This document shows positions 1-51,767 of a DNA stretch of 51,767 bases, one piece after another; positions within the stretch are counted from its first letter, which is position 1; every line of letters starts with the position of its first letter. The notes under the pieces are model-generated. The model did no database searches. It was not told the origin of the DNA and saw only the letters and a program-made list of their open reading frames with translations. Origin of the DNA: Desulfobulbaceae bacterium (lineage in GTDB: Bacteria; Desulfobacterota; Desulfobulbia; Desulfobulbales; VMSU01); contig JADGBM010000011.1 in NCBI GenBank assembly GCA_015231515.1, positions 1-51,767 of the forward strand, written 5' to 3'. The translations under genes were made by a program, and so were the position numbers.

Positions 1-138
1 ACTGCAGCAGGGACAGGGGCTATTTCTGCCGATTTTGTCCGGAGTTTTGTCTAGCGCCTTGAGGTCACCTGAAATGTAGAGCCACTGGCCATTTTCTTTC
101 ACAAAGCTGACCTCATGAAGAGTAACAACGTTGTGTTT
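1..138 (-). pseudogene. C-terminal fragment of YchJ-like SEC-C motif protein, runs off left edge
   Basis: Read on the minus strand from about 138 toward 1, the frame gives TLHEVSFVKENGQWLYISGD and then GRNSPCPCCS at the window edge. This matches from memory the end of the YchJ (UPF0225) family: an NTF2-like core strand motif of the LHERSRFVKENGRWYY type followed by the metal-binding SEC-C motif GRNDPCPCGS. The frame stays open upstream past 200, but similarity is poor there, no ATG or ribosome site is seen, and the region becomes the leader of the divergent gene starting at 215. The usual Gly of CPCGS is Cys here. I infer a truncated remnant; a frameshifted or unusually started gene is possible. 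The C-terminus lies outside the window. Confidence 0.5.
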
Positions 139-202
139 AGATTGCCCAACAGCTATGATGTGGCAGACATGGATGTGGTACTTAATAGTTATTAACAACA
201 AA

Positions 203-208
203 AAGGAG
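203..208 (+). promoter_or_regulatory. Ribosome binding site fixing the selenoprotein start
   Basis: AAGGAG lies 6 bases before the ATG at 215. It favours this start over an upstream in-frame GTG at 131, and a signal peptide begins immediately at 215. Confidence 0.75.
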
Positions 209-214
209 ATACTT

Positions 215-1063
215 ATGACATTTTTTAAAAAGAGGGCGGTTTTGCTGGTTCCGGCATTGCTGGTGATTGCTTTGGCTTCCCCCTGTCAGGCTGCGGTGGA
301 AACTGAAACGGTTAGCACGTACAAGGGGAAAGGCGGGGCCTTAGACACAGCCGTGTCAGGTGATGGGAAGTTCTTTTATGTGTTGGCGCCAAACGGGACT
401 ATTGAAATTTTTCCGACAGACGGTGGCCCCAAGGAGGAAGTCAAATTTGACGGGAAAGCTGATAAAGTGGCGGTCTCTGAAAGTGGTGATATACTTTTTT
501 TGACTGATTCCGCCTCTGGAACTACCCGTTTGATGTCGGTAGAGTATGTTCAATCTTTTGATCTGGCAGGGGCACCATACAAGGGTCCTGAAAATGCCCC
601 GGTGTCTTTGGTGATCTTCAGTGATTTCCAATGACCGTACTGCGCAAAGGTTCTACCTTTACTTGAGCAGGTGCTCAAGCTTTACCCGAATGATGTGAAA
701 CTGGTCTTTAAAAATTTTCCACTGCGGAGTCATCAGTTTGCTGAAGCGGCTGGCCTAGCTGCATTAGCGGCTGGCAAGCAAGGGAAATTCTGGCAAATGC
801 ATGACGCGATTTTTGAAAATTATAACAAGCTGAATAATGAGAAGATTACTGAGCTTGCGCAGCAAATTGGTCTCGATATGGTAAAATTTGAAGCCGACAG
901 CAATGATACGCAGTTGAAAAAACAGGTTCAGCTTGACCTTCAGAGTGGTTATGCTGCTGGAGTAAGAGGAACCCCAACTCTTTTCGTGAACGGAAGAAGA
1001 GTTAAGCAACGAAGTGTGGAAGGTTTGAGGCAAATGGTCGATAAGGAGTTGGCTAATCGTTAA
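215..1063 (+). CDS. Secreted DsbA-like thioredoxin-fold selenoprotein (in-frame UGA = Sec at residue 140)
   Basis: The frame is interrupted only by TGA at 632-634 and continues in the same frame to TAA at 1061-1063, giving 282 residues if the TGA is read through. Residues 1-26 form a signal peptide ending SPCQA. Residues about 30-110 look like propeller blades (GDGKFFYVLAPNGTIEIF, SESGDILFLTD). Residues about 115-282 are a DsbA/BdbD-type thioredoxin fold: FSDFQ-UGA-PYC, then KNFPLRSHQFAEAA, a helical insert, and the cis-Pro loop RGTPTLFVNG. The UGA sits exactly at the first Cys of the expected CPYC motif, which is the classic position for selenocysteine. The protein should work as a periplasmic thiol/selenol oxidoreductase. 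Selenocysteine-containing DsbA-like proteins are known in sulfate-reducing relatives. An authentic nonsense mutation is the alternative, but downstream codons are fully conserved in character. Confidence 0.85.
632..670 (+). promoter_or_regulatory. UGA recoding site with putative bacterial SECIS hairpin
   Basis: TGA occupies 632-634. After an 11-base spacer, AAAGGT (646-651) pairs perfectly with ACCTTT (655-660) around the triloop TCT. A lower stem CTGC (640-643) / GCAG (667-670) can form beneath it. The 11-base distance to the upper stem equals that of E. coli fdhF (established knowledge). The strict triloop lacks a G; opening the top pairs gives a GGUUCU-type loop closer to the bacterial consensus. 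Folding was done by eye. Confidence 0.65.
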
Positions 1064-1087
1064 CGGCCTGTTACCGTACGCAACCGT

Positions 1088-1136
1088 AAAACAACAACAC
1101 CCCGGAAGGTTCGTCCTTTTGGGGTGTTGTTGTTTT
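1088..1136. terminator. Bidirectional intrinsic terminator between convergent genes
   Basis: A perfect 16-bp inverted repeat has arms 1088-1103 (AAAACAACAACACCCC) and 1121-1136. It has A-rich and T-rich ends, so it can terminate transcription from both the selenoprotein gene and the convergent permease gene, whose stop overlaps the right edge. Confidence 0.9.
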
Positions 1137-1137
1137 A

Positions 1138-2208
1138 TTAGGTCTCAATTGCAAGTGGCGAGTAATTTTTTCTGTAGATATCTGCCAGAGTCAGAAAGGC
1201 TGTAATGATGTGAGGGCCGTAAATGATTCCCAGCACACCAAAGACGCTCAAGCCGCCAATGATAGACAGGAAAACAATTAAGGTGTGCATTTTGACCTGA
1301 CTGCCGACAAGTTTGGGCTTTAGCAGGTACTCGATGCTCATGGAGAGTATAAAGTAAAAAACAAGTAGAAAAACAGCTTGGCCAATCTGCCCTTTCAAGA
1401 AAAAAATTATCGCCGTCGGGATCAGGACTACGCCAATTCCGACAATTGGTAAAAAGGCCATGATCCCCATGATGCCGCCCCACATGACGGGTGAACCGAT
1501 TTGCAGGTAGGCAAAGACTATTCCGCCAAGGACACCTTGGATCAACCCGCAAACACCGTTACCGACGAGGATTGCCTGGGCAATTTTCTGAAATTTACTG
1601 ATCAGTTGTTCTTCCTGGTTATCGGGAAGAGGTGAAAGCTGTAGGATAAAGTCAACCAGTTTGTCGTAATCGATCAAAAGAAAAAATATGATGAGTATCA
1701 TCAACGAAAAATCGACGATAAAATTAATAATATTGGCGGCCCAGGAACTGGCCTGATTGTAAAGGAACAGGGCCACTGTGCGGGAATATTCTGCGAGATT
1801 TTGACTGATGTCGTCGGCGGTGAAAGTTATTCCTAAGCTATGAAGGTGCTCCTGGGCCGAAATGAACAGAGTGTTGCTCTGGGTAAGTTCTTTTAATTTA
1901 AGGGTGAAATTTATCTCTTTCATGTATTGGAATTGAGCAAAGGCCTCGTTGGATAATGAGATGACAAAAAACGTAAGGGGTATGAATACCAGTAGGACAA
2001 TGAGAAAGCAGGTGAGAAGCGAAGCAAAAGTGCTGGATGTGTAGCGATTTATATAACGGTAAATGGGGCGGAAGGTATTGACCAACAGAAAAGATAGAAT
2101 AAATGTTGAGATGAAAGGCCAGAACAGTCTGCCAACAAGCAGTATGGCTATTGTGAAAAGAAGGAGGAAATATTTAAGCGCATGTTTGCTTACTGAATTG
2201 TGTGCCAT
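1138..2208 (-). CDS. AI-2E family transporter (PerM/YdiK-like permease)
   Basis: A 356-residue polytopic membrane protein of the AI-2E/PerM (formerly DUF20) family. It has two N-terminal membrane segments (about 12-45 and 60-85), a soluble stretch of roughly 100 residues (KEINFTLKLKELTQ onward), then membrane segments with family-typical glycine-rich sequences such as GVLGGIVFAYLQIG and WGGIMGIMAFLPIVGIGVVLIP, and a closing GVLGIIYGPHIITAFL. Members include the E. coli autoinducer-2 exporter TqsA and several Na+/H+ antiporters, so the substrate cannot be told from sequence. It is monocistronic, convergent with the selenoprotein gene and divergent from ilvE. Confidence 0.85.
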   Translation of the reverse strand: MAHNSVSKHALKYFLLLFTIAILLVGRLFWPFISTFILSFLLVNTFRPIYRYINRYTSSTFASLLTCFLIVLLVFIPLTFFVISLSNEAFAQFQYMKEINFTLKLKELTQSNTLFISAQEHLHSLGITFTADDISQNLAEYSRTVALFLYNQASSWAANIINFIVDFSLMILIIFFLLIDYDKLVDFILQLSPLPDNQEEQLISKFQKIAQAILVGNGVCGLIQGVLGGIVFAYLQIGSPVMWGGIMGIMAFLPIVGIGVVLIPTAIIFFLKGQIGQAVFLLVFYFILSMSIEYLLKPKLVGSQVKMHTLIVFLSIIGGLSVFGVLGIIYGPHIITAFLTLADIYRKNYSPLAIET

Positions 2209-2433
2209 ATTTTGTCCTCTAACATGGTGTAATATAAAGTTTTTTTGTTTGGTTAAGGAAACTTTCTGATACTACTAATAGTCTTGTTTGGGGACAAAAT
2301 TCAATCAAATTCAGGAAAGTTATTAATTTTAATTGGTTCATGACAATAAACTATGGTAGTTTCGGACAAATTTTTATTGATGTGATTTGTAAATTGCCCC
2401 GGATTTTTCTTCTCGTGGCGTAAGGAGCCAAAA

Positions 2434-3501
2434 ATGGATTTACACATTGAAAAAGCTCAGCAGGCTGAGCTGAAAACCAAGCCGGACGAATCTGCTCTCG
2501 GCTTTGGTCGGTATTTTACCGACCATATGTTTACGATGAAATACCGACAAGGGAAAGGTTGGTATGATGCCAAAATTACCAGGTACAAGGAGTTCTCAAT
2601 GGATCCTTCGGCCATGGTTCTTCATTATGGGCAGGCGATATTTGAAGGATTGAAGGCATATCGGGGTAAGGATGGAGAGATATCGTTGTTTAGGCCAAAA
2701 GATAATCTACAGCGGATGAATGTTTCAGCTGAACGGATGTGCATGGCGACAATTAACGTCGATGATGTTCTACACGCCTTGAAAGAGCTCATTCGTATTG
2801 ACGCAGATTGGGTGCCAAAAACAATGGGATCAACATTATACATCCGCCCGACAATGATTGCGTCAGAGCCAGGCTTGGGTGTTAAACCAGCCAAAGAATA
2901 TTTGTTCTTTATCATCTTAAGCCCGGTCGGGGCCTACTACCCGGAAGGATTTAATCCGGTGAAGATTTATGTGTCGGATAAATACGTTCGGGCTGTTCCT
3001 GGTGGGGTGGGGCATGTTAAGACAGCTGGGAACTACGCTGCAAGTATTATGGCTGCTGTGGAGGCCCAAGAGGAAGGTTTTACTCAGGTGTTATGGCTCG
3101 ATGCCATTGAACGACGCTATATTGAAGAAGTTGGGACCATGAATATCTTCTTCAAGATTGACGGCAAACTTATCACCCCGCCACTGTCAGGCAGTATTCT
3201 GCCTGGCATAACCCGAGACTCGGTATTGACCCTGGCGCGAGAATGGGGGGTTGAAGTCGAGGAGCGGCCAATTGCCATTGATGAAGTTATCGAGGCAAAT
3301 AGCTCCGGTCATCTGGAAGAGGTATTCGGATCGGGTACAGCCGCTGTTGTTTCTCCGGTTGGTTCTCTTTATTACAAGGGGCAGACCATTACTATAAATG
3401 GTGCAAAAACAGGGGAACTCTCTCAGCGCTTTTTTGATGTGCTACAGGATATTCAATATGGCAATGTTGAAGATCGCAATGGCTGGGTTGTCGCATTATA
3501 G
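2434..3501 (+). CDS. ilvE: Branched-chain amino acid aminotransferase
   Basis: A 355-residue PLP enzyme of fold type IV that interconverts Leu, Ile and Val with their 2-oxo acids using glutamate/2-oxoglutarate. The size and motifs (HYGQAIFEGLKAYR at about 64-77, YIRPTMIASE, GHVKTAGNYAAS, EEVGTMNIFF, SGSILPGITRDS, EVFGSGTAA) fit the larger BCAT class shared with eukaryotes and many bacteria. The PLP-binding lysine is K196 in GHVKTAGN. The ATG at 2434 follows TAAGGAG (2420-2426) at 7 bases. It stands alone with its own terminator downstream. Confidence 0.93.
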   Translation: MDLHIEKAQQAELKTKPDESALGFGRYFTDHMFTMKYRQGKGWYDAKITRYKEFSMDPSAMVLHYGQAIFEGLKAYRGKDGEISLFRPKDNLQRMNVSAERMCMATINVDDVLHALKELIRIDADWVPKTMGSTLYIRPTMIASEPGLGVKPAKEYLFFIILSPVGAYYPEGFNPVKIYVSDKYVRAVPGGVGHVKTAGNYAASIMAAVEAQEEGFTQVLWLDAIERRYIEEVGTMNIFFKIDGKLITPPLSGSILPGITRDSVLTLAREWGVEVEERPIAIDEVIEANSSGHLEEVFGSGTAAVVSPVGSLYYKGQTITINGAKTGELSQRFFDVLQDIQYGNVEDRNGWVVAL

Positions 3502-3621
3502 CCAGTTCGCGCCTGGCAGAACTCTTTTCGCTGTTTTCGTGCAATAAAGTGTGTCGTTGCGCAAGAAGTAGGGAAATAGTTTTAGAATTTCAGGATTAGC
3601 TCCGTACCAAAATTGTCTGAA

Positions 3622-3670
3622 GCCGGTGTGGTGTGCTTGTGATCAGAGCACCATGCCGGCCTTTTCTCCT
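3622..3670 (+). terminator. Rho-independent terminator after ilvE
   Basis: GCCGGTGTGGTG (3622-3633) pairs with CACCATGCCGGC (3649-3660), with two internal G-U pairs, and is followed by CTTTTCTCCT. It lies 120 bases after the ilvE stop. Confidence 0.75.
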
Positions 3671-3740
3671 CTCTGTTTATCGGTGTTTCTGGGCACTCCC
3701 CCTTTCTTTATCGAAGCTGAAAATATTTTTTTTGGTTCAC

Positions 3741-3768
3741 TTGATTTTTGAAAAATCGTCACTATAGT
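3741..3768 (+). promoter_or_regulatory. Probable sigma-70-type promoter of groES-groEL
   Basis: TTGATT (3741-3746) and TATAGT (3763-3768) are separated by 16 bases. This implies a leader of about 130 bases before groES. The 404-base gap between ilvE and groES holds this, the ilvE terminator and a T-rich leader. I found no CIRCE inverted repeat (TTAGCACTC-N9-GAGTGCTAA). CGCCCATCC just after the -10 resembles part of a heat-shock sigma-32 -10 element, but no convincing partner was found. Confidence 0.5.
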
Positions 3769-3905
3769 TTCGCCCATCCTTTCATATGGATCTGTTTTTT
3801 GAGGGGCTATACTAACTTAAACCTGCGGTGCAACTTTTCTTTTTTTGGTGTCACTCGTCGGGAAAAAAGTGTTAATTTAATCAAGAATTATTATGGAGGT
3901 AGTAA

Positions 3906-4193
3906 ATGAAGATTCGTCCTTTGAATGACCGTATCTTGGTACAAAGACTCGAGAAGGAAGCGAAAACAGCTGGTGGAATTATTATTCCTGACAGTGCAAA
4001 GGAAAAGCCGGCAGAAGGCAAAATTATTGCTGTTGGTCAGGGCAAGCTTGATGACAACGGTAAACGTGTGAAAATGGAAGTTAAAGTTGGTGACAAAGTG
4101 CTTTTTAGCAAGTACGGCGGAACCGATGTTAAGTTGGACGGTGTGGACTATCTCATCATGAGAGAAGACGATATCCTCGGAATTGTAGAATAA
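3906..4193 (+). CDS. groES: Co-chaperonin GroES
   Basis: A 95-residue GroES/Cpn10. It opens with [13 protein letters not shown], the mobile loop spans about residues 17-34 with the GroEL-binding hydrophobic triplet III at 25-27, and the roof and core strands ([25 protein letters not shown]) are complete. As a heptameric lid it caps GroEL to enclose folding substrates. GGAGGT (3895-3900) precedes the ATG. groEL follows after 38 bases, forming the usual two-gene operon. Confidence 0.97.
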
Positions 4194-4201
4194 AACATTA
4201 A

Positions 4202-5899
<1,698 letters not shown>

Positions 5900-5936
5900 C
5901 TAGCCCCACCCTTTTAGTTCTGCTTTGTGTTTGTTT

Positions 5937-5997
5937 AAAGGCAGGTGTCAATAGATGGTATCAGACGATACGTATCCATTGATGCCTGCCTTTTTTG
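5937..5997. terminator. Strong bidirectional terminator between groEL and guaD
   Basis: AAAGGCAGGTGTCAAT (from 5937) pairs with ATTGATGCCTGCCTTT (from about 5978) as a long hairpin followed by a T run (5991-5996). The A-rich opposite end would serve the convergent guanine deaminase gene. Confidence 0.85.
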
Positions 5998-6060
5998 TTT
6001 CACATGCCTGATGCATTTCAACTTCATTAATGAACTTAAGCCTGCCCATTGAGCAATAAA

Positions 6061-6525
6061 TCAATAGGGGATCTTGTCTTCAAACTCCTCCCATGATTTG
6101 AAAACCTTAAGTGCCTCAGAGCGCATTAACTGTTTAAGGGGGATGGATCGTTGCTTTGATTCTTTGTTTAGCTCTTCGTAGATAAAGTCGTCTGCAAAAC
6201 CAATGTCTGCAGCATCTTTTCGGGTCGCTGCATAATAGACACCTTTGATTTCAGACCAATAGATAGCAGCAAGGCACATTGGGCAGGGCTCACAGTTGAC
6301 ATAGATCGTGCAGCCGTCTAATGAAAAATTGTTCAGTGACGAGCAAGCGTTTCTGATTGCAACGATTTCTGCATGAGCCGTTGGGTCATTCGACGATGTG
6401 ACCATATTGCAACCATGGGCAATTATTGTGTTGTTTTTTACGATAACTGCGCCAAAAGGGCCACCAAGCCCATGTTGAATGTTTTCCTCTGCAAGTTGGA
6501 TCGCTTTTTTCATAAATTCGTTCAT
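6061..6525 (-). CDS. guaD: Guanine deaminase (cytidine-deaminase fold)
   Basis: A 154-residue zinc hydrolase converting guanine to xanthine and ammonia. Zinc and proton-transfer residues are H51-A-E53 (DPTAHAE) and P80-C81-P-M-C84 (CEPCPMC). The overall sequence (GGPFGAVIVK, SNDPTAHAEIVAIRNAC, AAIYWSEIKGVYYAA, DAADIGFADDFIYEEL) follows B. subtilis GuaD much better than the tRNA adenosine deaminase TadA. A strong AGGAGG lies 12 bases upstream of the ATG, longer than ideal. Convergent with groEL and divergent from plsY. Confidence 0.88.
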   Translation of the reverse strand: MNEFMKKAIQLAEENIQHGLGGPFGAVIVKNNTIIAHGCNMVTSSNDPTAHAEIVAIRNACSSLNNFSLDGCTIYVNCEPCPMCLAAIYWSEIKGVYYAATRKDAADIGFADDFIYEELNKESKQRSIPLKQLMRSEALKVFKSWEEFEDKIPY

Positions 6526-6788
6526 TTGCCGTTAATTCCTCCTCACCTGATCTCTGGGAATGTGAACAATAATTGGCCATATTTCATAGTGGGTGCTATA
6601 TTGCGGGAGTTCTAAGGGATTCAACATATAATTACAGCATATGGCCGTGATTTCCTATAAACAATAATCAACCGACGAGCATTTGGAGTGCTTTTTGATT
6701 TTGCTGCGGCTCTTGGGGGTCATGATTTCTTAAGTTTGCAAGATCAAAGTGGCCAGAATCAGTAGTGGGCTTTAATCAGGGGAGGAGA

Positions 6789-7385
6789 ATGGAATATTTA
6801 TTGATAGTATTTGGCTATCTGGTGGGATCAATACCTTTTGGGTTAGTGCTTGGCAAGATGGCTGGCATAGATGTCCGTACATCTGGGAGCGGGAATATTG
6901 GAGCAACTAATGTTAGCCGCTTACTGGGTAAAAAAATGGGGGTTGTTACTCTGCTGGCTGATGCAGGAAAGGCTGTTCTTCCTATGTTGGTCGCAAGCTG
7001 GGTTCTGTCTGATTCGTCCCATCTGTATGTATATGCAACCGGTGGTGCGGCATTTCTAGGGCACCTTTATCCTGTTTATTTAAAGTTTAAAGGAGGGAAG
7101 GGTGTTGCAACTGCTTTAGGAATATTTATTTATATACAGCCGATCGCAATTGTTTTTTGTTTAGCTTTGTTTGTTGGTACCGTCAAAATGACGGGCTATG
7201 TTTCATTAGGGTCATTGCTGGCATCAGCACTTATGCCGATTCTGGTTTGTGCTTTGGATGGTATCACACCGGCGTTTTATCTTGCACTTTTTGTCGCAAT
7301 TTTTATTTGGATTAAACATCATGAAAATATCAGACGCCTGTTGAACCACGAAGAGAATAGTTTTAAGGTGAAGGGTAAAGGGTAA
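6789..7385 (+). CDS. plsY: Acyl-phosphate:glycerol-3-phosphate acyltransferase
   Basis: A 198-residue integral membrane enzyme that makes lysophosphatidic acid from acyl-phosphate and glycerol-3-phosphate. Family signatures are VGSIPFGLVLGK (12-23), SGSGNIGATNVSR (32-44) and GHLYPVYLKFKGGKGVAT (91-108), with about five hydrophobic segments. I chose the ATG at 6789 because GGAGG (6781-6785) lies just before it; an in-frame GTG at 6765 would add eight residues of poor character. The final residues (KVKGKG-stop) are encoded by the first units of a GGGTAAA/GGGTGAA tandem array, so the tail is repeat-derived. Confidence 0.93.
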   Translation: MEYLLIVFGYLVGSIPFGLVLGKMAGIDVRTSGSGNIGATNVSRLLGKKMGVVTLLADAGKAVLPMLVASWVLSDSSHLYVYATGGAAFLGHLYPVYLKFKGGKGVATALGIFIYIQPIAIVFCLALFVGTVKMTGYVSLGSLLASALMPILVCALDGITPAFYLALFVAIFIWIKHHENIRRLLNHEENSFKVKGKG

Positions 7386-7519
7386 AGGGTAAAGGGTGAA
7401 GGGTGAAGGGTGAAGGGTGAAGGGTGATGGGTGGAAGTTTGACACCCACCCCATTAACCAACCAGTCAACTAATCAACCAATTAACTAACCAACCAACCA
7501 ATTAACCAGTCAACCAACC
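7366..7519. repeat. Two-part intergenic repeat: GGGTGAA heptamers then AACCA-rich octamer-like units
   Basis: From 7371 about nine near-perfect 7-base units (AAGGGTA, then AAGGGTG) run to about 7433. A hairpin follows (GGGTGG, loop GAAGTTTGACA-like, CACCC; 7430-7450). From 7453 to 7519 comes a run of ACCAACCA, GTCAACTA and ATCAACCA units. It fills the gap between convergent plsY and ppiD, and its two ends contribute to the plsY stop region and abut the ppiD stop. The right half resembles the elements at 24305, 31141, 46166 and 49467. Confidence 0.85.
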
Positions 7520-9411
7520 TAGAGCAACTGTTCGTTTGTCGTTATTTTTGAGTCCTGTCTTAAATGCTCCAGCCACGCAGCCAACAGATCGTTGTTTCTT
7601 TCCCTGACAAACTTTTCATTCAGCTCATTTTTTTTCTCTTCGAAAAGAGTTTCATCCGGGTCTTGCCGGTCGTTAAAAGCAATTATATAGAAAGTACTGT
7701 CGGCAGTTGAAATCTCTTCGGGATATTTATTTGTTTCTGAAAGAGTGAAGATGTTTTGGACAATCTGGGCAGGCAACGTTGCTGCTGAAAAGTCATTTTT
7801 AGAGATGAATGGAGTGGTTTTTAGTTCGGCACTTATCTTTTGTGCCTCAGCGGCAAAATCACTACTGGCTTTTAGCGAATTAAGCAAGGACTCGGCTGCA
7901 ATCTTCGCGAGATTATTTGCCTCAGAGGCGATGTAATCTTTTTCAACCTTTTCTTTGACACTGGCAAGATCCTGCTGCTCCGGGGGTAGAGTTTCTACCA
8001 CAAAGACGATGGCATAGCCCTGTGAGGTCTCAATGATTGAACTCAGCTCACCTTGTTTCAGGGTGAATCCTGCGTTAACAATTTCAGGTAGAGTCACGAG
8101 TGGTTCCGGGGGGTCTAGCTGGCTGAAAAACTCGGTTGTGGTAAGAGGCAGGGTAATGCCTTGTTCTTTCGAGTTGTCGACGAATTTTGCCAGGCTTCCG
8201 GATAAAATAATTTTTTCATAGGCAGAGTTTGCCAGCTCAAATGAACTGGTTTTTTTAGATTCCTGCTGAATCTTCGCGATGATCTGGTCGCGAACTTCTT
8301 CAAGTGGCTTAATGCGGGCCGGCTCGATCTTTTCCAGTTTGATAATGTGGTAACCAAATTGGGTCTCAACAATGTCGCTTACCGCGCCTTCCTCCATGCT
8401 GAATGCGGCATCTGCAAAAGGTTTAACCATCTGTTCCCGCTGAAAAAAACCTAAATCGCCGCCTCGTGAAGCAGAACCGTCGGCCGAAAACTCCTTGGCC
8501 ATTTCGGCAAAATCTGCTCCCGAGCGAATCCTTGCCAGGACATTCTCGGCCTGAGCTTTTTGAACGGCATTTGTTTCAGCCACGTCACCGATTCTGAAAA
8601 GAATGTGTCGTGCGCTACGTTTTTCCGGCAAAGCATATTGGTTGATAGTGTTCTGATACATCTGCCCAATAGCACTGTCTGTTGGGAGAGTGTCTGTGTC
8701 TGCAAACGAGAATAGAAGGTAGTTTAATTTTGTTTTTGGTTCGGACTGGTAATTGAGTTTGTTTTCTTCAAAATAACTGTTGAGCTTTTCGTCGGTCACC
8801 TCAACGTTGTCAGTGTATGCGTCAGCGGTTAACTCAACATAGTCGAATTTTGTTGTTTGGTAAGTGTTGATAAACTGATCGTGGATTGATGACTTTGACG
8901 GGACCGCAAATCTGCTTAAGTGATCGAGAACTTTAGCTGAGAGCAGATCGTAGCGAAGCTCTGTTTCAAATTTTGAAACAGACATGCGGGAACTGGCCAA
9001 TACCTCTTCATACCATTTTGCATCGAAAAAGCCGTTGCTCTTAAAGGCTTCCATCTCCTGGATAGTATTTCTGAGTTCCTGATCACTTACATAGAGGCCG
9101 GCTTCCAGAGCACCCTGGCGTAAAAGAGCGCCTTGAACCAGCTTGTTTAATACCTGCTGCTTGATGTTTATGGAGTCAAGTAAACCGGTGGGAATTGCTC
9201 CGCCAAATTGATCGCGAAGCGTGTTTACTGTTTGATCATACTCTCTTTGGTAATCCTGAAATGAGATGCCTTCGTCATTAACAGTTGCGACGCTGTTTTG
9301 GACATTACCAGTATTTGATCCGACACCAAAGAAAATAAACACCAGTATGATAATAACGATTGTTGCCTGTAAATAAGGCGATTGAGCCTTTCTTCGTAAG
9401 AGATCCAACAT
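7519..9411 (-). CDS. PpiD-like membrane-anchored peptidyl-prolyl isomerase/foldase (SurA_N, PpiC domains)
   Basis: A 630-residue protein with an N-in single anchor (MLDLLRRKAQSPYLQ then a hydrophobic helix at about 16-33), a SurA-N-like chaperone region (about 36-230), one parvulin PpiC domain (about 266-362; RSARHILFRIG ... GGDLGFFQREQMVKPF ... TQFGYHIIKLE), and a C-terminal chaperone-like part. The layout and length match E. coli PpiD (623 aa), a periplasm-facing chaperone at the Sec translocon. It lies downstream of polA on the same strand with a 188-base gap. Catalytic isomerase activity is uncertain because PpiD parvulin domains can be inactive. Confidence 0.88.
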   Translation of the reverse strand: MLDLLRRKAQSPYLQATIVIIILVFIFFGVGSNTGNVQNSVATVNDEGISFQDYQREYDQTVNTLRDQFGGAIPTGLLDSINIKQQVLNKLVQGALLRQGALEAGLYVSDQELRNTIQEMEAFKSNGFFDAKWYEEVLASSRMSVSKFETELRYDLLSAKVLDHLSRFAVPSKSSIHDQFINTYQTTKFDYVELTADAYTDNVEVTDEKLNSYFEENKLNYQSEPKTKLNYLLFSFADTDTLPTDSAIGQMYQNTINQYALPEKRSARHILFRIGDVAETNAVQKAQAENVLARIRSGADFAEMAKEFSADGSASRGGDLGFFQREQMVKPFADAAFSMEEGAVSDIVETQFGYHIIKLEKIEPARIKPLEEVRDQIIAKIQQESKKTSSFELANSAYEKIILSGSLAKFVDNSKEQGITLPLTTTEFFSQLDPPEPLVTLPEIVNAGFTLKQGELSSIIETSQGYAIVFVVETLPPEQQDLASVKEKVEKDYIASEANNLAKIAAESLLNSLKASSDFAAEAQKISAELKTTPFISKNDFSAATLPAQIVQNIFTLSETNKYPEEISTADSTFYIIAFNDRQDPDETLFEEKKNELNEKFVRERNNDLLAAWLEHLRQDSKITTNEQLL

Positions 9412-9505
9412 GATAAAATCCTTTGAGGTCTAACGCCCTGTAGCCGGCATGGTACAGGCGACGCCATTAAAAAAAACGAGAGGTTTAGTTAGTAACAAAA
9501 TCAAG

Positions 9506-9530
9506 CTATCCTACGATTTTTGTAGGATAG
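9506..9530 (-). other. Perfect 9-bp hairpin between polA and ppiD
   Basis: CTATCCTAC (9506-9514) and GTAGGATAG (9522-9530) flank a 7-base loop. It lies 70 bases past the polA stop in the direction of transcription. No clean T run follows, so it may be a weak terminator or an RNA processing signal. Confidence 0.5.
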
Positions 9531-9599
9531 AGTCAATAAAATTTACTGAAATCGGGCTGAGGAACTTACCCTCGTTTTTAACGATTTCCACTTCACAGG

Positions 9600-12278
9600 T
9601 CAGCTTTTGGCAAGGTTTTCACCCACACTCACATTGACCAGCAGGGGTACAGAGAGATCAAGCACGGATTCCATCACATTTTTTATAAGTGTAGCGGTTT
9701 TTTCAAGCTCATTGTCTGGCACTTCGAGAACGAGTTCGTCGTGGATTTGCAATAGGACATTTGCCTGGAGGTTGTGTTGTTTGAGCTGCTGGTCAACATT
9801 GATACTTGCCAGTTTAATGATATCTGCTGCCGTGCCCTGAATTGGGCTGTTTAGAGCAGTTCGTTCGGCAAATTCACGGCGAGTTTTGTTGGGTGAGTTA
9901 ATGTCCGGTAGGTTGCGCCTTCGGCCAAGCAAGGTTGTCACATAGCCGGTTTCTTTTGCCTGTTCGACGATGGAACTCATGAAGTTTTTGACACCCCGGT
10001 AGTGATCGAAATATCGATCAATAAAGGTTTTAGCGTCTTTTCGACTGATATTGAGTTGAGCCGATAAGCCAAAGGCACTCATGCCGTAAACAATGCCAAA
10101 ATTTATACTTTTTGCAACCCGGCGCATTTGATTTGTGACAAATTGCGGCATAATTTGAAATATTTCAGAAGCAGTTTGCTGATGAATGTCTTCACCAGTG
10201 CAAAAGGCCTTAATAAGGGCAGGATCCTGTGAGTAATGGGCCAGAACGCGTAAGTCGATTTGAGAGTAATCTGCAGCAATAAATTTGAAGCCGGCTGCGG
10301 GAATGAAGGCGGCTCTGATCTGTTGGCCCTCATTGCTGCGAATGGGGATATTCTGGAGATTGGGATTGCTGCTGCTAAGCCTGCCAGTTGCAGTTACTGC
10401 CTGGTTAAATGAGGTGTGCAGCCTGCCGGTTTTGGGGTGAACGAGAGCTGGGAGTTTGTCCACGTAGGTAGTTTTAAGCTTTGTAAGGGTGCGATGTTCG
10501 ATAAGCAGCCTTGGTAGTTCGTGCATTGAGGAAAGTTTCTCAAGGACGTTCATGTCAGTCGAATACCCTGTTTTTGTTTTGCGGCCATGAGGAAGTTTTA
10601 GCTTCTCAAATAAGATTTCAGCGAGTTGTTTTGGCGAGCTGATGTTGAACTCCATGCCGGCCAGAGAAAAGATTTTTTTATTAAGTACTTCAATCAGTTC
10701 ATGGAATTTATCGGAAAGGGTATTGAGCAGATCACAGTTCAGGCAGACCCCATGGAGTTCCATGTTAGCAAGCACCGGAATGAGTGGAGTTTCAACCTGG
10801 CTGAAGACTGGCCAGAGCCCAAGGGCGTCGAGCTCGGGTTCAAATTGTTCCCAAAGATGTTTTGTCGCATAAACATCCTCACAGGAGTAATTTGCGCCAT
10901 CTTCAAGTGAGACAAAGCGAAAGGCATCTGCATTTTTATTGGCTTTTGTGACCTCGGCAAATGAGGTTAGTTTTACGTCGAGAAGTTCAGCGCTTAGATC
11001 GTCAAGTTTGTATGATGTTCTGGATGGGTCGATGAGGTATGCGGCAAGCATTGTGTCCCAGAGAGGGCCCTGCATGGTAACCCCATTTTGTTTGAGGACG
11101 GCATAGTCATACTTTATATTGTGACCAAGTTTCGGGAGCCTGGGATTTGTGAAAAATTTTGAAAATAGTTTGTTGATAACCTCAAGAGAGAACTGGCCGG
11201 AGCATTGGTTGCCTTCGAGATCTTGATGGGAAAGAGGGATGTAGTAAAAATCGTCCTCCGGCCCGGCTATTGAGATACCCACCAGCTCTGCTGTCAAGGT
11301 GTCAAGGGAGGTTGTTTCGGTGTCGATCGTGAGGTACGGAATGCCCTTTAAACGCTCTGCCAGTTTTTCAAGATCTTCTGCACTTGTAATCAAATGAAAT
11401 GCGGCTGTATCAAGAGATTGGCACTGTTTAGTTTCTTTGAGCAGGCGGCTGAAGTCAAGGTACGTATATAGTTCAGTTAACTTTGCATTGTCAGGAATTT
11501 GTACTTTGTAATCAGCTAGTTGCTGAGGAACATCGACATCGGTTTTAAGTTCAATAAGGGCTTTGGATATAAAGGCATTCTCCCGGTTATTTTGAAGATT
11601 TTCCAGAAGTTTGAGGCGTTTTACTGAGTTCAGGTTATCATAAAGATTTTCTATCGTGCCAAATTGTTCGATAAGTTGCCCGGCAGTTTTAGGGCCGATA
11701 CCTGGAACTCCTGGAATATTGTCAGATTTGTCACCCATGAGGGCAAAAAGGTCTAACAGCTTGTCTGGGGCGACTGTATATTTTTTTTCAACGGCGGCTG
11801 GATCCATTACCCGATCAAGCATCGGCTCCCAAACGGTTATCTGTTTGGAAACAAGTTGTAATAAGTCTTTGTCGCCCGACACAATGATTACCTGGTGGCC
11901 CTGATTAGCAAAGGTCGTAGCGACAGATGCGAGGGTGTCGTCAGCCTCGACCCCTGGTTTTTCGAGGGTTAGGATGTTATGGGCTTTAACTAAATCTCTA
12001 ATGTAGGGCAGTTGCACGACCAGATCTTCCGGCATCGGGGGGCGATTCGCCTTGTATTCCGGGTATTGTTGATGTCGAAAGTTGGGTCCTTTGGCATCAA
12101 AGGCAATGGCAATATATTGGGGCTCTTTTTCTCGGATGACCCTCAGCAGGATATTGATAAAGCCATAAATGGCATTGGTCGGTAGACCTTCTTTATTGGA
12201 TAGAGGGGCAATGGCATGGAACGCTCTGTAGATATAGGCGTTTCCGTCAATTATGTAGATTGGCGAATTTGAAGTCAT
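9600..12278 (-). CDS. polA: DNA polymerase I with 5'-3' and proofreading exonucleases
   Basis: A full-length 892-residue Pol I. The 5'-3' exonuclease is at about 1-290 (IIDGNAYIYRAFHA, VEADDTLA, SGDKDLLQLV, GDKSDNIPGVPGIGPKTA). The 3'-5' proofreading domain is at about 300-490 with intact acidic residues D319/E321 (TIDTETTS), GHNIKYDYAVL and YSCED. The polymerase domain follows with motif A DYSQIDLRV, motif B RRVAKSINFGIVYG and motif C QIHDELVLEVP. It is used in Okazaki-fragment maturation and repair. Unlike Pol I of Thermus, all proofreading carboxylates appear present. Confidence 0.97.
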   Translation of the reverse strand: MTSNSPIYIIDGNAYIYRAFHAIAPLSNKEGLPTNAIYGFINILLRVIREKEPQYIAIAFDAKGPNFRHQQYPEYKANRPPMPEDLVVQLPYIRDLVKAHNILTLEKPGVEADDTLASVATTFANQGHQVIIVSGDKDLLQLVSKQITVWEPMLDRVMDPAAVEKKYTVAPDKLLDLFALMGDKSDNIPGVPGIGPKTAGQLIEQFGTIENLYDNLNSVKRLKLLENLQNNRENAFISKALIELKTDVDVPQQLADYKVQIPDNAKLTELYTYLDFSRLLKETKQCQSLDTAAFHLITSAEDLEKLAERLKGIPYLTIDTETTSLDTLTAELVGISIAGPEDDFYYIPLSHQDLEGNQCSGQFSLEVINKLFSKFFTNPRLPKLGHNIKYDYAVLKQNGVTMQGPLWDTMLAAYLIDPSRTSYKLDDLSAELLDVKLTSFAEVTKANKNADAFRFVSLEDGANYSCEDVYATKHLWEQFEPELDALGLWPVFSQVETPLIPVLANMELHGVCLNCDLLNTLSDKFHELIEVLNKKIFSLAGMEFNISSPKQLAEILFEKLKLPHGRKTKTGYSTDMNVLEKLSSMHELPRLLIEHRTLTKLKTTYVDKLPALVHPKTGRLHTSFNQAVTATGRLSSSNPNLQNIPIRSNEGQQIRAAFIPAAGFKFIAADYSQIDLRVLAHYSQDPALIKAFCTGEDIHQQTASEIFQIMPQFVTNQMRRVAKSINFGIVYGMSAFGLSAQLNISRKDAKTFIDRYFDHYRGVKNFMSSIVEQAKETGYVTTLLGRRRNLPDINSPNKTRREFAERTALNSPIQGTAADIIKLASINVDQQLKQHNLQANVLLQIHDELVLEVPDNELEKTATLIKNVMESVLDLSVPLLVNVSVGENLAKS

Positions 12279-12632
12279 AGAAGTTATCTGTAGGATGTTG
12301 CAATAGAGGTTATAGCCTGCTTGTGGGTTGGCGGATTTTGCTGTCTTTTGGCGTCAACCTGCTAAATTAGATTACCCTTTTTGGCACAGAACTCTCTGGA
12401 AGGCAACAGTTTTGTTCATTTGCGGATCAAGAGAAAATAAGGAATATCAGAAATGATGAAATTTGGTAAATGTTCGGCTTGAGCCTAGAAAATAACAAAA
12501 TACCCGAATGGTTCGAAATTTGTTTTAAGGTTTCACCTATTCTTCCGATTTAAAAGTATCGGAACTTTTATTCTGGTAGTTGTGGGCAGCCTGCTCCTTG
12601 AAATACCGGTCAGCAAAAAATATTTTTTTTGT

Positions 12633-12659
12633 TAAAGTTTGTTTTTTTTAAACCGATAT
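12633..12659 (+). promoter_or_regulatory. Sigma-28 (FliA) promoter of flgM
   Basis: TAAAGTTT (12633-12640), 11 bases, then ACCGATAT (12652-12659). The sigma-28 consensus is TAAAGTTT-N11-GCCGATAA, so the -35 is exact, the spacer is exact, and CCGATA is exact in the -10. Transcription would start near 12667, about 100 bases before flgM, with a small GGCTA/TAGCC hairpin in the leader (12703-12718). In the rest of the 488-base gap after polA I see only AT-rich sequence. Confidence 0.88.
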
Positions 12660-12766
12660 GATATTCAGAAGAAGTAGTACAGTTAGCATTAATGTGTTGT
12701 TGGGCTAGCGGAATAGCCATTATGGTTAGTTAACAAGGATTGTTAAAACACACTCAGGGGGCCGGT

Positions 12767-13072
12767 ATGAAGATAAGTAATCTTGTGCCGCAAATTAAAA
12801 CCGACAATAAGGTTCATAAGGCAAAAGCCAGTTCGACGGCGGAGCTGTCATCTACTCAGACTGCATCTACCGATCGAGTTCAGTTATCATCAAGTTCAGT
12901 TGATGTGCAAAAAATGAAAAGTATTATTCAGGAAACACCATCAGTCAGGATGGACAGGGTTCAGGCCCTCAAGGAACAGATTGAACGTGGTGAATACCAA
13001 GTCGATCCGTACCGGGTTGCTGATAAAATGCTTATGAATTTATTGTCTGAGAGTGGGCTAGCTGACGAGTAA
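12767..13072 (+). CDS. flgM: Anti-sigma-28 factor FlgM
   Basis: A 101-residue FlgM. The N-terminal half is low-complexity and disordered (STAELSSTQTASTDRVQLSSSS), and the C-terminal half has the family pattern RMDRVQALKEQIERGEYQVDPYRVADKMLMNLL, which binds FliA and is exported through the finished hook. The ATG at 12767 is preferred over an in-frame TTG at 12740; the Shine-Dalgarno (CAGGGGG) is modest. It is transcribed opposite to the main flagellar cluster from its own sigma-28 promoter, giving the usual negative feedback on late genes. Confidence 0.88.
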   Translation: MKISNLVPQIKTDNKVHKAKASSTAELSSTQTASTDRVQLSSSSVDVQKMKSIIQETPSVRMDRVQALKEQIERGEYQVDPYRVADKMLMNLLSESGLADE

Positions 13073-13204
13073 AGTTCCTGCGTGTGAAGTTGTTGTAGTC
13101 CGTTGCTCTTATTTTCTCCTGATCGCATTAAATCCTCAGATATACGTAACTCCCCTCTCCTTTTTTTTCCACCCCCCTATTTCTACTATGTCACATTTCG
13201 AATT

Positions 13205-13240
13205 TTCGTCATCCCGGCATGTCGTTAGCCGGGATCCAGT
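13205..13240. repeat. Short palindromic repeat of the GTCATCCCGGC...GCCGGGATCCAG type
   Basis: ATCCCGGC (13211-13218) and GCCGGGAT (13228-13235) form an 8-bp hairpin with a 9-base loop, flanked by CGTC and CCAG. This form is widespread as small dispersed intergenic elements (dRS3-like repeats in Neisseria and others). It sits between convergent flgM and fliW and might also act as a terminator. Only one copy is in the window. Confidence 0.55.
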
Positions 13241-13265
13241 TTCTTCTACAATGGTTGCGAGCGGC

Positions 13266-13745
13266 TTAATCGTTTTCTTGTAAGATCGGCCAACATGGCG
13301 AGTAAAGGGTGGGGTCAAGCAGGATCTGTTTGGCGAGGCATTTGGCAGCGTTTAAGGCAACCGGGCCTAACAGATTTGCGGTCATTTTTTGAGGGTTGCC
13401 CTGCGGAATTGTAATGATGAGTAAAAGTCCGATCTCAGCGGGGCTACTGGCTTGTAGTTCGACACACACAGAATGGGGAATGGGTGGATTGTACTGAGGG
13501 GTGATAATTGCCGGTTGCAGAACCACAAAGGCTAGATTCGGGTTGTCAACCGCCTGTAGCCACCAGAAGGCCGACTCATCGCTATGAGGTACCAGTACAA
13601 ATCGTTTTTCATTGGCGAAACCAAGAAAGGGGCTGGTGAGGGAGATAATTTTTTCGGTGTTGATTTCAATCTCCCCAAATCGGCTGGTGCGGATAAGCGA
13701 TTTCGGAGTTTGATCTGATTCTGTATTGGTTGGGATGCTTGTCAT
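13266..13745 (-). CDS. fliW: Flagellar assembly factor FliW
   Basis: A 159-residue FliW. After a short variable N-terminus (1-19) come RTSRFGEIEINTEKIISL, FLGFANEKRFVLVPH, FWWLQAVDNPNLAFVVLQP and the closing LLGPVALNAAKCLAKQILLD, all family signatures. FliW binds flagellin and antagonises CsrA, coupling filament export to translation. It lies 70 bases downstream of csrA, the conserved pairing. The start has only a weak ribosome site (CTGGA), so translation may depend on csrA. Confidence 0.9.
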   Translation of the reverse strand: MTSIPTNTESDQTPKSLIRTSRFGEIEINTEKIISLTSPFLGFANEKRFVLVPHSDESAFWWLQAVDNPNLAFVVLQPAIITPQYNPPIPHSVCVELQASSPAEIGLLLIITIPQGNPQKMTANLLGPVALNAAKCLAKQILLDPTLYSPCWPILQEND

Positions 13746-13815
13746 GTTGTATTCCAGGTTATGTAAAGAAGTTGGGTGCCTGCAGTATCACAGGTGCGAC
13801 CCATTTCTGCTGGTT

Positions 13816-14049
13816 TTATTTTTTCGATTTTAATAAATCTGAGAGGTTGTTAAGGTCATGAGGTGCCTCTTTAGCAGCTTTTCGGTTTTCTTCAAGAATT
13901 CTTAAAAAGACTTCTTCCCTGTGCACAGCCACATCGTTTGGCGCCTCAACCCCTATCTTGACCTGGCCCCCCTTTATTTCTAGGAGCCGTACCTTTATAT
14001 CGTCGCCAATTGCAATGGCTTCACCAATTTTTCTGGTGAGGATTAGCAT
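13816..14049 (-). CDS. csrA: Carbon storage regulator CsrA
   Basis: A 77-residue RNA-binding global regulator. [41 protein letters not shown] and the conserved R44-type residue in HREEVF are intact, followed by a 25-residue extension beyond the 61-residue E. coli form that is usual in FliW-regulated CsrA proteins. GGAGGG precedes the ATG by 7 bases. The gene sits between flgL and fliW, as expected for control of flagellin or hook-associated transcripts. Confidence 0.95.
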
Positions 14050-14120
14050 AATGTGCCCTCCCTGGCTGCCTGTCTTACGTTCGAGGAAAGTGAAACTGTC
14101 GGTTGACTATACCTCTCGCC

Positions 14121-17100
14121 TTATAAGAAATCAACCAGGCTTAACTGCATGGTCTTTGCTGCCGCAGAAAGGGCTGCCTGATAGGAAACTTCTTTTGCTT
14201 TAAGATCCATGACGGCTTTGATCATATCAGTGTCCTGGACGATGGAAAGGTTTTCTTTGGTGGAGATCAGCATGTTGGCATAGATGTTTGATTGTATCTG
14301 GATACGGTTTGATCTGGCGCCAAAGTCGGAAATCTGCTCGGTCAGGTTCTCAATGAGGGCATCAATCGTGTTCAGCGACTCACTAATGGCCTGAGTTACA
14401 ATGAATTCACTGCTCACTCCCGTTGCATTCAAGAAGTTGCTGCTGTCAAATCCTAGATCAATTGTGTAGCGCGATGGGTTCTCGGACTCAATCTTGAGGT
14501 GTCCGTCAGAGCCCCAAGCGGCAGAGATATGTGCCATACCATCAATTTTGCGGGCTATAGTTTCAAGTGTGTCGGTTGAGGTGTTGACATCTACTGTTAA
14601 CGCCGATGTGCGGGCGGGATAATAATCATGGTCTGTGACAGTGACCGTGAAACGGCCGTCAGTGAACAGATTCTCATCGGGAAGCAAACCTTCCGGCTCA
14701 AGCCCTGTACTTCTGCTGTTCAGCAATTGGCTGGTATCTGTGGCCTGGTGGAAACTTGTGACGGTGGTAAAGTTTTTATTGTTGAGAAAATCTTCTAAAC
14801 TTTTCAGTGTAGTGAAGACGGTGGTGGCTGCCATACCGTCTTCGCCGTTTTCCCCTACGACCATGGTGCTGGTCTTGCCAATTTTAATCTCCAGGCCGTT
14901 CTCCCGATCACCGTTATAGCGCACAGTGCCGATTTGATTGCGGATATTGAAGACATCAATTTTGCCGTCACCGGCAGTGTCGTCAGGTTCGCCGGTCACT
15001 GCGGCACCGCCGGACATGCCAATAGCTGCAAGGCCCACCTCATTCGGAGTTAGTGTCGTTGCTCCTAGTTCACTTTCGAGGGAAAATTTTCGATCAGAAC
15101 TCAACTGCAAAGAACCAAAGAATACCTGGTCCAATGATCCACCATTAAGATGGGTGACGTTTTCTCCTAACCGGGAGGTCTGGATATGCATATTGCGTCC
15201 ATCAAGTGCAGTAAGAACCATTTTCCCGTCGGCACCCCTGGTCGCCTGGATGCCGGTTTGAGCGGTTTTGGCATTAATTCCGTTCATCAAGGCCATGGTT
15301 GAGTCTTTGTCGGTGATAGCGGTAGGGATGCTGAAAATATCAACACCATTAATGGTCAGATCACCAGTGCTTAGATACTCGGGGGTGGCGCCATAGCTGA
15401 CTGTGCCGGTTCCAGTTCTTTGTGAACCGTAGATGATACCATCTCCAGCAGTGTCATATAAACCACCGACCAAGCCGCCACCAAGACCGAAGACATCCAG
15501 TATAGCATCACTGCCAACGGTTGTTGGACTGGATAAATCAAAGGAGTTTGCGGAGGTTATTGTGATTTGTCCAGAGTTATTGGTGGCATTAGCTGCTTGG
15601 GAAAAATTAGTAAAGCCAAGATCGTTAGTGCTCGAATTAAGGGTGAAATTACTGACAACAATCGCTGAATCGTTGCCAATTGTTGTGTTTTTAAAGACAA
15701 TTGAGTTGGCAGGGCCACCATTGGATCCGTCACCAACAAAGGCTGTAACCCCGCTTTGTGCTGCAACCAGATTGATTGCAGTGACAGCTTTGTCAGCGAT
15801 ACTGGTGCCAGTATCGCCTAATGAATAACTTACATTGACGAGTTCCCCATTGATAGTAAAGCTCATGCTTTCATCTGCTGTGGCTGGGCCAGCAATGGGG
15901 CCGAAGTTGGTCATGGTTGTTAAGTTTACTACTACATTAGGGTCAGCTGCCTCAATGACAGTTTTTGCACTGAAAGCTTGAGTCATGCGCACACCGTTTG
16001 TGGCGACGCCATTATCAGCAGGAATATCAGCAGTGGTGAATTTGCCGTTTACAGCTAGGTCCCCTGCCGTAATAAGGGTACCAGACATTGTTGCTTCCAA
16101 GACAGAACCTACTCCGACGCCGATAGCAGTTGCAGAGCTTAAACCAAGTTCGTTAATAATAATGTCAGCACCAGGGGAGGCGAGTAGTGGGCTGGTAATG
16201 GAAATTGGAGCATCAGACTCAAAGGATATTTGGCCGGTATTGTGGGTTGCGTCCGCTGAAGCGGCGGTTGTGCCAACAGCGAACCCAATAAGGGCGTCTT
16301 CTCCGGCATCAACGCCGCTTACCGTGATGCTGTTTTCGTTGCCCCGAATAATATTATTCAGGATGATGGAATTTGTTGCCCCGCCGTTTGTCCCATCTCC
16401 TAAAGTTGCTTCAACACCGGTCTGAGCACTAATGGCATTGATGGCGGAGATTGCACTCTGTGCTGAATCTTTGGCAGATATTCCCCCTGTCGAGAAAGAT
16501 ACCGTGTTGCCGTTAAGTGTAAATTCCACCGCAGTCGGGGTTCCGGTTGCAGCGACGCCACCCGCCAGCAGGGTGGTGAGGCGGGCCGCGACATTGGTGG
16601 TTGCGCTAATGGTATTTATCTGAGTAACAGCATTGTAGGCCTTCTCCATATTGAGGCCGTTGGTGATTGCACCTGCGTCAATCTGAGGAACCAAAGCGGT
16701 TCCATTTATAGCCAGGGTATTGGCAAGGATTTCGGTGTTGGTCACTGTGCCTGTGAGTCGGCTTAACTCAGTACCTGCTTCGACAGATGCGGGCGCGGTA
16801 CGGTTGACAGGAATAATATTGGCGGTAACTCCAGTTTGATCAGTGATTGAATTGATGGCCGAGGCTTTTGCGGCTGCAGAAGCCTCGGCAAATATAGTGG
16901 ATAACGAGTCAGTGCTGGTCGCCGGAACCGCGGTGCCGTTTATTTTCAGGTCACCTTCATTCAGTGGGTAGCCGTATGTGAGCTGGCCATCGGCGGCATC
17001 ATCATAATTTCCAACACTGCCGCCGCCCAAGCCAATTAAGTCGAGAATAGTATCATCGGTTGCAGAGGTTGTTATTGAGATTATGGAGTCGGAAGCAAGG

Positions 17101-18506
17101 GAGACTTGTCCTGTATTGTTTCCGGCCCCAACAGAATAGGTGTCAAAGCCAGCGCCAACGGCAAGCCCGGATAATATATCTTCGGTTCCAACGGCTATAT
17201 CTGTGAGCACGATAGCTGTCTCATCGCCCTCTTCGGTATTCTGAAGGATGACGGAGTTGGCTGGGCCGCCGTTGGTGCCAGTGCCCAGTAAGGCAGTAAC
17301 ACCGGTTAATGAACTGGCCTGGTTGATGGCCTCAACATGCTGCTGTGCCCTTGCGGCATCTGTCGCCACAGCCGTCAGGTTGTAGGCGAGGTTGACACCG
17401 TTGATGGAGAAATCCATACTTCCTGCTAACAGATCTGTGGGAGCAACTCCCGCCCCCTGAGTTGTGAGGGTGGCGGTAAAATATTCGGTTGGTTTGCTGA
17501 AGTTGGTAAAGCCGAGAGTGGCCCCGCCATTCAGTACTGTATTGAAGTTGGTCACCTCAATGGGAGTCGTATCGTCTGCTGTCACGTTTTGAAAAATTAC
17601 TGAGTCTGTGGGGCCGCCGTTGGTGCCGGTAGCATTACCGATGAAAGCGGTGACTCCGGTATTGATTGATTCCGCGTTTATTGCTGCTATGGTTTTTGTT
17701 GCCACAGCGGTGGCAGTGTCAAGGGCCGCGGTGTTGACGGTAATTGCTACACCGTTAAGGTTAAATTGAAAAGTGCTGCCGGTGGTATCTGCGGTGGCAG
17801 TGCCTTCAGAGTAGAGACCGCTATTTACGTTTATTTGGGTCTTCAGGTTATTGGCGCCAATCATGTTGACTCCGTTTACATCTGCTCCAGTAGTCAGATC
17901 AACCTGGCCGATGTGTTGGCCGTTAATAAACAGATCATTATCGCCGAGATCTGCTGAGGCAGCAGCTGAGGCTATCGGAGAACTGGTAAGATATCTATCA
18001 AGGGGTGTTAGTGCACTACCGTTAATCCAATGGCCATTTCCCTGATCCAGTACAAACGGGGCAGGCTCGGTTTCGGTATAACCGCTGGTTCGGTAGCCGC
18101 CGAAGATGTACTTGCCGTTTATCTGGGTGTTGCCAAGTTGTATGGCTTGATCCAGCATATTTTTAATTTCTAGAGAAATTGCCTCCCGGTTGCTTGGAGT
18201 AAGGGCTGGGTCGGTTGCCTGAATGGCCAGGGTTTTGGCGCGGATAGCCATGTCTTTAATCTCTACTAAAGCTGCCTCTGAGGCATTCACCAGAGTCTCT
18301 CCATGCTTGATGTTTTCAGTAAACTGATCCATTTCAACGATTGTAGTCCTAAATCGCAGGGCGCTGACCAGATTAACAGGGTCATCAGATATTTTCGACA
18401 TTTCAAGACCGGTGGAGATACGTTCATTGATCCTGTCCATGTCTCTGGAAATCTGGCCAAGATTGGTCTGAATCTTTGTGTATATGGTGTTTAACGTTAC
18501 TCGCAT
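14121..18506 (-). CDS. flgL: Giant flagellar hook-associated protein 3 with repeated insertion modules
   Basis: A 1461-residue FlgL, against about 300-500 usually. The conserved ends are intact: the N-terminal D0/D1 helices (MRVTLNTIYTKIQTNLGQI, about 1-140, with QINGKYIFGGYRT) and the C-terminal helices (about 1370-1461, ending AALSAAAKTMQLSLVDFL). Between them lie about 1000 residues of Thr/Asn/Gly-rich sequence with repeated Flagellin_IN-like units: NG-strand, AINxxxxxTGVTA, GxGTNGGPxNSIxxxN, then GDExxIxV. The (T/S)NGG motif is at 295, 411, 706 and 928; partial units near 523 and 1053. NTGQ-type strands (464, 756, 978) and DGxIxYG strands recur. This forms the hook-filament junction with FlgK and should be strongly surface-exposed. 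The frame is continuous. It starts 21 bases after flgK. Confidence 0.92.
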   Translation of the reverse strand: MRVTLNTIYTKIQTNLGQISRDMDRINERISTGLEMSKISDDPVNLVSALRFRTTIVEMDQFTENIKHGETLVNASEAALVEIKDMAIRAKTLAIQATDPALTPSNREAISLEIKNMLDQAIQLGNTQINGKYIFGGYRTSGYTETEPAPFVLDQGNGHWINGSALTPLDRYLTSSPIASAAASADLGDNDLFINGQHIGQVDLTTGADVNGVNMIGANNLKTQINVNSGLYSEGTATADTTGSTFQFNLNGVAITVNTAALDTATAVATKTIAAINAESINTGVTAFIGNATGTNGGPTDSVIFQNVTADDTTPIEVTNFNTVLNGGATLGFTNFSKPTEYFTATLTTQGAGVAPTDLLAGSMDFSINGVNLAYNLTAVATDAARAQQHVEAINQASSLTGVTALLGTGTNGGPANSVILQNTEEGDETAIVLTDIAVGTEDILSGLAVGAGFDTYSVGAGNNTGQVSLASDSIISITTSATDDTILDLIGLGGGSVGNYDDAADGQLTYGYPLNEGDLKINGTAVPATSTDSLSTIFAEASAAAKASAINSITDQTGVTANIIPVNRTAPASVEAGTELSRLTGTVTNTEILANTLAINGTALVPQIDAGAITNGLNMEKAYNAVTQINTISATTNVAARLTTLLAGGVAATGTPTAVEFTLNGNTVSFSTGGISAKDSAQSAISAINAISAQTGVEATLGDGTNGGATNSIILNNIIRGNENSITVSGVDAGEDALIGFAVGTTAASADATHNTGQISFESDAPISITSPLLASPGADIIINELGLSSATAIGVGVGSVLEATMSGTLITAGDLAVNGKFTTADIPADNGVATNGVRMTQAFSAKTVIEAADPNVVVNLTTMTNFGPIAGPATADESMSFTINGELVNVSYSLGDTGTSIADKAVTAINLVAAQSGVTAFVGDGSNGGPANSIVFKNTTIGNDSAIVVSNFTLNSSTNDLGFTNFSQAANATNNSGQITITSANSFDLSSPTTVGSDAILDVFGLGGGLVGGLYDTAGDGIIYGSQRTGTGTVSYGATPEYLSTGDLTINGVDIFSIPTAITDKDSTMALMNGINAKTAQTGIQATRGADGKMVLTALDGRNMHIQTSRLGENVTHLNGGSLDQVFFGSLQLSSDRKFSLESELGATTLTPNEVGLAAIGMSGGAAVTGEPDDTAGDGKIDVFNIRNQIGTVRYNGDRENGLEIKIGKTSTMVVGENGEDGMAATTVFTTLKSLEDFLNNKNFTTVTSFHQATDTSQLLNSRSTGLEPEGLLPDENLFTDGRFTVTVTDHDYYPARTSALTVDVNTSTDTLETIARKIDGMAHISAAWGSDGHLKIESENPSRYTIDLGFDSSNFLNATGVSSEFIVTQAISESLNTIDALIENLTEQISDFGARSNRIQIQSNIYANMLISTKENLSIVQDTDMIKAVMDLKAKEVSYQAALSAAAKTMQLSLVDFL

Positions 18507-18526
18507 GGCATAAGCCTCGGAAATAA

Positions 18527-21358
18527 TTAAATCGTGTTCAGCAGAGTCTGCATAAGTTCATCTGCTGTAGAAATCAGTTTGGCAGCGGCAGAGTAGGCAT
18601 GTTGATAGCGAATAAGGTTCGACATCTCCTCGTCAAGGGAAACTCCGGAGGTGGAGTCCCTGAGCTCAGCCAACTGATCATTTACCATTGTGTTGTAATC
18701 AAGATTCACGTTAATGCTGTCGCCCTTAAGACCAATTGTAGCGATAAGTGAATTGTAAAAGCCGTCGAAGGTATCAGTTCGGTTGCCGGTAAAGGTAATG
18801 GTCTCGTCGCGCTGTAGATTTGATATGGCAAGTGAATTACTGTTGTTACCTGTGAAAATTTCACCAAATTCATTGACTTGTCCTGCCGCCAGATGACTTA
18901 AGTTTGAGACAACGGTTTGGTTAATACCAAAAGTGCTGGCCGAATTACCTGTAAAAATAGTGTTGATGCCAATTGAGGCCAGGAAATTAGAGGTGTCGCC
19001 ACCAAAGGCGAATTTATGACTGCTATCCGGGGTAAGTACTAATTGGTTAGCAACAACTGAGGCCTCTACCCACGGAGCAGAAGGCGTCGGAGATATGGAG
19101 TTTATAATTGAAATATTAATGGCATCGGCGACATCACCTAAGTCGTAGGCCCGTTCCAAGGAGACATTAACGGGTTGTGATAAGGCGAGAGAACCGTCGG
19201 TGTTGTAGATCCACATGTCAAAACTGCCGCCATCGGTTTGTAAGGTGTCGGCATACGCCATGCCCATCAAGGAGTTGGCCACCATATTATCAGCTTTTTC
19301 ATAGCTAAGTTTGCCGTCATTGGAAGTTTCATCTGCCGAGTTGGCGCCAAGTTTATTTATCTCTGTCAGATTAAGAATATCGGTCCCGGTGACAGTATAG
19401 TTCTCTATAGTAATATTTGTGATGTCACTGGAAAAAACTATTGAATTTAAGGGGCCGCCATTTGTGCCATTGCCGACTTCTGCCGTCACACCTGTAAAAG
19501 CGGCAACCTTGTTGATCTCGTCCACTGCAATGGAGGTCACCGATGGAGCAGGTGGAGCAGCAGTGACTGGGGTGCCGCCAGGGACTGCAATGATGATGGT
19601 TCTGCCGTTGAGGTCAAATTGCGTAGTGCTGAGAGCGGCATCGCTGGTGACTGCCTGATTGCTGTAGCGAATAGTCCCAGCCCAGCCAAGGTGACCAAGA
19701 TAAGTATCATCGGCTCCGCCATCAATTTGAATAGGATCTTCATCGGAAAATAAGCTTAACTCTCCGGTGTTATGGGAAGCATCGGCCACGTAAGTGCCAT
19801 CGGTAAGCCCAAGCTTTGCCTCAGCAGCCCCTATCGTGTTATCTACACCGGCAATAATAATCCGAGATTCATCGCCTTGGTTGGTGTTTCTTAGCACTAT
19901 TGAGTTTGTTACCCCGCCGTTAAGGCCGTTGCCGATAATGGCCTCAAGAGTCATTTCGGACGGGACGTTTTGGGGGACGGCAGTGTCATATGAGTTGATG
20001 GCGGCATTAATCTTGGTTACTACCCCGGAAGCTGTCTGGGCGGCAGTTTCTCCGCCCGCCCCGGCTGTGTGAGTGACAGTGATTCCGTTGACCGAAAAAG
20101 TTATTGTTTCATTGGCGCCAAGACCGGTGACTGCGTTACCGGCAACTAAGGTGGTTAGGCGTGCTTGTACACCCGCCTCGGCAGCATTAATAGCCTGAGC
20201 GGCATTGTAGGTTTTTTCCATTGCCAGACCTCTGCTATTAATTCCAGAGTCTATGCGGCCAATACTTCTGTCGTTAATCGTTAACGTTCCGGCGGGGATA
20301 AAATCCGAGCTGGAGAGCGTATCAACAGTTGTATGCAAAAGAACGGCGTTGTTGGCAAGCTCTGCGCTGGTTAACCGTTCACTGAAGCTGATCAGACCCA
20401 CGCCTTGAGTATGAATCTGGTTGACTTCGCGAATGAGTCCGTTTGCCAGGGCATCGAGTCTGCCTCGATAGTTGTCGGGGTTGCCTTCAACAAGATTCTT
20501 GTTGAGATCAATCAGGCCGCCAATTTTACCGTTCATGTTGTCTGTTTGGTCAATTGTTGTGCGGTACTGTTTGCCGGTAGAGGTTGTGTTGATCCAGAGC
20601 AGGTTGTTGTCGGCCCAGTCAAGGGACCAACTGGAGCCTTGTTCTACCAGGGAATGGCCATCCCCCATAAGAATTGTATAGGCACCGTTTGAGGTTTCGA
20701 AATAGGAGACGTCCACCAGAGATGCTAGATCTTTTAACAACTGGTCACGGTTGTCACGAAGATCATTTTGTTGTTGTTTGCTGGTTTCTGAGCTTGCAAT
20801 ATTAACATTTAATTTGGCAAGTTGTGTTGTGAGTGCATTAACATCATCAATTGAAGAATCAATTGCGACACCGATATCGATACTGGCCTGGGTAAGTTCT
20901 GCCGCCATGCTTTCAAATTGTTCACCAAGCAACTGGGCCTGCTGAACCACTGTCTGGCGCGAGGCGCTCAGTTCGGGGTTGTTGCTCAGACCCTGCCATG
21001 CATCCCAGAATTGGCTCATAAGATCGTTAACAGCAAGACCAGGAACCTCATTAAAGGTGGTCTCGATTATTCGCATCGACTGCTGCTGGCCTTCAAGATA
21101 ATTCATTGTTGAGGACTGATCCATCAGGCGCTGAACGAGGAATTGATCGTATTTTCGAGTTATTGATTCAGCCACAACGCCGTTACCGAAAAAACCGACC
21201 CGGTGCGGTGTCGCCAGGGCCTCGTTAAGCTGAAGAACCTGGCGCGAGTAGCCTGGCGTGTCAACGTTGGCAATGTTGTGGCCAGCTACTGAAATTGAGG
21301 CTTGATGTGTTAAAAGGGCCTCTTTGGCTATATTGAGAACTGAACCAATACTTGACAT
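18527..21358 (-). CDS. flgK: Enlarged flagellar hook-associated protein 1
   Basis: A 943-residue FlgK (E. coli 547). The N-terminal rod/hook motif SIGSVLNIAKEALLTHQASI and HNIANVDTPGYSRQ (1-40) is followed by the coiled-coil D1 region (about 80-210), QQNDLRDNRDQLLKDLA and LDALANGLIREVNQIH. The C-terminus (SGVSLDEEMSNLIRYQHAYSAAAKLI) is canonical. Inserted between about 350 and 850 are modules with MEKTYNAAQAIN, ARLTTLVAG, TFSVNGITV, LNGGVTNSIVLRN (479) and TNGGPLNSIVF (632), shared with FlgL. I start at the ATG at 21358 (MSSIGS), 6 bases after the flgN stop; the longer frame from 21433 overlaps flgN. Confidence 0.93.
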   Translation of the reverse strand: MSSIGSVLNIAKEALLTHQASISVAGHNIANVDTPGYSRQVLQLNEALATPHRVGFFGNGVVAESITRKYDQFLVQRLMDQSSTMNYLEGQQQSMRIIETTFNEVPGLAVNDLMSQFWDAWQGLSNNPELSASRQTVVQQAQLLGEQFESMAAELTQASIDIGVAIDSSIDDVNALTTQLAKLNVNIASSETSKQQQNDLRDNRDQLLKDLASLVDVSYFETSNGAYTILMGDGHSLVEQGSSWSLDWADNNLLWINTTSTGKQYRTTIDQTDNMNGKIGGLIDLNKNLVEGNPDNYRGRLDALANGLIREVNQIHTQGVGLISFSERLTSAELANNAVLLHTTVDTLSSSDFIPAGTLTINDRSIGRIDSGINSRGLAMEKTYNAAQAINAAEAGVQARLTTLVAGNAVTGLGANETITFSVNGITVTHTAGAGGETAAQTASGVVTKINAAINSYDTAVPQNVPSEMTLEAIIGNGLNGGVTNSIVLRNTNQGDESRIIIAGVDNTIGAAEAKLGLTDGTYVADASHNTGELSLFSDEDPIQIDGGADDTYLGHLGWAGTIRYSNQAVTSDAALSTTQFDLNGRTIIIAVPGGTPVTAAPPAPSVTSIAVDEINKVAAFTGVTAEVGNGTNGGPLNSIVFSSDITNITIENYTVTGTDILNLTEINKLGANSADETSNDGKLSYEKADNMVANSLMGMAYADTLQTDGGSFDMWIYNTDGSLALSQPVNVSLERAYDLGDVADAINISIINSISPTPSAPWVEASVVANQLVLTPDSSHKFAFGGDTSNFLASIGINTIFTGNSASTFGINQTVVSNLSHLAAGQVNEFGEIFTGNNSNSLAISNLQRDETITFTGNRTDTFDGFYNSLIATIGLKGDSINVNLDYNTMVNDQLAELRDSTSGVSLDEEMSNLIRYQHAYSAAAKLISTADELMQTLLNTI

Positions 21359-21363
21359 GTGCG

Positions 21364-21915
21364 TTAAACCTCGCGGCTTATCATCTGAGGCATGGAGGAT
21401 GATCTTTTTGGCGACGACATTCCCTTGGCACAATAGGTGTTGTTCTTAGTGACGGGTTGCGTGAACAATGCGATAGCGTCGCCAAGATAGCCGAGGGTAT
21501 CTTCAGTAAATTTTTTATTGATATAGTTTTTTACGATAATTTCCTGACGAATTTTGTTCAGTTTCGCTTTGCAGGAGTTAGCCGCCTCTACCTTGTCTTG
21601 AGGCAGAAGCTGAATGAGACCGGAGAGCTTAAAATTTTCTGGGACCACCGCACCGGCATAACCACCGTTTTTGGGTTTTGACTGTTCGACCGGAATACTG
21701 TCGGCCATGTGATTTTTTAAAGATTCGTCAAGAAATTGAATTCTTGAAAGCAGTGTCCGTTTTTGCTTGCTTATTGTTAATAGCTCTTGGGGGTTCATGG
21801 CCTTTAATGCCTCAGACTCATTGCCCAGCAGGGTAAGAAGATCCTGTGAAAGCTTAATGTTTAAGCTGAGGGCTTCAAAAACATCTTGAACAACTTGATC
21901 ATTTAATTGTGTCAT
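21364..21915 (-). CDS. flgN: Flagellar export chaperone FlgN
   Basis: A 183-residue, mostly helical protein in the FlgN position directly before flgK and flgL, whose products FlgN escorts to the export gate. The helix 1 pattern (LNIKLSQDLLTLLGNESEALKAMNPQELLTISKQKRTLLSRI) is typical of the family. The C-terminus (STAEDE-free, basic and Ser-rich KRSSSMPQMISREV) is poorly conserved. Its start overlaps the flgJ end by 17 bases, indicating translational coupling. The call rests on weak sequence similarity plus strong context. Confidence 0.8.
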   Translation of the reverse strand: MTQLNDQVVQDVFEALSLNIKLSQDLLTLLGNESEALKAMNPQELLTISKQKRTLLSRIQFLDESLKNHMADSIPVEQSKPKNGGYAGAVVPENFKLSGLIQLLPQDKVEAANSCKAKLNKIRQEIIVKNYINKKFTEDTLGYLGDAIALFTQPVTKNNTYCAKGMSSPKRSSSMPQMISREV

Positions 21916-22231
21916 AAGGCTGACCTATGTTGGTTGTTTGACTGGTTTTTCCAGAAACTTCATTGTAAAGGGCCTGCGCAATCCCTATGCCCTTTCCGTG
22001 TGCTATGCTTTTAGCGAGTTCGTCATCCTGCATTGACTGGAACGTCTCATTTTCAAACCCATTTCCAAATAAGCCGCCCTTGGGAATGCTTTTTCTCATG
22101 CTCGTCAGGAGCTGCTTGACGATGATTGCCTCAAAGTCGTTACAGGCCTTTTTCAGCTTGATATCTTTTGCCGCGTCTGCTGAAACATCATTTCGTGTAA
22201 TCGGTGTGAATTGGTTTTGTTGTATTTTCAT
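21899..22231 (-). CDS. flgJ: Rod-binding protein FlgJ, N-terminal domain only
   Basis: A 110-residue protein with the rod-binding core KLKKACNDFEAIIVKQLLTSMRKSIPK, GFENETFQSMQDDELAKSIAHGKGIGIAQALYNEV. It lacks the C-terminal muramidase domain found in the E. coli protein, as is normal in delta-group bacteria, so another enzyme must open the peptidoglycan for the rod. It lies between flgI and flgN. Confidence 0.9.
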   Translation of the reverse strand: MKIQQNQFTPITRNDVSADAAKDIKLKKACNDFEAIIVKQLLTSMRKSIPKGGLFGNGFENETFQSMQDDELAKSIAHGKGIGIAQALYNEVSGKTSQTTNIGQPYDTIK

Positions 22232-22257
22232 TGTTGCTTGTGAGGATCGAGTGTTTG

Positions 22258-23391
22258 TTAAATAATTTTCAATTCAGCCTGTAAGGCGCCGGCTGCTTTA
22301 ATTGCCTGGAAAATGGCGATCAAGTCCCTTGGCGCGGCACCAACAGAGTTTAGTGCCCTGACCATTTCTCCAAGTGTGACACCTGGGGTGAGATTGATCA
22401 GCTTGCTCTGTTGGGCATTGCCGCCTGGTGTGCTGATAGCGTCTGTCATCTTCCTGACCATTTCGTCGGTCAGGATTTGACCGATCATCTCGTTGGGGAT
22501 CGGGGAGTTGGGTTTGTCCGATACCTGAATACTTAAATTGCCATGGGAAAGAGCGAGATTACTGATGCGAACATTTTCTCCCATGACTATTGTGCCGGTT
22601 CTTTCGTCGACAACAACCTTTGCTGTGCTGTCAGGTATAACCTCGATGTTTTCAATTGATGCGATAAAACCTATCTGTTGGTCATCCATGTTTTCGGGGA
22701 TCTGTATTGAGACTGTTGCACCATCGACTGCTGTTGCAAAAGGACCATTAAGATAGGAGTTCACGGCAGCGGATAGGCGAGAAATTGTTGTGAAGTCGGG
22801 AGTGTTAAGGCTGAGAATAATCTCTTTTTTTCCCGCAAACGAGACAGGTACTTCACGTTCAACTGTAGCGCCATCCGGTATTCTGGCAACAGTCAGATGG
22901 TTGGCCTGTATTCCGTCAGCAGGGGCTCCTGTGCTTTGAAATCCACCGATACTTATGGGGCCTTGGGCAACAGCATAAACCTGGTCATCAAGTCCTTTGA
23001 GGGGCGTTGCCACCAGAGTGCCGCCTTGCAGAGACGAAGCATCGCCCAGCGAAGAAAGAACAACGTCAATGGCCTGACCGGCCTTGACAAATGGTGGAAG
23101 GTTGGCAGTTACCAGAACACCTGCAACATTTTTTACCTTAATATCGTTTTCATTGACTGGGATTCCCATGCTTTTAAGCATATTGACAAGGGCCTGGGTT
23201 GTAAAAGCGGCTTTGTTGCCGTCTCCGGTGCCGTTTAGACCGACGACGAGGCCGTAGCCAATCAGCTGGTTGCTTCTGACGCCTTTAACTGAGGCGAGAT
23301 CCTTGATGCGAACCGCATGGGCATAATCTGCCGGGAGAGTGAAGATCACGGTCAGGCTGAGGATACAGAGTAGTTGAAGTGCTAAGCGCAT
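22258..23391 (-). CDS. flgI: Flagellar P-ring protein FlgI
   Basis: A 377-residue periplasmic P-ring subunit. The signal peptide at 1-26 ends DYAHA. Then VRIKDLASVKGVRSNQLIGYGLVVGLNGTGDG and the long conserved body through TPGVTLGEMVRALNSVGAAPRDLIAIFQAIKAAGALQAEL. AGGAGGAGA lies just before the ATG. The ribosome site is partly inside a 6-bp hairpin (CCTGGA/TCCAGG). Confidence 0.97.
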   Translation of the reverse strand: MRLALQLLCILSLTVIFTLPADYAHAVRIKDLASVKGVRSNQLIGYGLVVGLNGTGDGNKAAFTTQALVNMLKSMGIPVNENDIKVKNVAGVLVTANLPPFVKAGQAIDVVLSSLGDASSLQGGTLVATPLKGLDDQVYAVAQGPISIGGFQSTGAPADGIQANHLTVARIPDGATVEREVPVSFAGKKEIILSLNTPDFTTISRLSAAVNSYLNGPFATAVDGATVSIQIPENMDDQQIGFIASIENIEVIPDSTAKVVVDERTGTIVMGENVRISNLALSHGNLSIQVSDKPNSPIPNEMIGQILTDEMVRKMTDAISTPGGNAQQSKLINLTPGVTLGEMVRALNSVGAAPRDLIAIFQAIKAAGALQAELKII

Positions 23392-23401
23392 TGTGTCTCC
23401 T

Positions 23402-23454
23402 CCTGGACAAAAAATTAGTTTCCAGGTGTGAAAAGCTGTTTGTATGGATACAAA
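23402..23454 (-). other. Hairpins in the flgH-flgI gap
   Basis: CCTGGA (23402-23407) pairs with TCCAGG (23421-23426) beside the flgI ribosome site, and TTTGTAT-GG-ATACAAA (23439-23454) is a perfect palindrome. The 181-base gap between flgH and flgI has no other feature I recognise. A role in tuning flgI translation or mRNA processing is inference. Confidence 0.4.
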
Positions 23455-23572
23455 GCAAACCCTATGCCAGAAGATAGGGCTAAAATAATGGTCATTAATG
23501 TCAGGCAGTTAGCTGTTTTTTTTCTAAATAGCTTGGGCGAGCTGGGAAATTTCTTCCCAGTCATAAATCTGT

Positions 23573-24268
23573 TTAAAACGGCCACACAATATCCAGGGCA
23601 TTTGCCAGCCAGCCAGGTTGTTGTTTGGAGGCAATAGCCCCTGTTCCGGTGTACTCAATGCGGGCATCGGCAATATGTGAGGATTCAATTGAATTGTCTT
23701 TTGAGATATCTGACGGTCTGACTAAGCCGGAGAGGACGATGTGCTGGGTTTCGTTGTTGACCCGAACTTCTCTGTAACCACGAATAATTAAGTTGCCGTC
23801 TAAGGTCACATCAATGACCCGAGCCGATAAGGTCGCTGTTACCGTGCTGTCCCTTTTCGTTTCTCCTGTGCCCGTAAAACTTTTCTGGAGGTTCGTGCTC
23901 ATGCTGGTCAGAGATGGGGTGTGTTGGCCGTCCGGACCGGCAAACAAGCTTTCAAAACCAAATAGAGAGGATATGCCTCCTTTGAGACTTGAATCCCTTG
24001 ACGTTGTTGTCTCTGCGGTTTTTTTGCCGCTGGAAGTTTCAACAATTTTAATCAGGACAATATCGCCAATAGCTTTGGCCCGGCTATCAGAATAGATATT
24101 CCTGGATTGTCCGGAAAATATTGCTCCTTCTGCGGGTAAATCCTGCTGGCGCTCGACTAGTGGGAGGCTGTGACGTTCAGGGAAGGGCTGGCTGACCTGG
24201 GCGGATTGTTTGGTTACACAACCAGTCATAAAAAGAGCTGTGACAATTGTAAAGATGAGGCTTTTCAT
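23573..24268 (-). CDS. flgH: Flagellar L-ring lipoprotein FlgH
   Basis: A 231-residue outer-membrane lipoprotein. The lipobox FMTGC places the lipidated Cys at residue 17. Conserved segments include IFSGQSRNIYSDSRAKAIGDIVLIKI, LDGNLIIRGYREVRVNNETQHIVLSG and RPSDISKDNSIESSHIADARIEYTGTG. It forms the L ring around the rod. A 191-base gap separates it from the upstream flgA, unlike the tight spacing of flgA and flgG. Confidence 0.96.
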   Translation of the reverse strand: MKSLIFTIVTALFMTGCVTKQSAQVSQPFPERHSLPLVERQQDLPAEGAIFSGQSRNIYSDSRAKAIGDIVLIKIVETSSGKKTAETTTSRDSSLKGGISSLFGFESLFAGPDGQHTPSLTSMSTNLQKSFTGTGETKRDSTVTATLSARVIDVTLDGNLIIRGYREVRVNNETQHIVLSGLVRPSDISKDNSIESSHIADARIEYTGTGAIASKQQPGWLANALDIVWPF

Positions 24269-24304
24269 AATTTTTTCTCCTTCAGTTTGGCACCGCTAAC
24301 ACTC

Positions 24305-24352
24305 TTTCCCCAACAAATTAACAAATTAACAAATCAACCAATCAACCAACCC
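24305..24352. repeat. Short AACAAATT/AATCAACC repeat run inside the flagellar operon
   Basis: Units ACAAATTA, ACAAATCA and ACCAATCA repeat with 8-base periodicity between flgA and flgH. It resembles one arm of the larger paired elements at 46166 and 49467. Confidence 0.6.
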
Positions 24353-24397
24353 AGCGAGGCTTAAAAGGGGTGATGCCCTGCGGGTATAGGTCCTTTA

Positions 24398-24453
24398 AGA
24401 AATCATTTTCTTATAAAAACAGATATTTGGTTGACCTTGAAAAAATGATTTCT
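24398..24453 (-). other. 12-bp inverted repeat between flgA and flgH
   Basis: AGAAATCATTTT (24398-24409) and AAAATGATTTCT (24442-24453) are perfectly complementary and separated by 32 bases, ending just after the flgA stop in the direction of transcription. It may be an attenuator or a stabilising hairpin for the upstream mRNA. No clear T run. Confidence 0.5.
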
Positions 24454-24459
24454 AAGTCA

Positions 24460-25200
24460 CTAAAAATCGACTTGTACCTCTTCGGCATTGATAACTCGGG
24501 CATAGATCTCTTTTCTGCTCATCAAGTTCTTGACACGAACAAGATCCCCCTTGGCGCCGGCTGACTCAATTCGCCCTGGAACTCGGATGTTGAGGCGCTC
24601 GGACTGGGCCAAGATAGAGACCACATCCCCTCGTTTAACGATTTCCGGTTGCTTGAGAAACCGTTTGTAGATGATTGCGCCTGGCCGCAGGGTGGTTTTA
24701 AGTTCTGTGCCAACGGCAAAGGCAGCCTTACTGATGAAGTCCGGGCCAAGCATGTTAATCTCACGACGAATTGTTATTAAGTCACTCTGCTGTAGTATCT
24801 GGTGCCTTTCTAATGAGTGGGCGGCACATACCACCTCACCAAAGAGATGAACATCACCACTAAGCTCAATACGGCCTTGGGTGTAGCCGTCCACCAGGAC
24901 ATCTGCGGTGATTACTTCTTTTCCAAGCTGGTGGCCTCGTGACTGGGAAATTATCAAATAGTCAACCACCCCTTGGGAGACTGAAAGCTGACAGGGGTCG
25001 CAGAAGAAATTCCTGATCTCAACATCATCGGCAGAAAAAAGCTGGTTGCGGGTCACAAGTTCAGAAAATGCTTTTTCAAACTCCTTCTGTTGTAGGGTGT
25101 AGTGTGGCAGATTTTGGGAGCCGTTTGCTAGTGCCGGTAACAGGGATATGAAGCCGATAAATATTAGAAAAAACGGGTGTTTACGTTTGAATAGGTTCAT
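24460..25200 (-). CDS. flgA: Flagellar P-ring assembly chaperone FlgA
   Basis: A 246-residue periplasmic protein with a signal peptide (about 1-27), a middle domain, and a C-terminal SAF/ChapFlgA region: VVCAAHSLERHQILQQSDL, RPGAIIYKRFLKQPEIVKRGDVVSI, GAKGDLVRVKNLMSRKEIYARVI. FlgA assists FlgI polymerisation. It begins 1 base after the flgG stop and is certainly co-transcribed. Confidence 0.93.
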   Translation of the reverse strand: MNLFKRKHPFFLIFIGFISLLPALANGSQNLPHYTLQQKEFEKAFSELVTRNQLFSADDVEIRNFFCDPCQLSVSQGVVDYLIISQSRGHQLGKEVITADVLVDGYTQGRIELSGDVHLFGEVVCAAHSLERHQILQQSDLITIRREINMLGPDFISKAAFAVGTELKTTLRPGAIIYKRFLKQPEIVKRGDVVSILAQSERLNIRVPGRIESAGAKGDLVRVKNLMSRKEIYARVINAEEVQVDF

Positions 25201-25201
25201 G

Positions 25202-25984
25202 TTATCGTTTCAAGGTGTTGGCAATTTCCAACAATTGATCAGCGGTTGTGATTGCCTTTGAGTTAACTTCATAGGCCCGTTGGGTGATAATCAGGTTGAC
25301 CATTTCCTCGGTGACATCAACGTTTGAGGTCTCCAGGAAGTTTTGCGCCAAGGAGCCAATGCCGTTGGAGCCAGGATTGCCTTCAGTTGGTGCTCCGGAG
25401 GCGGCGGATTCCACATACAGGTTGCCGCCTACGCTACGGAGCCCTGCAGGATTGACAAACTTATGTAAGGTTAACTGGACGGTACCCAGGGTCTGTTGGC
25501 CATTGTCTTGGGCAACAAGCATACCGCTGGAGTCGATATTTATAAGTGTTGTGCCATCGGGAATTGCAAATTCAGGCTGAAGCCGGTCGCCATTGGCTGT
25601 AACCAGATACCCGTCGGGGTCAGTCTTGAAACTACCGTCACGGGTATAATACGATTCGCCATCCCGCAGAATCTGAAAGAATCCATCACCCTCAATGGCC
25701 ATATCAAGGTCATTGCCGGTCTGGGTGTAGTCACCTTGAGTGAAGATTTTCTGGACAGAGGTCACTCGTGTGCCTAGACCAACCTGAACACCGGTTGGCA
25801 CGACACCCCCCGCTACGGTTTCGGCGCCGACAGACCGCAATGTCTGGTAAAACAGATCCTCAAACTGAGCCCGACTCTTTTTAAAGCCGCCGGTGTTAAC
25901 GTTAGCCAGGTTGTTGGCAATAACGTCTAACTGTGTTTGCTGGCCATTCATTCCTGTTCGAGCTGAGTATAATGCGCGGATCAT
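25202..25984 (-). CDS. flgG: Flagellar distal rod protein FlgG
   Basis: A 260-residue rod subunit. MIRALYSARTGMNGQQTQLDVIANNLANVNTGGFKK is the flagellar rod N-terminal signature; EGDGFFQILRDGESYYTRDGSFKTDPDGYLVT and LETSNVDVTEEMVNLIITQRAYEVNSKAITTADQLLEIANTLKR are the FlgG-specific middle and C-terminus. Length equals E. coli FlgG (260). AAGGAG lies 8 bases before the ATG. Confidence 0.97.
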   Translation of the reverse strand: MIRALYSARTGMNGQQTQLDVIANNLANVNTGGFKKSRAQFEDLFYQTLRSVGAETVAGGVVPTGVQVGLGTRVTSVQKIFTQGDYTQTGNDLDMAIEGDGFFQILRDGESYYTRDGSFKTDPDGYLVTANGDRLQPEFAIPDGTTLINIDSSGMLVAQDNGQQTLGTVQLTLHKFVNPAGLRSVGGNLYVESAASGAPTEGNPGSNGIGSLAQNFLETSNVDVTEEMVNLIITQRAYEVNSKAITTADQLLEIANTLKR

Positions 25985-26020
25985 TTTATTTTCTCCTTAT
26001 CATTGATAGTCCGAAAATTT

Positions 26021-26079
26021 AGTGCCTTACAGAGTATTTTCTTGTTTTTTTTACTAGAAAATACTCTGCGAAAGGCACT
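26021..26079 (-). other. Large two-part hairpin between flgF and flgG
   Basis: Inner arms CAGAGTATTTTCT (26030-26042) and AGAAAATACTCTG (26056-26068) are a perfect 13-bp match; outer arms AGTGCCTT (26021-26028) and AAGGCACT (26072-26079) add 8 bp. The loop is T-rich on the plus strand and A-rich in the transcript. In the flagellar transcript it stands between the flgF stop and the flgG start. The sequence after it has only AAATTTT, so it is more likely an mRNA processing or stability element than a full terminator. Confidence 0.75.
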
Positions 26080-26125
26080 TATCCCGTTCATCGGGGTTAG
26101 ACTATGGCTGTCATTAAAACTATCA

Positions 26126-26854
26126 CTATGTCAATTTGCCGACTCTTGTGATGGACTGGCTGTCAAGGTCGTCAATGGTCTGAATAACTTTCTGTTGGGT
26201 CTGGTAGGCACGCTGCAAATCGATCATTTCGGTCATCTCGCTGACAACGCTCACATTGGCACCTTCAAGGTGGCCCTGCTGGATATTTACGACATCCACA
26301 GGGATTGCCAAGGCACCATTGTCTTTAATTCGAAAAAATGTTTTTCCTTCTTTTTCGAGACTGTTCAGGTCTTCAAAGGTGACCAGGCTGAGCTGGTTAA
26401 CCACCTGGCCATCGGCCATTATCTGGCCATCCTGGCCTATCTGGACGTTTTCGTTCGGCAGGACTATCGGGCCACCGTCGCCAAGAACCAGGCTGCCGTC
26501 ATGGCTGCTTAACTGCCCTTCAGCGTTTAAGGTGAAGTTGCCATTACGTGTATAGCGAACGCCATCGGCTGTTTGAATTTGAAAGAACCCTTGCCCGTTA
26601 ATCGCCAGGTCCAGGGGGTTGCCGGTCGTGTTGATGCCGCCCTGAGTATGTGTGATTAAGGGCTTCAGCGCCTTGCCAACCCTTTGGCGGTTGTCGGCAG
26701 CAGTGAACATCATCTCCCAGAAGGTAATATTTTCCTTCTTATAGCCAGCGGTATCGACGTTTGCCAGGTTGTTAGTGATCTGGTTCATACGGTGTTCCTG
26801 GGCGAGCATGGTTTCAGTGCCTTCAATGAGGCCAAGACGATTTTTTACAAACAC
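26126..26854 (-). CDS. flgF: Flagellar proximal rod protein FlgF
   Basis: A 242-residue rod protein: ETMLAQEHRMNQITNNLANVDTAGYKKENITF at the start, NGQGFFQIQTADGVRYTRNGNFTLNAEGQL in the middle and LEGANVSVVSEMTEMIDLQRAYQTQQKVIQTIDDLD at the end. It is the first gene of the operon after the sigma-54 promoter. AAGGAGAA precedes the ATG. FlgF and FlgG are paralogous; order and C-terminus decide the names. Confidence 0.93.
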   Translation of the reverse strand: MFVKNRLGLIEGTETMLAQEHRMNQITNNLANVDTAGYKKENITFWEMMFTAADNRQRVGKALKPLITHTQGGINTTGNPLDLAINGQGFFQIQTADGVRYTRNGNFTLNAEGQLSSHDGSLVLGDGGPIVLPNENVQIGQDGQIMADGQVVNQLSLVTFEDLNSLEKEGKTFFRIKDNGALAIPVDVVNIQQGHLEGANVSVVSEMTEMIDLQRAYQTQQKVIQTIDDLDSQSITRVGKLT

Positions 26855-26889
26855 GATTGTTCTCCTTTTTGCGGTTTGCCTAGGGAATC

Positions 26890-26905
26890 TGCAACATGCA
26901 TGCCA
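26890..26905 (-). promoter_or_regulatory. Sigma-54 promoter upstream of flgF
   Basis: On the minus strand TGGCAT-GCATG-TTGCA matches the sigma-54 consensus TGGCAC-N5-TTGCA at all but one position, with exact GG-to-GC spacing. It lies 35 bases before the flgF ATG, giving a short leader. It should drive flgF and the downstream rod, ring and hook-associated genes under an activator such as FlrC/FleQ type. Confidence 0.8.
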
Positions 26906-26912
26906 TGTTCAG

Positions 26913-26957
26913 AAGGCAGAGGACAGGGGATAGAAGGCAAGGGACAGAAGTCTGAAT
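26913..26957. repeat. Imperfect direct repeat AGAAGGCAGAGGACAGGGG / AGAAGGCAAGGGACAGAAG
   Basis: Two purine-rich copies of about 20 bases lie in tandem just upstream of the sigma-54 promoter of flgF. No function is visible; such purine-rich runs are another repeat class of this genome's intergenic DNA. Confidence 0.55.
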
Positions 26958-27014
26958 GCAGGGGTTTAAGCAGATAAGTTCGATTTAAAGGATATGGAAG
27001 GCGGTAATAAGTTC

Positions 27015-27317
27015 CTAGCCAGCCTTGGGGTTGTAAGACTGGTTGGTTCTGTAGACGAAAGCGAGGATTTCGGCAACGATGACGTAGGTTTCTGGAGGGA
27101 TTTCCTCGTTAAGGTTTAAAAGGGATAAAACCTCTATGAGGTCAGCATCAGGATGAATAGGGATGCCATGCTCGGCAGCAAGATCAAGTATCTTTTGGGC
27201 AAGAAGGCCTTGCCCTTTACCAACGATTTTGGGAGCCGAATCTTTGCCGCGGTCATAGCGAAGGGCAACGGCTTTTTTCTTGGGCTTTTGCTTGATGGAA
27301 GATTTTTTTTGAGGCAT
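27015..27317 (-). CDS. FhlB-like protein (stand-alone FlhB C-terminal domain homologue)
   Basis: A 100-residue cytoplasmic protein. After a basic Lys-rich N-terminus (MPQKKSSIKQKPKKKAVALRYD), residues about 25-95 resemble the cytoplasmic domain of FlhB/YscU: ALRYD...APKIVGKGQGLLAQKILDLAAEHGIPIHPDADLIEVLSLL..EIPPETYVIVAEILAFVY. The autocleavage NPTH motif of true FlhB is absent (the place reads RYDRGKDSAP). Such FhlB/YlqH-type proteins can partly replace the FlhB C-terminus in export. It lies upstream of flgF, before the sigma-54 promoter. ATG at 27317 preferred to TTG at 27341; no clear ribosome site. Confidence 0.8.
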   Translation of the reverse strand: MPQKKSSIKQKPKKKAVALRYDRGKDSAPKIVGKGQGLLAQKILDLAAEHGIPIHPDADLIEVLSLLNLNEEIPPETYVIVAEILAFVYRTNQSYNPKAG

Positions 27318-27421
27318 AGTAGTAAGTATGAGTACAAACAAGACGTTTCAAAAATTACTCGTTGACGACCTATTCTAACCGATAGCCAGCCATATCACAT
27401 GCATTATTGAGTGGAAAAAAT

Positions 27422-28132
27422 ATGAGTGAACAAAAAAAAGCTGTGATCCTTTTGAGTGGTGGTCTGGACTCAACAACGGTGCTCGCCATTGCCCTTGATC
27501 AAGGGTATTCCTGTTATTGCTTGAGCTTTTCCTATGGCCAGCGGCAAACCATTGAGCTTGAAAAGGCCGCAGCTATTGCTGCGCAAAATGGAGCAAGGCA
27601 CCTGGTTCTTGATATTGGTTTAGGGAAAATAGGTGGCTCTGCCCTGACTGATGCTATAGATGTCCCCAAGGATCCTATCGGTTCTGCGACGGCAGCTGGC
27701 GCAGTGGGTAAGATACCGGTTACCTACGTCCCTGGGCGGAATACAATCTTTCTCTCTTATGCAATGGCGTGGGCTGAAGTTGTGGGCGCCTGGGATATTT
27801 TTATTGGTGTCAATGCGATGGATTACAGCGGCTACCCTGATTGTCGGCCTGAATTCCTTCAGCAGTTTGAAAAGCTTGCCAAGTTAGCCACTAAATCAGG
27901 GGTTAGCGAGGATCGGTATTTTAAGATTAATGCCCCTTTAATGCATCTGACTAAAAAAGAGATTATCATTAAAGGGCTCAGCTTGGGTGTGGATTATAGC
28001 ATGACCCACAGTTGTTATGATCCTGATGTGCAGGGGCGGGCTTGTGGGCGATGTGAAGCTTGCCAGCTGCGTTTGAAGGGTTTTGCTCAGGCAGGCAGAA
28101 AAGATTCAATCCACTATCAGGTTGGCGAATAG
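27422..28132 (+). CDS. queC: 7-cyano-7-deazaguanine synthase QueC
   Basis: A 236-residue ATP-dependent enzyme that converts 7-carboxy-7-deazaguanine to preQ0 on the queuosine tRNA pathway. The PP-loop SGGLDSTT is at 12-19, [17 protein letters not shown] at about 103-119, and the zinc site uses C198, C208, C211 and C214 ([17 protein letters not shown]). ATG at 27422 is used; a TTG at 27407 would add five residues. The next gene begins at or just after the stop. Confidence 0.95.
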
Positions 28133-28150
28133 TTGCCAGGGAGATTTAAT

Positions 28151-29155
28151 TTGCGGAACATCTTTGATGATCATGAGCCAGGGCATGTTTTTATGGTTGG
28201 AGTTCCGGGGCTGGAATTGGATGATTCAACACGACAGCTGATCAACCAGGATAAAATTCACAATTTTATTCTTTTTCGGAGAAATGTTGGAGATAAAAAG
28301 CAGCTCCAACGGCTTTGCGCCGATTTAAAAAAGGCTTGTCTTGACAGTGGCCTTCCGGCTCCACTCATATCTATTGATCAGGAGGGTGGTTCGGTTGCCA
28401 GGCTTGCTGCACCGTTTACCGTTTTCCCTGATCAGCGCCTTCTTGCTGAAGATGTTTTTCCTGAAGATAAGCTTCGTGAATACGCGATTACCTGTGCCAG
28501 AGAGTTGCGGGAGCTTGGTGTTAATATGAATTTGGCGCCGGTGCTTGATGTCTGTCCCAGAGGAAAGGATCTTTTTATGGAACGGCGCTGCCTCGGCAAC
28601 GATCCCGAAAGGGTTGCTGAGCTTGGCGTGGTTGTTATCAAGGCGATGCAGGGAGAAAGGGTGGCGGCTTGTGCAAAGCATTTCCCCGGTTTAGGCATGG
28701 CAGAACTCGATCCGCATTTAGACCTGCCCGTTGTTGATCTGCCGCGGAGTCGTTTTAATGAGGTTGAATTGGTCCCTTTCAGGCGGGCAAAAGAGGCTGG
28801 TGTGGCCGCTTTCATGACTTCCCATGCTGTCTATTCTGATTTTGATGAAGGGCTTCCCGGCACATTGTCGCGCGAAATAGTCCACGGATTTTTACGAGGG
28901 AAACTTGGGTACCAGGGGCTCGTTATTACCGATGATCTTGAGATGGGTGCAATCGAGCAGTTTATGCCTTTCGCCAAGGCCACCCTGCAGTCTTTTGTGG
29001 CAGGTGCTGATTTGCTTTTGGCCTGCCATGATCACGAAAAAATTCGAGTAGCCTTGAAAGAGATGCGTCGAGCGCTGGAAGGTGGCTTAATTTCAAAAGA
29101 GGCGATTTCAATTTCTTTACATCGACAGGTTGACGTACTCGATATGGTTGCTTAG
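28151..29155 (+). CDS. Glycoside hydrolase family 3 beta-N-acetylhexosaminidase (NagZ-like)
   Basis: A GH3 catalytic barrel of about 334 residues. SIDQEGGSVARL, LGVNMNLAPVLDV, ERRCLGNDPERVAELG, the NagZ catalytic loop AKHFPGLGMAELDPHLDLP, FMTSHAVYSDFD and nucleophile region LVITDDLEMGAI are all present. NagZ cleaves GlcNAc from anhydromuropeptides during cell-wall recycling. I prefer the TTG at 28151, which has AGGGAG 7 bases upstream, over the TTG at 28133 adjoining the queC stop. No signal peptide, fitting a cytoplasmic recycling enzyme. Coupled to queC. Confidence 0.88.
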   Translation: MRNIFDDHEPGHVFMVGVPGLELDDSTRQLINQDKIHNFILFRRNVGDKKQLQRLCADLKKACLDSGLPAPLISIDQEGGSVARLAAPFTVFPDQRLLAEDVFPEDKLREYAITCARELRELGVNMNLAPVLDVCPRGKDLFMERRCLGNDPERVAELGVVVIKAMQGERVAACAKHFPGLGMAELDPHLDLPVVDLPRSRFNEVELVPFRRAKEAGVAAFMTSHAVYSDFDEGLPGTLSREIVHGFLRGKLGYQGLVITDDLEMGAIEQFMPFAKATLQSFVAGADLLLACHDHEKIRVALKEMRRALEGGLISKEAISISLHRQVDVLDMVA

Positions 29156-29386
29156 ATTCTTTTACGCTAGCTTTTGAAAAACAGTTTGTGATAGAGTGTA
29201 GTTAAAGAAGTTTCTCTGCGGATGTCGCAGGGTTTCCCCTTCGGATTTCCGGGGGTTATGGGCTATTCGTTTGGTGCTTGGCCAATTGAGGCTGGGCGAT
29301 AGGGCTGGAGATCAGATAGCTTTTTATAGCTGTTTAGTTTGCACCTCTCAGGCGAATAATTGCTGAAAACATGTAGGAGGGTTTCT

Positions 29387-29917
29387 ATGGAGCTTCAGGT
29401 AGAAGGCCGTAATGTAAGTATCAGAAACGCGTGGCAGGAAAAAATCGAAGATGAAAAGGAGCGTTTGGACAGGCATCATCCTGGGCTTGTGCACAATTTA
29501 CGTGTAACAATCACAGCGACAAAGCATCACAAGGAAGGGGGGTACGAGTTGCAGGTAGTTGCATCGGTGCCGAATGATACCGTAGTTGTGAAGCGCAAGG
29601 GTGAAACTGTCCGCGTTTTGCTTGGTGATGCTTTTGACACGTTGGGTGGTCAGTTAAAGGAGCTACAGCGCAAGCGTCGGCAGACCACCAAGGTTCCAGA
29701 CAGTGTAGCCGGGGCATCAATAGAAGGTGTAATCAAAAAACTGGTTCCCTATGAGTCTTATGGTTTTTTAACGACTTCTGACGGCAAAGAAGTTTATTTT
29801 CACGAAAACTCATTAAAAGATGTAACGATGGATCGCTTGTCGGAAGGAGATAATGTTAAATTTGGCGAGGGCGAAGGAGATAAAGGCCCTTGTGCTGCTT
29901 GGGTACGATCAGCATAG
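29387..29917 (+). CDS. Ribosome hibernation factor RaiA/HPF-type domain fused to a cold-shock domain
   Basis: A 176-residue two-domain protein. Residues 1-95 have the HPF/RaiA pattern (MELQVEGRNVSIRNAWQEKI, RVTITATKHHKEGGYELQVVASVP, FDTLGGQLKEL). Residues about 112-176 form a cold-shock/S1-like domain: GVIKKLVPYESYGFLTT (RNP1-like) and KEVYFHENSL (RNP2-like), ending CAAWVR. Likely binds the small ribosomal subunit and RNA under stress. The ATG at 29387 has AGGAGGG before it. The preceding 231-base leader (29156-29386) may be a structured cold-shock-like 5' UTR; I see only a small CTGCG/CGCAG hairpin there. Confidence 0.88.
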   Translation: MELQVEGRNVSIRNAWQEKIEDEKERLDRHHPGLVHNLRVTITATKHHKEGGYELQVVASVPNDTVVVKRKGETVRVLLGDAFDTLGGQLKELQRKRRQTTKVPDSVAGASIEGVIKKLVPYESYGFLTTSDGKEVYFHENSLKDVTMDRLSEGDNVKFGEGEGDKGPCAAWVRSA

Positions 29918-29978
29918 AATGCCATAAGTATTTTTTCTGTACTTTTTAATTAAAATAGCGTAGTTTTTACGCCTTGCG

Positions 29979-30013
29979 AGCCCACAGGATACTTTCTGTG
30001 GGCTTTATTTTTT
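29979..30013 (+). terminator. Rho-independent terminator after the RaiA-cold-shock gene
   Basis: AGCCCACAG (29979-29987) pairs perfectly with CTGTGGGCT (29996-30004) and is followed by TTATTTTTT. Confidence 0.93.
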
Positions 30014-30041
30014 AAATGAAAACAGTATAAAGTTGATGGTT

Positions 30042-31136
30042 ATGACTAAAGTAGACCAAATTGACATCGGGCCTGAGTATCTTAAACAAGACGAAACAGT
30101 GTTGCTGCAGCGAATTGCATCCAGGAAAAATGAGCTTGGCGATAAACTGCTCATTTTAAGTCACCATTATCAGCAAGATACGGTATTTGATTTTGCTGAT
30201 TGCACTGGAGACTCTTTGAAGCTTGCCAAAAATGCGGCAGAGGCAAAGGATAAAAAATATATTGTCTTTTGTGGGGTGCATTTTATGGCTGAGTCGGCAG
30301 ATATACTTACATCCGAAGAGCAGATAGTGGTACTGCCGGATTTGACAGCTGGCTGTTCAATGGCCGACATGGCTTCACGTGAGGACGTTGAAGAGGCTTG
30401 GCAGGAGTTGGCTACCCACACCGACAGTCATGCAATTATTCCGATAACCTATGTCAATTCTTCAGCAAGTTTAAAGGCCTTTGTGGGTGAAAAGGGAGGC
30501 TCTGTCTGCACATCGTCCAATGCCGAACGTGTATTAGCCTGGGCCTTAAAGCGTGGGGAAAAGGTTTTCTTTTTCCCGGATGAACATCTTGGCAGAAACT
30601 CGGCCCATGCGTTAGGGATTCCAGCAGATGAGGTTGTGCTCTGGGTTCGCGGTGAAAAACTTGGTGGCAACTCAGAAGAGGCGATCAGAAAAGCAAAGAT
30701 AATTCTCTGGGATGGCTACTGTACCGTTCATATGCAGTTTTCTGTCGCGCAGATAGAACAATTGAGAAAGGATGACCAGGATGTGCGCGTCATCGTTCAT
30801 CCTGAATGTCGCCGAGAGGTTGTTGAGGCTGCAGACCAATATGGCTCAACTGAGATGATCATATCGGCTGTTGCTAATTCGCCGGCGGGATCAAGCTGGG
30901 CGGTTGGTACAGAAGTCAATCTGGTAAAGCGCCTCGCCAAACAATACCCGGATAAAAATATTCGATCGGTGTCACCGGTCGAGTGCTTATGCTCGACAAT
31001 GTATCGGATTGATCCTGCACACCTGTTATGGACCTTGGATAATCTTGCTGAAGGGCGCGTGGTGAATCAAACTACAGTCGATAGCAAGACAGCTGAGCTT
31101 GCTAAATTAGCACTGGACAGGATGCTGAAGATTTAG
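30042..31136 (+). CDS. nadA: Quinolinate synthase
   Basis: A 364-residue [4Fe-4S] enzyme that condenses iminoaspartate with dihydroxyacetone phosphate to make quinolinate for NAD. Cluster cysteines are C105 (TAGCSMAD), C227 (WDGYCTVH) and C315 or C317 (SPVECLCSTMYR); HHYQ, HFMAE, NSSASLKAF and HPEC are conserved. Starts at 30036 or 30042 are both possible; neither has a strong ribosome site. It is flanked by its own upstream terminator and a repeat element downstream, so probably monocistronic. Confidence 0.96.
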   Translation: MTKVDQIDIGPEYLKQDETVLLQRIASRKNELGDKLLILSHHYQQDTVFDFADCTGDSLKLAKNAAEAKDKKYIVFCGVHFMAESADILTSEEQIVVLPDLTAGCSMADMASREDVEEAWQELATHTDSHAIIPITYVNSSASLKAFVGEKGGSVCTSSNAERVLAWALKRGEKVFFFPDEHLGRNSAHALGIPADEVVLWVRGEKLGGNSEEAIRKAKIILWDGYCTVHMQFSVAQIEQLRKDDQDVRVIVHPECRREVVEAADQYGSTEMIISAVANSPAGSSWAVGTEVNLVKRLAKQYPDKNIRSVSPVECLCSTMYRIDPAHLLWTLDNLAEGRVVNQTTVDSKTAELAKLALDRMLKI

Positions 31137-31140
31137 GGCA

Positions 31141-31260
31141 CTGGTTGACTTGGTGATTGGTGGATTAGTTAATTGGTTAACTGGTTGATTGGTTAATTGG
31201 TTAACTGGTAATGGCAACGATAGACCCAACCAACTCAACAAACCCAACTAACCCAACTAA
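31141..31260. repeat. Paired octanucleotide intergenic element (GGTTAACT/GGTTGATT left arm, CCAACTAA right arm)
   Basis: The left arm (31141-31209) is a run of 8-base units GGTTGATT, GGTTAATT and GGTTAACT. After a short centre, the right arm (31227-31260) is built of CCCAACTAAC-type units complementary in character. It fills the gap between convergent nadA and the phosphatase gene and abuts the phosphatase stop. Confidence 0.75.
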
Positions 31261-31922
31261 CCCACCGGCCAAAACTTCTCTCCTTTTACCTGAATAAATT
31301 CAAGCTCTGGAAGCACAAGGCATGTGAGGTGGCCACCATATACGGCACCGGTATCGATGCCTATCTTTCCTGGGCCAACCTTTGGTTTTTTGAAGGCCGA
31401 GTGGCCATAAACAACTGTTTTTTCTTCACTGTTTGGCGTCATGCTGTCTGTGCTGTCTCGTGACCAGAGAAGCCACTCTTCTGACTGAAGGGCCATTGGC
31501 ACCCCGGGCTCGATTCCTGCGTGAGCGTAAATCTGCTTGTCATCCTCCCAGTAGAGCAGCAGTTCGTTAAAAAAACGGAGATGCTCTCTGGGAAGTTTTT
31601 CACTTGCATCATCCTCAGGAGTTAACCCATAGCTCTCTAATGTTTGCAGGCCACCAAAATGCAAAAAGGCCTTTTGCTTAACAGCAGCAATGTAATCCAG
31701 CAACATTCGTTCATGATTTCCCATCAGGGTGATGGTGTGCGGATATTCAGCTCGAATGTTGAGGACGGTATCAACAACCTCTCGTGATTGAGGGCCGCGA
31801 TCGATATAGTCACCAAGAAATACAATTCGGGCATCAGCCGGGATCGGCCCAATTTTGTCGAGGAGTCGCAAAAGGACATCGTTGCAGCCGTGAATATCGC
31901 CAATTATATAAGTTGCAGTCAT
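31257..31922 (-). CDS. Calcineurin-like metallophosphoesterase (PrpA/ApaH-like phosphatase)
   Basis: A 221-residue phosphoprotein phosphatase-fold enzyme. Metal motifs are GDIHGC (8-13), FLGDYIDRGPQSREVVDTV, MGNHERMLLD, and later histidines in IYAHAGIEPG and VYGHSAF. It is most like bacterial serine/threonine phosphatases; diadenosine tetraphosphatase activity is an alternative. Its ATG is 1 base after the stop of the upstream TPR lipoprotein gene, so it is translationally coupled to it. This links it to the exopolysaccharide region, perhaps as a partner in phospho-signalling (inference). Confidence 0.85.
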   Translation of the reverse strand: MTATYIIGDIHGCNDVLLRLLDKIGPIPADARIVFLGDYIDRGPQSREVVDTVLNIRAEYPHTITLMGNHERMLLDYIAAVKQKAFLHFGGLQTLESYGLTPEDDASEKLPREHLRFFNELLLYWEDDKQIYAHAGIEPGVPMALQSEEWLLWSRDSTDSMTPNSEEKTVVYGHSAFKKPKVGPGKIGIDTGAVYGGHLTCLVLPELEFIQVKGEKFWPVG

Positions 31923-31923
31923 G

Positions 31924-34212
31924 CTACTGAAGAGAATTTAGTAACTGTTTGGCCTGTTCAAGTTCTGGGAAATCAGGTGTTGTGATGGCCTCTGTAACCG
32001 CTTTTCTTGCCTCGTCAACCTTGCCGTCACCCTTTAGGGCCAGAGCAAGATGATATTTGAAGGTGCCTAACTCTGGTTTGGCTTCAATGGCCTGGCGAAA
32101 TTGGGTTGCGGCAAGAGAGTACGACTCTCTTTTTAAATGAACCCAGCCAAGCGTATCGCTGATATGAGGATCTTCAGGGAAGGCACCTTTAGCGATCATC
32201 GACAGGCGCAGGGCTTCACCCAAGTCAGCGTTTTCTTCTTGAGTTAAAAGCCAGGCCAGATTGTTGGCCGCTGCTGCGGAATTTGGAACTATTTCAAGAA
32301 CTTTCCGGTAGGCTTCCTTGGCGAGTGCTGTTTCGCCGGCCCGGTCACGCAAGGCGCCAATTGCTAAAATTGCCGGCACGTAATTTGGCACGAGCTCTGT
32401 GAGTGTTTCGTATTCCTGTATCGCCTCATCTCTTTTACCTGTTGAATTAAGAATTCGGGCAATTTGCATAAAAGGCTGTGGACTTTTAGGCGAGAGCTTT
32501 TGCACTTTTCTGAAGGCCTCAACTGCCTCGTTAAATTGCTGGTTGTCAGCAAGCAGATTCCCTAAGAGCATGCTGTGGCCAGCAGTATCAGGAGATTTTT
32601 GAACATATTTTTGGGCTGTAGCGAGGGCTGCGGCGCCATCGTTTTTGCTTTGATAGATATTGACCAGCGTGATCAGTGCTGGTGTGTTGTCTGGTTCAAG
32701 GGTTAAGATTTTTTCCAGATCCTGCTGGGCCTCTTTGGTCTTTTTCAGGGCCAGACTGGCTAGGGCCTTATTGTGGAGAACTTCGGTGTTGTCTGGGAGC
32801 ATGCTGGCCATTTCAGAAAAGATCTTGAGTGCCTTCTCGTATTCCTTATTATGTAAGATGCTTTTGCCGAGAATGATGGCCGCTCTGTAATTGCTGGGTT
32901 TGAGCCGTAAGGCAATGGCTGCCTCCTTGGCAGCATTGTCGAAGTCATTGACCATCAGGTAATGCTGACCCAGCAGGGTATGGGCGTTGGCATTGTTGTT
33001 ATCTAAGCGCACAGCCTCGGTGGCTGAAGCCTGGGAAAGCTCAGCCTCATTTTGTCCCATCAGGGCGAGGGCTTTCTGGTAATGGGCCTCACTCCAATTG
33101 GGCTGGTTTGTGATCAGTGTTTCCAGTATGGTAAGAGCCTCCTGGTTACTGCCATCCTTGATGAGAAGTTTGGCTTTTACCAGATTCCCCCTGCCATGTT
33201 TAGGGCCATCAGCCAAAATGGCATCGACCTCTTCCTGGGCCAGGTCATATTTGTGCTGTTCAAAATAAAAGTCGGCAAGGACTGCTTTTACATCCTGGGG
33301 CCGGTCAGTTTTTTCAATGGCCTTTTTAAAAGAACTCTCAGCTTCCGCAAATCTATTCTGCTGTGTATAAATATCACCAAGTAAAAGATAAAAGTCCGGG
33401 CTGTCTGGAGTCTTAATCAGCCCTTCTTTAATGACACCTTCGGCTTTATCAGGATTGTTTTGGCCCAGATAGAAAGCGGCAAGCGAAAAGTAGGGTTGGG
33501 TGGAGTCTGAGAAATTACTCTTTATAGTAATAAGCTGCTGCTCGGCTTTGTCTGGGAGCTGTTGGGACTGATAGAAGCTGGCTAAGGCCTGCTGGAAAGA
33601 GATCTCCTCGGGTTCGAGTTCAATTGCCTTTTTAAGAGATTGTTCCGCTGCTTCATTGTCTTTTTTGATCGATTTAACTTTAGCCTGGGTTAAGTAGAGC
33701 CTGGCTAAGGCGGGGTTTGCCTGGATGGCTTTGTCAATCGCCTCCTGGGCTCCGTCAATGTTGTCGTCCATCAAATCAAGATTGGCCTTTAGGGCAAGGG
33801 CTTCGGCGTGATTTTGATCCTGCGTTAGAATTGTATCAACGTATTTCCGACTTTCCTCTTTTTGCTTGCCGAGAAATAGAAGCTCTGCCGCCTTAAGTGC
33901 TGCATCAAGATTAGTGGTGTCGAGGTTTGAGGCGCGACTCAACTCGTTTAGTGCATTACGAGGTTCTTGATTCTTTAAGTGCAAAAGCCCTAATTGGTAG
34001 CGGGCATCCGCATACTTCGGATCAAGCTGAATAGCATTTTTAAACTCAATTATTGCTGCACTGGAGTTATCTTGTTTAAGATACTCCATCCCTTGAGTGA
34101 AATGGCTGAGTTTCTTGTCATCACTGTTTTTACAGCCAGAAATGAAACTCAGCATGGAAAATAACATGATAACGGCGGCTAAGGTTTGTTTAGTTTTATA
34201 GGCCTGGGGCAT
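31924..34212 (-). CDS. Large TPR-repeat lipoprotein (PrsT-like)
   Basis: A 762-residue lipoprotein. The lipobox FISGC puts the lipidated Cys at about residue 27. The rest is continuous tetratricopeptide repeats of 34 residues, for example AAIIEFKNAIQLDPKYADARYQLGLLHLK and many further ...A...YQKALALM, LEPDNTPALITLVNIY, VPNYVPAILAIGAL units. It resembles the PEP-CTERM-system TPR lipoprotein PrsT and other scaffolds of polysaccharide secretion; the final units match those of the neighbouring TPR protein. GGAGAG lies 5 bases before the ATG. Gap to the upstream gene is 24 bases. Confidence 0.85.
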   Translation of the reverse strand: MPQAYKTKQTLAAVIMLFSMLSFISGCKNSDDKKLSHFTQGMEYLKQDNSSAAIIEFKNAIQLDPKYADARYQLGLLHLKNQEPRNALNELSRASNLDTTNLDAALKAAELLFLGKQKEESRKYVDTILTQDQNHAEALALKANLDLMDDNIDGAQEAIDKAIQANPALARLYLTQAKVKSIKKDNEAAEQSLKKAIELEPEEISFQQALASFYQSQQLPDKAEQQLITIKSNFSDSTQPYFSLAAFYLGQNNPDKAEGVIKEGLIKTPDSPDFYLLLGDIYTQQNRFAEAESSFKKAIEKTDRPQDVKAVLADFYFEQHKYDLAQEEVDAILADGPKHGRGNLVKAKLLIKDGSNQEALTILETLITNQPNWSEAHYQKALALMGQNEAELSQASATEAVRLDNNNANAHTLLGQHYLMVNDFDNAAKEAAIALRLKPSNYRAAIILGKSILHNKEYEKALKIFSEMASMLPDNTEVLHNKALASLALKKTKEAQQDLEKILTLEPDNTPALITLVNIYQSKNDGAAALATAQKYVQKSPDTAGHSMLLGNLLADNQQFNEAVEAFRKVQKLSPKSPQPFMQIARILNSTGKRDEAIQEYETLTELVPNYVPAILAIGALRDRAGETALAKEAYRKVLEIVPNSAAAANNLAWLLTQEENADLGEALRLSMIAKGAFPEDPHISDTLGWVHLKRESYSLAATQFRQAIEAKPELGTFKYHLALALKGDGKVDEARKAVTEAITTPDFPELEQAKQLLNSLQ

Positions 34213-34236
34213 AGAGACTCTCCGGTTGTTTGAAAA

Positions 34237-36462
34237 TTAATTGTTTTGTTTGTCAATGATGGCTTGAGCTTCAATCAGTTTACCTGGTTCAAGCCCATTT
34301 GCAACTGCTTGACTGGCATATTTTTGAGCGGCCGGAACATTTAGTGTTGCTTCATAGGTTTTAGCTAAGTGAAAAAGAATAATTGGATTGTTGGGACTTT
34401 GGCTTAAAGCTTCTTCGAACAGCCATTTTGCTCGAGTAAAATTTTGTTTTTTTAAGTATGCCCAACCAAGAGTATCAGCAATGGCAGGATCATCAGGGGC
34501 AAGGTCATAGGCTTTTTGCGCGAGTATGAACGCATCGTCGGTGTTTATTCCATTGTCAAGGTAAAGACATGCTAAGTTATTGCTAATATGAGGCGATGTC
34601 GGGTTTTGTGCAAGGCTTTCTTGTAAAGTTTGAGTGGCGCTGTCAACGGAAAGTTGTTTTAGTTGGAGTTCTGCGAGTTTTAGCGCAGCCGCCTCAAAGG
34701 TTGGCTGAAGTTGTAATGTTTTTTGGTAGTTTATGATCGCCTTCTGCCATTGATTTTGTTTTTCATAGAGTTCAGCCAGATAAAAGTAGGCGGAGTAGTT
34801 TTCGGGATTAATCTCTAGCGTTTTTTGCAGGTGATTTTCTGCCTGCTCAAATTTTCTTTCTAAGAAAAAGAACTTGCCCAGTTCTAAATACGATACAGGT
34901 GATATCTGTGGTCGACTTGTAATAAAATCGATATACTCCTGTACTTTTTGATACCCGCCTATTTGCTTAAGGGTGTTAAGGTATTTGCCTAATAAAATTT
35001 GGTCTTCTATTCCTTGGTCAAGGAGCGCTCTGTACTTCTCGGCGGCACTGTTAATGTCTGTGTGTTCTGAAATTTGAATTGAATAATAACTGGGACTAAG
35101 GTTTTGACTATTAAGCTCGCCAGCATTTTCGAAATCCTCTCTGGCCTGGTCGAGTGACCCCTGTAAAAGGTGAAGCTGTCCCGCAAGCAGATAGGAACGG
35201 TAGTTCTCAGGCTCTTTTTCTTTGACTCGCTCAAGATATTGGAGGCTGGTTGCAAACTCCTCATTCAGGAAAAAAATATTGGCCAGTAAGAGTTCCGCGT
35301 CGGTAAAATTAGGGTCAAGACTTAAGGCTTTTGTGGCATTTTGGCGGGCTAAACTTTGATGCCCTCCGGCAAGATAGGCGACGGATAAAAGATAGTGAGA
35401 AAGTGGGAATTTCGGCTCCTTTTTAACAGCTTCGGAAAACATGGAAACGGCAAAGTCAGGTTCCTTATTAAGGAGATAATATTTACCTTTAAGCAGATAG
35501 GTTTCAACGTCAATTGCACCGGCATCTTCGAGTGTTTTAAAAAGCTGTAATGATTCGTCAAATTGTGCAAGGCGCAAATGCACCTCAATTAAGAATTTAC
35601 TGAAAATAGGGTTTTGTGGTTGCTGAGAGTGAGCGTTTTCCAGGACAGCAAGGGCTGAGCGGTAGTTCTCATTAAAGAAAAATAGTTCAGCAAGATTTTT
35701 TTTCAATAATAGATTGTTTGGGTCAGCTTCAATCGCTTTTTGTAGGTTGGCTTCTGCTTCAGAAATATTCCCCTGTATTCGATAAAATAGCGCAACCTGA
35801 AAAAGGATTTCAGGTTTTCTTAGGGAGGTGTCGGAAACTTCTTTGAGCAGTAACTCTGCTTCCCGGTCTTTTTTGAGGCTAAGCAGGCTTATAGCTAAAC
35901 GGCAAAGGATATGGTCTTTTTCCTTATCTGTACTCTTCTTTAATGCTGCCCGATATGATTGTTCTGCCTGGGTAAAGTTTTTCTCAACAATGTATAAATC
36001 GCCATAGGCAAGTAACCTCTCTACCGTGGATAAGGGGGCGAGGCTATCGAGGGTAGACTCGGCCATTTTAAGGTTATAGGTAAGTGTGTCTTGCTTGGCC
36101 ATGGCCAGCTTTATTGCTGTAGATTTTGGGTAAAGAGCTACCGCTTTCTGTAGTATGGACTGAGTTTTGGAAATTTGACATAGCTTCTGAAACGCTTCAG
36201 CCTGGTTAATATACATCTCTTCAGAATGAAACTCCGGCGCAAGTGCCAACAGTTTTTGCCACTGGGCAGTTGCTTCAATATAATTGCCCTCGTCATAGTA
36301 ACGGCGTGCATCTTGATGAAGTTCTTGAGCAAGTTTTTTGGGGGGCGGTGAGCATGAAATGATAGTGCATGCCAGAGAAATCAAAAGCAGATGTTTCCAT
36401 AAAAGCAGTACCATGCCTGGTTGAAATTGTAACTGTTTTTGAATGTGATATTTTGATAACAT
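34237..36462 (-). CDS. Second large TPR-repeat lipoprotein
   Basis: A 741-residue protein with a hydrophobic N-terminus and lipobox TIISC (Cys about 37 from the first ATG), followed by about 18-20 TPR units (ATAQWQKLLALAPEF, AEANLQKAIEADPNNLLLKKNLAELFF, AENHLQKTLEINPENYSAYFYLAELYEKQ). The ending (DLAPDDPAIADTLGWAYLKKQNFTRAKWLFEEALSQSP) closely parallels that of the next gene, so the two are probably ancient duplicates. The ATG at 36462 is 5 bases after the upstream stop; an internal ATG at 36414 (MVLLLWKH) would give a more normal signal peptide and may be the true start. Confidence 0.82.
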   Translation of the reverse strand: MLSKYHIQKQLQFQPGMVLLLWKHLLLISLACTIISCSPPPKKLAQELHQDARRYYDEGNYIEATAQWQKLLALAPEFHSEEMYINQAEAFQKLCQISKTQSILQKAVALYPKSTAIKLAMAKQDTLTYNLKMAESTLDSLAPLSTVERLLAYGDLYIVEKNFTQAEQSYRAALKKSTDKEKDHILCRLAISLLSLKKDREAELLLKEVSDTSLRKPEILFQVALFYRIQGNISEAEANLQKAIEADPNNLLLKKNLAELFFFNENYRSALAVLENAHSQQPQNPIFSKFLIEVHLRLAQFDESLQLFKTLEDAGAIDVETYLLKGKYYLLNKEPDFAVSMFSEAVKKEPKFPLSHYLLSVAYLAGGHQSLARQNATKALSLDPNFTDAELLLANIFFLNEEFATSLQYLERVKEKEPENYRSYLLAGQLHLLQGSLDQAREDFENAGELNSQNLSPSYYSIQISEHTDINSAAEKYRALLDQGIEDQILLGKYLNTLKQIGGYQKVQEYIDFITSRPQISPVSYLELGKFFFLERKFEQAENHLQKTLEINPENYSAYFYLAELYEKQNQWQKAIINYQKTLQLQPTFEAAALKLAELQLKQLSVDSATQTLQESLAQNPTSPHISNNLACLYLDNGINTDDAFILAQKAYDLAPDDPAIADTLGWAYLKKQNFTRAKWLFEEALSQSPNNPIILFHLAKTYEATLNVPAAQKYASQAVANGLEPGKLIEAQAIIDKQNN

Positions 36463-36467
36463 AGCGA

Positions 36468-37328
36468 TTACTGTTTTGACGATCGTAAACTTGAAAAAAT
36501 ACTGATGACGACTATGACACCAATACCAAAAATCGCACTCTCAAGTGCGTGTGCCATCATATAGCTTAGGGCCCGCAGTGGCGCCTTAATGATCCAGGGA
36601 AGTTCTATGTCATCATAAAAAAGAGATGAGTTCGCGCGGCGTTCTATTTTGTTGTTGTTGTTTGTCTCGGTGGGGATAAGCGGAAGAGCATCCCTGAAAT
36701 AGGGATTTTTGAAGCTGGGGTTACTAAAATCAGCAGACGCTAACTGTTTTCCCGACCCTACGGGTATTGAGCCAGTAGCAACAGGTGATTTATTGGCTAT
36801 TTCATCTGCTGTTTTTAGCTCCTTACTTATATATTTCACGAGATCTCTGAACTCCATAAGCGATGAGGTCAAGATTTGTGGGAGCTCATTTATTTGCGTA
36901 TTGGCTAACATTGCGGGTGTCGTATCTGCTGTGCTGATTTCTTTTAGAATGTCTTGGGCCTTCTTTTGTACGAGAATATAGTCATCGAGTATTTTTTTTA
37001 GTTTAATGTTGGCATATAAAGTATTCTCAATGCTGTCCTTGGGGATGGTTGGGTTTTGGAGGGCATTAAACAAAGGCATTGAAAAAGGAATGCTGTTTTT
37101 GGGGAAAGAGGGGTTGTCTGCTATGGGGTTTTTGCTGTCATCGTGTGTTTCGATCAGCAGTAATTGGGCGGTAGGGGCGATGACAACGATGTTATGGGAT
37201 CCTGAATTTTCAGGGTTGGCTGAGGTTGGATATCCTGAGGCGGGCACGAATGTTTTAAGTACGAAGAGTACTGGCATCAGGGTGGTTATCAGAAGTATAA
37301 AGATACTTTTTTTAGAGAAGTAAGGCAT
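36468..37328 (-). CDS. Unknown protein with membrane helices at both ends
   Basis: A 286-residue protein I do not recognise. Residues 8-28 are a hydrophobic helix or signal anchor; residues about 262-280 form a second one (ESAIFGIGVIVVISIFSSL) with a short tail RSSKQ. Between them lie a Pro/Asn-rich stretch (60-100), a helical segment with coiled-coil character (104-135 and 155-178) and a Ser/Pro-rich region (180-225) ending in an Asn run. It is the first gene of the operon with the two TPR lipoproteins and the phosphatase, divergent from the exopolysaccharide operon, so a role in polysaccharide or sorting-related envelope assembly is possible. The C-terminal helix lacks a PEP-like motif. Confidence 0.75.
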   Translation of the reverse strand: MPYFSKKSIFILLITTLMPVLFVLKTFVPASGYPTSANPENSGSHNIVVIAPTAQLLLIETHDDSKNPIADNPSFPKNSIPFSMPLFNALQNPTIPKDSIENTLYANIKLKKILDDYILVQKKAQDILKEISTADTTPAMLANTQINELPQILTSSLMEFRDLVKYISKELKTADEIANKSPVATGSIPVGSGKQLASADFSNPSFKNPYFRDALPLIPTETNNNNKIERRANSSLFYDDIELPWIIKAPLRALSYMMAHALESAIFGIGVIVVISIFSSLRSSKQ

Positions 37329-37417
37329 GGAATGGTAGATGTTTTTCGTCGAGTTACGGTTGTTTGGTAGATTATGTTAGAAATATCCTTGTTGAGTTCG
37401 TGTGTAATTATCTGTAA

Positions 37418-37423
37418 TATAAT
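37418..37423 (+). promoter_or_regulatory. Possible -10 box before the exopolysaccharide operon
   Basis: TATAAT in the 205-base divergent gap between the unknown gene and the export gene. A matching -35 at standard spacing is weak (TTGAGT lies 20 bases upstream). Further on, TCAAGC and GCTTGA (about 37454-37485) form an interrupted inverted repeat that could be an operator. Confidence 0.3.
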
Positions 37424-37533
37424 CGCATATAAAGACAAATATTCATAGCCTAATCAAGCCTCTTTGGAAATAAGGGGGAGCTTGATGACGGTTTTCAGGC
37501 AAGTTCAAGATGGTAATGCTACGGGGGGTGGGT

Positions 37534-38142
37534 ATGTGGACAGTGTTCAATTATAGGCAGTTGCTTGTTGTGTTTTTTGTATTGTGCTTTATGCAGATAC
37601 ACAATGAGGTTTTGGCTTCAGAGCAAGAGGTTAACCAAAACAAACAACCGGTGGAGTTTGGTGAGTATGTAATTGGTCTTGGGGATCAGTTGCAGATTAT
37701 GGTCTGGAAGGAACCGGAGCTTTCGCATTCCACGTTTGTTCGAATTGATGGCCGGATTTCTTTACCGCTGGTTGGGGATGTTTTTGCGGCAGGCAAAACA
37801 ATTAAAGTGTTTCGCGGCGAGTTGGAAGGTCTGCTCAGTCAAGTAGTCGCTGAGCCGGCTGTGTCTGTTATGTTGTTGCAGAGTAAAAGCTGGCGCTATT
37901 ATATACTTGGCCAAATTAAGCAGCCCGGAGAGTTTCCTATTGATTACCCAATTACCCTGCTTCAGGCAATTGCGCGAAGTGGAGGGTTTATGGAATGGGC
38001 CAAAAAAGACGAAATTATAATAATTAGAAGAACTGATGATAAGGACACAATTGTCAAGTTCAACTATGATTCACTTGTGAAAGGTGAAAATTTGGCACAA
38101 AACATTATCTTACAGCCGGGAGATACAATCATTGTCCCATAA
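37534..38142 (+). CDS. Polysaccharide export protein (Wza/EpsE-like, SLBB domain)
   Basis: A 202-residue secreted protein. The signal peptide (about 1-28) lacks a lipobox. A Poly_export domain follows (EYVIGLGDQLQIMVWKEPELS...VRIDGRISLPLVGDV), then an SLBB beta-grasp (YYILGQIKQPGEFPIDYPITLLQAIARSGGF) ending LQPGDTIIVP. It is shorter than E. coli Wza (379 aa) and lacks the C-terminal amphipathic helix, so the following barrel protein may complete the outer-membrane channel. The ATG at 37534 follows a G-rich ribosome site; ATG at 37510 is an alternative. First gene of the eight-gene operon. Confidence 0.88.
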   Translation: MWTVFNYRQLLVVFFVLCFMQIHNEVLASEQEVNQNKQPVEFGEYVIGLGDQLQIMVWKEPELSHSTFVRIDGRISLPLVGDVFAAGKTIKVFRGELEGLLSQVVAEPAVSVMLLQSKSWRYYILGQIKQPGEFPIDYPITLLQAIARSGGFMEWAKKDEIIIIRRTDDKDTIVKFNYDSLVKGENLAQNIILQPGDTIIVP

Positions 38143-38167
38143 CAATGATTGGAAAAGAGGAAAATAA

Positions 38168-39616
38168 ATGAAAAAAGTTAATTTTTGTATATTTATACTA
38201 ATATGTGGTCTAAGCCTCCCAGGGGTCATTTCCGCCCGGCAGAACAGTCTTGAGGGAAGTGTTGGCTTAGAGAATGATTATCGTTCCAATGTTTTTAATA
38301 CCAAGTCTGGCCACGTTGATGAGTGGAATACACAACTGTCTCCAGTTCTGACGGTTGTATCTGTTGGACAGAGTGACAATATGTCGGTGACCTATGCGCC
38401 GACATTTTCCTACAACCATCGCCGAGATGAAAATGAGCTTGAATATGGGGGGGTATCTTTTGCGGGGGATAAAGCACTTTCCGGGCAGTGGAAACTAAGT
38501 GTTTCAGATTCGTATAATTACCATGAAGCTCCGGTTTTTGAAGCAAATACGAGCTTGAGCCTGGGGCAGCAATTTCTCAGGGCAGATGATGCCACCCAGG
38601 CCGAGATCGTTCGCTTACTCTTTCCTGAAATGACAAGCTGGGATGGTTCCCAGACGACCCAGATTCTTGCCGAAATTGATACTAGATATCAAGCCGCGAC
38701 CCAGTCTGTGAAGAATCAGGTTGATCGACTTCTTGACCCTGCCAGTAATGGGCAAACTCGAAAACGTTACTGGGATAATTCCTTATCTCTAGTAAGCGAT
38801 TATGAATTTGCCAAAAACAGCACGTTATCCTTGGGGTACTCGATTGATGTCCATGATGAAAAGACTGGCATACAGGCTGATAGTGTTTCTCACGCACCAA
38901 ACCTTTCGATCTCCTATGAGATATCTCCGCAATGGGCAATACAGGCTGGCTATGGTTATGGTTATACAAGTTATGATACCTCGGATGACAGTAAGTCGGA
39001 TGATATTGACCTGAGACTTGAGTTTAACCCACAACCGTCAACTTCTCTCTATGGCGCGTATACTTTTGCTGCAATTGATTATGACGGTAATACCGACAAC
39101 TCGACTACGCAAAGCACCTCTGTTGGCATCTCCCATGAAATTGACCAAAACACCAGCCTGAACGGAGATCTTGGCTTTTCGTATCTGGCGCGTGGAATAG
39201 CAGCAGATGAGAGGGATTTTTCATTAACAACCTCGCTCTCAAGGGCAATCTCCCGGGGATCTATTTCCGCCAATATTGGAGCGGATCTTGGCGAAACCAG
39301 CTCGACAGGAAGCTGGGGGAAATTGAGTAATAGTTGGAGCATAGGAAGTGTTCTTCAATACGATTGGTCGCAGGATGTTTCAACATCGCTAGATTTTTCT
39401 TATGAACGCCGTAATTCCTGGACAAACAGTTCAAAAACCACCTATGATGATTTTAACGCTGGTGCCGGGGTGTCCATCCCATTTTTGCAATGGTTTGTTG
39501 TCTCTGTCGATTATGATTATCACCTTTTTGATTCAACCGGCACAAGTGTCGATGATTATGATGAGCATCGAGTCAGCGTTAACCTGTCAGCCAGTAAAGA
39601 GCTACTTCGTTGGTAA
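38168..39616 (+). CDS. Outer-membrane beta-barrel protein of the exopolysaccharide/exosortase locus
   Basis: A 482-residue protein with a signal peptide (1-23, ending VISA) and alternating amphipathic strands throughout with aromatic girdles (LSLVSDYEFAKNSTLSLGYSID, WAIQAGYGYGYTSYDTSDD, TSTSLDFSYERRNSW, WFVVSVDYDYHLFDSTG). No characteristic enzyme motif. It fits the TIGR03016-type barrel commonly found between the export and chain-length genes of exosortase loci. Likely the outer-membrane porin for the polymer (inference). GAGGAA precedes the ATG. Confidence 0.78.
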   Translation: MKKVNFCIFILICGLSLPGVISARQNSLEGSVGLENDYRSNVFNTKSGHVDEWNTQLSPVLTVVSVGQSDNMSVTYAPTFSYNHRRDENELEYGGVSFAGDKALSGQWKLSVSDSYNYHEAPVFEANTSLSLGQQFLRADDATQAEIVRLLFPEMTSWDGSQTTQILAEIDTRYQAATQSVKNQVDRLLDPASNGQTRKRYWDNSLSLVSDYEFAKNSTLSLGYSIDVHDEKTGIQADSVSHAPNLSISYEISPQWAIQAGYGYGYTSYDTSDDSKSDDIDLRLEFNPQPSTSLYGAYTFAAIDYDGNTDNSTTQSTSVGISHEIDQNTSLNGDLGFSYLARGIAADERDFSLTTSLSRAISRGSISANIGADLGETSSTGSWGKLSNSWSIGSVLQYDWSQDVSTSLDFSYERRNSWTNSSKTTYDDFNAGAGVSIPFLQWFVVSVDYDYHLFDSTGTSVDDYDEHRVSVNLSASKELLRW

Positions 39617-39667
39617 TGATCTGTTAATCAGGCAAATGAATTTTCGAGTACGGTATTTGGAGCAATA

Positions 39668-41317
39668 ATGGAAGAGCAACAACGGCAACAACTGCAGAAA
39701 TATTTGGACATGGTCTACCGCCGGAAGATCATGATTATGGCCTTTCTTTTGTTGGCAATTATTGCCGGACTAGGCGTTTATCTGAAAACGGCAAAAGTTT
39801 ATGAGTCAACGGCGTTGTTGATTTATCAGAGGGCTCGAATAAACCCCGGCAGTAATATGACTCCAGACGTACAGACCCAGACTCGTGAAATGGTTGCCAC
39901 CCTTACTCAACAGGTGACTAGCCGTACAAGTTTGGAGTCTTTGATTAAGCAGTTTTCTCTGTTTGAAAAAATGCGGGAAAAACTGCCGATGGAAGATGTG
40001 GTCGATGCGATGCGCAAGCATATAATTATCAAACCGGAACGTGGAGATGTTTTCAAGGTTACATTTACCGGGGCTGAGCCCAAGAAAGTAATGCAGGTGG
40101 CAAATGCTATTGCCGCACGCTTCATTGAGGAGAACCTTCGTTATCGAGAAGAAAAAGCAACCGAAACGTCCGCTTATGTACAGGACGAGCTGAACCTTTC
40201 CAAGAATGATCTTGATAAAAAAGAAGCGGCGATGCGTGACTATAAGCTCAAATTTTATAATGAGATGCCGCAGCAATTTGAAGCGAACATGGCCCGCTTG
40301 ACTTCCCTGCAGGAACAATCGCAAAAAAATCGCGATAGCTCGCAGGATTTGGAACGAACAAAGGTCTTGATTCAGGAACAGATTTCACGCAGAAAAGAGG
40401 CGCTGGCATCAGCGGCTGTTCAGGCCCGCTTGACAGACTCTGCGGCTATGAAAAGTGGGATCAGTAGTGGGCAGGTAGAAAGAAACCCCGTCTTGGCACA
40501 GTCACTTGAAGAGCTGACGGCTGTAAATACGGCTTTGGAAAATCTGCTTTTGAGATACACGGACAAACATCCTGAGGTTCGGCGGTTAAAGAAGAAACAG
40601 GAGCAGCTTGAAGAAGAGCAAAAAAAACTTGTCGCTTCGTTAGGAAAAGATGATGAGGCTGTATCTAGCCAAGCAGAAAATGAGGGAAGTCCGACTGTAG
40701 TTGCAGAAGACTTTTCTAGTCTGGATACACAGTTGCAAGAGTTAAACCTGCAGATGAAACAGATCAACTATGCGAGAACGCGGCTTGGTGAAGAGAGCGA
40801 GGAGCTGCAAAAGCAGATCGAACAGTATAAGAAGTGGATAGAAATGACACCTGCCCGAGAGGCGGAATGGACCGCTCTTACTCGAGACTATAAACAGTTG
40901 TATGACCACTATCAGAGATTGGTTGTCAGAAATTTAGAAGCAGCCTCAGCTGAAAGTCTTGAACGCCGACAGAAGGGCAGCCAGTTTAAGATTGTTGATT
41001 CGGCCTATTTTCCCGAGAAGCCGGCCAAGCCTGATTTTAAAAAGATTATGGCTTTGTCAGTTGCCCTAGGGCTGGGCCTTGGAGGCGCCTTGGCGTTTTT
41101 GCTTGAAATGAAGGATTCTTCGTTTAGAAGTCCAGTTGAGCTCGAGAGTTTTCTTGGTGTTCCGGTGCTTTGCGCTTTGCCGCACGTATTTACAGAGAAG
41201 GAGAAGAGGGCTAATAGATTTAAAACGCTCGGCTGGGTGCTGGCCTTTTCTGTTGTTGTGGTTTGCATTTTAGGTGGAATGGCATTTTTGTATAAGTCCG
41301 GGCGAATTATTATTTAG
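39668..41317 (+). CDS. Polysaccharide chain-length determinant (Wzz/GumC-type) of exosortase loci
   Basis: A 549-residue inner-membrane protein with membrane helices at about 17-37 and 523-543. In between is the Wzz-type periplasmic region with long coiled coils (about 160-240 and 330-385), the conserved RYTDKHPEVRRLKKKQEQLEEEQ and the Pro-rich YFPEKPAKPDFKKI before the final helix region. It lacks a fused kinase, which is supplied by the separate CpsD-like gene downstream. Should set polymer length together with that kinase. Confidence 0.9.
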   Translation: MEEQQRQQLQKYLDMVYRRKIMIMAFLLLAIIAGLGVYLKTAKVYESTALLIYQRARINPGSNMTPDVQTQTREMVATLTQQVTSRTSLESLIKQFSLFEKMREKLPMEDVVDAMRKHIIIKPERGDVFKVTFTGAEPKKVMQVANAIAARFIEENLRYREEKATETSAYVQDELNLSKNDLDKKEAAMRDYKLKFYNEMPQQFEANMARLTSLQEQSQKNRDSSQDLERTKVLIQEQISRRKEALASAAVQARLTDSAAMKSGISSGQVERNPVLAQSLEELTAVNTALENLLLRYTDKHPEVRRLKKKQEQLEEEQKKLVASLGKDDEAVSSQAENEGSPTVVAEDFSSLDTQLQELNLQMKQINYARTRLGEESEELQKQIEQYKKWIEMTPAREAEWTALTRDYKQLYDHYQRLVVRNLEAASAESLERRQKGSQFKIVDSAYFPEKPAKPDFKKIMALSVALGLGLGGALAFLLEMKDSSFRSPVELESFLGVPVLCALPHVFTEKEKRANRFKTLGWVLAFSVVVVCILGGMAFLYKSGRIII

Positions 41318-41347
41318 ACCCTAGCCGTCTAATTTCAAGATCAAATT

Positions 41348-42298
41348 ATGTACGAAAAATATTATGGACTTCGCTCCAAGCCGTTCGATCTAATCCCCGA
41401 TCCCGACACGGTATTTATGAGTGATTCCCACCAGGAAGCTCTGGCTGTCTTACGCTATGGGGTGATTGATCGTAAAGGTTTTTTGCTGCTTACGGGGGGT
41501 GTTGGGACCGGCAAAACAACACTCCTGCAGGTACTCTCTCAATCGATAGATTCAAAAGTTCATCTTTGTCTCCTCTCAAATCCAACTCTTTCAATTAATG
41601 AATTCTATTATTTCCTGGCAGCTAAATATGGGTTGCCGGAATACGACTTTAATAAAGCGAAATTTATGCTGCAATATGCAGATTTCTTGAGGTTGTGTCG
41701 TGAAAAAAAAGAGAGGGTTCTGTTAATCATTGACGAGGCACACGCCCTGCCGGAAGACCTGTTGGAGGAGATCAGACTTCTTTCTAATCAGGAACATCAA
41801 GAATTTGGTTTGATGAGCATTTTTCTCGTTGGACAGCCCGAGCTTAATGAACGATTGGCGAGTGACAGGATGTTGCCCTTGCGTCAGCGGATCGGTATCC
41901 GTTTTCACCTGGAACCTTTTTCAAAGGAAGAGACGCAGCAGTATATTAATTTTAGATTGATGAAAGCTGGTTGCCAGCGGGGTAATTTATTTGATCCTAG
42001 TGCAGTTGAAACCATCCATGCTTTGAGTAAAGGGATTCCGCGTTTGATTAATGTGATATGTGATCAGGCATTGCTTTCAGGTTTTGCTGAAGAAAAATCA
42101 GTGGTCGACCAAACAATTATAACTGCATGTATCAATGAGATGCAGATTTCCGGTAAAGTGGTTGAGTTGCCGCACTCCCCTGAACCCGCAGAGAAACGCC
42201 GCTTATCAAAATGGTTTGTAGCAGTTAATTTTGGGTTAGGAATTGCTATCATTCTTGCCGGTGTGATACTATATTTATTTGTAGTGAATAATCGATAG
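41348..42298 (+). CDS. ExeA-like AAA ATPase of exosortase/exopolysaccharide locus
   Basis: A 316-residue ATPase: YYGLRSKPFDLIPDPDTVFMS (6-26) is the ExeA-family opening, Walker A GGVGTGKTT at 50-58, Walker B LLIIDEAHALP near 125, sensor FLVGQPELNERL, and C-terminal GIPRLINVICDQALLSG. A membrane helix at about 290-312 anchors it. Matches from memory the XrtA/PEP-CTERM-associated ATPase (TIGR03015). Its exact role in export is unknown; relatives move secretion components through peptidoglycan. Confidence 0.88.
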   Translation: MYEKYYGLRSKPFDLIPDPDTVFMSDSHQEALAVLRYGVIDRKGFLLLTGGVGTGKTTLLQVLSQSIDSKVHLCLLSNPTLSINEFYYFLAAKYGLPEYDFNKAKFMLQYADFLRLCREKKERVLLIIDEAHALPEDLLEEIRLLSNQEHQEFGLMSIFLVGQPELNERLASDRMLPLRQRIGIRFHLEPFSKEETQQYINFRLMKAGCQRGNLFDPSAVETIHALSKGIPRLINVICDQALLSGFAEEKSVVDQTIITACINEMQISGKVVELPHSPEPAEKRRLSKWFVAVNFGLGIAIILAGVILYLFVVNNR

Positions 42299-42393
42299 AA
42301 AGTTTTTTGCATCCAAGTCTTTTTTGAAGCGTTTTGTCCTGTTTTGTGAAGAATTTCTTTGGTGCTAAAAAAATATTATAACGAGGTGTTAAT

Positions 42394-43293
42394 TTGGGAA
42401 AAGTCTTTAAAGCATTAAACAAATTTAAGGGTGTATCCCCGGAGATTGACAGTGCCGCTGAAACGAGCCTGCAAAACAAAACCGAAGAAGAATTTGAAGC
42501 CTCTTCTTCGGTCCAGCCTTCAAATAAAGTTGAACAGCAATTACACTCTACTCCGAAGAGTGTTGCCCCTCAAACAAAGACCGTTCCCAGTGGGCAGTGG
42601 GATGAAAAACTATTGACCTTTTCTGAACCTGGATCAGTGTTTTCTGAAAATATTCGAAAACTTAGAACGCGTATCCTTCACCCTGGTACGGCAGAGCCCT
42701 TTAAGAAAATATTAGTCACAAGTGCGCTTCCTGGAGCAGGGAAAAGTTTTACTTGCGCTAATCTGGGAATAGCAATAGCACAAGGCCTAGAGCACCACGC
42801 CTTACTGGTTGATTGCGATTTGCGCAGGCCCAACTTGGCTGCTTGGTTTGGTGTTGCTTCACAAGACGGTAGAGGACTTGTGAATTATCTCCGCGATGAC
42901 GAAGATCTTGGCGACCTCATCATGAAAACTGGTATGGAAAAATTATCAATTATTCCGGGGGGCACTCCACCGCCAAATCCTGCTGAAGTATTGGGAACAA
43001 CAAGAGTGGGACAAATGTTTGCCCAGTTGGAAAACAGATATGATGACAGATTTATTATTATCGATACGCCTCCAGCAATGCTAGCCAATGAAGTTTTTGT
43101 TCTGGCAAGGCATGCAGATGCCGTTGTCGTTGTTGTCCGTTGGGGAGGAGGGGGGAAGGAACAGGTGAAACAGCTTGTTGATTCTATTGGCAGAGAAAAA
43201 CTTATTGGAGTGGTTTTTAATGGTTACCAGACAAACTTTTTCAGCACGCAGCTTTCTGGCTATAATGAATACGCCCAGTACAGTTACAAGTAA
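42394..43293 (+). CDS. Tyrosine autokinase of polysaccharide synthesis (CpsD/EpsG-like)
   Basis: A 299-residue BY-kinase. Residues 1-70 are an unstructured linker. Walker A LPGAGKSFT (112-120), Walker A' LLVDCDLRRPNL and Walker B IIIDTPPAM are intact, and the C-terminus has a tyrosine cluster (YNEYAQYSYK, 290-299), the usual autophosphorylation site. It starts at TTG 42394 with GAGGTG 5 bases before. Works with the chain-length protein; phosphorylation would be reversed by a phosphatase not evident beside it, unless the metallophosphatase at 31257 serves (inference). Confidence 0.88.
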   Translation: MGKVFKALNKFKGVSPEIDSAAETSLQNKTEEEFEASSSVQPSNKVEQQLHSTPKSVAPQTKTVPSGQWDEKLLTFSEPGSVFSENIRKLRTRILHPGTAEPFKKILVTSALPGAGKSFTCANLGIAIAQGLEHHALLVDCDLRRPNLAAWFGVASQDGRGLVNYLRDDEDLGDLIMKTGMEKLSIIPGGTPPPNPAEVLGTTRVGQMFAQLENRYDDRFIIIDTPPAMLANEVFVLARHADAVVVVVRWGGGGKEQVKQLVDSIGREKLIGVVFNGYQTNFFSTQLSGYNEYAQYSYK

Positions 43294-43299
43294 TTAAAT

Positions 43300-44685
43300 A
43301 TGCCTTATTTTTCGGGGAAATATTATCCCCTTCGCCGTATAGTGTTCTTTTTCGGTGAAGGGCTACTAATTTTCACAGCCATATACATCATCAACAGAAT
43401 CTTTCTGGCGAGTGAAGGGCAAGAGGTTGTTGCTGCCGTAACTGTCTGGCGCAGCGCAATGGTTACTGTTATTTTTCAGTTGAGCCTGTACTTTTTTGAT
43501 CTCTATGACCTTAATGTCTACTCGTCTTTTTCTGAAACAGCAACACGCATGACTCAGGCCTTTGGTTTCGGGTGCATTGCCCTTGCCGGTTTATACTACC
43601 TGTTCCCTGTATTTGTGATCCCGACATCGGTATTTGGAGTGGGGTATCTTCTTGTTTGTTCTTTTCTCGCCGGGTGGCGATTTTTTTATATTTTTGCGGT
43701 GGGCAAACGAGTTTTCTCTGAAAGAATTATTATTCTTGGGACGGGTGAGTTCGCTGGCAGTATCGCTCAAGAAGTAACCGGAAAGCTTGATTCTGGCTAC
43801 GAAATTGCCGCATTTGTGGGGTCACAAAAACCGGGGTTTGATGTTGGGAAAGTACCCTTTTATGAAACCAGCGAAAATAACCTCGGAGACCTCTGCCGCA
43901 AGTATGAGGCTGAACGCTTAATTGTGGCGCTTGAGGATAGACGGGGAACAATGCCGGTTGGCCAGCTGGTGCAGTGTAAATTAGATGGTATTGAAATTAC
44001 GGCGGGTACCGGCTTCTACGAAGATATGACCGGCAAGTTGATGGTGGAAAAAGTCAATCCAGATTGGATTATTTTTTCGACGGGCTTTACCATAGGCAGA
44101 ATAAATAATGTGTTGAAGCGAGTTGGTGATATTGCTCTTGCCCTGGTGGGCTTGGTGTTCGCTTCGCCGATAATGTTGATCAGCGCTTGCATTGTTAAGT
44201 TGGAGTCGCCAGGGCCAGTTTTTTATAAACAGGAACGAGTAGGTCTGCGAAACAGAAGGTTTGATGTTTTTAAATTTCGGTCCATGAAGCAGGATGCTGA
44301 AAAAGATGGCGCCGTTTGGGCCATGAAAAACGACACCCGTGTTACCAGGTTTGGCGGGTTTATTCGCAAGGTCCGCATTGATGAGCTTCCTCAGTTGTGG
44401 AATGTTTTAATGGGGGAGATGAGTTTTGTCGGACCTCGACCTGAGAGACCTGTTTTTGTGAAACAACTCAATGACAAAATTCCATTTTATTCCCTCCGTC
44501 ACAACATTAAGCCGGGCGTTACCGGATGGGCGCAAATTTGCTATCCTTATGGAGCCTCGGAAGAGGATGCTCTTCGTAAACTTGAGTATGATCTGTATTA
44601 CTTGAAAAATCTCAGCTTTTCCTTGGATCTTTGGATTCTTTTTCAAACAATCAAAACAGTGCTCTTCCAGAAGGGAGCTCGATGA
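43300..44685 (+). CDS. Polyprenyl glycosylphosphotransferase (EpsB/WcaJ-like priming transferase)
   Basis: A 461-residue membrane enzyme that loads the first sugar-phosphate on undecaprenyl phosphate. The N-terminal half has about four membrane helices and a CoA-binding-like Rossmann segment (RIIILGTGEFAGSIAQEV, about 143-160). The C-terminal half (about 270-461) is the bacterial sugar transferase domain: KRVGDIALALVGLVF, KLESPGPVFYKQERVG, FKFRSMKQDAEKDG, RVDELPQLWNVL-type sequence (RKVRIDELPQLWNVLMGEMSFVGPRPERP) and PGVTGWAQI. Fits the TIGR03013 exosortase-locus subfamily. Begins 6 bases after the kinase stop. Confidence 0.9.
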   Translation: MPYFSGKYYPLRRIVFFFGEGLLIFTAIYIINRIFLASEGQEVVAAVTVWRSAMVTVIFQLSLYFFDLYDLNVYSSFSETATRMTQAFGFGCIALAGLYYLFPVFVIPTSVFGVGYLLVCSFLAGWRFFYIFAVGKRVFSERIIILGTGEFAGSIAQEVTGKLDSGYEIAAFVGSQKPGFDVGKVPFYETSENNLGDLCRKYEAERLIVALEDRRGTMPVGQLVQCKLDGIEITAGTGFYEDMTGKLMVEKVNPDWIIFSTGFTIGRINNVLKRVGDIALALVGLVFASPIMLISACIVKLESPGPVFYKQERVGLRNRRFDVFKFRSMKQDAEKDGAVWAMKNDTRVTRFGGFIRKVRIDELPQLWNVLMGEMSFVGPRPERPVFVKQLNDKIPFYSLRHNIKPGVTGWAQICYPYGASEEDALRKLEYDLYYLKNLSFSLDLWILFQTIKTVLFQKGAR

Positions 44686-44711
44686 TTTTGTTCTAAAGGG
44701 GTGAATACGCT

Positions 44712-45542
44712 ATGATGATATTGTCGAGGTTAATTCAGTGGATAGTTATTGTGGGGCTTGCAGTCTTTTTTTACTGGGATGTGCTGACTGCCTGGGGTCA
44801 AAATCTATGGGACGATCCGAATTACTCGCACGGCCTGCTTATACCGTTTATTGCCATGTATATTGTCAGGGAGAAACAAGCTCAGTTGCAACGAGCAAAA
44901 CAGCAGACATATTGGCCAGGCCTGGTTGTCGTTTGTTTAGCGGTTTTGCTTTATGCGGCTGGGTATGTCGGGGCAGAATTTTTCACTAAACGGCTCTCCT
45001 TTCTGGTTTTGTTGTACGGAATGATTCTCTTTCTGGAAGGCAAAGAGGTTGCAAAAATCCTTCGATTTCCAGTGGCGGTACTTTTTTTCGCTGTTCCATT
45101 GCCGTATGTTCTTTATAACTCGGTGGCATTTCCTTTAAAGTTGATTGCATCAAAGATAGCAGCCTTCCTTATTGCCCTCACAGGTATGCCAGTTTTTTTG
45201 GAAGGTAATGTTATTGCGCTTTCACATACTACCATGGAAGTGGTTGATGCCTGCAGCGGTATTCGGTCGTTGATGACACTTTTTACTCTCGCCTTTCTGC
45301 TCGGCTATTTTCAGCACAAACAAACCTGGAAAAGAGTTATTGTTTTGTTGCTTGCCACGCCGGTTGCGGTTTTCAGTAATGCTGTGCGCGTTACTGCAAC
45401 GGGAATATTAACCAAATACGACCCAGCCTGGGCGGAAGGAAGCCTGCATGACACAACGGGATGGTTGGTTTTTGTGTTGGCCTTTGCGATGTTGCTGGCT
45501 GGTTCGGCTCTTTTGAAAGGGGGGCGAAGTGAAAAACTTTAA
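44712..45542 (+). CDS. Exosortase (EpsH/Xrt family)
   Basis: A 276-residue polytopic cysteine transpeptidase-like protein. The catalytic triad is C181 (VVDACSGIRSL), R226 (FSNAVRVTATG) and H246 (LHDTTGW). Conserved SHGLLIPF (39-46) and FFAVPLPYVLYN are present, with about eight membrane helices. Exosortases recognise PEP-CTERM-like tails on secreted proteins, cleave them and are thought to attach them to the envelope or matrix. It overlaps the next gene (epsI) by 14 bases. Which Xrt subtype (A, D or other) cannot be decided by eye. Confidence 0.9.
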   Translation: MMILSRLIQWIVIVGLAVFFYWDVLTAWGQNLWDDPNYSHGLLIPFIAMYIVREKQAQLQRAKQQTYWPGLVVVCLAVLLYAAGYVGAEFFTKRLSFLVLLYGMILFLEGKEVAKILRFPVAVLFFAVPLPYVLYNSVAFPLKLIASKIAAFLIALTGMPVFLEGNVIALSHTTMEVVDACSGIRSLMTLFTLAFLLGYFQHKQTWKRVIVLLLATPVAVFSNAVRVTATGILTKYDPAWAEGSLHDTTGWLVFVLAFAMLLAGSALLKGGRSEKL

Positions 45543-46164
45543 GGGCTCCATTGTTTTATGCCTGATTCTGGTCGCTTCTATCTGGTGGTTTAAAGGTCTG
45601 GGCACGATTGTACCTCAGGAGATGCCGACACCATTTTCTGAGTTCCCGAAAGTAATTGGCAATTTTACCTTTGCCGGATCGCAACAGTTTAGCGAAGCTG
45701 TTGTTGAGAGTGCTGGCATGGATGAGTACATCATGTGGTCGTATAAAGATCCTGATGGTTACGTTTTAGGGCTTTATGTCGGCTTTTACCGTGATCAGAC
45801 AGAGGGTTCAATTATCCACTCGCCCAAACATTGCATGCCCGGAAGTGGTTGGGAACCATCAGAAGTAGGAACCGTTGAGTTTCAAGATCCTCAAGGGCAC
45901 CGCTTCAAGGTGAACCGTATGGTATTGCAAAAAGGTGTTGATAAACAGTTGGCCTACTACTGGTATCAAGGCAGGGGGCGGGTGCTTGCCAGTGAATATG
46001 CTGACCGGGCGTATATGGTGCTTGATTCGATTGCTTTGAAGCGATCGGATGGGGCTTTGGTTCGTATTACAGGGCCAGGGAATAATGTTGACGAGTATAG
46101 TAAGAAACAGCAGCAATTCATGGGCTCCTTAATGCCTGTTTTGGAAAAGTTTTTACCACAATAG
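45529..46164 (+). CDS. EpsI family exosortase-associated protein
   Basis: A 211-residue protein of the EpsI/DUF3485 type. An N-terminal membrane anchor (about 5-24) is followed by a periplasmic domain with YVGFYRDQTEGSIIHSPKHCMPGSGW, the family's HSPxxCxPGxGW signature, and LAYYWYQGRGRVLASEYADRAYMVLDSI. Always linked or fused to exosortases; the conserved Cys (CMPGSGW) suggests a catalytic role, not established. Starts at GTG within the exosortase end. Confidence 0.9.
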   Translation: MKNFKGSIVLCLILVASIWWFKGLGTIVPQEMPTPFSEFPKVIGNFTFAGSQQFSEAVVESAGMDEYIMWSYKDPDGYVLGLYVGFYRDQTEGSIIHSPKHCMPGSGWEPSEVGTVEFQDPQGHRFKVNRMVLQKGVDKQLAYYWYQGRGRVLASEYADRAYMVLDSIALKRSDGALVRITGPGNNVDEYSKKQQQFMGSLMPVLEKFLPQ

Positions 46165-46165
46165 G

Positions 46166-46312
46166 CGTCTGGTTGACTGGTCGATTGGTTGACTGGTTGA
46201 CTGGTTGACTGGTTGACTGGTTAAATAGTTGAATAGTAAACTCACCAGTTAACAAGTCAACAAGTCAACCAATAAACTAATTAACCAATCAACCAGTTAA
46301 CAAATTAACAAA
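46166..46312. repeat. Paired octanucleotide intergenic element between epsI and glmS
   Basis: Left arm: tandem GGTTGACT units (46173-46222, about six, near perfect). Centre: AATAGTAAACTCACCAGTTAAC. Right arm: AAGTCAACAAGTCAACC and ATTAACCAATCAACCA units to 46310. The arms are complementary and could fold into a long cruciform or hairpin. The centre read on the minus strand matches the centre of the 49467 element on the plus strand. Confidence 0.85.
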
Positions 46313-46322
46313 GGATAGAACT

Positions 46323-48161
46323 ATGTGCGGTATCGTCGGCTACGTCGGGAATCGAAAGGTAGTACCAATTATTATAGAAGGCCTCAAACGCCTCGAGTAC
46401 AGGGGCTACGACTCTGCCGGCCTCGTATATCTTGAAGGCGATACGCTGGTAAAACACCGGAGTCAGGGCAAACTCATCAATCTTGAGGAGAAGATGGATG
46501 CCATTGAGGTTGCCAGCCACATTGGATTAGGTCATACCCGTTGGGCCACTCATGGTGCCCCATCAGAAGCCAATGCGCATCCTCATAGCGATTGTACCGG
46601 CAATGTCGTGGTGGTGCATAATGGAATAATTGAAAATTATCGCTCACTGCGTGAGGAGCTTCAGGCCAAGGGGCATACCTTTACCTCCGAAACAGATACT
46701 GAGGTTATGGCACATCTCATCGAAGAATATCTTGAGGATGATCTTGTGGCTGCAATTCGCAAGGCGGTTGCTCTGGTTGAGGGATCGTACGCCCTTGGTG
46801 TTCTGTGGGCTGGTCAACCGGATAGAATTGTAGCGGTTAGGAATCAAAGCCCTTTGGTTTTAGGTGTTAAAGAGGGGGGGGGCTCTTTTATGGCCTCTGA
46901 TATCCCGGCCTTGTTGCCCTATACGAAGGATGTTGTTTTCTTAGATGATGGGGAGTTGGCAGTTCTGCAAAAAGATAGCTGGCAGGTCTTGAATATTAAA
47001 AGCGGTGAGCCTGTTGAAAAAGCGGTTAACACTATTGACTGGAATGCCGGCATGGCCGAAAAGGCTGGGTTTAAGCATTTTATGCTGAAAGAGATTTTTG
47101 AGCAGCCCCAGGCAATATTGAACACCTTTCGGGGGCGTTTTGACCCTGAAACCGGAGAGGTGAACCTGCCCGAAATCAATTTAAGCATCGAGCAGCTTGC
47201 CAAGATTTCCAGAATCTCCCTTGTTGCTTGTGGCACCTCCTGGCACGCTGCTTTGGTGGCTAAATACTGGATTGAAAAATGGGCGCGAATCCCTGTTGAT
47301 GTCGATATCGCCTCTGAGTTTCGCTATCGAAGCCTTATCCTTGACGAGAACGTATTGGTTGTGCCGATCTCGCAATCGGGTGAAACCGCTGACACCCTGG
47401 CAGGTATGCGGCTGGCTAGGACATTAGGGGCCAAAATTGTTGCTATCTGCAATGTGGTCGGCAGTACAGTGACCCGTGAGGCGGATGGGATTATCTATAC
47501 CCATGCCGGACCGGAAATTGGAGTGGCGTCCACTAAGGCCTTTACCTGTCAGTTGGTCGCTCTCTTCCTGTTAACGCTTTATCTTGCCCAAGCCAAAAAA
47601 ACCATCACGGAAGATGAAAGCCGGGCCCTGTGCGGTGTCATGCTGGATATTCCCATAATTTTAGAAAGGGAAATTGGCCGAATTCAAAACGATGTTGAGC
47701 AAATTGCCGAAGCCTTTGTCAAAAGCCGTGATTTTCTCTATCTAGGCAGGGGCGCAAATTTCCCGATCGCTTTGGAGGGCGCATTAAAGCTTAAAGAAAT
47801 TTCCTATATTCACGCAGAGGGCTATGCCGCCGGTGAATTAAAACATGGCCCCATTGCTTTAATTGATAAAGATATGCCGGTATTGGCCTTAGCCCCTAAA
47901 GATTCGGTTTACCAGAAAGTTATCTCTAATGTTGAGGAGGTTAAGGCCCGCAATGGCCGAATGATTCTGATCGGCACTGAAGGGGATCAGAATCTGGCCC
48001 GCATTGCGGAGCAGGTGATTTACCTTCCAGAGATTCATGAGGATCTAAACCCGATTCTCTACGTCATTCCTTTGCAGCTGTTGTCATATGAAATTGCAAA
48101 TCTGCGTGGCTGTGATGTTGATCAGCCCAGAAATTTAGCCAAAAGTGTAACTGTCGAGTAA
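46323..48161 (+). CDS. glmS: Glutamine--fructose-6-phosphate aminotransferase
   Basis: A 612-residue enzyme making glucosamine-6-phosphate. The Cys2 glutaminase nucleophile (MCGIVGYVG), GHTRWATHG and HNGIIENY mark the N-terminal amidotransferase domain (1-240); two SIS domains follow (VACGTSWHAALVAKYWIE, VVPISQSGETADTLAGMR, GRGANFPIALEGALKLKEISYIHAEGYAAGELKHGPIAL), ending NLAKSVTVE. It supplies UDP-GlcNAc for both peptidoglycan and the polysaccharide genes that follow. AAAGGA precedes the ATG, just past the repeat. Confidence 0.97.
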   Translation: MCGIVGYVGNRKVVPIIIEGLKRLEYRGYDSAGLVYLEGDTLVKHRSQGKLINLEEKMDAIEVASHIGLGHTRWATHGAPSEANAHPHSDCTGNVVVVHNGIIENYRSLREELQAKGHTFTSETDTEVMAHLIEEYLEDDLVAAIRKAVALVEGSYALGVLWAGQPDRIVAVRNQSPLVLGVKEGGGSFMASDIPALLPYTKDVVFLDDGELAVLQKDSWQVLNIKSGEPVEKAVNTIDWNAGMAEKAGFKHFMLKEIFEQPQAILNTFRGRFDPETGEVNLPEINLSIEQLAKISRISLVACGTSWHAALVAKYWIEKWARIPVDVDIASEFRYRSLILDENVLVVPISQSGETADTLAGMRLARTLGAKIVAICNVVGSTVTREADGIIYTHAGPEIGVASTKAFTCQLVALFLLTLYLAQAKKTITEDESRALCGVMLDIPIILEREIGRIQNDVEQIAEAFVKSRDFLYLGRGANFPIALEGALKLKEISYIHAEGYAAGELKHGPIALIDKDMPVLALAPKDSVYQKVISNVEEVKARNGRMILIGTEGDQNLARIAEQVIYLPEIHEDLNPILYVIPLQLLSYEIANLRGCDVDQPRNLAKSVTVE

Positions 48162-48175
48162 GAGGAAAACTATTT

Positions 48176-49465
48176 ATGGATATTTCAAAATCATGTGTTG
48201 CGGTTGTTGGGTTAGGGTACGTAGGGCTGCCGCTGGCAATTGCCTTTGGTAAGCAGATTAAAACGATTGGTTACGACCTGAAAAAAGAAAGTATTGAGGC
48301 CTATCGAAAGGGAATAGATCCCAATGAAGAGGTCGATTCAGAAGGTTTTGCCGAATCTAAACTTACTCAGTTTACCAACGACCCAAAGGACATTGCGCAG
48401 GCGGATTTTATTATTGTTGCGGTGCCAACTCCAATCGATCAGGCCAGGCAACCAGATCTGTCTCCAATGGTTGGGGCGGCTCAAACGGCAGGAAAGCAGA
48501 TGAAAAAAGGCGCGGTGGTTATTTTTGAGTCCACCGTTTATCCTGGAGTTACCGAAGAGATATGTGTGCCGATCCTCGAAAAAGTTTCCGGCATGGTCTG
48601 GAAAAAAGATTTCTTTGTCGGCTACTCCCCGGAGCGGATAAATCCAGGCGATAAAGAGCACACCCTGACCAAGATTGTCAAGGTTGTTTCCGGGGATTGT
48701 GAGGAGACCCTGGCCGGTGTCAAAGCGCTTTACGAATCGATTATTGTTGCCGGAGTATACCCAACCAAATCAATAAAAGAGGCAGAAGCGGCCAAAGTTA
48801 TTGAAAATACCCAGCGGGACTTGAACATAGCCCTGATGAATGAACTTGCTGTGATTTTTGATCGTTTAGACATCGACACTAAAAATGTGCTGGAAGCTGC
48901 CGGCACTAAGTGGAACTTTCTACCTTTTCGACCGGGCCTGGTTGGCGGCCATTGTATAGGTGTTGATCCCTATTATCTAACACACAAAGCTGAGACCGTT
49001 GGCTATCACCCTGAAGTGATTTTAGCAGGAAGAAGAATTAATGACGGAATGGGAAAGTTTATTGCCGAAAAAACCGTGAAGATGATGCTTCATTCTGACA
49101 GACGAGCGCAACGGCGGGTTGGGATTCTCGGCTTGACCTTTAAAGAAAACTGCCCCGACTTAAGAAATTCAAAAGTTGTTGATATTATAAATGAATTGAA
49201 AGCCTATGACATGACAGTTTTGGTTTATGATCCTAAGGTCACTAAAGATGATGCTATGCGTCATATGGGGGTTAAACTCTGTGATTGGGAAGATTTACAG
49301 GATCTTGGTGCCTTGATCTTTGCTGTGCCGCACAGGGAACTGTTGGCTAAAAGTGTGGCAGACCTTGTTGGAACTTTAACAGAAAAGGGTTCCCTAATTG
49401 ATGTAAAATCGGTGCTTGATGTCGCAGAAGTCAAGAAACATGATGTCAATTTCTGGAGACTGTAA
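48176..49465 (+). CDS. Nucleotide-sugar 6-dehydrogenase (TviB/WbpA-like)
   Basis: A 429-residue UDP-sugar dehydrogenase. The NAD motif VVGLGYVGLPLA is at 10-21, catalytic Cys260 in FRPGLVGGHCIGVDPYYL, and GLTFKENCPDLRNSKV near 320. It matches the TviB/WbpA group (UDP-N-acetylhexosamine dehydrogenases) better than UDP-glucose dehydrogenase, and the TviC-like epimerase next door supports this. Oxidises C6 of UDP-HexNAc to the uronate. Starts 14 bases after glmS. Confidence 0.9.
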   Translation: MDISKSCVAVVGLGYVGLPLAIAFGKQIKTIGYDLKKESIEAYRKGIDPNEEVDSEGFAESKLTQFTNDPKDIAQADFIIVAVPTPIDQARQPDLSPMVGAAQTAGKQMKKGAVVIFESTVYPGVTEEICVPILEKVSGMVWKKDFFVGYSPERINPGDKEHTLTKIVKVVSGDCEETLAGVKALYESIIVAGVYPTKSIKEAEAAKVIENTQRDLNIALMNELAVIFDRLDIDTKNVLEAAGTKWNFLPFRPGLVGGHCIGVDPYYLTHKAETVGYHPEVILAGRRINDGMGKFIAEKTVKMMLHSDRRAQRRVGILGLTFKENCPDLRNSKVVDIINELKAYDMTVLVYDPKVTKDDAMRHMGVKLCDWEDLQDLGALIFAVPHRELLAKSVADLVGTLTEKGSLIDVKSVLDVAEVKKHDVNFWRL

Positions 49466-49466
49466 T

Positions 49467-49588
49467 TTGGTTGACTGGTTGATCGGTTGACTGGTTGACT
49501 GGTTGATTGGTTAACTGGTGAGTTCACTATCCACTCAACAAACCCAACAAACTCAACAAACCCAACAACCCAATAACCCAACAAAAAA
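49467..49588. repeat. Paired octanucleotide intergenic element inside the nucleotide-sugar operon
   Basis: Left arm: GGTTGACT, GGTTGATC, GGTTGACT, GGTTGACT, GGTTGATT, GGTTAACT (49468-49516). Centre: GGTGAGTTCACTATCCACTC. Right arm: AACAAACCC/AACAAACTC/AACCCAATAACCC units to 49584. It separates two co-directional genes of one pathway and would be transcribed. Confidence 0.85.
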
Positions 49589-49597
49589 GAGAAGATT

Positions 49598-50623
49598 ATG
49601 AGTACATATAAAGAGATACAAGAGCAGCTCAGGAAATCCCCAAAAACATGGCTTGTGACCGGAGTTGCCGGCTTTATTGGCTCTAATTTGCTGGAGACGC
49701 TGCTCAAACTTGAGCAAAGGGTTGTGGGCTTGGATAATTTTTCTACTGGTCATCAGCGCAATCTGGATGAGGTTCAAGCACTGGTAAGTGCAGACCAGTG
49801 GCAAAAATTTACAATGATAGAAGGAGATATCCGCAACCTTGACGACTGTAGTCTGGCCTGTAAGGATGTTGATTATGTGCTGCATCAGGCGGCGCTGGGT
49901 TCGGTTCCCCGCTCGATTGAGGATCCTATTACGACCAATGCCAATAACCTGACGGGATTCCTTCATATGCTTGTGGCAGCCCGTGATGCCGGAGTAAAAC
50001 GGTTTGTCTATGCGGCCTCAAGTTCAACCTATGGTGATCATCCTGGCCTTCCCAAGGTTGAAGATACAATTGGCAACCCACTGTCTCCGTATGCTGTGAC
50101 AAAGTACGTCAACGAGCTCTATGCTAGTGTTTTTGCCCGCACCTATGGCTTGCAGAGTATGGGGCTTCGCTATTTTAACGTCTTTGGCCGACGCCAGGAT
50201 CCAAATGGAGCGTATGCCGCAGTTATCCCGAAATGGTTTTCCGGAATGCTTAAGGGTGAGGAGATCATCATCAACGGGACCGGTGAAACCAGCAGAGATT
50301 TTTGCTATATCGACAATACGGTTCAGGCGAATATCCTGTCAGCCTGTGCAACGCACGCCGAGGCTGCCAATCAGGTCTATAATGTTGCCTATGGTGATCG
50401 CACTAGTTTGAATGAGCTCTTTAATCACATTAAAGATCGTGTCGTGCCTTACCGCGCAGAAGTTCAAAATAGTGAGCCAACCCATCGTGATTTTCGTGCC
50501 GGTGATGTTATGCATTCACTCGCCGATATCTCCAAGGCCAAGAAGCTTTTGGGCTATGAGCCAACTTTTTCTGTTGGGGCCGGTTTGGATGAAGCAACAA
50601 AGTGGTATGTGGAGAACTTATGA
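49598..50623 (+). CDS. UDP-N-acetylhexosamine(uronate) 4-epimerase (TviC/WbpP-like)
   Basis: A 341-residue extended SDR enzyme. The NAD motif [14 protein letters not shown] is at about 20-33, the catalytic SSS/Y..K residues lie in [15 protein letters not shown] and [14 protein letters not shown], and [17 protein letters not shown] is typical of WbpP/TviC. It interconverts UDP-GlcNAc(A) and UDP-GalNAc(A). AGAGAAG precedes the ATG. The stop overlaps the next start by ATGA. Confidence 0.9.
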
Positions 50624-51627
50624 AACGGATATTAGTTACTGGGGGGGCGGGTTTTATTGGTTTTTTTCTTACCAAAAAGCTTGCGGATAAGGGATTGGAG
50701 GTTGTTGGGATTGATAATCTGAACTCCTACTATGATCCAACCTTAAAAAAAGATCGGCTTGAGCAGTTGCGCTCCTACAAGAATGCCTCTTTTGTAGAAG
50801 GTGACATGGCTGATCGCACCTTTATGAAAGATCTGTTTGCGACAAAAAAATTTGATGCAGTTGTTAATTTAGCCGCCCAGGCGGGCGTGCGGTATTCCAT
50901 CGAGAACCCTCTTTCCTACGTGGACTCAAATCTTTTGGGGTTTGCCAATATTCTTGAAGGCTGCCGGCACACCAATGTTAAGCATCTGGTTTTTGCCTCG
51001 TCAAGTTCCGTTTATGGTGGCAACACCAAGACCCCCTTTACTGTTCATGATAGCGTTGACCATCCTGTTTCACTATATGCCGCCACCAAAAAATCCAACG
51101 AGCTTATGGCCCATAGCTACAGCCATCTGTATGGCCTTCCAGTGACGGGTTTACGGTTTTTTACGGTCTATGGCCCCTGGGGCAGGCCGGATATGGCCTA
51201 CTTTTTATTCACTAAGGCGATTCTTGCCGGCGAACCGATTAGCATATTTAACAATGGCAAGATGAAGCGAGACTTTACCTATATTGATGACATTGTTGAA
51301 GGCGTAGAAAGGGTTATTTTTTCGCCCCCGAAACCGAACCCTGAATGGAATACCGATGAACCAGATCCATCAACAAGCTGGTGCCCTTATAAAATATATA
51401 ATATCGGCAACAACAAACAGGAAACTCTGATGCATTTTATAGAAGTTCTGGAAAACTGCCTGGGCAAAAAGGCAGAAAAAAACTACCTGCCAATGCAAAA
51501 TGGCGATGTAAAGGAAACCTATGCAAATGTTGACGGCCTGATAAAAGACTTCAACTTCCAGCCTTCGACAACCATCGAGGAGGGTTTGGCGAAATTTGTT
51601 AAGTGGTACCGGGAATATTACGGTTAA
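50620..51627 (+). CDS. UDP-glucuronate 4-epimerase-like SDR (CapI/LspL type)
   Basis: A 335-residue extended [19 protein letters not shown] (6-21), the [16 protein letters not shown] segment typical of UDP-glucuronate epimerases, [28 protein letters not shown] and [41 protein letters not shown]. Makes UDP-galacturonate. The ATG at 50620 overlaps the upstream stop (ATGA), so the two epimerases are translationally coupled. Confidence 0.92.
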
Positions 51628-51633
51628 TTTTTT

Positions 51634-51740
51634 GATGGCCACGGAACCACACGGAAGGCCACGGAAAAAACAGCGAACGAGGGAAGATTTGTGGGGTGGA
51701 AATTGGTTTACTGGTTAATTTTTATCACCCTAAAGCAACC
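51634..51740. repeat. CCACGGAA-type repeat and a short GGTTTACTGGTTAA run at the right edge
   Basis: GGCCACGGAA, CCACACGGAA and GGCCACGGAA (51636-51667) are 10- to 12-base imperfect repeats of a kind scattered in many environmental genomes. At 51702-51720 GGTTTACTGGTTAA resembles a degraded arm of the octanucleotide elements. No gene is seen in the last 140 bases. Confidence 0.55.
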
Positions 51741-51767
51741 ATTAAACGATTTGTGCTTTAACTTCAG

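Follow-up and report, generated by a model that had tools for sequence, protein, structure and literature searches.

The window analysed here, a stretch of 51,767 nucleotides from a Desulfobulbaceae bacterium, carries near its start a dsbA-like gene at positions 215-1063 of the forward (+) strand, on which the features of this gene given below are located. The gene ends in a TAA stop and comprises 282 codons when a single in-frame UGA is read through. A ribosome-binding-like AGGAG (204-208) precedes the ATG by 6 nt, and a terminator-like inverted repeat, AAAACAACAACACCCC...GGGGTGTTGTTGTTTT, follows at 1088-1136. This repeat was recognized by inspection, the scan listing its inner piece 1112-1126 alone, and it suggests the end of the transcript.

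Readthrough translation gives a product of 282 residues whose sole internal stop is codon 140 (632-634), which falls into the motif FSDFQ-U-PYC as the first redox residue of UPYC and is best read as selenocysteine (Sec), U140. The sequence-only reading of this DNA had described one break in a 282-codon frame, a TGA in place of the first Cys of a CPYC motif, and two halves that share a frame and together complete a DsbA fold. Translation confirms the break and its coordinates, the alignment of relatives agrees with translation on the position of the TGA within the motif, and a Pfam domain runs across the UGA as far as the cis-Pro loop GTPT (residues 252-255) and beyond. The expectation that automatic annotation would split the gene also came true, the ORF caller having produced a 167-aa frame from 131 and a 130-aa frame from 671. 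In the relatives retrieved, the genes flanking the dsbA-like gene show no conserved order, and plasmid matches, all below 60% identity, were uninformative.

The predicted protein begins with a probable Sec-type signal peptide, MTFFKKRAVLLVPALLVIALASPCQAA (215-295, by inspection), and this signal-like N-terminus points to export to the periplasm. Next comes a domain of two beta-propeller blades of the YVTN/WD40-like type (320-574), identified by PDB profile search (1l0q, E 1e-19; 2ymu, E 3e-27), AlphaFold2 (pLDDT 88) and Foldseek. Residues 36-120 match the designed two-blade protein Pizza2-SR (3wwb) over the full length of each, with a TM score of 0.68-0.71 both ways. The rest of the protein (578-1045) is a catalytic domain of DsbA fold, and the UGA lies inside it: PF13462 (Thioredoxin_4; E 3e-26, residues 122-277) and PF01323 (DSBA; E 7e-21) are both above cut-off. 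AlphaFold2 assigns a pLDDT of 90 to the whole protein and mostly 92-99 to the catalytic domain, which Foldseek matches to BdbD (3eu3) and 3gyk at E about 1e-11 and also to ScsC. The resolving Cys143 (641-643), T253 and the cis-Pro P254 (974-976), all encoded 3' of the UGA, do not vary among the 40 relatives aligned.

Because two blades alone cannot close a propeller, an oligomer is likely, and the modelled two-blade fragment suggests an oligomeric enzyme, perhaps held together by closed propeller assembly. Designed two-blade pieces such as Pizza2-SR assemble into complete propellers. Since DsbA-fold enzymes that are oligomeric tend to be isomerases, an isomerase or reductase role appears as likely as that of an oxidase. 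No DsbB/VKOR-type partner was found among the seven neighbouring genes examined.

Homologues were then compared at the UGA position, a check that the sequence-only reading had itself proposed. Relatives were taken from a genome scan and from the genomes of related bacteria, and 207 sequences could be aligned at codon 140. Sixty of them have TGA there and 147 have Cys (125 TGC, 22 TGT); among the 89 full-length members the numbers are 48 and 41. In a tree of these 89, built with the UGA and SECIS-coding columns left out, 16 changes between Sec and Cys are needed, at least seven of them forced by supported branches. Evidently, the position holds either Cys or TGA, and the switch has been made independently many times. 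TGA at this codon is spread over many genera, in genes whose second half is intact. The source genome itself contains four DsbA-like frames with TGA at this codon, three besides 215-1063, and a fifth with Cys.

Two hairpins stand in tandem downstream of the UGA, and selection acts on both of them in TGA genes. The second, CUUGAGC-AGGU-GCUCAAG (hairpin 2, 662-679), has a stem of 7 bp, an MFE of -10 kcal/mol and a loop located 34 nt after the UGA. Published limits for bacterial SECIS elements are G within the first two loop bases, a loop of 3-9 nt, a stem of 4-16 bp, a distance of 16-37 nt from the UGA and an MFE of -7.5 or lower (PMC13188914); hairpin 2 lies inside all of them. An Rfam search gave no match at this site. 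Of its seven base pairs, six form in 48 or 49 of the 49 TGA relatives, whose loops read AGGU or AGUU, with a single AGGC. When folding was expressed as a z value against synonymous recodings of unchanged protein sequence, the mean for hairpin 2 was -3.7 in 49 TGA genes, while the 41 Cys genes averaged +0.3 (p 9e-16).

The same distinction is visible in the sequence itself. The 12-base core GAGCAG[G/T][T/C]GCTC occurs in 45/48 Sec genes versus 2/41 Cys genes, and the peptide EQ[VLA]L encoded at hairpin 2 in 46/48 versus 2/41. The Glu codon is GAG in 46 of the 48 Sec genes and the Gln codon CAG in every one of them, whereas the Cys genes vary freely at these places. The hairpin sequence is so constrained that it dictates this peptide; RNA structure here prescribes protein sequence. 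Of the two Cys genes possessing the core, one (L027) groups as sister to the Sec gene L036, which is what a fresh switch from Sec to Cys would produce. The two genes (L027:1711 with TGC, L036:5193 with TGA) are very similar and both have the SECIS, so that, to judge by their sequences, such a switch has apparently been caught in the act. A paralogue within the source genome (L102, G000 contig C37:4118-4918) has the UGA and a weakened hairpin 2 that has lost two inner pairs; its decoding may be poor or may proceed by another fold.

The first hairpin, AAAGGU-UCU-ACCUUU (hairpin 1, 646-660), is the one which the sequence-only reading had taken for the SECIS. The 11-nt spacer (635-645) and the perfect 6-bp stem exist as it described, and a SECIS downstream of the UGA is indeed there; its core, however, is the overlooked hairpin 662-679. 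That 646-660 should be the core after all, with 662-679 merely incidental, is highly improbable, although its spacer equals the E. coli value of 11 nt (PMC8659212): it falls outside two of the published limits, with a loop, UCU, devoid of G and an MFE of -3.8, and it varies in sequence and register among relatives in which 662-679 is nearly invariant and its loop AGGU or AGUU.

Hairpin 1 recurs in TGA relatives with shifts of register. Its mean z against synonymous recodings is -2.6 in the 49 TGA genes versus -0.3 in the 41 Cys genes (p 6e-14). The stem mostly occupies three registers, its 3' end lying 25-26 bases past the UGA and abutting hairpin 2, and its sequence differs from gene to gene (AAAGGU/ACCUUU, GAGGC/GCCUC, GCGGC/GCCGC, GUGGC/GCCAC). 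A register-free count of the region found the hairpins clustered in Sec genes, while the best hairpins of Cys genes were shorter and scattered. Covariation analysis of hairpin 1 in fixed columns fails, the register shifting between subgroups. Corrected for kinship, the link between hairpin 1 and TGA stands at 4.0 versus 0.2 of 7 pairs with a median p of 0.125, which is suggestive of a weak tie. In one paralogue of the source genome (L101) hairpin 1 is weak in fold. A short class of TGA genes, to which the genome's own copy L103 belongs, is devoid of hairpin 1 and shows one hairpin only, whose GGUC loop lies about 18 nt past the UGA. A contig labelled Acidobacteria (L057:5001-5540) bears a TGA gene like that of the window, two-hairpin motif included, owing either to gene transfer or to mis-binning of the contig.

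A pseudogene or a sequencing error would make the TGA a mutated or misread TGC or TGT and the protein truncated or truly Cys-containing. TGA is one base away from both codons, and the assembly is a draft whose selB has a probable homopolymer error. A random stop or misread base is nevertheless rejected because of the 60 TGA sequences, the switches on the tree and the conserved downstream half. Moreover, the RNA signal goes with TGA and is lost with Cys, and four such genes reside in one genome. Recurrence of TGA at this codon (60/207), combined with folding better than that of synonymous recodings in TGA genes only, is far beyond chance, and it is extremely improbable that the TGA is an artefact or a lesion.

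The sequence-only reading had named selA, selB, selC and selD as genes to look for in the same genome. Three of them were found; selC, encoding tRNA-Sec, is absent from the assembly, and selB is frame-shifted as assembled. Against the refutation that this reading had set for itself, a genome devoid of Sec machinery, the case therefore holds up in part. The selD gene scores above cut-off and bears its own Sec-type UGA (CGUAAKIGP), followed by a stem-loop whose loop starts with GG. The selA gene, also above cut-off, is cut in two by a contig gap, one part lying at the end of C145 and the other at the end of C80. Likewise above cut-off, selB shifts its frame by one base within eight consecutive G (L001:1515-1525, G000 contig C22), while in matched relatives it is one open frame. 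This frame change is probably a sequencing or assembly error, although a slippery or phase-variable selB is possible.

Neither a covariance model nor DNA comparison found tRNA-Sec in the assembly, which consists of 225 contigs and is rated 95% complete. Of the 57 other genomes searched, 54 have it, among them 9/9 of the same family. Two relatives (G007 and G009) have selC beside polA; a search beside polA in the window (12278-13300) did not find it. In several relatives (L136, L142, L143 and L145) selC is paired with a small conserved gene (MEC..FKxLLKSWY...), at different chromosomal places and in some beside polA, and this small gene is likewise absent from the present assembly. Since relatives carry intact genes and the contigs are broken, the missing selC and the frame-shifted selB are likely to reflect assembly gaps or errors. 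The absence of selC is the weakest point of the selenoprotein case.

This absence also speaks for the possibility that UGA is decoded as Cys or Trp, whether through a suppressor tRNA or through an altered genetic code. Such a reading is hardly credible: UGA terminates 4 of the 35 long genes in the window, selA and selD are present, the latter with a Sec-type UGA of its own, a SECIS with a SelB-type loop follows the codon, and no suppressor tRNA was seen among the candidates examined, a subset of the tRNAs of the genome. Scarcely tenable, too, is the view that UGA is a plain stop, with the frames from 131 and 671 as separate proteins, or a site of regulated release; a mechanical ORF caller does make this split, and Sec decoding is in constant competition with termination (PMC4513850), but the split would sever the DsbA fold within the active site, the downstream frame begins past the resolving Cys, no ribosome-binding site is seen before 671, and the Cys relatives are one single protein.

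Judged from its sequence and that of its relatives, 215-1063 is thus very probably a real selenoprotein gene. The selenoprotein reading put forward earlier is strongly supported by the TGA/Cys switches, by a SECIS that accompanies TGA and not Cys, and by selA, selB and selD in the genome. Very probably, the gene would encode an exported DsbA-like thiol-disulfide oxidoreductase, with Sec inserted at UGA 632-634 through the SECIS at 662-679. On arrival of the ribosome at the UGA, SelB with its cargo of Sec-tRNA would be held by the AGGU-loop hairpin, and selenocysteine would enter as the first residue of UPYC. In the periplasm, the selenolate would exchange disulfides with substrates, Cys143 acting as the resolving residue.

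More speculatively, we propose that hairpin 1 brings the SelB-binding loop effectively nearer to the UGA: by removing about 15 nt of spacer, it could let the loop at 34 nt act like one at about 17-18 nt. The two-blade fragment, equally speculatively, might oligomerize the enzyme, an effect which ScsC, a DsbA-like trimer, achieves in a different way. Joined together, these ideas give a tandem-hairpin SECIS in which a hairpin 1 of free sequence folds the spacer away and places the AGGU loop as if at ~18 nt, hairpin 2 fixes EQVL in the first helix of the enzyme, and two-blade propeller pieces build oligomers of the selenoenzyme. This combined picture is tentative, and we would sooner doubt than accept it in full.

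Ordinary annotation would split such genes or call them broken, and one genome holds four of them. As a single codon has switched between Sec and Cys many times, the family represents a natural experiment in which the benefit of Sec to a periplasmic thiol enzyme can be compared. The additional selected hairpin bears on the question why distances between bacterial SECIS and UGA differ (16-37 nt).

Among known proteins, BdbD (3eu3), 3gyk and ScsC (4xvw, 5idr) share the fold of the catalytic domain; unlike these Cys enzymes, the present one would have Sec, and its N-terminal domain is made of beta-propeller blades. ScsC possesses an N-terminal oligomerization region. Pizza2-SR resembles residues 36-120 in size and fold but is a designed protein. 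The SECIS core is similar to that of E. coli fdhF, whose apical loop is AGGU as well, and like it lies in the coding frame shortly past the UGA. In the E. coli SECIS loop, G23 and U24 are the G and U needed by SelB (PMC8659212). The present element differs from the fdhF type in that its loop is 34 nt from the UGA instead of about 17, the spacer being filled by the extra hairpin. A literature search, weak as evidence owing to its partial journal coverage, gave no description of a two-hairpin bacterial SECIS.

The protein passes no NCBIfam model. The best match, NF041057 (Rcas_1661 family thioredoxin-like (seleno)lipoprotein), covers residues 111-264 with 89.4 bits against a cut-off of 190; the likeness to a thioredoxin-like (seleno)protein is there, but the score makes our protein a non-member, and no lipobox is seen in it. 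DsbA-like selenoproteins were already listed in 2006 (PMC1794560), later in PMC1914089 and, as UxxC, in PMC13188914. With form 1 of this DsbA-like protein (PF01323, UxxC; PMC1794560, PMC13188914, PMC1914089), our gene shares the DsbA domain, UGA at the first redox position, Cys homologues and deltaproteobacterial occurrence. Going by their descriptions, the published members are set apart from this subfamily, which has a two-blade propeller in front and a hairpin preceding the SECIS. The protein family itself is already known, and what marks this gene is the extra hairpin under selection in front of the usual SECIS hairpin; the gene is a member of the known DsbA-like UxxC selenoprotein family with an unusual SECIS layout.

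Follow-up and report, generated by a model that had tools for sequence, protein, structure and literature searches.

A Calcineurin-Fold Phosphatase as the Probable Partner of a Stand-Alone BY-Kinase in a Composite Four-Gene Group Divergent from an Exosortase Operon

The window, a 51,767-nucleotide stretch of a Desulfobulbaceae genome (contig JADGBM010000011.1), carries four genes that diverge from a polysaccharide-export and exosortase operon. We found that this group is a composite of two modules. PrsT1 and PPP (31257-34212) are a separate pair that is conserved throughout the order next to the Wza/Wzz/kinase operon, whereas UNK and TPR2 (34237-37328) are a module of their own; the former is the older pair, the latter a rarer one that lies elsewhere in other genomes. 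The calcineurin-like phosphatase PPP is most likely the cognate phosphatase of TyrK, the BY-kinase encoded in the divergent operon.

Results

Organization of the locus

31257..31922, minus strand: PPP, PPP-family (calcineurin-like) phosphatase, 221 aa; PF00149, 57.2 bits (cut-off 21.5)
31924..34212, minus strand: PrsT1, PrsT-type TPR lipoprotein, 762 aa; TIGR02917, 339.6 bits (cut-off 312.2)
34237..36462, minus strand: TPR2, second TPR lipoprotein, UNK-linked group, 741 aa; TIGR02917, 216 bits (below cut-off)
36468..37328, minus strand: UNK, 286 aa, with an N-terminal hydrophobic segment, a mature part and a C-terminal TM segment; no Pfam or NCBIfam family at E 0.001
37329..37509, no strand: divergent intergenic region from UNK to Wza, 181 nt, from the ORF coordinates
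37510..38142, plus strand: Wza-like polysaccharide export protein; PF02563, 71.3 bits; TIGR03027, 139 bits (cut-off 180 missed)
38168..39616, plus strand: outer-membrane beta-barrel protein; PF13505, 30.4 bits
39668..41317, plus strand: stand-alone Wzz-type chain-length determinant (XrtA type), kinase partner; TIGR03007, 246.6 bits (below cut-off 278.85)
41348..42298, plus strand: XrtA-associated AAA ATPase; TIGR03015, 277.2 bits (below cut-off 324.5)
42394..43293, plus strand: TyrK, stand-alone BY-kinase with a Tyr-rich C-terminal tail; TIGR03018, 180.2 bits (below cut-off 230.65)
43300..44685, plus strand: EpsB-type initiating sugar transferase; TIGR03013, 483.6 bits
44712..45542, plus strand: exosortase; TIGR02602, 185.9 bits (cut-off 105.55)
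45529..46164, plus strand: EpsI; TIGR02914, 121.2 bits; its ORF overlaps that of the exosortase, and the two together are listed as 44712..46164

The four minus-strand ORFs are separated by 5, 24 and 1 nt and diverge from the operon that starts at 37510, exactly as the first-pass annotation had described them; the 5-nt gap assumes the first ATG of TPR2 and would lengthen with an internal start at Met17. No promoter-like or terminator-like signals stood clearly above chance (12 where shuffled sequence gave 9.2; 11 where it gave 7.8), and a single transcript of the four genes is therefore presumed. The parallel endings claimed for the two TPR lipoproteins are real (NNLA...DTLGW). Both proteins match many TPR models, and a lipobox could be recognized by eye in each (ISGC, IISC). 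The claimed tyrosine kinase of the opposite operon is also present: TyrK passes the polysaccharide tyrosine autokinase model TIGR01007 (116.7 bits, cut-off 108.05) and misses the curated cut-off of the XrtA-associated autokinase model TIGR03018, which was reached in 0 of 96 genomes. Tyrosines in its C-terminal tail were read from the sequence.

UNK and TPR2 form a separate module

The four genes had been proposed to be a conserved set in which PrsT is doubled. We compared genome neighbourhoods in an order-level sample of 96 genomes, including our own. UNK was found in only three of them (our own, G087 and G093) and lies far from the phosphatase in the latter two; therefore, the set occurs in none of the 95 other relatives. 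G093 holds UNK and TPR2 apart from PrsT and PPP, and G087 holds them apart from a PPP gene without PrsT, which rules out conservation of the four genes as a unit, the outcome that the first-pass annotation had itself named as refuting its proposal. The doubling does not hold either. PrsT1 passes the TIGR02917 equivalog cut-off and groups in the TPR tree with 17 PPP-linked PrsT proteins, whereas TPR2 misses it and forms one group with eight other UNK-linked TPR proteins (support 100/99), so a local duplication of PrsT was rejected as the source of TPR2. Relatives of TPR2 scored 225.8, 252.2, 311.9 and 324.1 bits on TIGR02917, and the model thus separates the two TPR groups imperfectly.

A TPR2-type gene adjoins UNK in all nine genomes found to hold UNK, and no PPP homologue was present near UNK in the stretches fetched from the eight genomes other than our own. 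UNK has N-terminal and C-terminal hydrophobic segments, the latter a TM segment followed by a short basic tail, and a conserved motif in the mature part, LYAN..(K/R)..L..Y. Its weak Pfam matches to ALIX, PPP1R21 and SOUL (E 0.04-0.17) were taken as chance. A linkage of UNK to exosortase genomes is weak: an exosortase match is present in all three UNK-bearing relatives, yet 33 of the 96 genomes have one.

The four genes share a strand and are tightly spaced, and both modules are found in polysaccharide or PEP-CTERM settings, as would be expected if they encoded one lineage-specific functional complex of scaffold and phosphatase. However, the complete set is confined to our genome and the two parts lie apart in G093 and G087; we consider a single complex quite improbable.

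PPP is a PPP-type metallophosphatase

The calcineurin-like assignment of PPP holds at the sequence level. PPP-type metallophosphatases carry the motif set GDxHG / GDxxDRG / GNHE / H(A/G)G / GH. The active-site residues of PPP are intact: D9, H11, D38, N69, H134 and H174, together with R42 and H70, are invariant in the sets of 25 and 29 homologues. The first six are presumably metal ligands, and the role that we ascribe to each residue, R42 and H70 included, is likewise presumed. No signal peptide was seen in PPP. At E 0.001, PF00149 was its sole Pfam match, with neither the LMWPc domain of Wzb (PF01451) nor the CpsB_CapC PHP domain (PF19567) found. Wzb or CpsB encoded elsewhere in our genome was rejected as well, as no match to either domain was found in the assembly (95% complete).

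The structure model of PPP (pLDDT 92.5) has PnkP and ApaH-like enzymes as its top solved-structure matches, and among the nearest structures are RLPH2 (Z 24.6) and a PPP-fold protein-tyrosine phosphatase from Shewanella (Z 19.9). This fold is common to Ser/Thr, Tyr, Ap4A and PnkP phosphatases. PPP could accordingly be a nucleotide phosphatase of the ApaH-like or PnkP-like type that lies by chance between nadA and the export genes: its best-scoring NCBIfam match is symmetrical Ap4A hydrolase, and of the 33 loci around PPP that were fetched from relatives, 18 have NadA no more than 2 kb away. Against this, PPP misses the equivalog cut-offs for ApaH (92.7/176 bits), PrpE (78.4/340) and bacterial PnkP (85.6/750), and its patchy distribution, in 40 of 96 genomes, tracks one kinase clade, unlike that of a housekeeping enzyme. 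A nucleotide substrate is thus distinctly unlikely.

PPP is paired with one clade of stand-alone BY-kinases

In the 33 fetched loci, PrsT lies within 150 bp of PPP in 17 and within 2 kb in 18, in agreement with the tie between PrsT and the phosphatase claimed earlier. Wza, Wzz or TyrK lies within 8 kb of PPP in 23 loci, nine of which lack PrsT; PPP often keeps its place beside the export and kinase genes where PrsT is absent. The exosortase was rejected as a constant partner: any exosortase match is found in only 33 of 96 relatives.

We counted as PPP-A the homologues above 165 bits, a threshold set after the list was seen, in the gap between 172.8 and 161.9 bits. PPP-A was present in 36 of 41 genomes with a clade-2 kinase and in four of 55 without one (both, 36; PPP-A only, 4; kinase only, 5; neither, 51; the 96 genomes are not independent). 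In the tree of stand-alone BY-kinases, PPP-linked kinases make up 0 of 23 in clade 1 and 23 of 41 in clade 2. PPP-A lies within 15 kb of 22 of these 64 kinases (23 counting the G008 fragment at a contig end), and CpsB near none of them. Conversely, PPP is never near the 39 fused Wzc-type kinases of the sample, 25 of which have CpsB nearby. The link between PPP and the BY-kinase, unlike that with the exosortase, was found in 10 of 11 families having a clade-2 kinase. Among the five genomes with a clade-2 kinase and no PPP-A, G053 and G063 encode a Wzb-type LMW-PTP in an export cluster; their kinases alone, out of the 64 stand-alone ones, have an LMW-PTP on the same contig at 60 kb or less. G006, G068 and G089 have the kinase with neither PPP-A nor an LMW-PTP nearby. 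Another exception concerns 18 of the 40 PPP-A genes (17 if the second G008 fragment is counted), which lack a kinase inside 15 kb on the contig; several of these lie at contig ends, and the kinase is truly elsewhere in G005, G009, G024, G033 and G013. With these exceptions, PPP is encoded with and co-occurs with the BY-kinase, as a cognate phosphatase would be. PPP homologues also adjoin BY-kinases in Alphaproteobacteria, where one overlaps the kinase gene (Azospirillum) and one lies in an xrtE locus. No kinase, Wza or Wzz was present in the fetched stretch of 67 of 80 named PPP relatives, many of which lie on short contigs or belong to a second PPP clade.

Synteny, clade-2 pairing and co-occurrence thus lend support to the phosphatase tie and to the phospho-control with the tyrosine kinase suggested by the first-pass annotation, more strongly than the sequence alone could, in contrast to the four-gene set and the PrsT duplication.

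PPP might instead be a Ser/Thr phosphatase, or a protein phosphatase of broad specificity, whose target is another export or PEP-CTERM protein rather than the BY-kinase tail. PssZ, a PPP-family protein of the EPS region of Rhizobium leguminosarum, is described as a Ser/Thr phosphatase in the accessible parts of PMC6071215 and PMC7020829, and PPP weakly matches protein-serine/threonine phosphatase models of NCBIfam (57.5 and 46.8 bits, below cut-off). In those parts, however, the specificity of PssZ rests on motifs, and "phosphatase activity" does not appear in the accessible text of the 2018 paper on PssZ. Together with the way PPP tracks one BY-kinase clade and excludes the CpsB-carrying fused kinases, this makes the Ser/Thr reading rather doubtful.

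Discussion

Proposed mechanism

BY-kinase cycling controls capsule and EPS chain length. We propose that the PrsT1-PPP module, divergent from the Wza-OMP-Wzz-AAA-BY-kinase-EpsB operon, supplies the switch that turns this operon's tyrosine kinase off. PPP would be a cytoplasmic calcineurin-fold phosphatase that dephosphorylates the Tyr-rich tail of TyrK (42394-43293), and thereby would reset the kinase/Wzz assembly cycle setting chain length and export. Phosphotyrosine is the presumed substrate. PPP would thus be a stand-in for Wzb (LMW-PTP) or CpsB (PHP), which do this job in other bacteria. PrsT1 may be a periplasmic or outer-membrane TPR lipoprotein scaffold of the secreted polymer or PEP-CTERM matrix. 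In the second module, UNK would be an envelope protein anchored by its C-terminal helix with TPR2 as its lipoprotein partner, and the module presumably became placed, in this lineage, between PrsT1 and the promoter region of Wza.

Some export loci, including this one, lack both Wzb and CpsB, and PPP is a candidate for resetting their kinases. If so, a large set of generically annotated "metallophosphoesterases" would gain a testable function, and replacement of a phosphatase by an unrelated fold would be traceable within one order. The UNK-TPR2 module brings in a family of uncharacterized envelope proteins with a link to PrsT-like lipoproteins.

Comparison with known systems

CpsB/CapC PHP enzymes and Wzb LMW-PTPs are the known BY-kinase phosphatases, and they and PPP have unrelated folds. 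PPP shares their proposed job and genetic position, although it matches neither family and its genome has neither. We regard it as evenly balanced whether PPP enzymes constitute a third class, beside LMW-PTP and PHP enzymes, of tyrosine phosphatases dedicated to BY-kinases, such that within one order of sulfur bacteria each kinase lineage would keep its own fold (stand-alone clade-2 kinases with PPP, fused kinases with CpsB), a Wzb-type enzyme replacing a missing PPP, and the same pairing recurring in Alphaproteobacteria.

A literature search covering few subscription papers found no paper joining BY-kinase, metallophosphoesterase and exopolysaccharide, or exosortase, tetratricopeptide and metallophosphoesterase; the sole match for metallophosphoesterase, tyrosine autokinase and polysaccharide concerns, in its accessible part, iron in Bacteroidetes. 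The word "phosphatase" is absent from Haft 2006. PrsT of the PEP-CTERM system (TIGR02917) is reported, in the accessible text, to be required by Aquincola for forming flocs (PMC9850573). Like it, PrsT1 is a TPR lipoprotein above the model cut-off, but PrsT1 is paired with PPP, and TPR2 belongs to another group.

PssZ is described as needed for EPS in R. leguminosarum (PMC6071215, PMC7020829). It resembles PPP in its PPP-family motifs and its EPS synthesis/export region and differs in its Ser/Thr designation, a comparison by description only. A precedent exists in Caulobacter, where CCNA_00167, encoded in the capsule locus, is described as a putative "Wzb-like metallophosphatase" and is needed for capsulation; its deletion gave "heavy" cells, a capsule-defect phenotype that was complemented (PMC4241560). 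Like PPP, it is a metallophosphatase encoded with a tyrosine kinase and Wza, whereas that kinase is Wzc-like; the likeness to PPP is one of description. Arabidopsis RLPH2, a plant enzyme with other substrates and 26% identity to PPP, nevertheless shares the PPP fold with an r.m.s.d. of 2.1 over 211 residues (Z 24.6) and is described as a bona fide tyrosine phosphatase (PMC12817480).

The locus and its genes

The four minus-strand open reading frames of the first-pass annotation, and the gaps between them, are present as described according to their coordinates on the window, contig C11 in a genome of 3.4 Mb:

31257-31922, minus strand: PPP, a Metallophos/PPP enzyme (Pfam)
31924-34212, minus strand: PrsT1, a TPR lipoprotein above the PrsT model cut-off (NCBIfam)
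34237-36462, minus strand: TPR2, a TPR lipoprotein below that cut-off
36468-37328, minus strand: UNK, a bitopic protein without a match to any Pfam or NCBIfam family at E 0.001

The divergent operon encodes, in order, Wza, a beta-barrel protein, Wzz, an AAA protein, a BY-kinase, EpsB, an exosortase, EpsI and GlmS, followed by two Vi-antigen-like sugar genes. The genome holds 12 PEP-CTERM matches, 11 of them with E < 2e-4. The exosortase and EpsI (44712-46164) are two overlapping frames that match the long exosortase model XrtD (TIGR04152) at its N- and C-terminal parts, and a second, longer exosortase frame (516 aa) lies at G000:C101:5173-5877 of the same genome. The TviB/TviC-like genes downstream of the exosortase locus (48176-50623) suggest that the polymer may contain an acidic GlcNAcA/GalNAcA-type sugar. 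On the other flank, a single protein (29360-29917) combines an HPF/YfiA ribosome-hibernation domain with a cold-shock domain, and homologues of similar length recur adjoining nadA in relatives. A simple-repeat stretch with TTGGG/AACCA-type units on either strand separates nadA from the PPP end (31137-31260).

The UNK and TPR2 genes

UNK occurs in 3 of 96 order-level relatives, and a three-row profile search over 395 phylum genomes finds it in 7, the window's genome among them; nine genomes hold it in total. A TPR2-type gene adjoins it in all nine, and in the eight others the first-start frames of the two genes are spaced by -139 to 238 nt. In a search among the nine sequences, homology to the window protein was solid for seven of the eight relatives (E 2e-14 to 3e-8) and weak for G275 (E 6e-4). 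None of the stretches fetched around UNK in these eight genomes (5-20 kb) contained a PPP homologue; the four genes are not conserved together as a set. Nor is PrsT doubled, as had been proposed: TPR2 misses the PrsT cut-off and groups with its eight relatives apart from 18 PPP-linked PrsT proteins (support 100/99), a split to be taken with some care since the TPR2 branch is long. The neighbours of UNK include polysaccharide genes and fibronectin-like proteins, named by eye (G093), the flocculation PEP-CTERM protein PepA (G299; 103.8 bits, cut-off 80), PrsT above cut-off (G275; 364.3 bits), and HprK-related kinase A with a predicted nucleotidyltransferase (G252, G276). In L084 (5276-8441) and L085 (7968-11257), this kinase and an uncharacterised nucleotidyltransferase (PF14907) precede UNK, a setting unlike that of the window.

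PPP and stand-alone BY-kinases

Among 33 PPP loci of relatives, PrsT lies within 150 bp of PPP in 17 and export or kinase genes within 8 kb in 23; nine have export genes without PrsT. Wza/Wzz, where present, are on the strand opposite PPP in all loci but L047. Six loci lack both PrsT within 2 kb and export genes within 8 kb; three of these lie at or near a contig end.

We compared PPP, TIGR03018-type kinases (at least 100 bits) and the known BY-kinase phosphatases CpsB and LMW-PTP across the same 96 genomes. PPP-A, the homologues above a 165-bit line, lies within 15 kb of 22 of 64 stand-alone kinases (23 counting a fragment in G008), and CpsB of none; CpsB lies within 15 kb of 25 of 39 fused kinases, and PPP of none. 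LMW-PTP lies near a single stand-alone kinase, that of G053, and a single fused one, that of G051. The stand-alone kinase tree, in which the window kinase is one row among the 64, splits into two fully supported halves, with PPP-linked kinases making up 0/23 of clade 1 and 23/41 of clade 2. PPP-A and a clade-2 kinase occur together in 36 genomes, PPP-A alone in 4, the kinase alone in 5 and neither in 51 (Fisher p 1.5e-16, relatedness ignored); of the 15 families, 11 hold PPP-A and 11 a clade-2 kinase, with ten common to both. The association with clade 1 is far weaker (15, 25, 5 and 51; p 9e-4), and none of the 23 clade-1 kinases, several of which belong to exosortase loci, has PPP, CpsB or LMW-PTP within 15 kb. 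Three genomes of family f12 carry a clade-2 kinase and none carries PPP-A; in two (G053, G063), LMW-PTP genes cluster with Wza and beta-barrel genes. The third (G068), and G006 and G089 of other families, have a clade-2 kinase without PPP-A and no LMW-PTP in the export cluster or nearby.

Named PPP relatives include Deltaproteobacteria/Desulfobulbaceae assemblies, and the order to which the window belongs is probably Desulfobulbales. In a survey reaching beyond the order, a BY-kinase, Wza or Wzz homologue was found in the stretch examined for 13 of 80 named PPP relatives, comprising four close relatives (L089, L091, L093, L099) and nine Alphaproteobacteria (L153-L156, L158, L162, L165, L166, L168); the stretches of the other 67, many of them short contigs or from a second clade, contained none of the three. 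PPP matches occur in 366 plasmid records. In three of eight neighbourhoods examined (Azospirillum, Leisingera, Sphingomonas), an annotated tyrosine autokinase lies within 8 kb, its gene overlapping the phosphatase gene in Azospirillum; the other five have a Wzz/Etk-domain protein (one), an export protein (one), other polysaccharide genes (two) or none of these (one). The Leisingera plasmid (L250 5503-12166) encodes in a row an xrtE exosortase, the PPP homologue, a VPEID-CTERM protein, a sugar transferase and a BY-kinase.

Function and precedents

Clade-2 co-occurrence and synteny support the phosphatase-kinase half of the earlier interpretation, but not a single conserved four-gene set. Phospho-control of the BY-kinase is, with moderate confidence, the most likely function of PPP. 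The rival substrates are Ser/Thr phosphoproteins or nucleotides. The structure model of PPP (pLDDT 92.5, pTM 0.91) is nearest to PnkP phosphatase (Z 25.4), RLPH2 (24.6) and a putative Ap4A hydrolase (24.1), followed by ApaH (22.4), lambda phosphatase (21.5) and a Shewanella protein-tyrosine phosphatase (19.9). The modelled fold thus allows phosphotyrosine activity without proving it. PssZ, a PPP protein within a Rhizobium EPS region, is required for EPS, and its described Ser/Thr specificity is based on motifs (PMC6071215, PMC7020829).

In Caulobacter, CCNA_00167 is named as a putative Wzb-like metallophosphatase; its deletion yields 'heavy' cells and the gene complements (PMC4241560). PrsT is required for floc formation in Aquincola (PMC9850573). 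That a metallophosphatase might serve a BY-kinase is thus no new proposal; our analysis adds the clade-specific pairing of PPP with the kinase, the exclusion of CpsB and the replacement by LMW-PTP.
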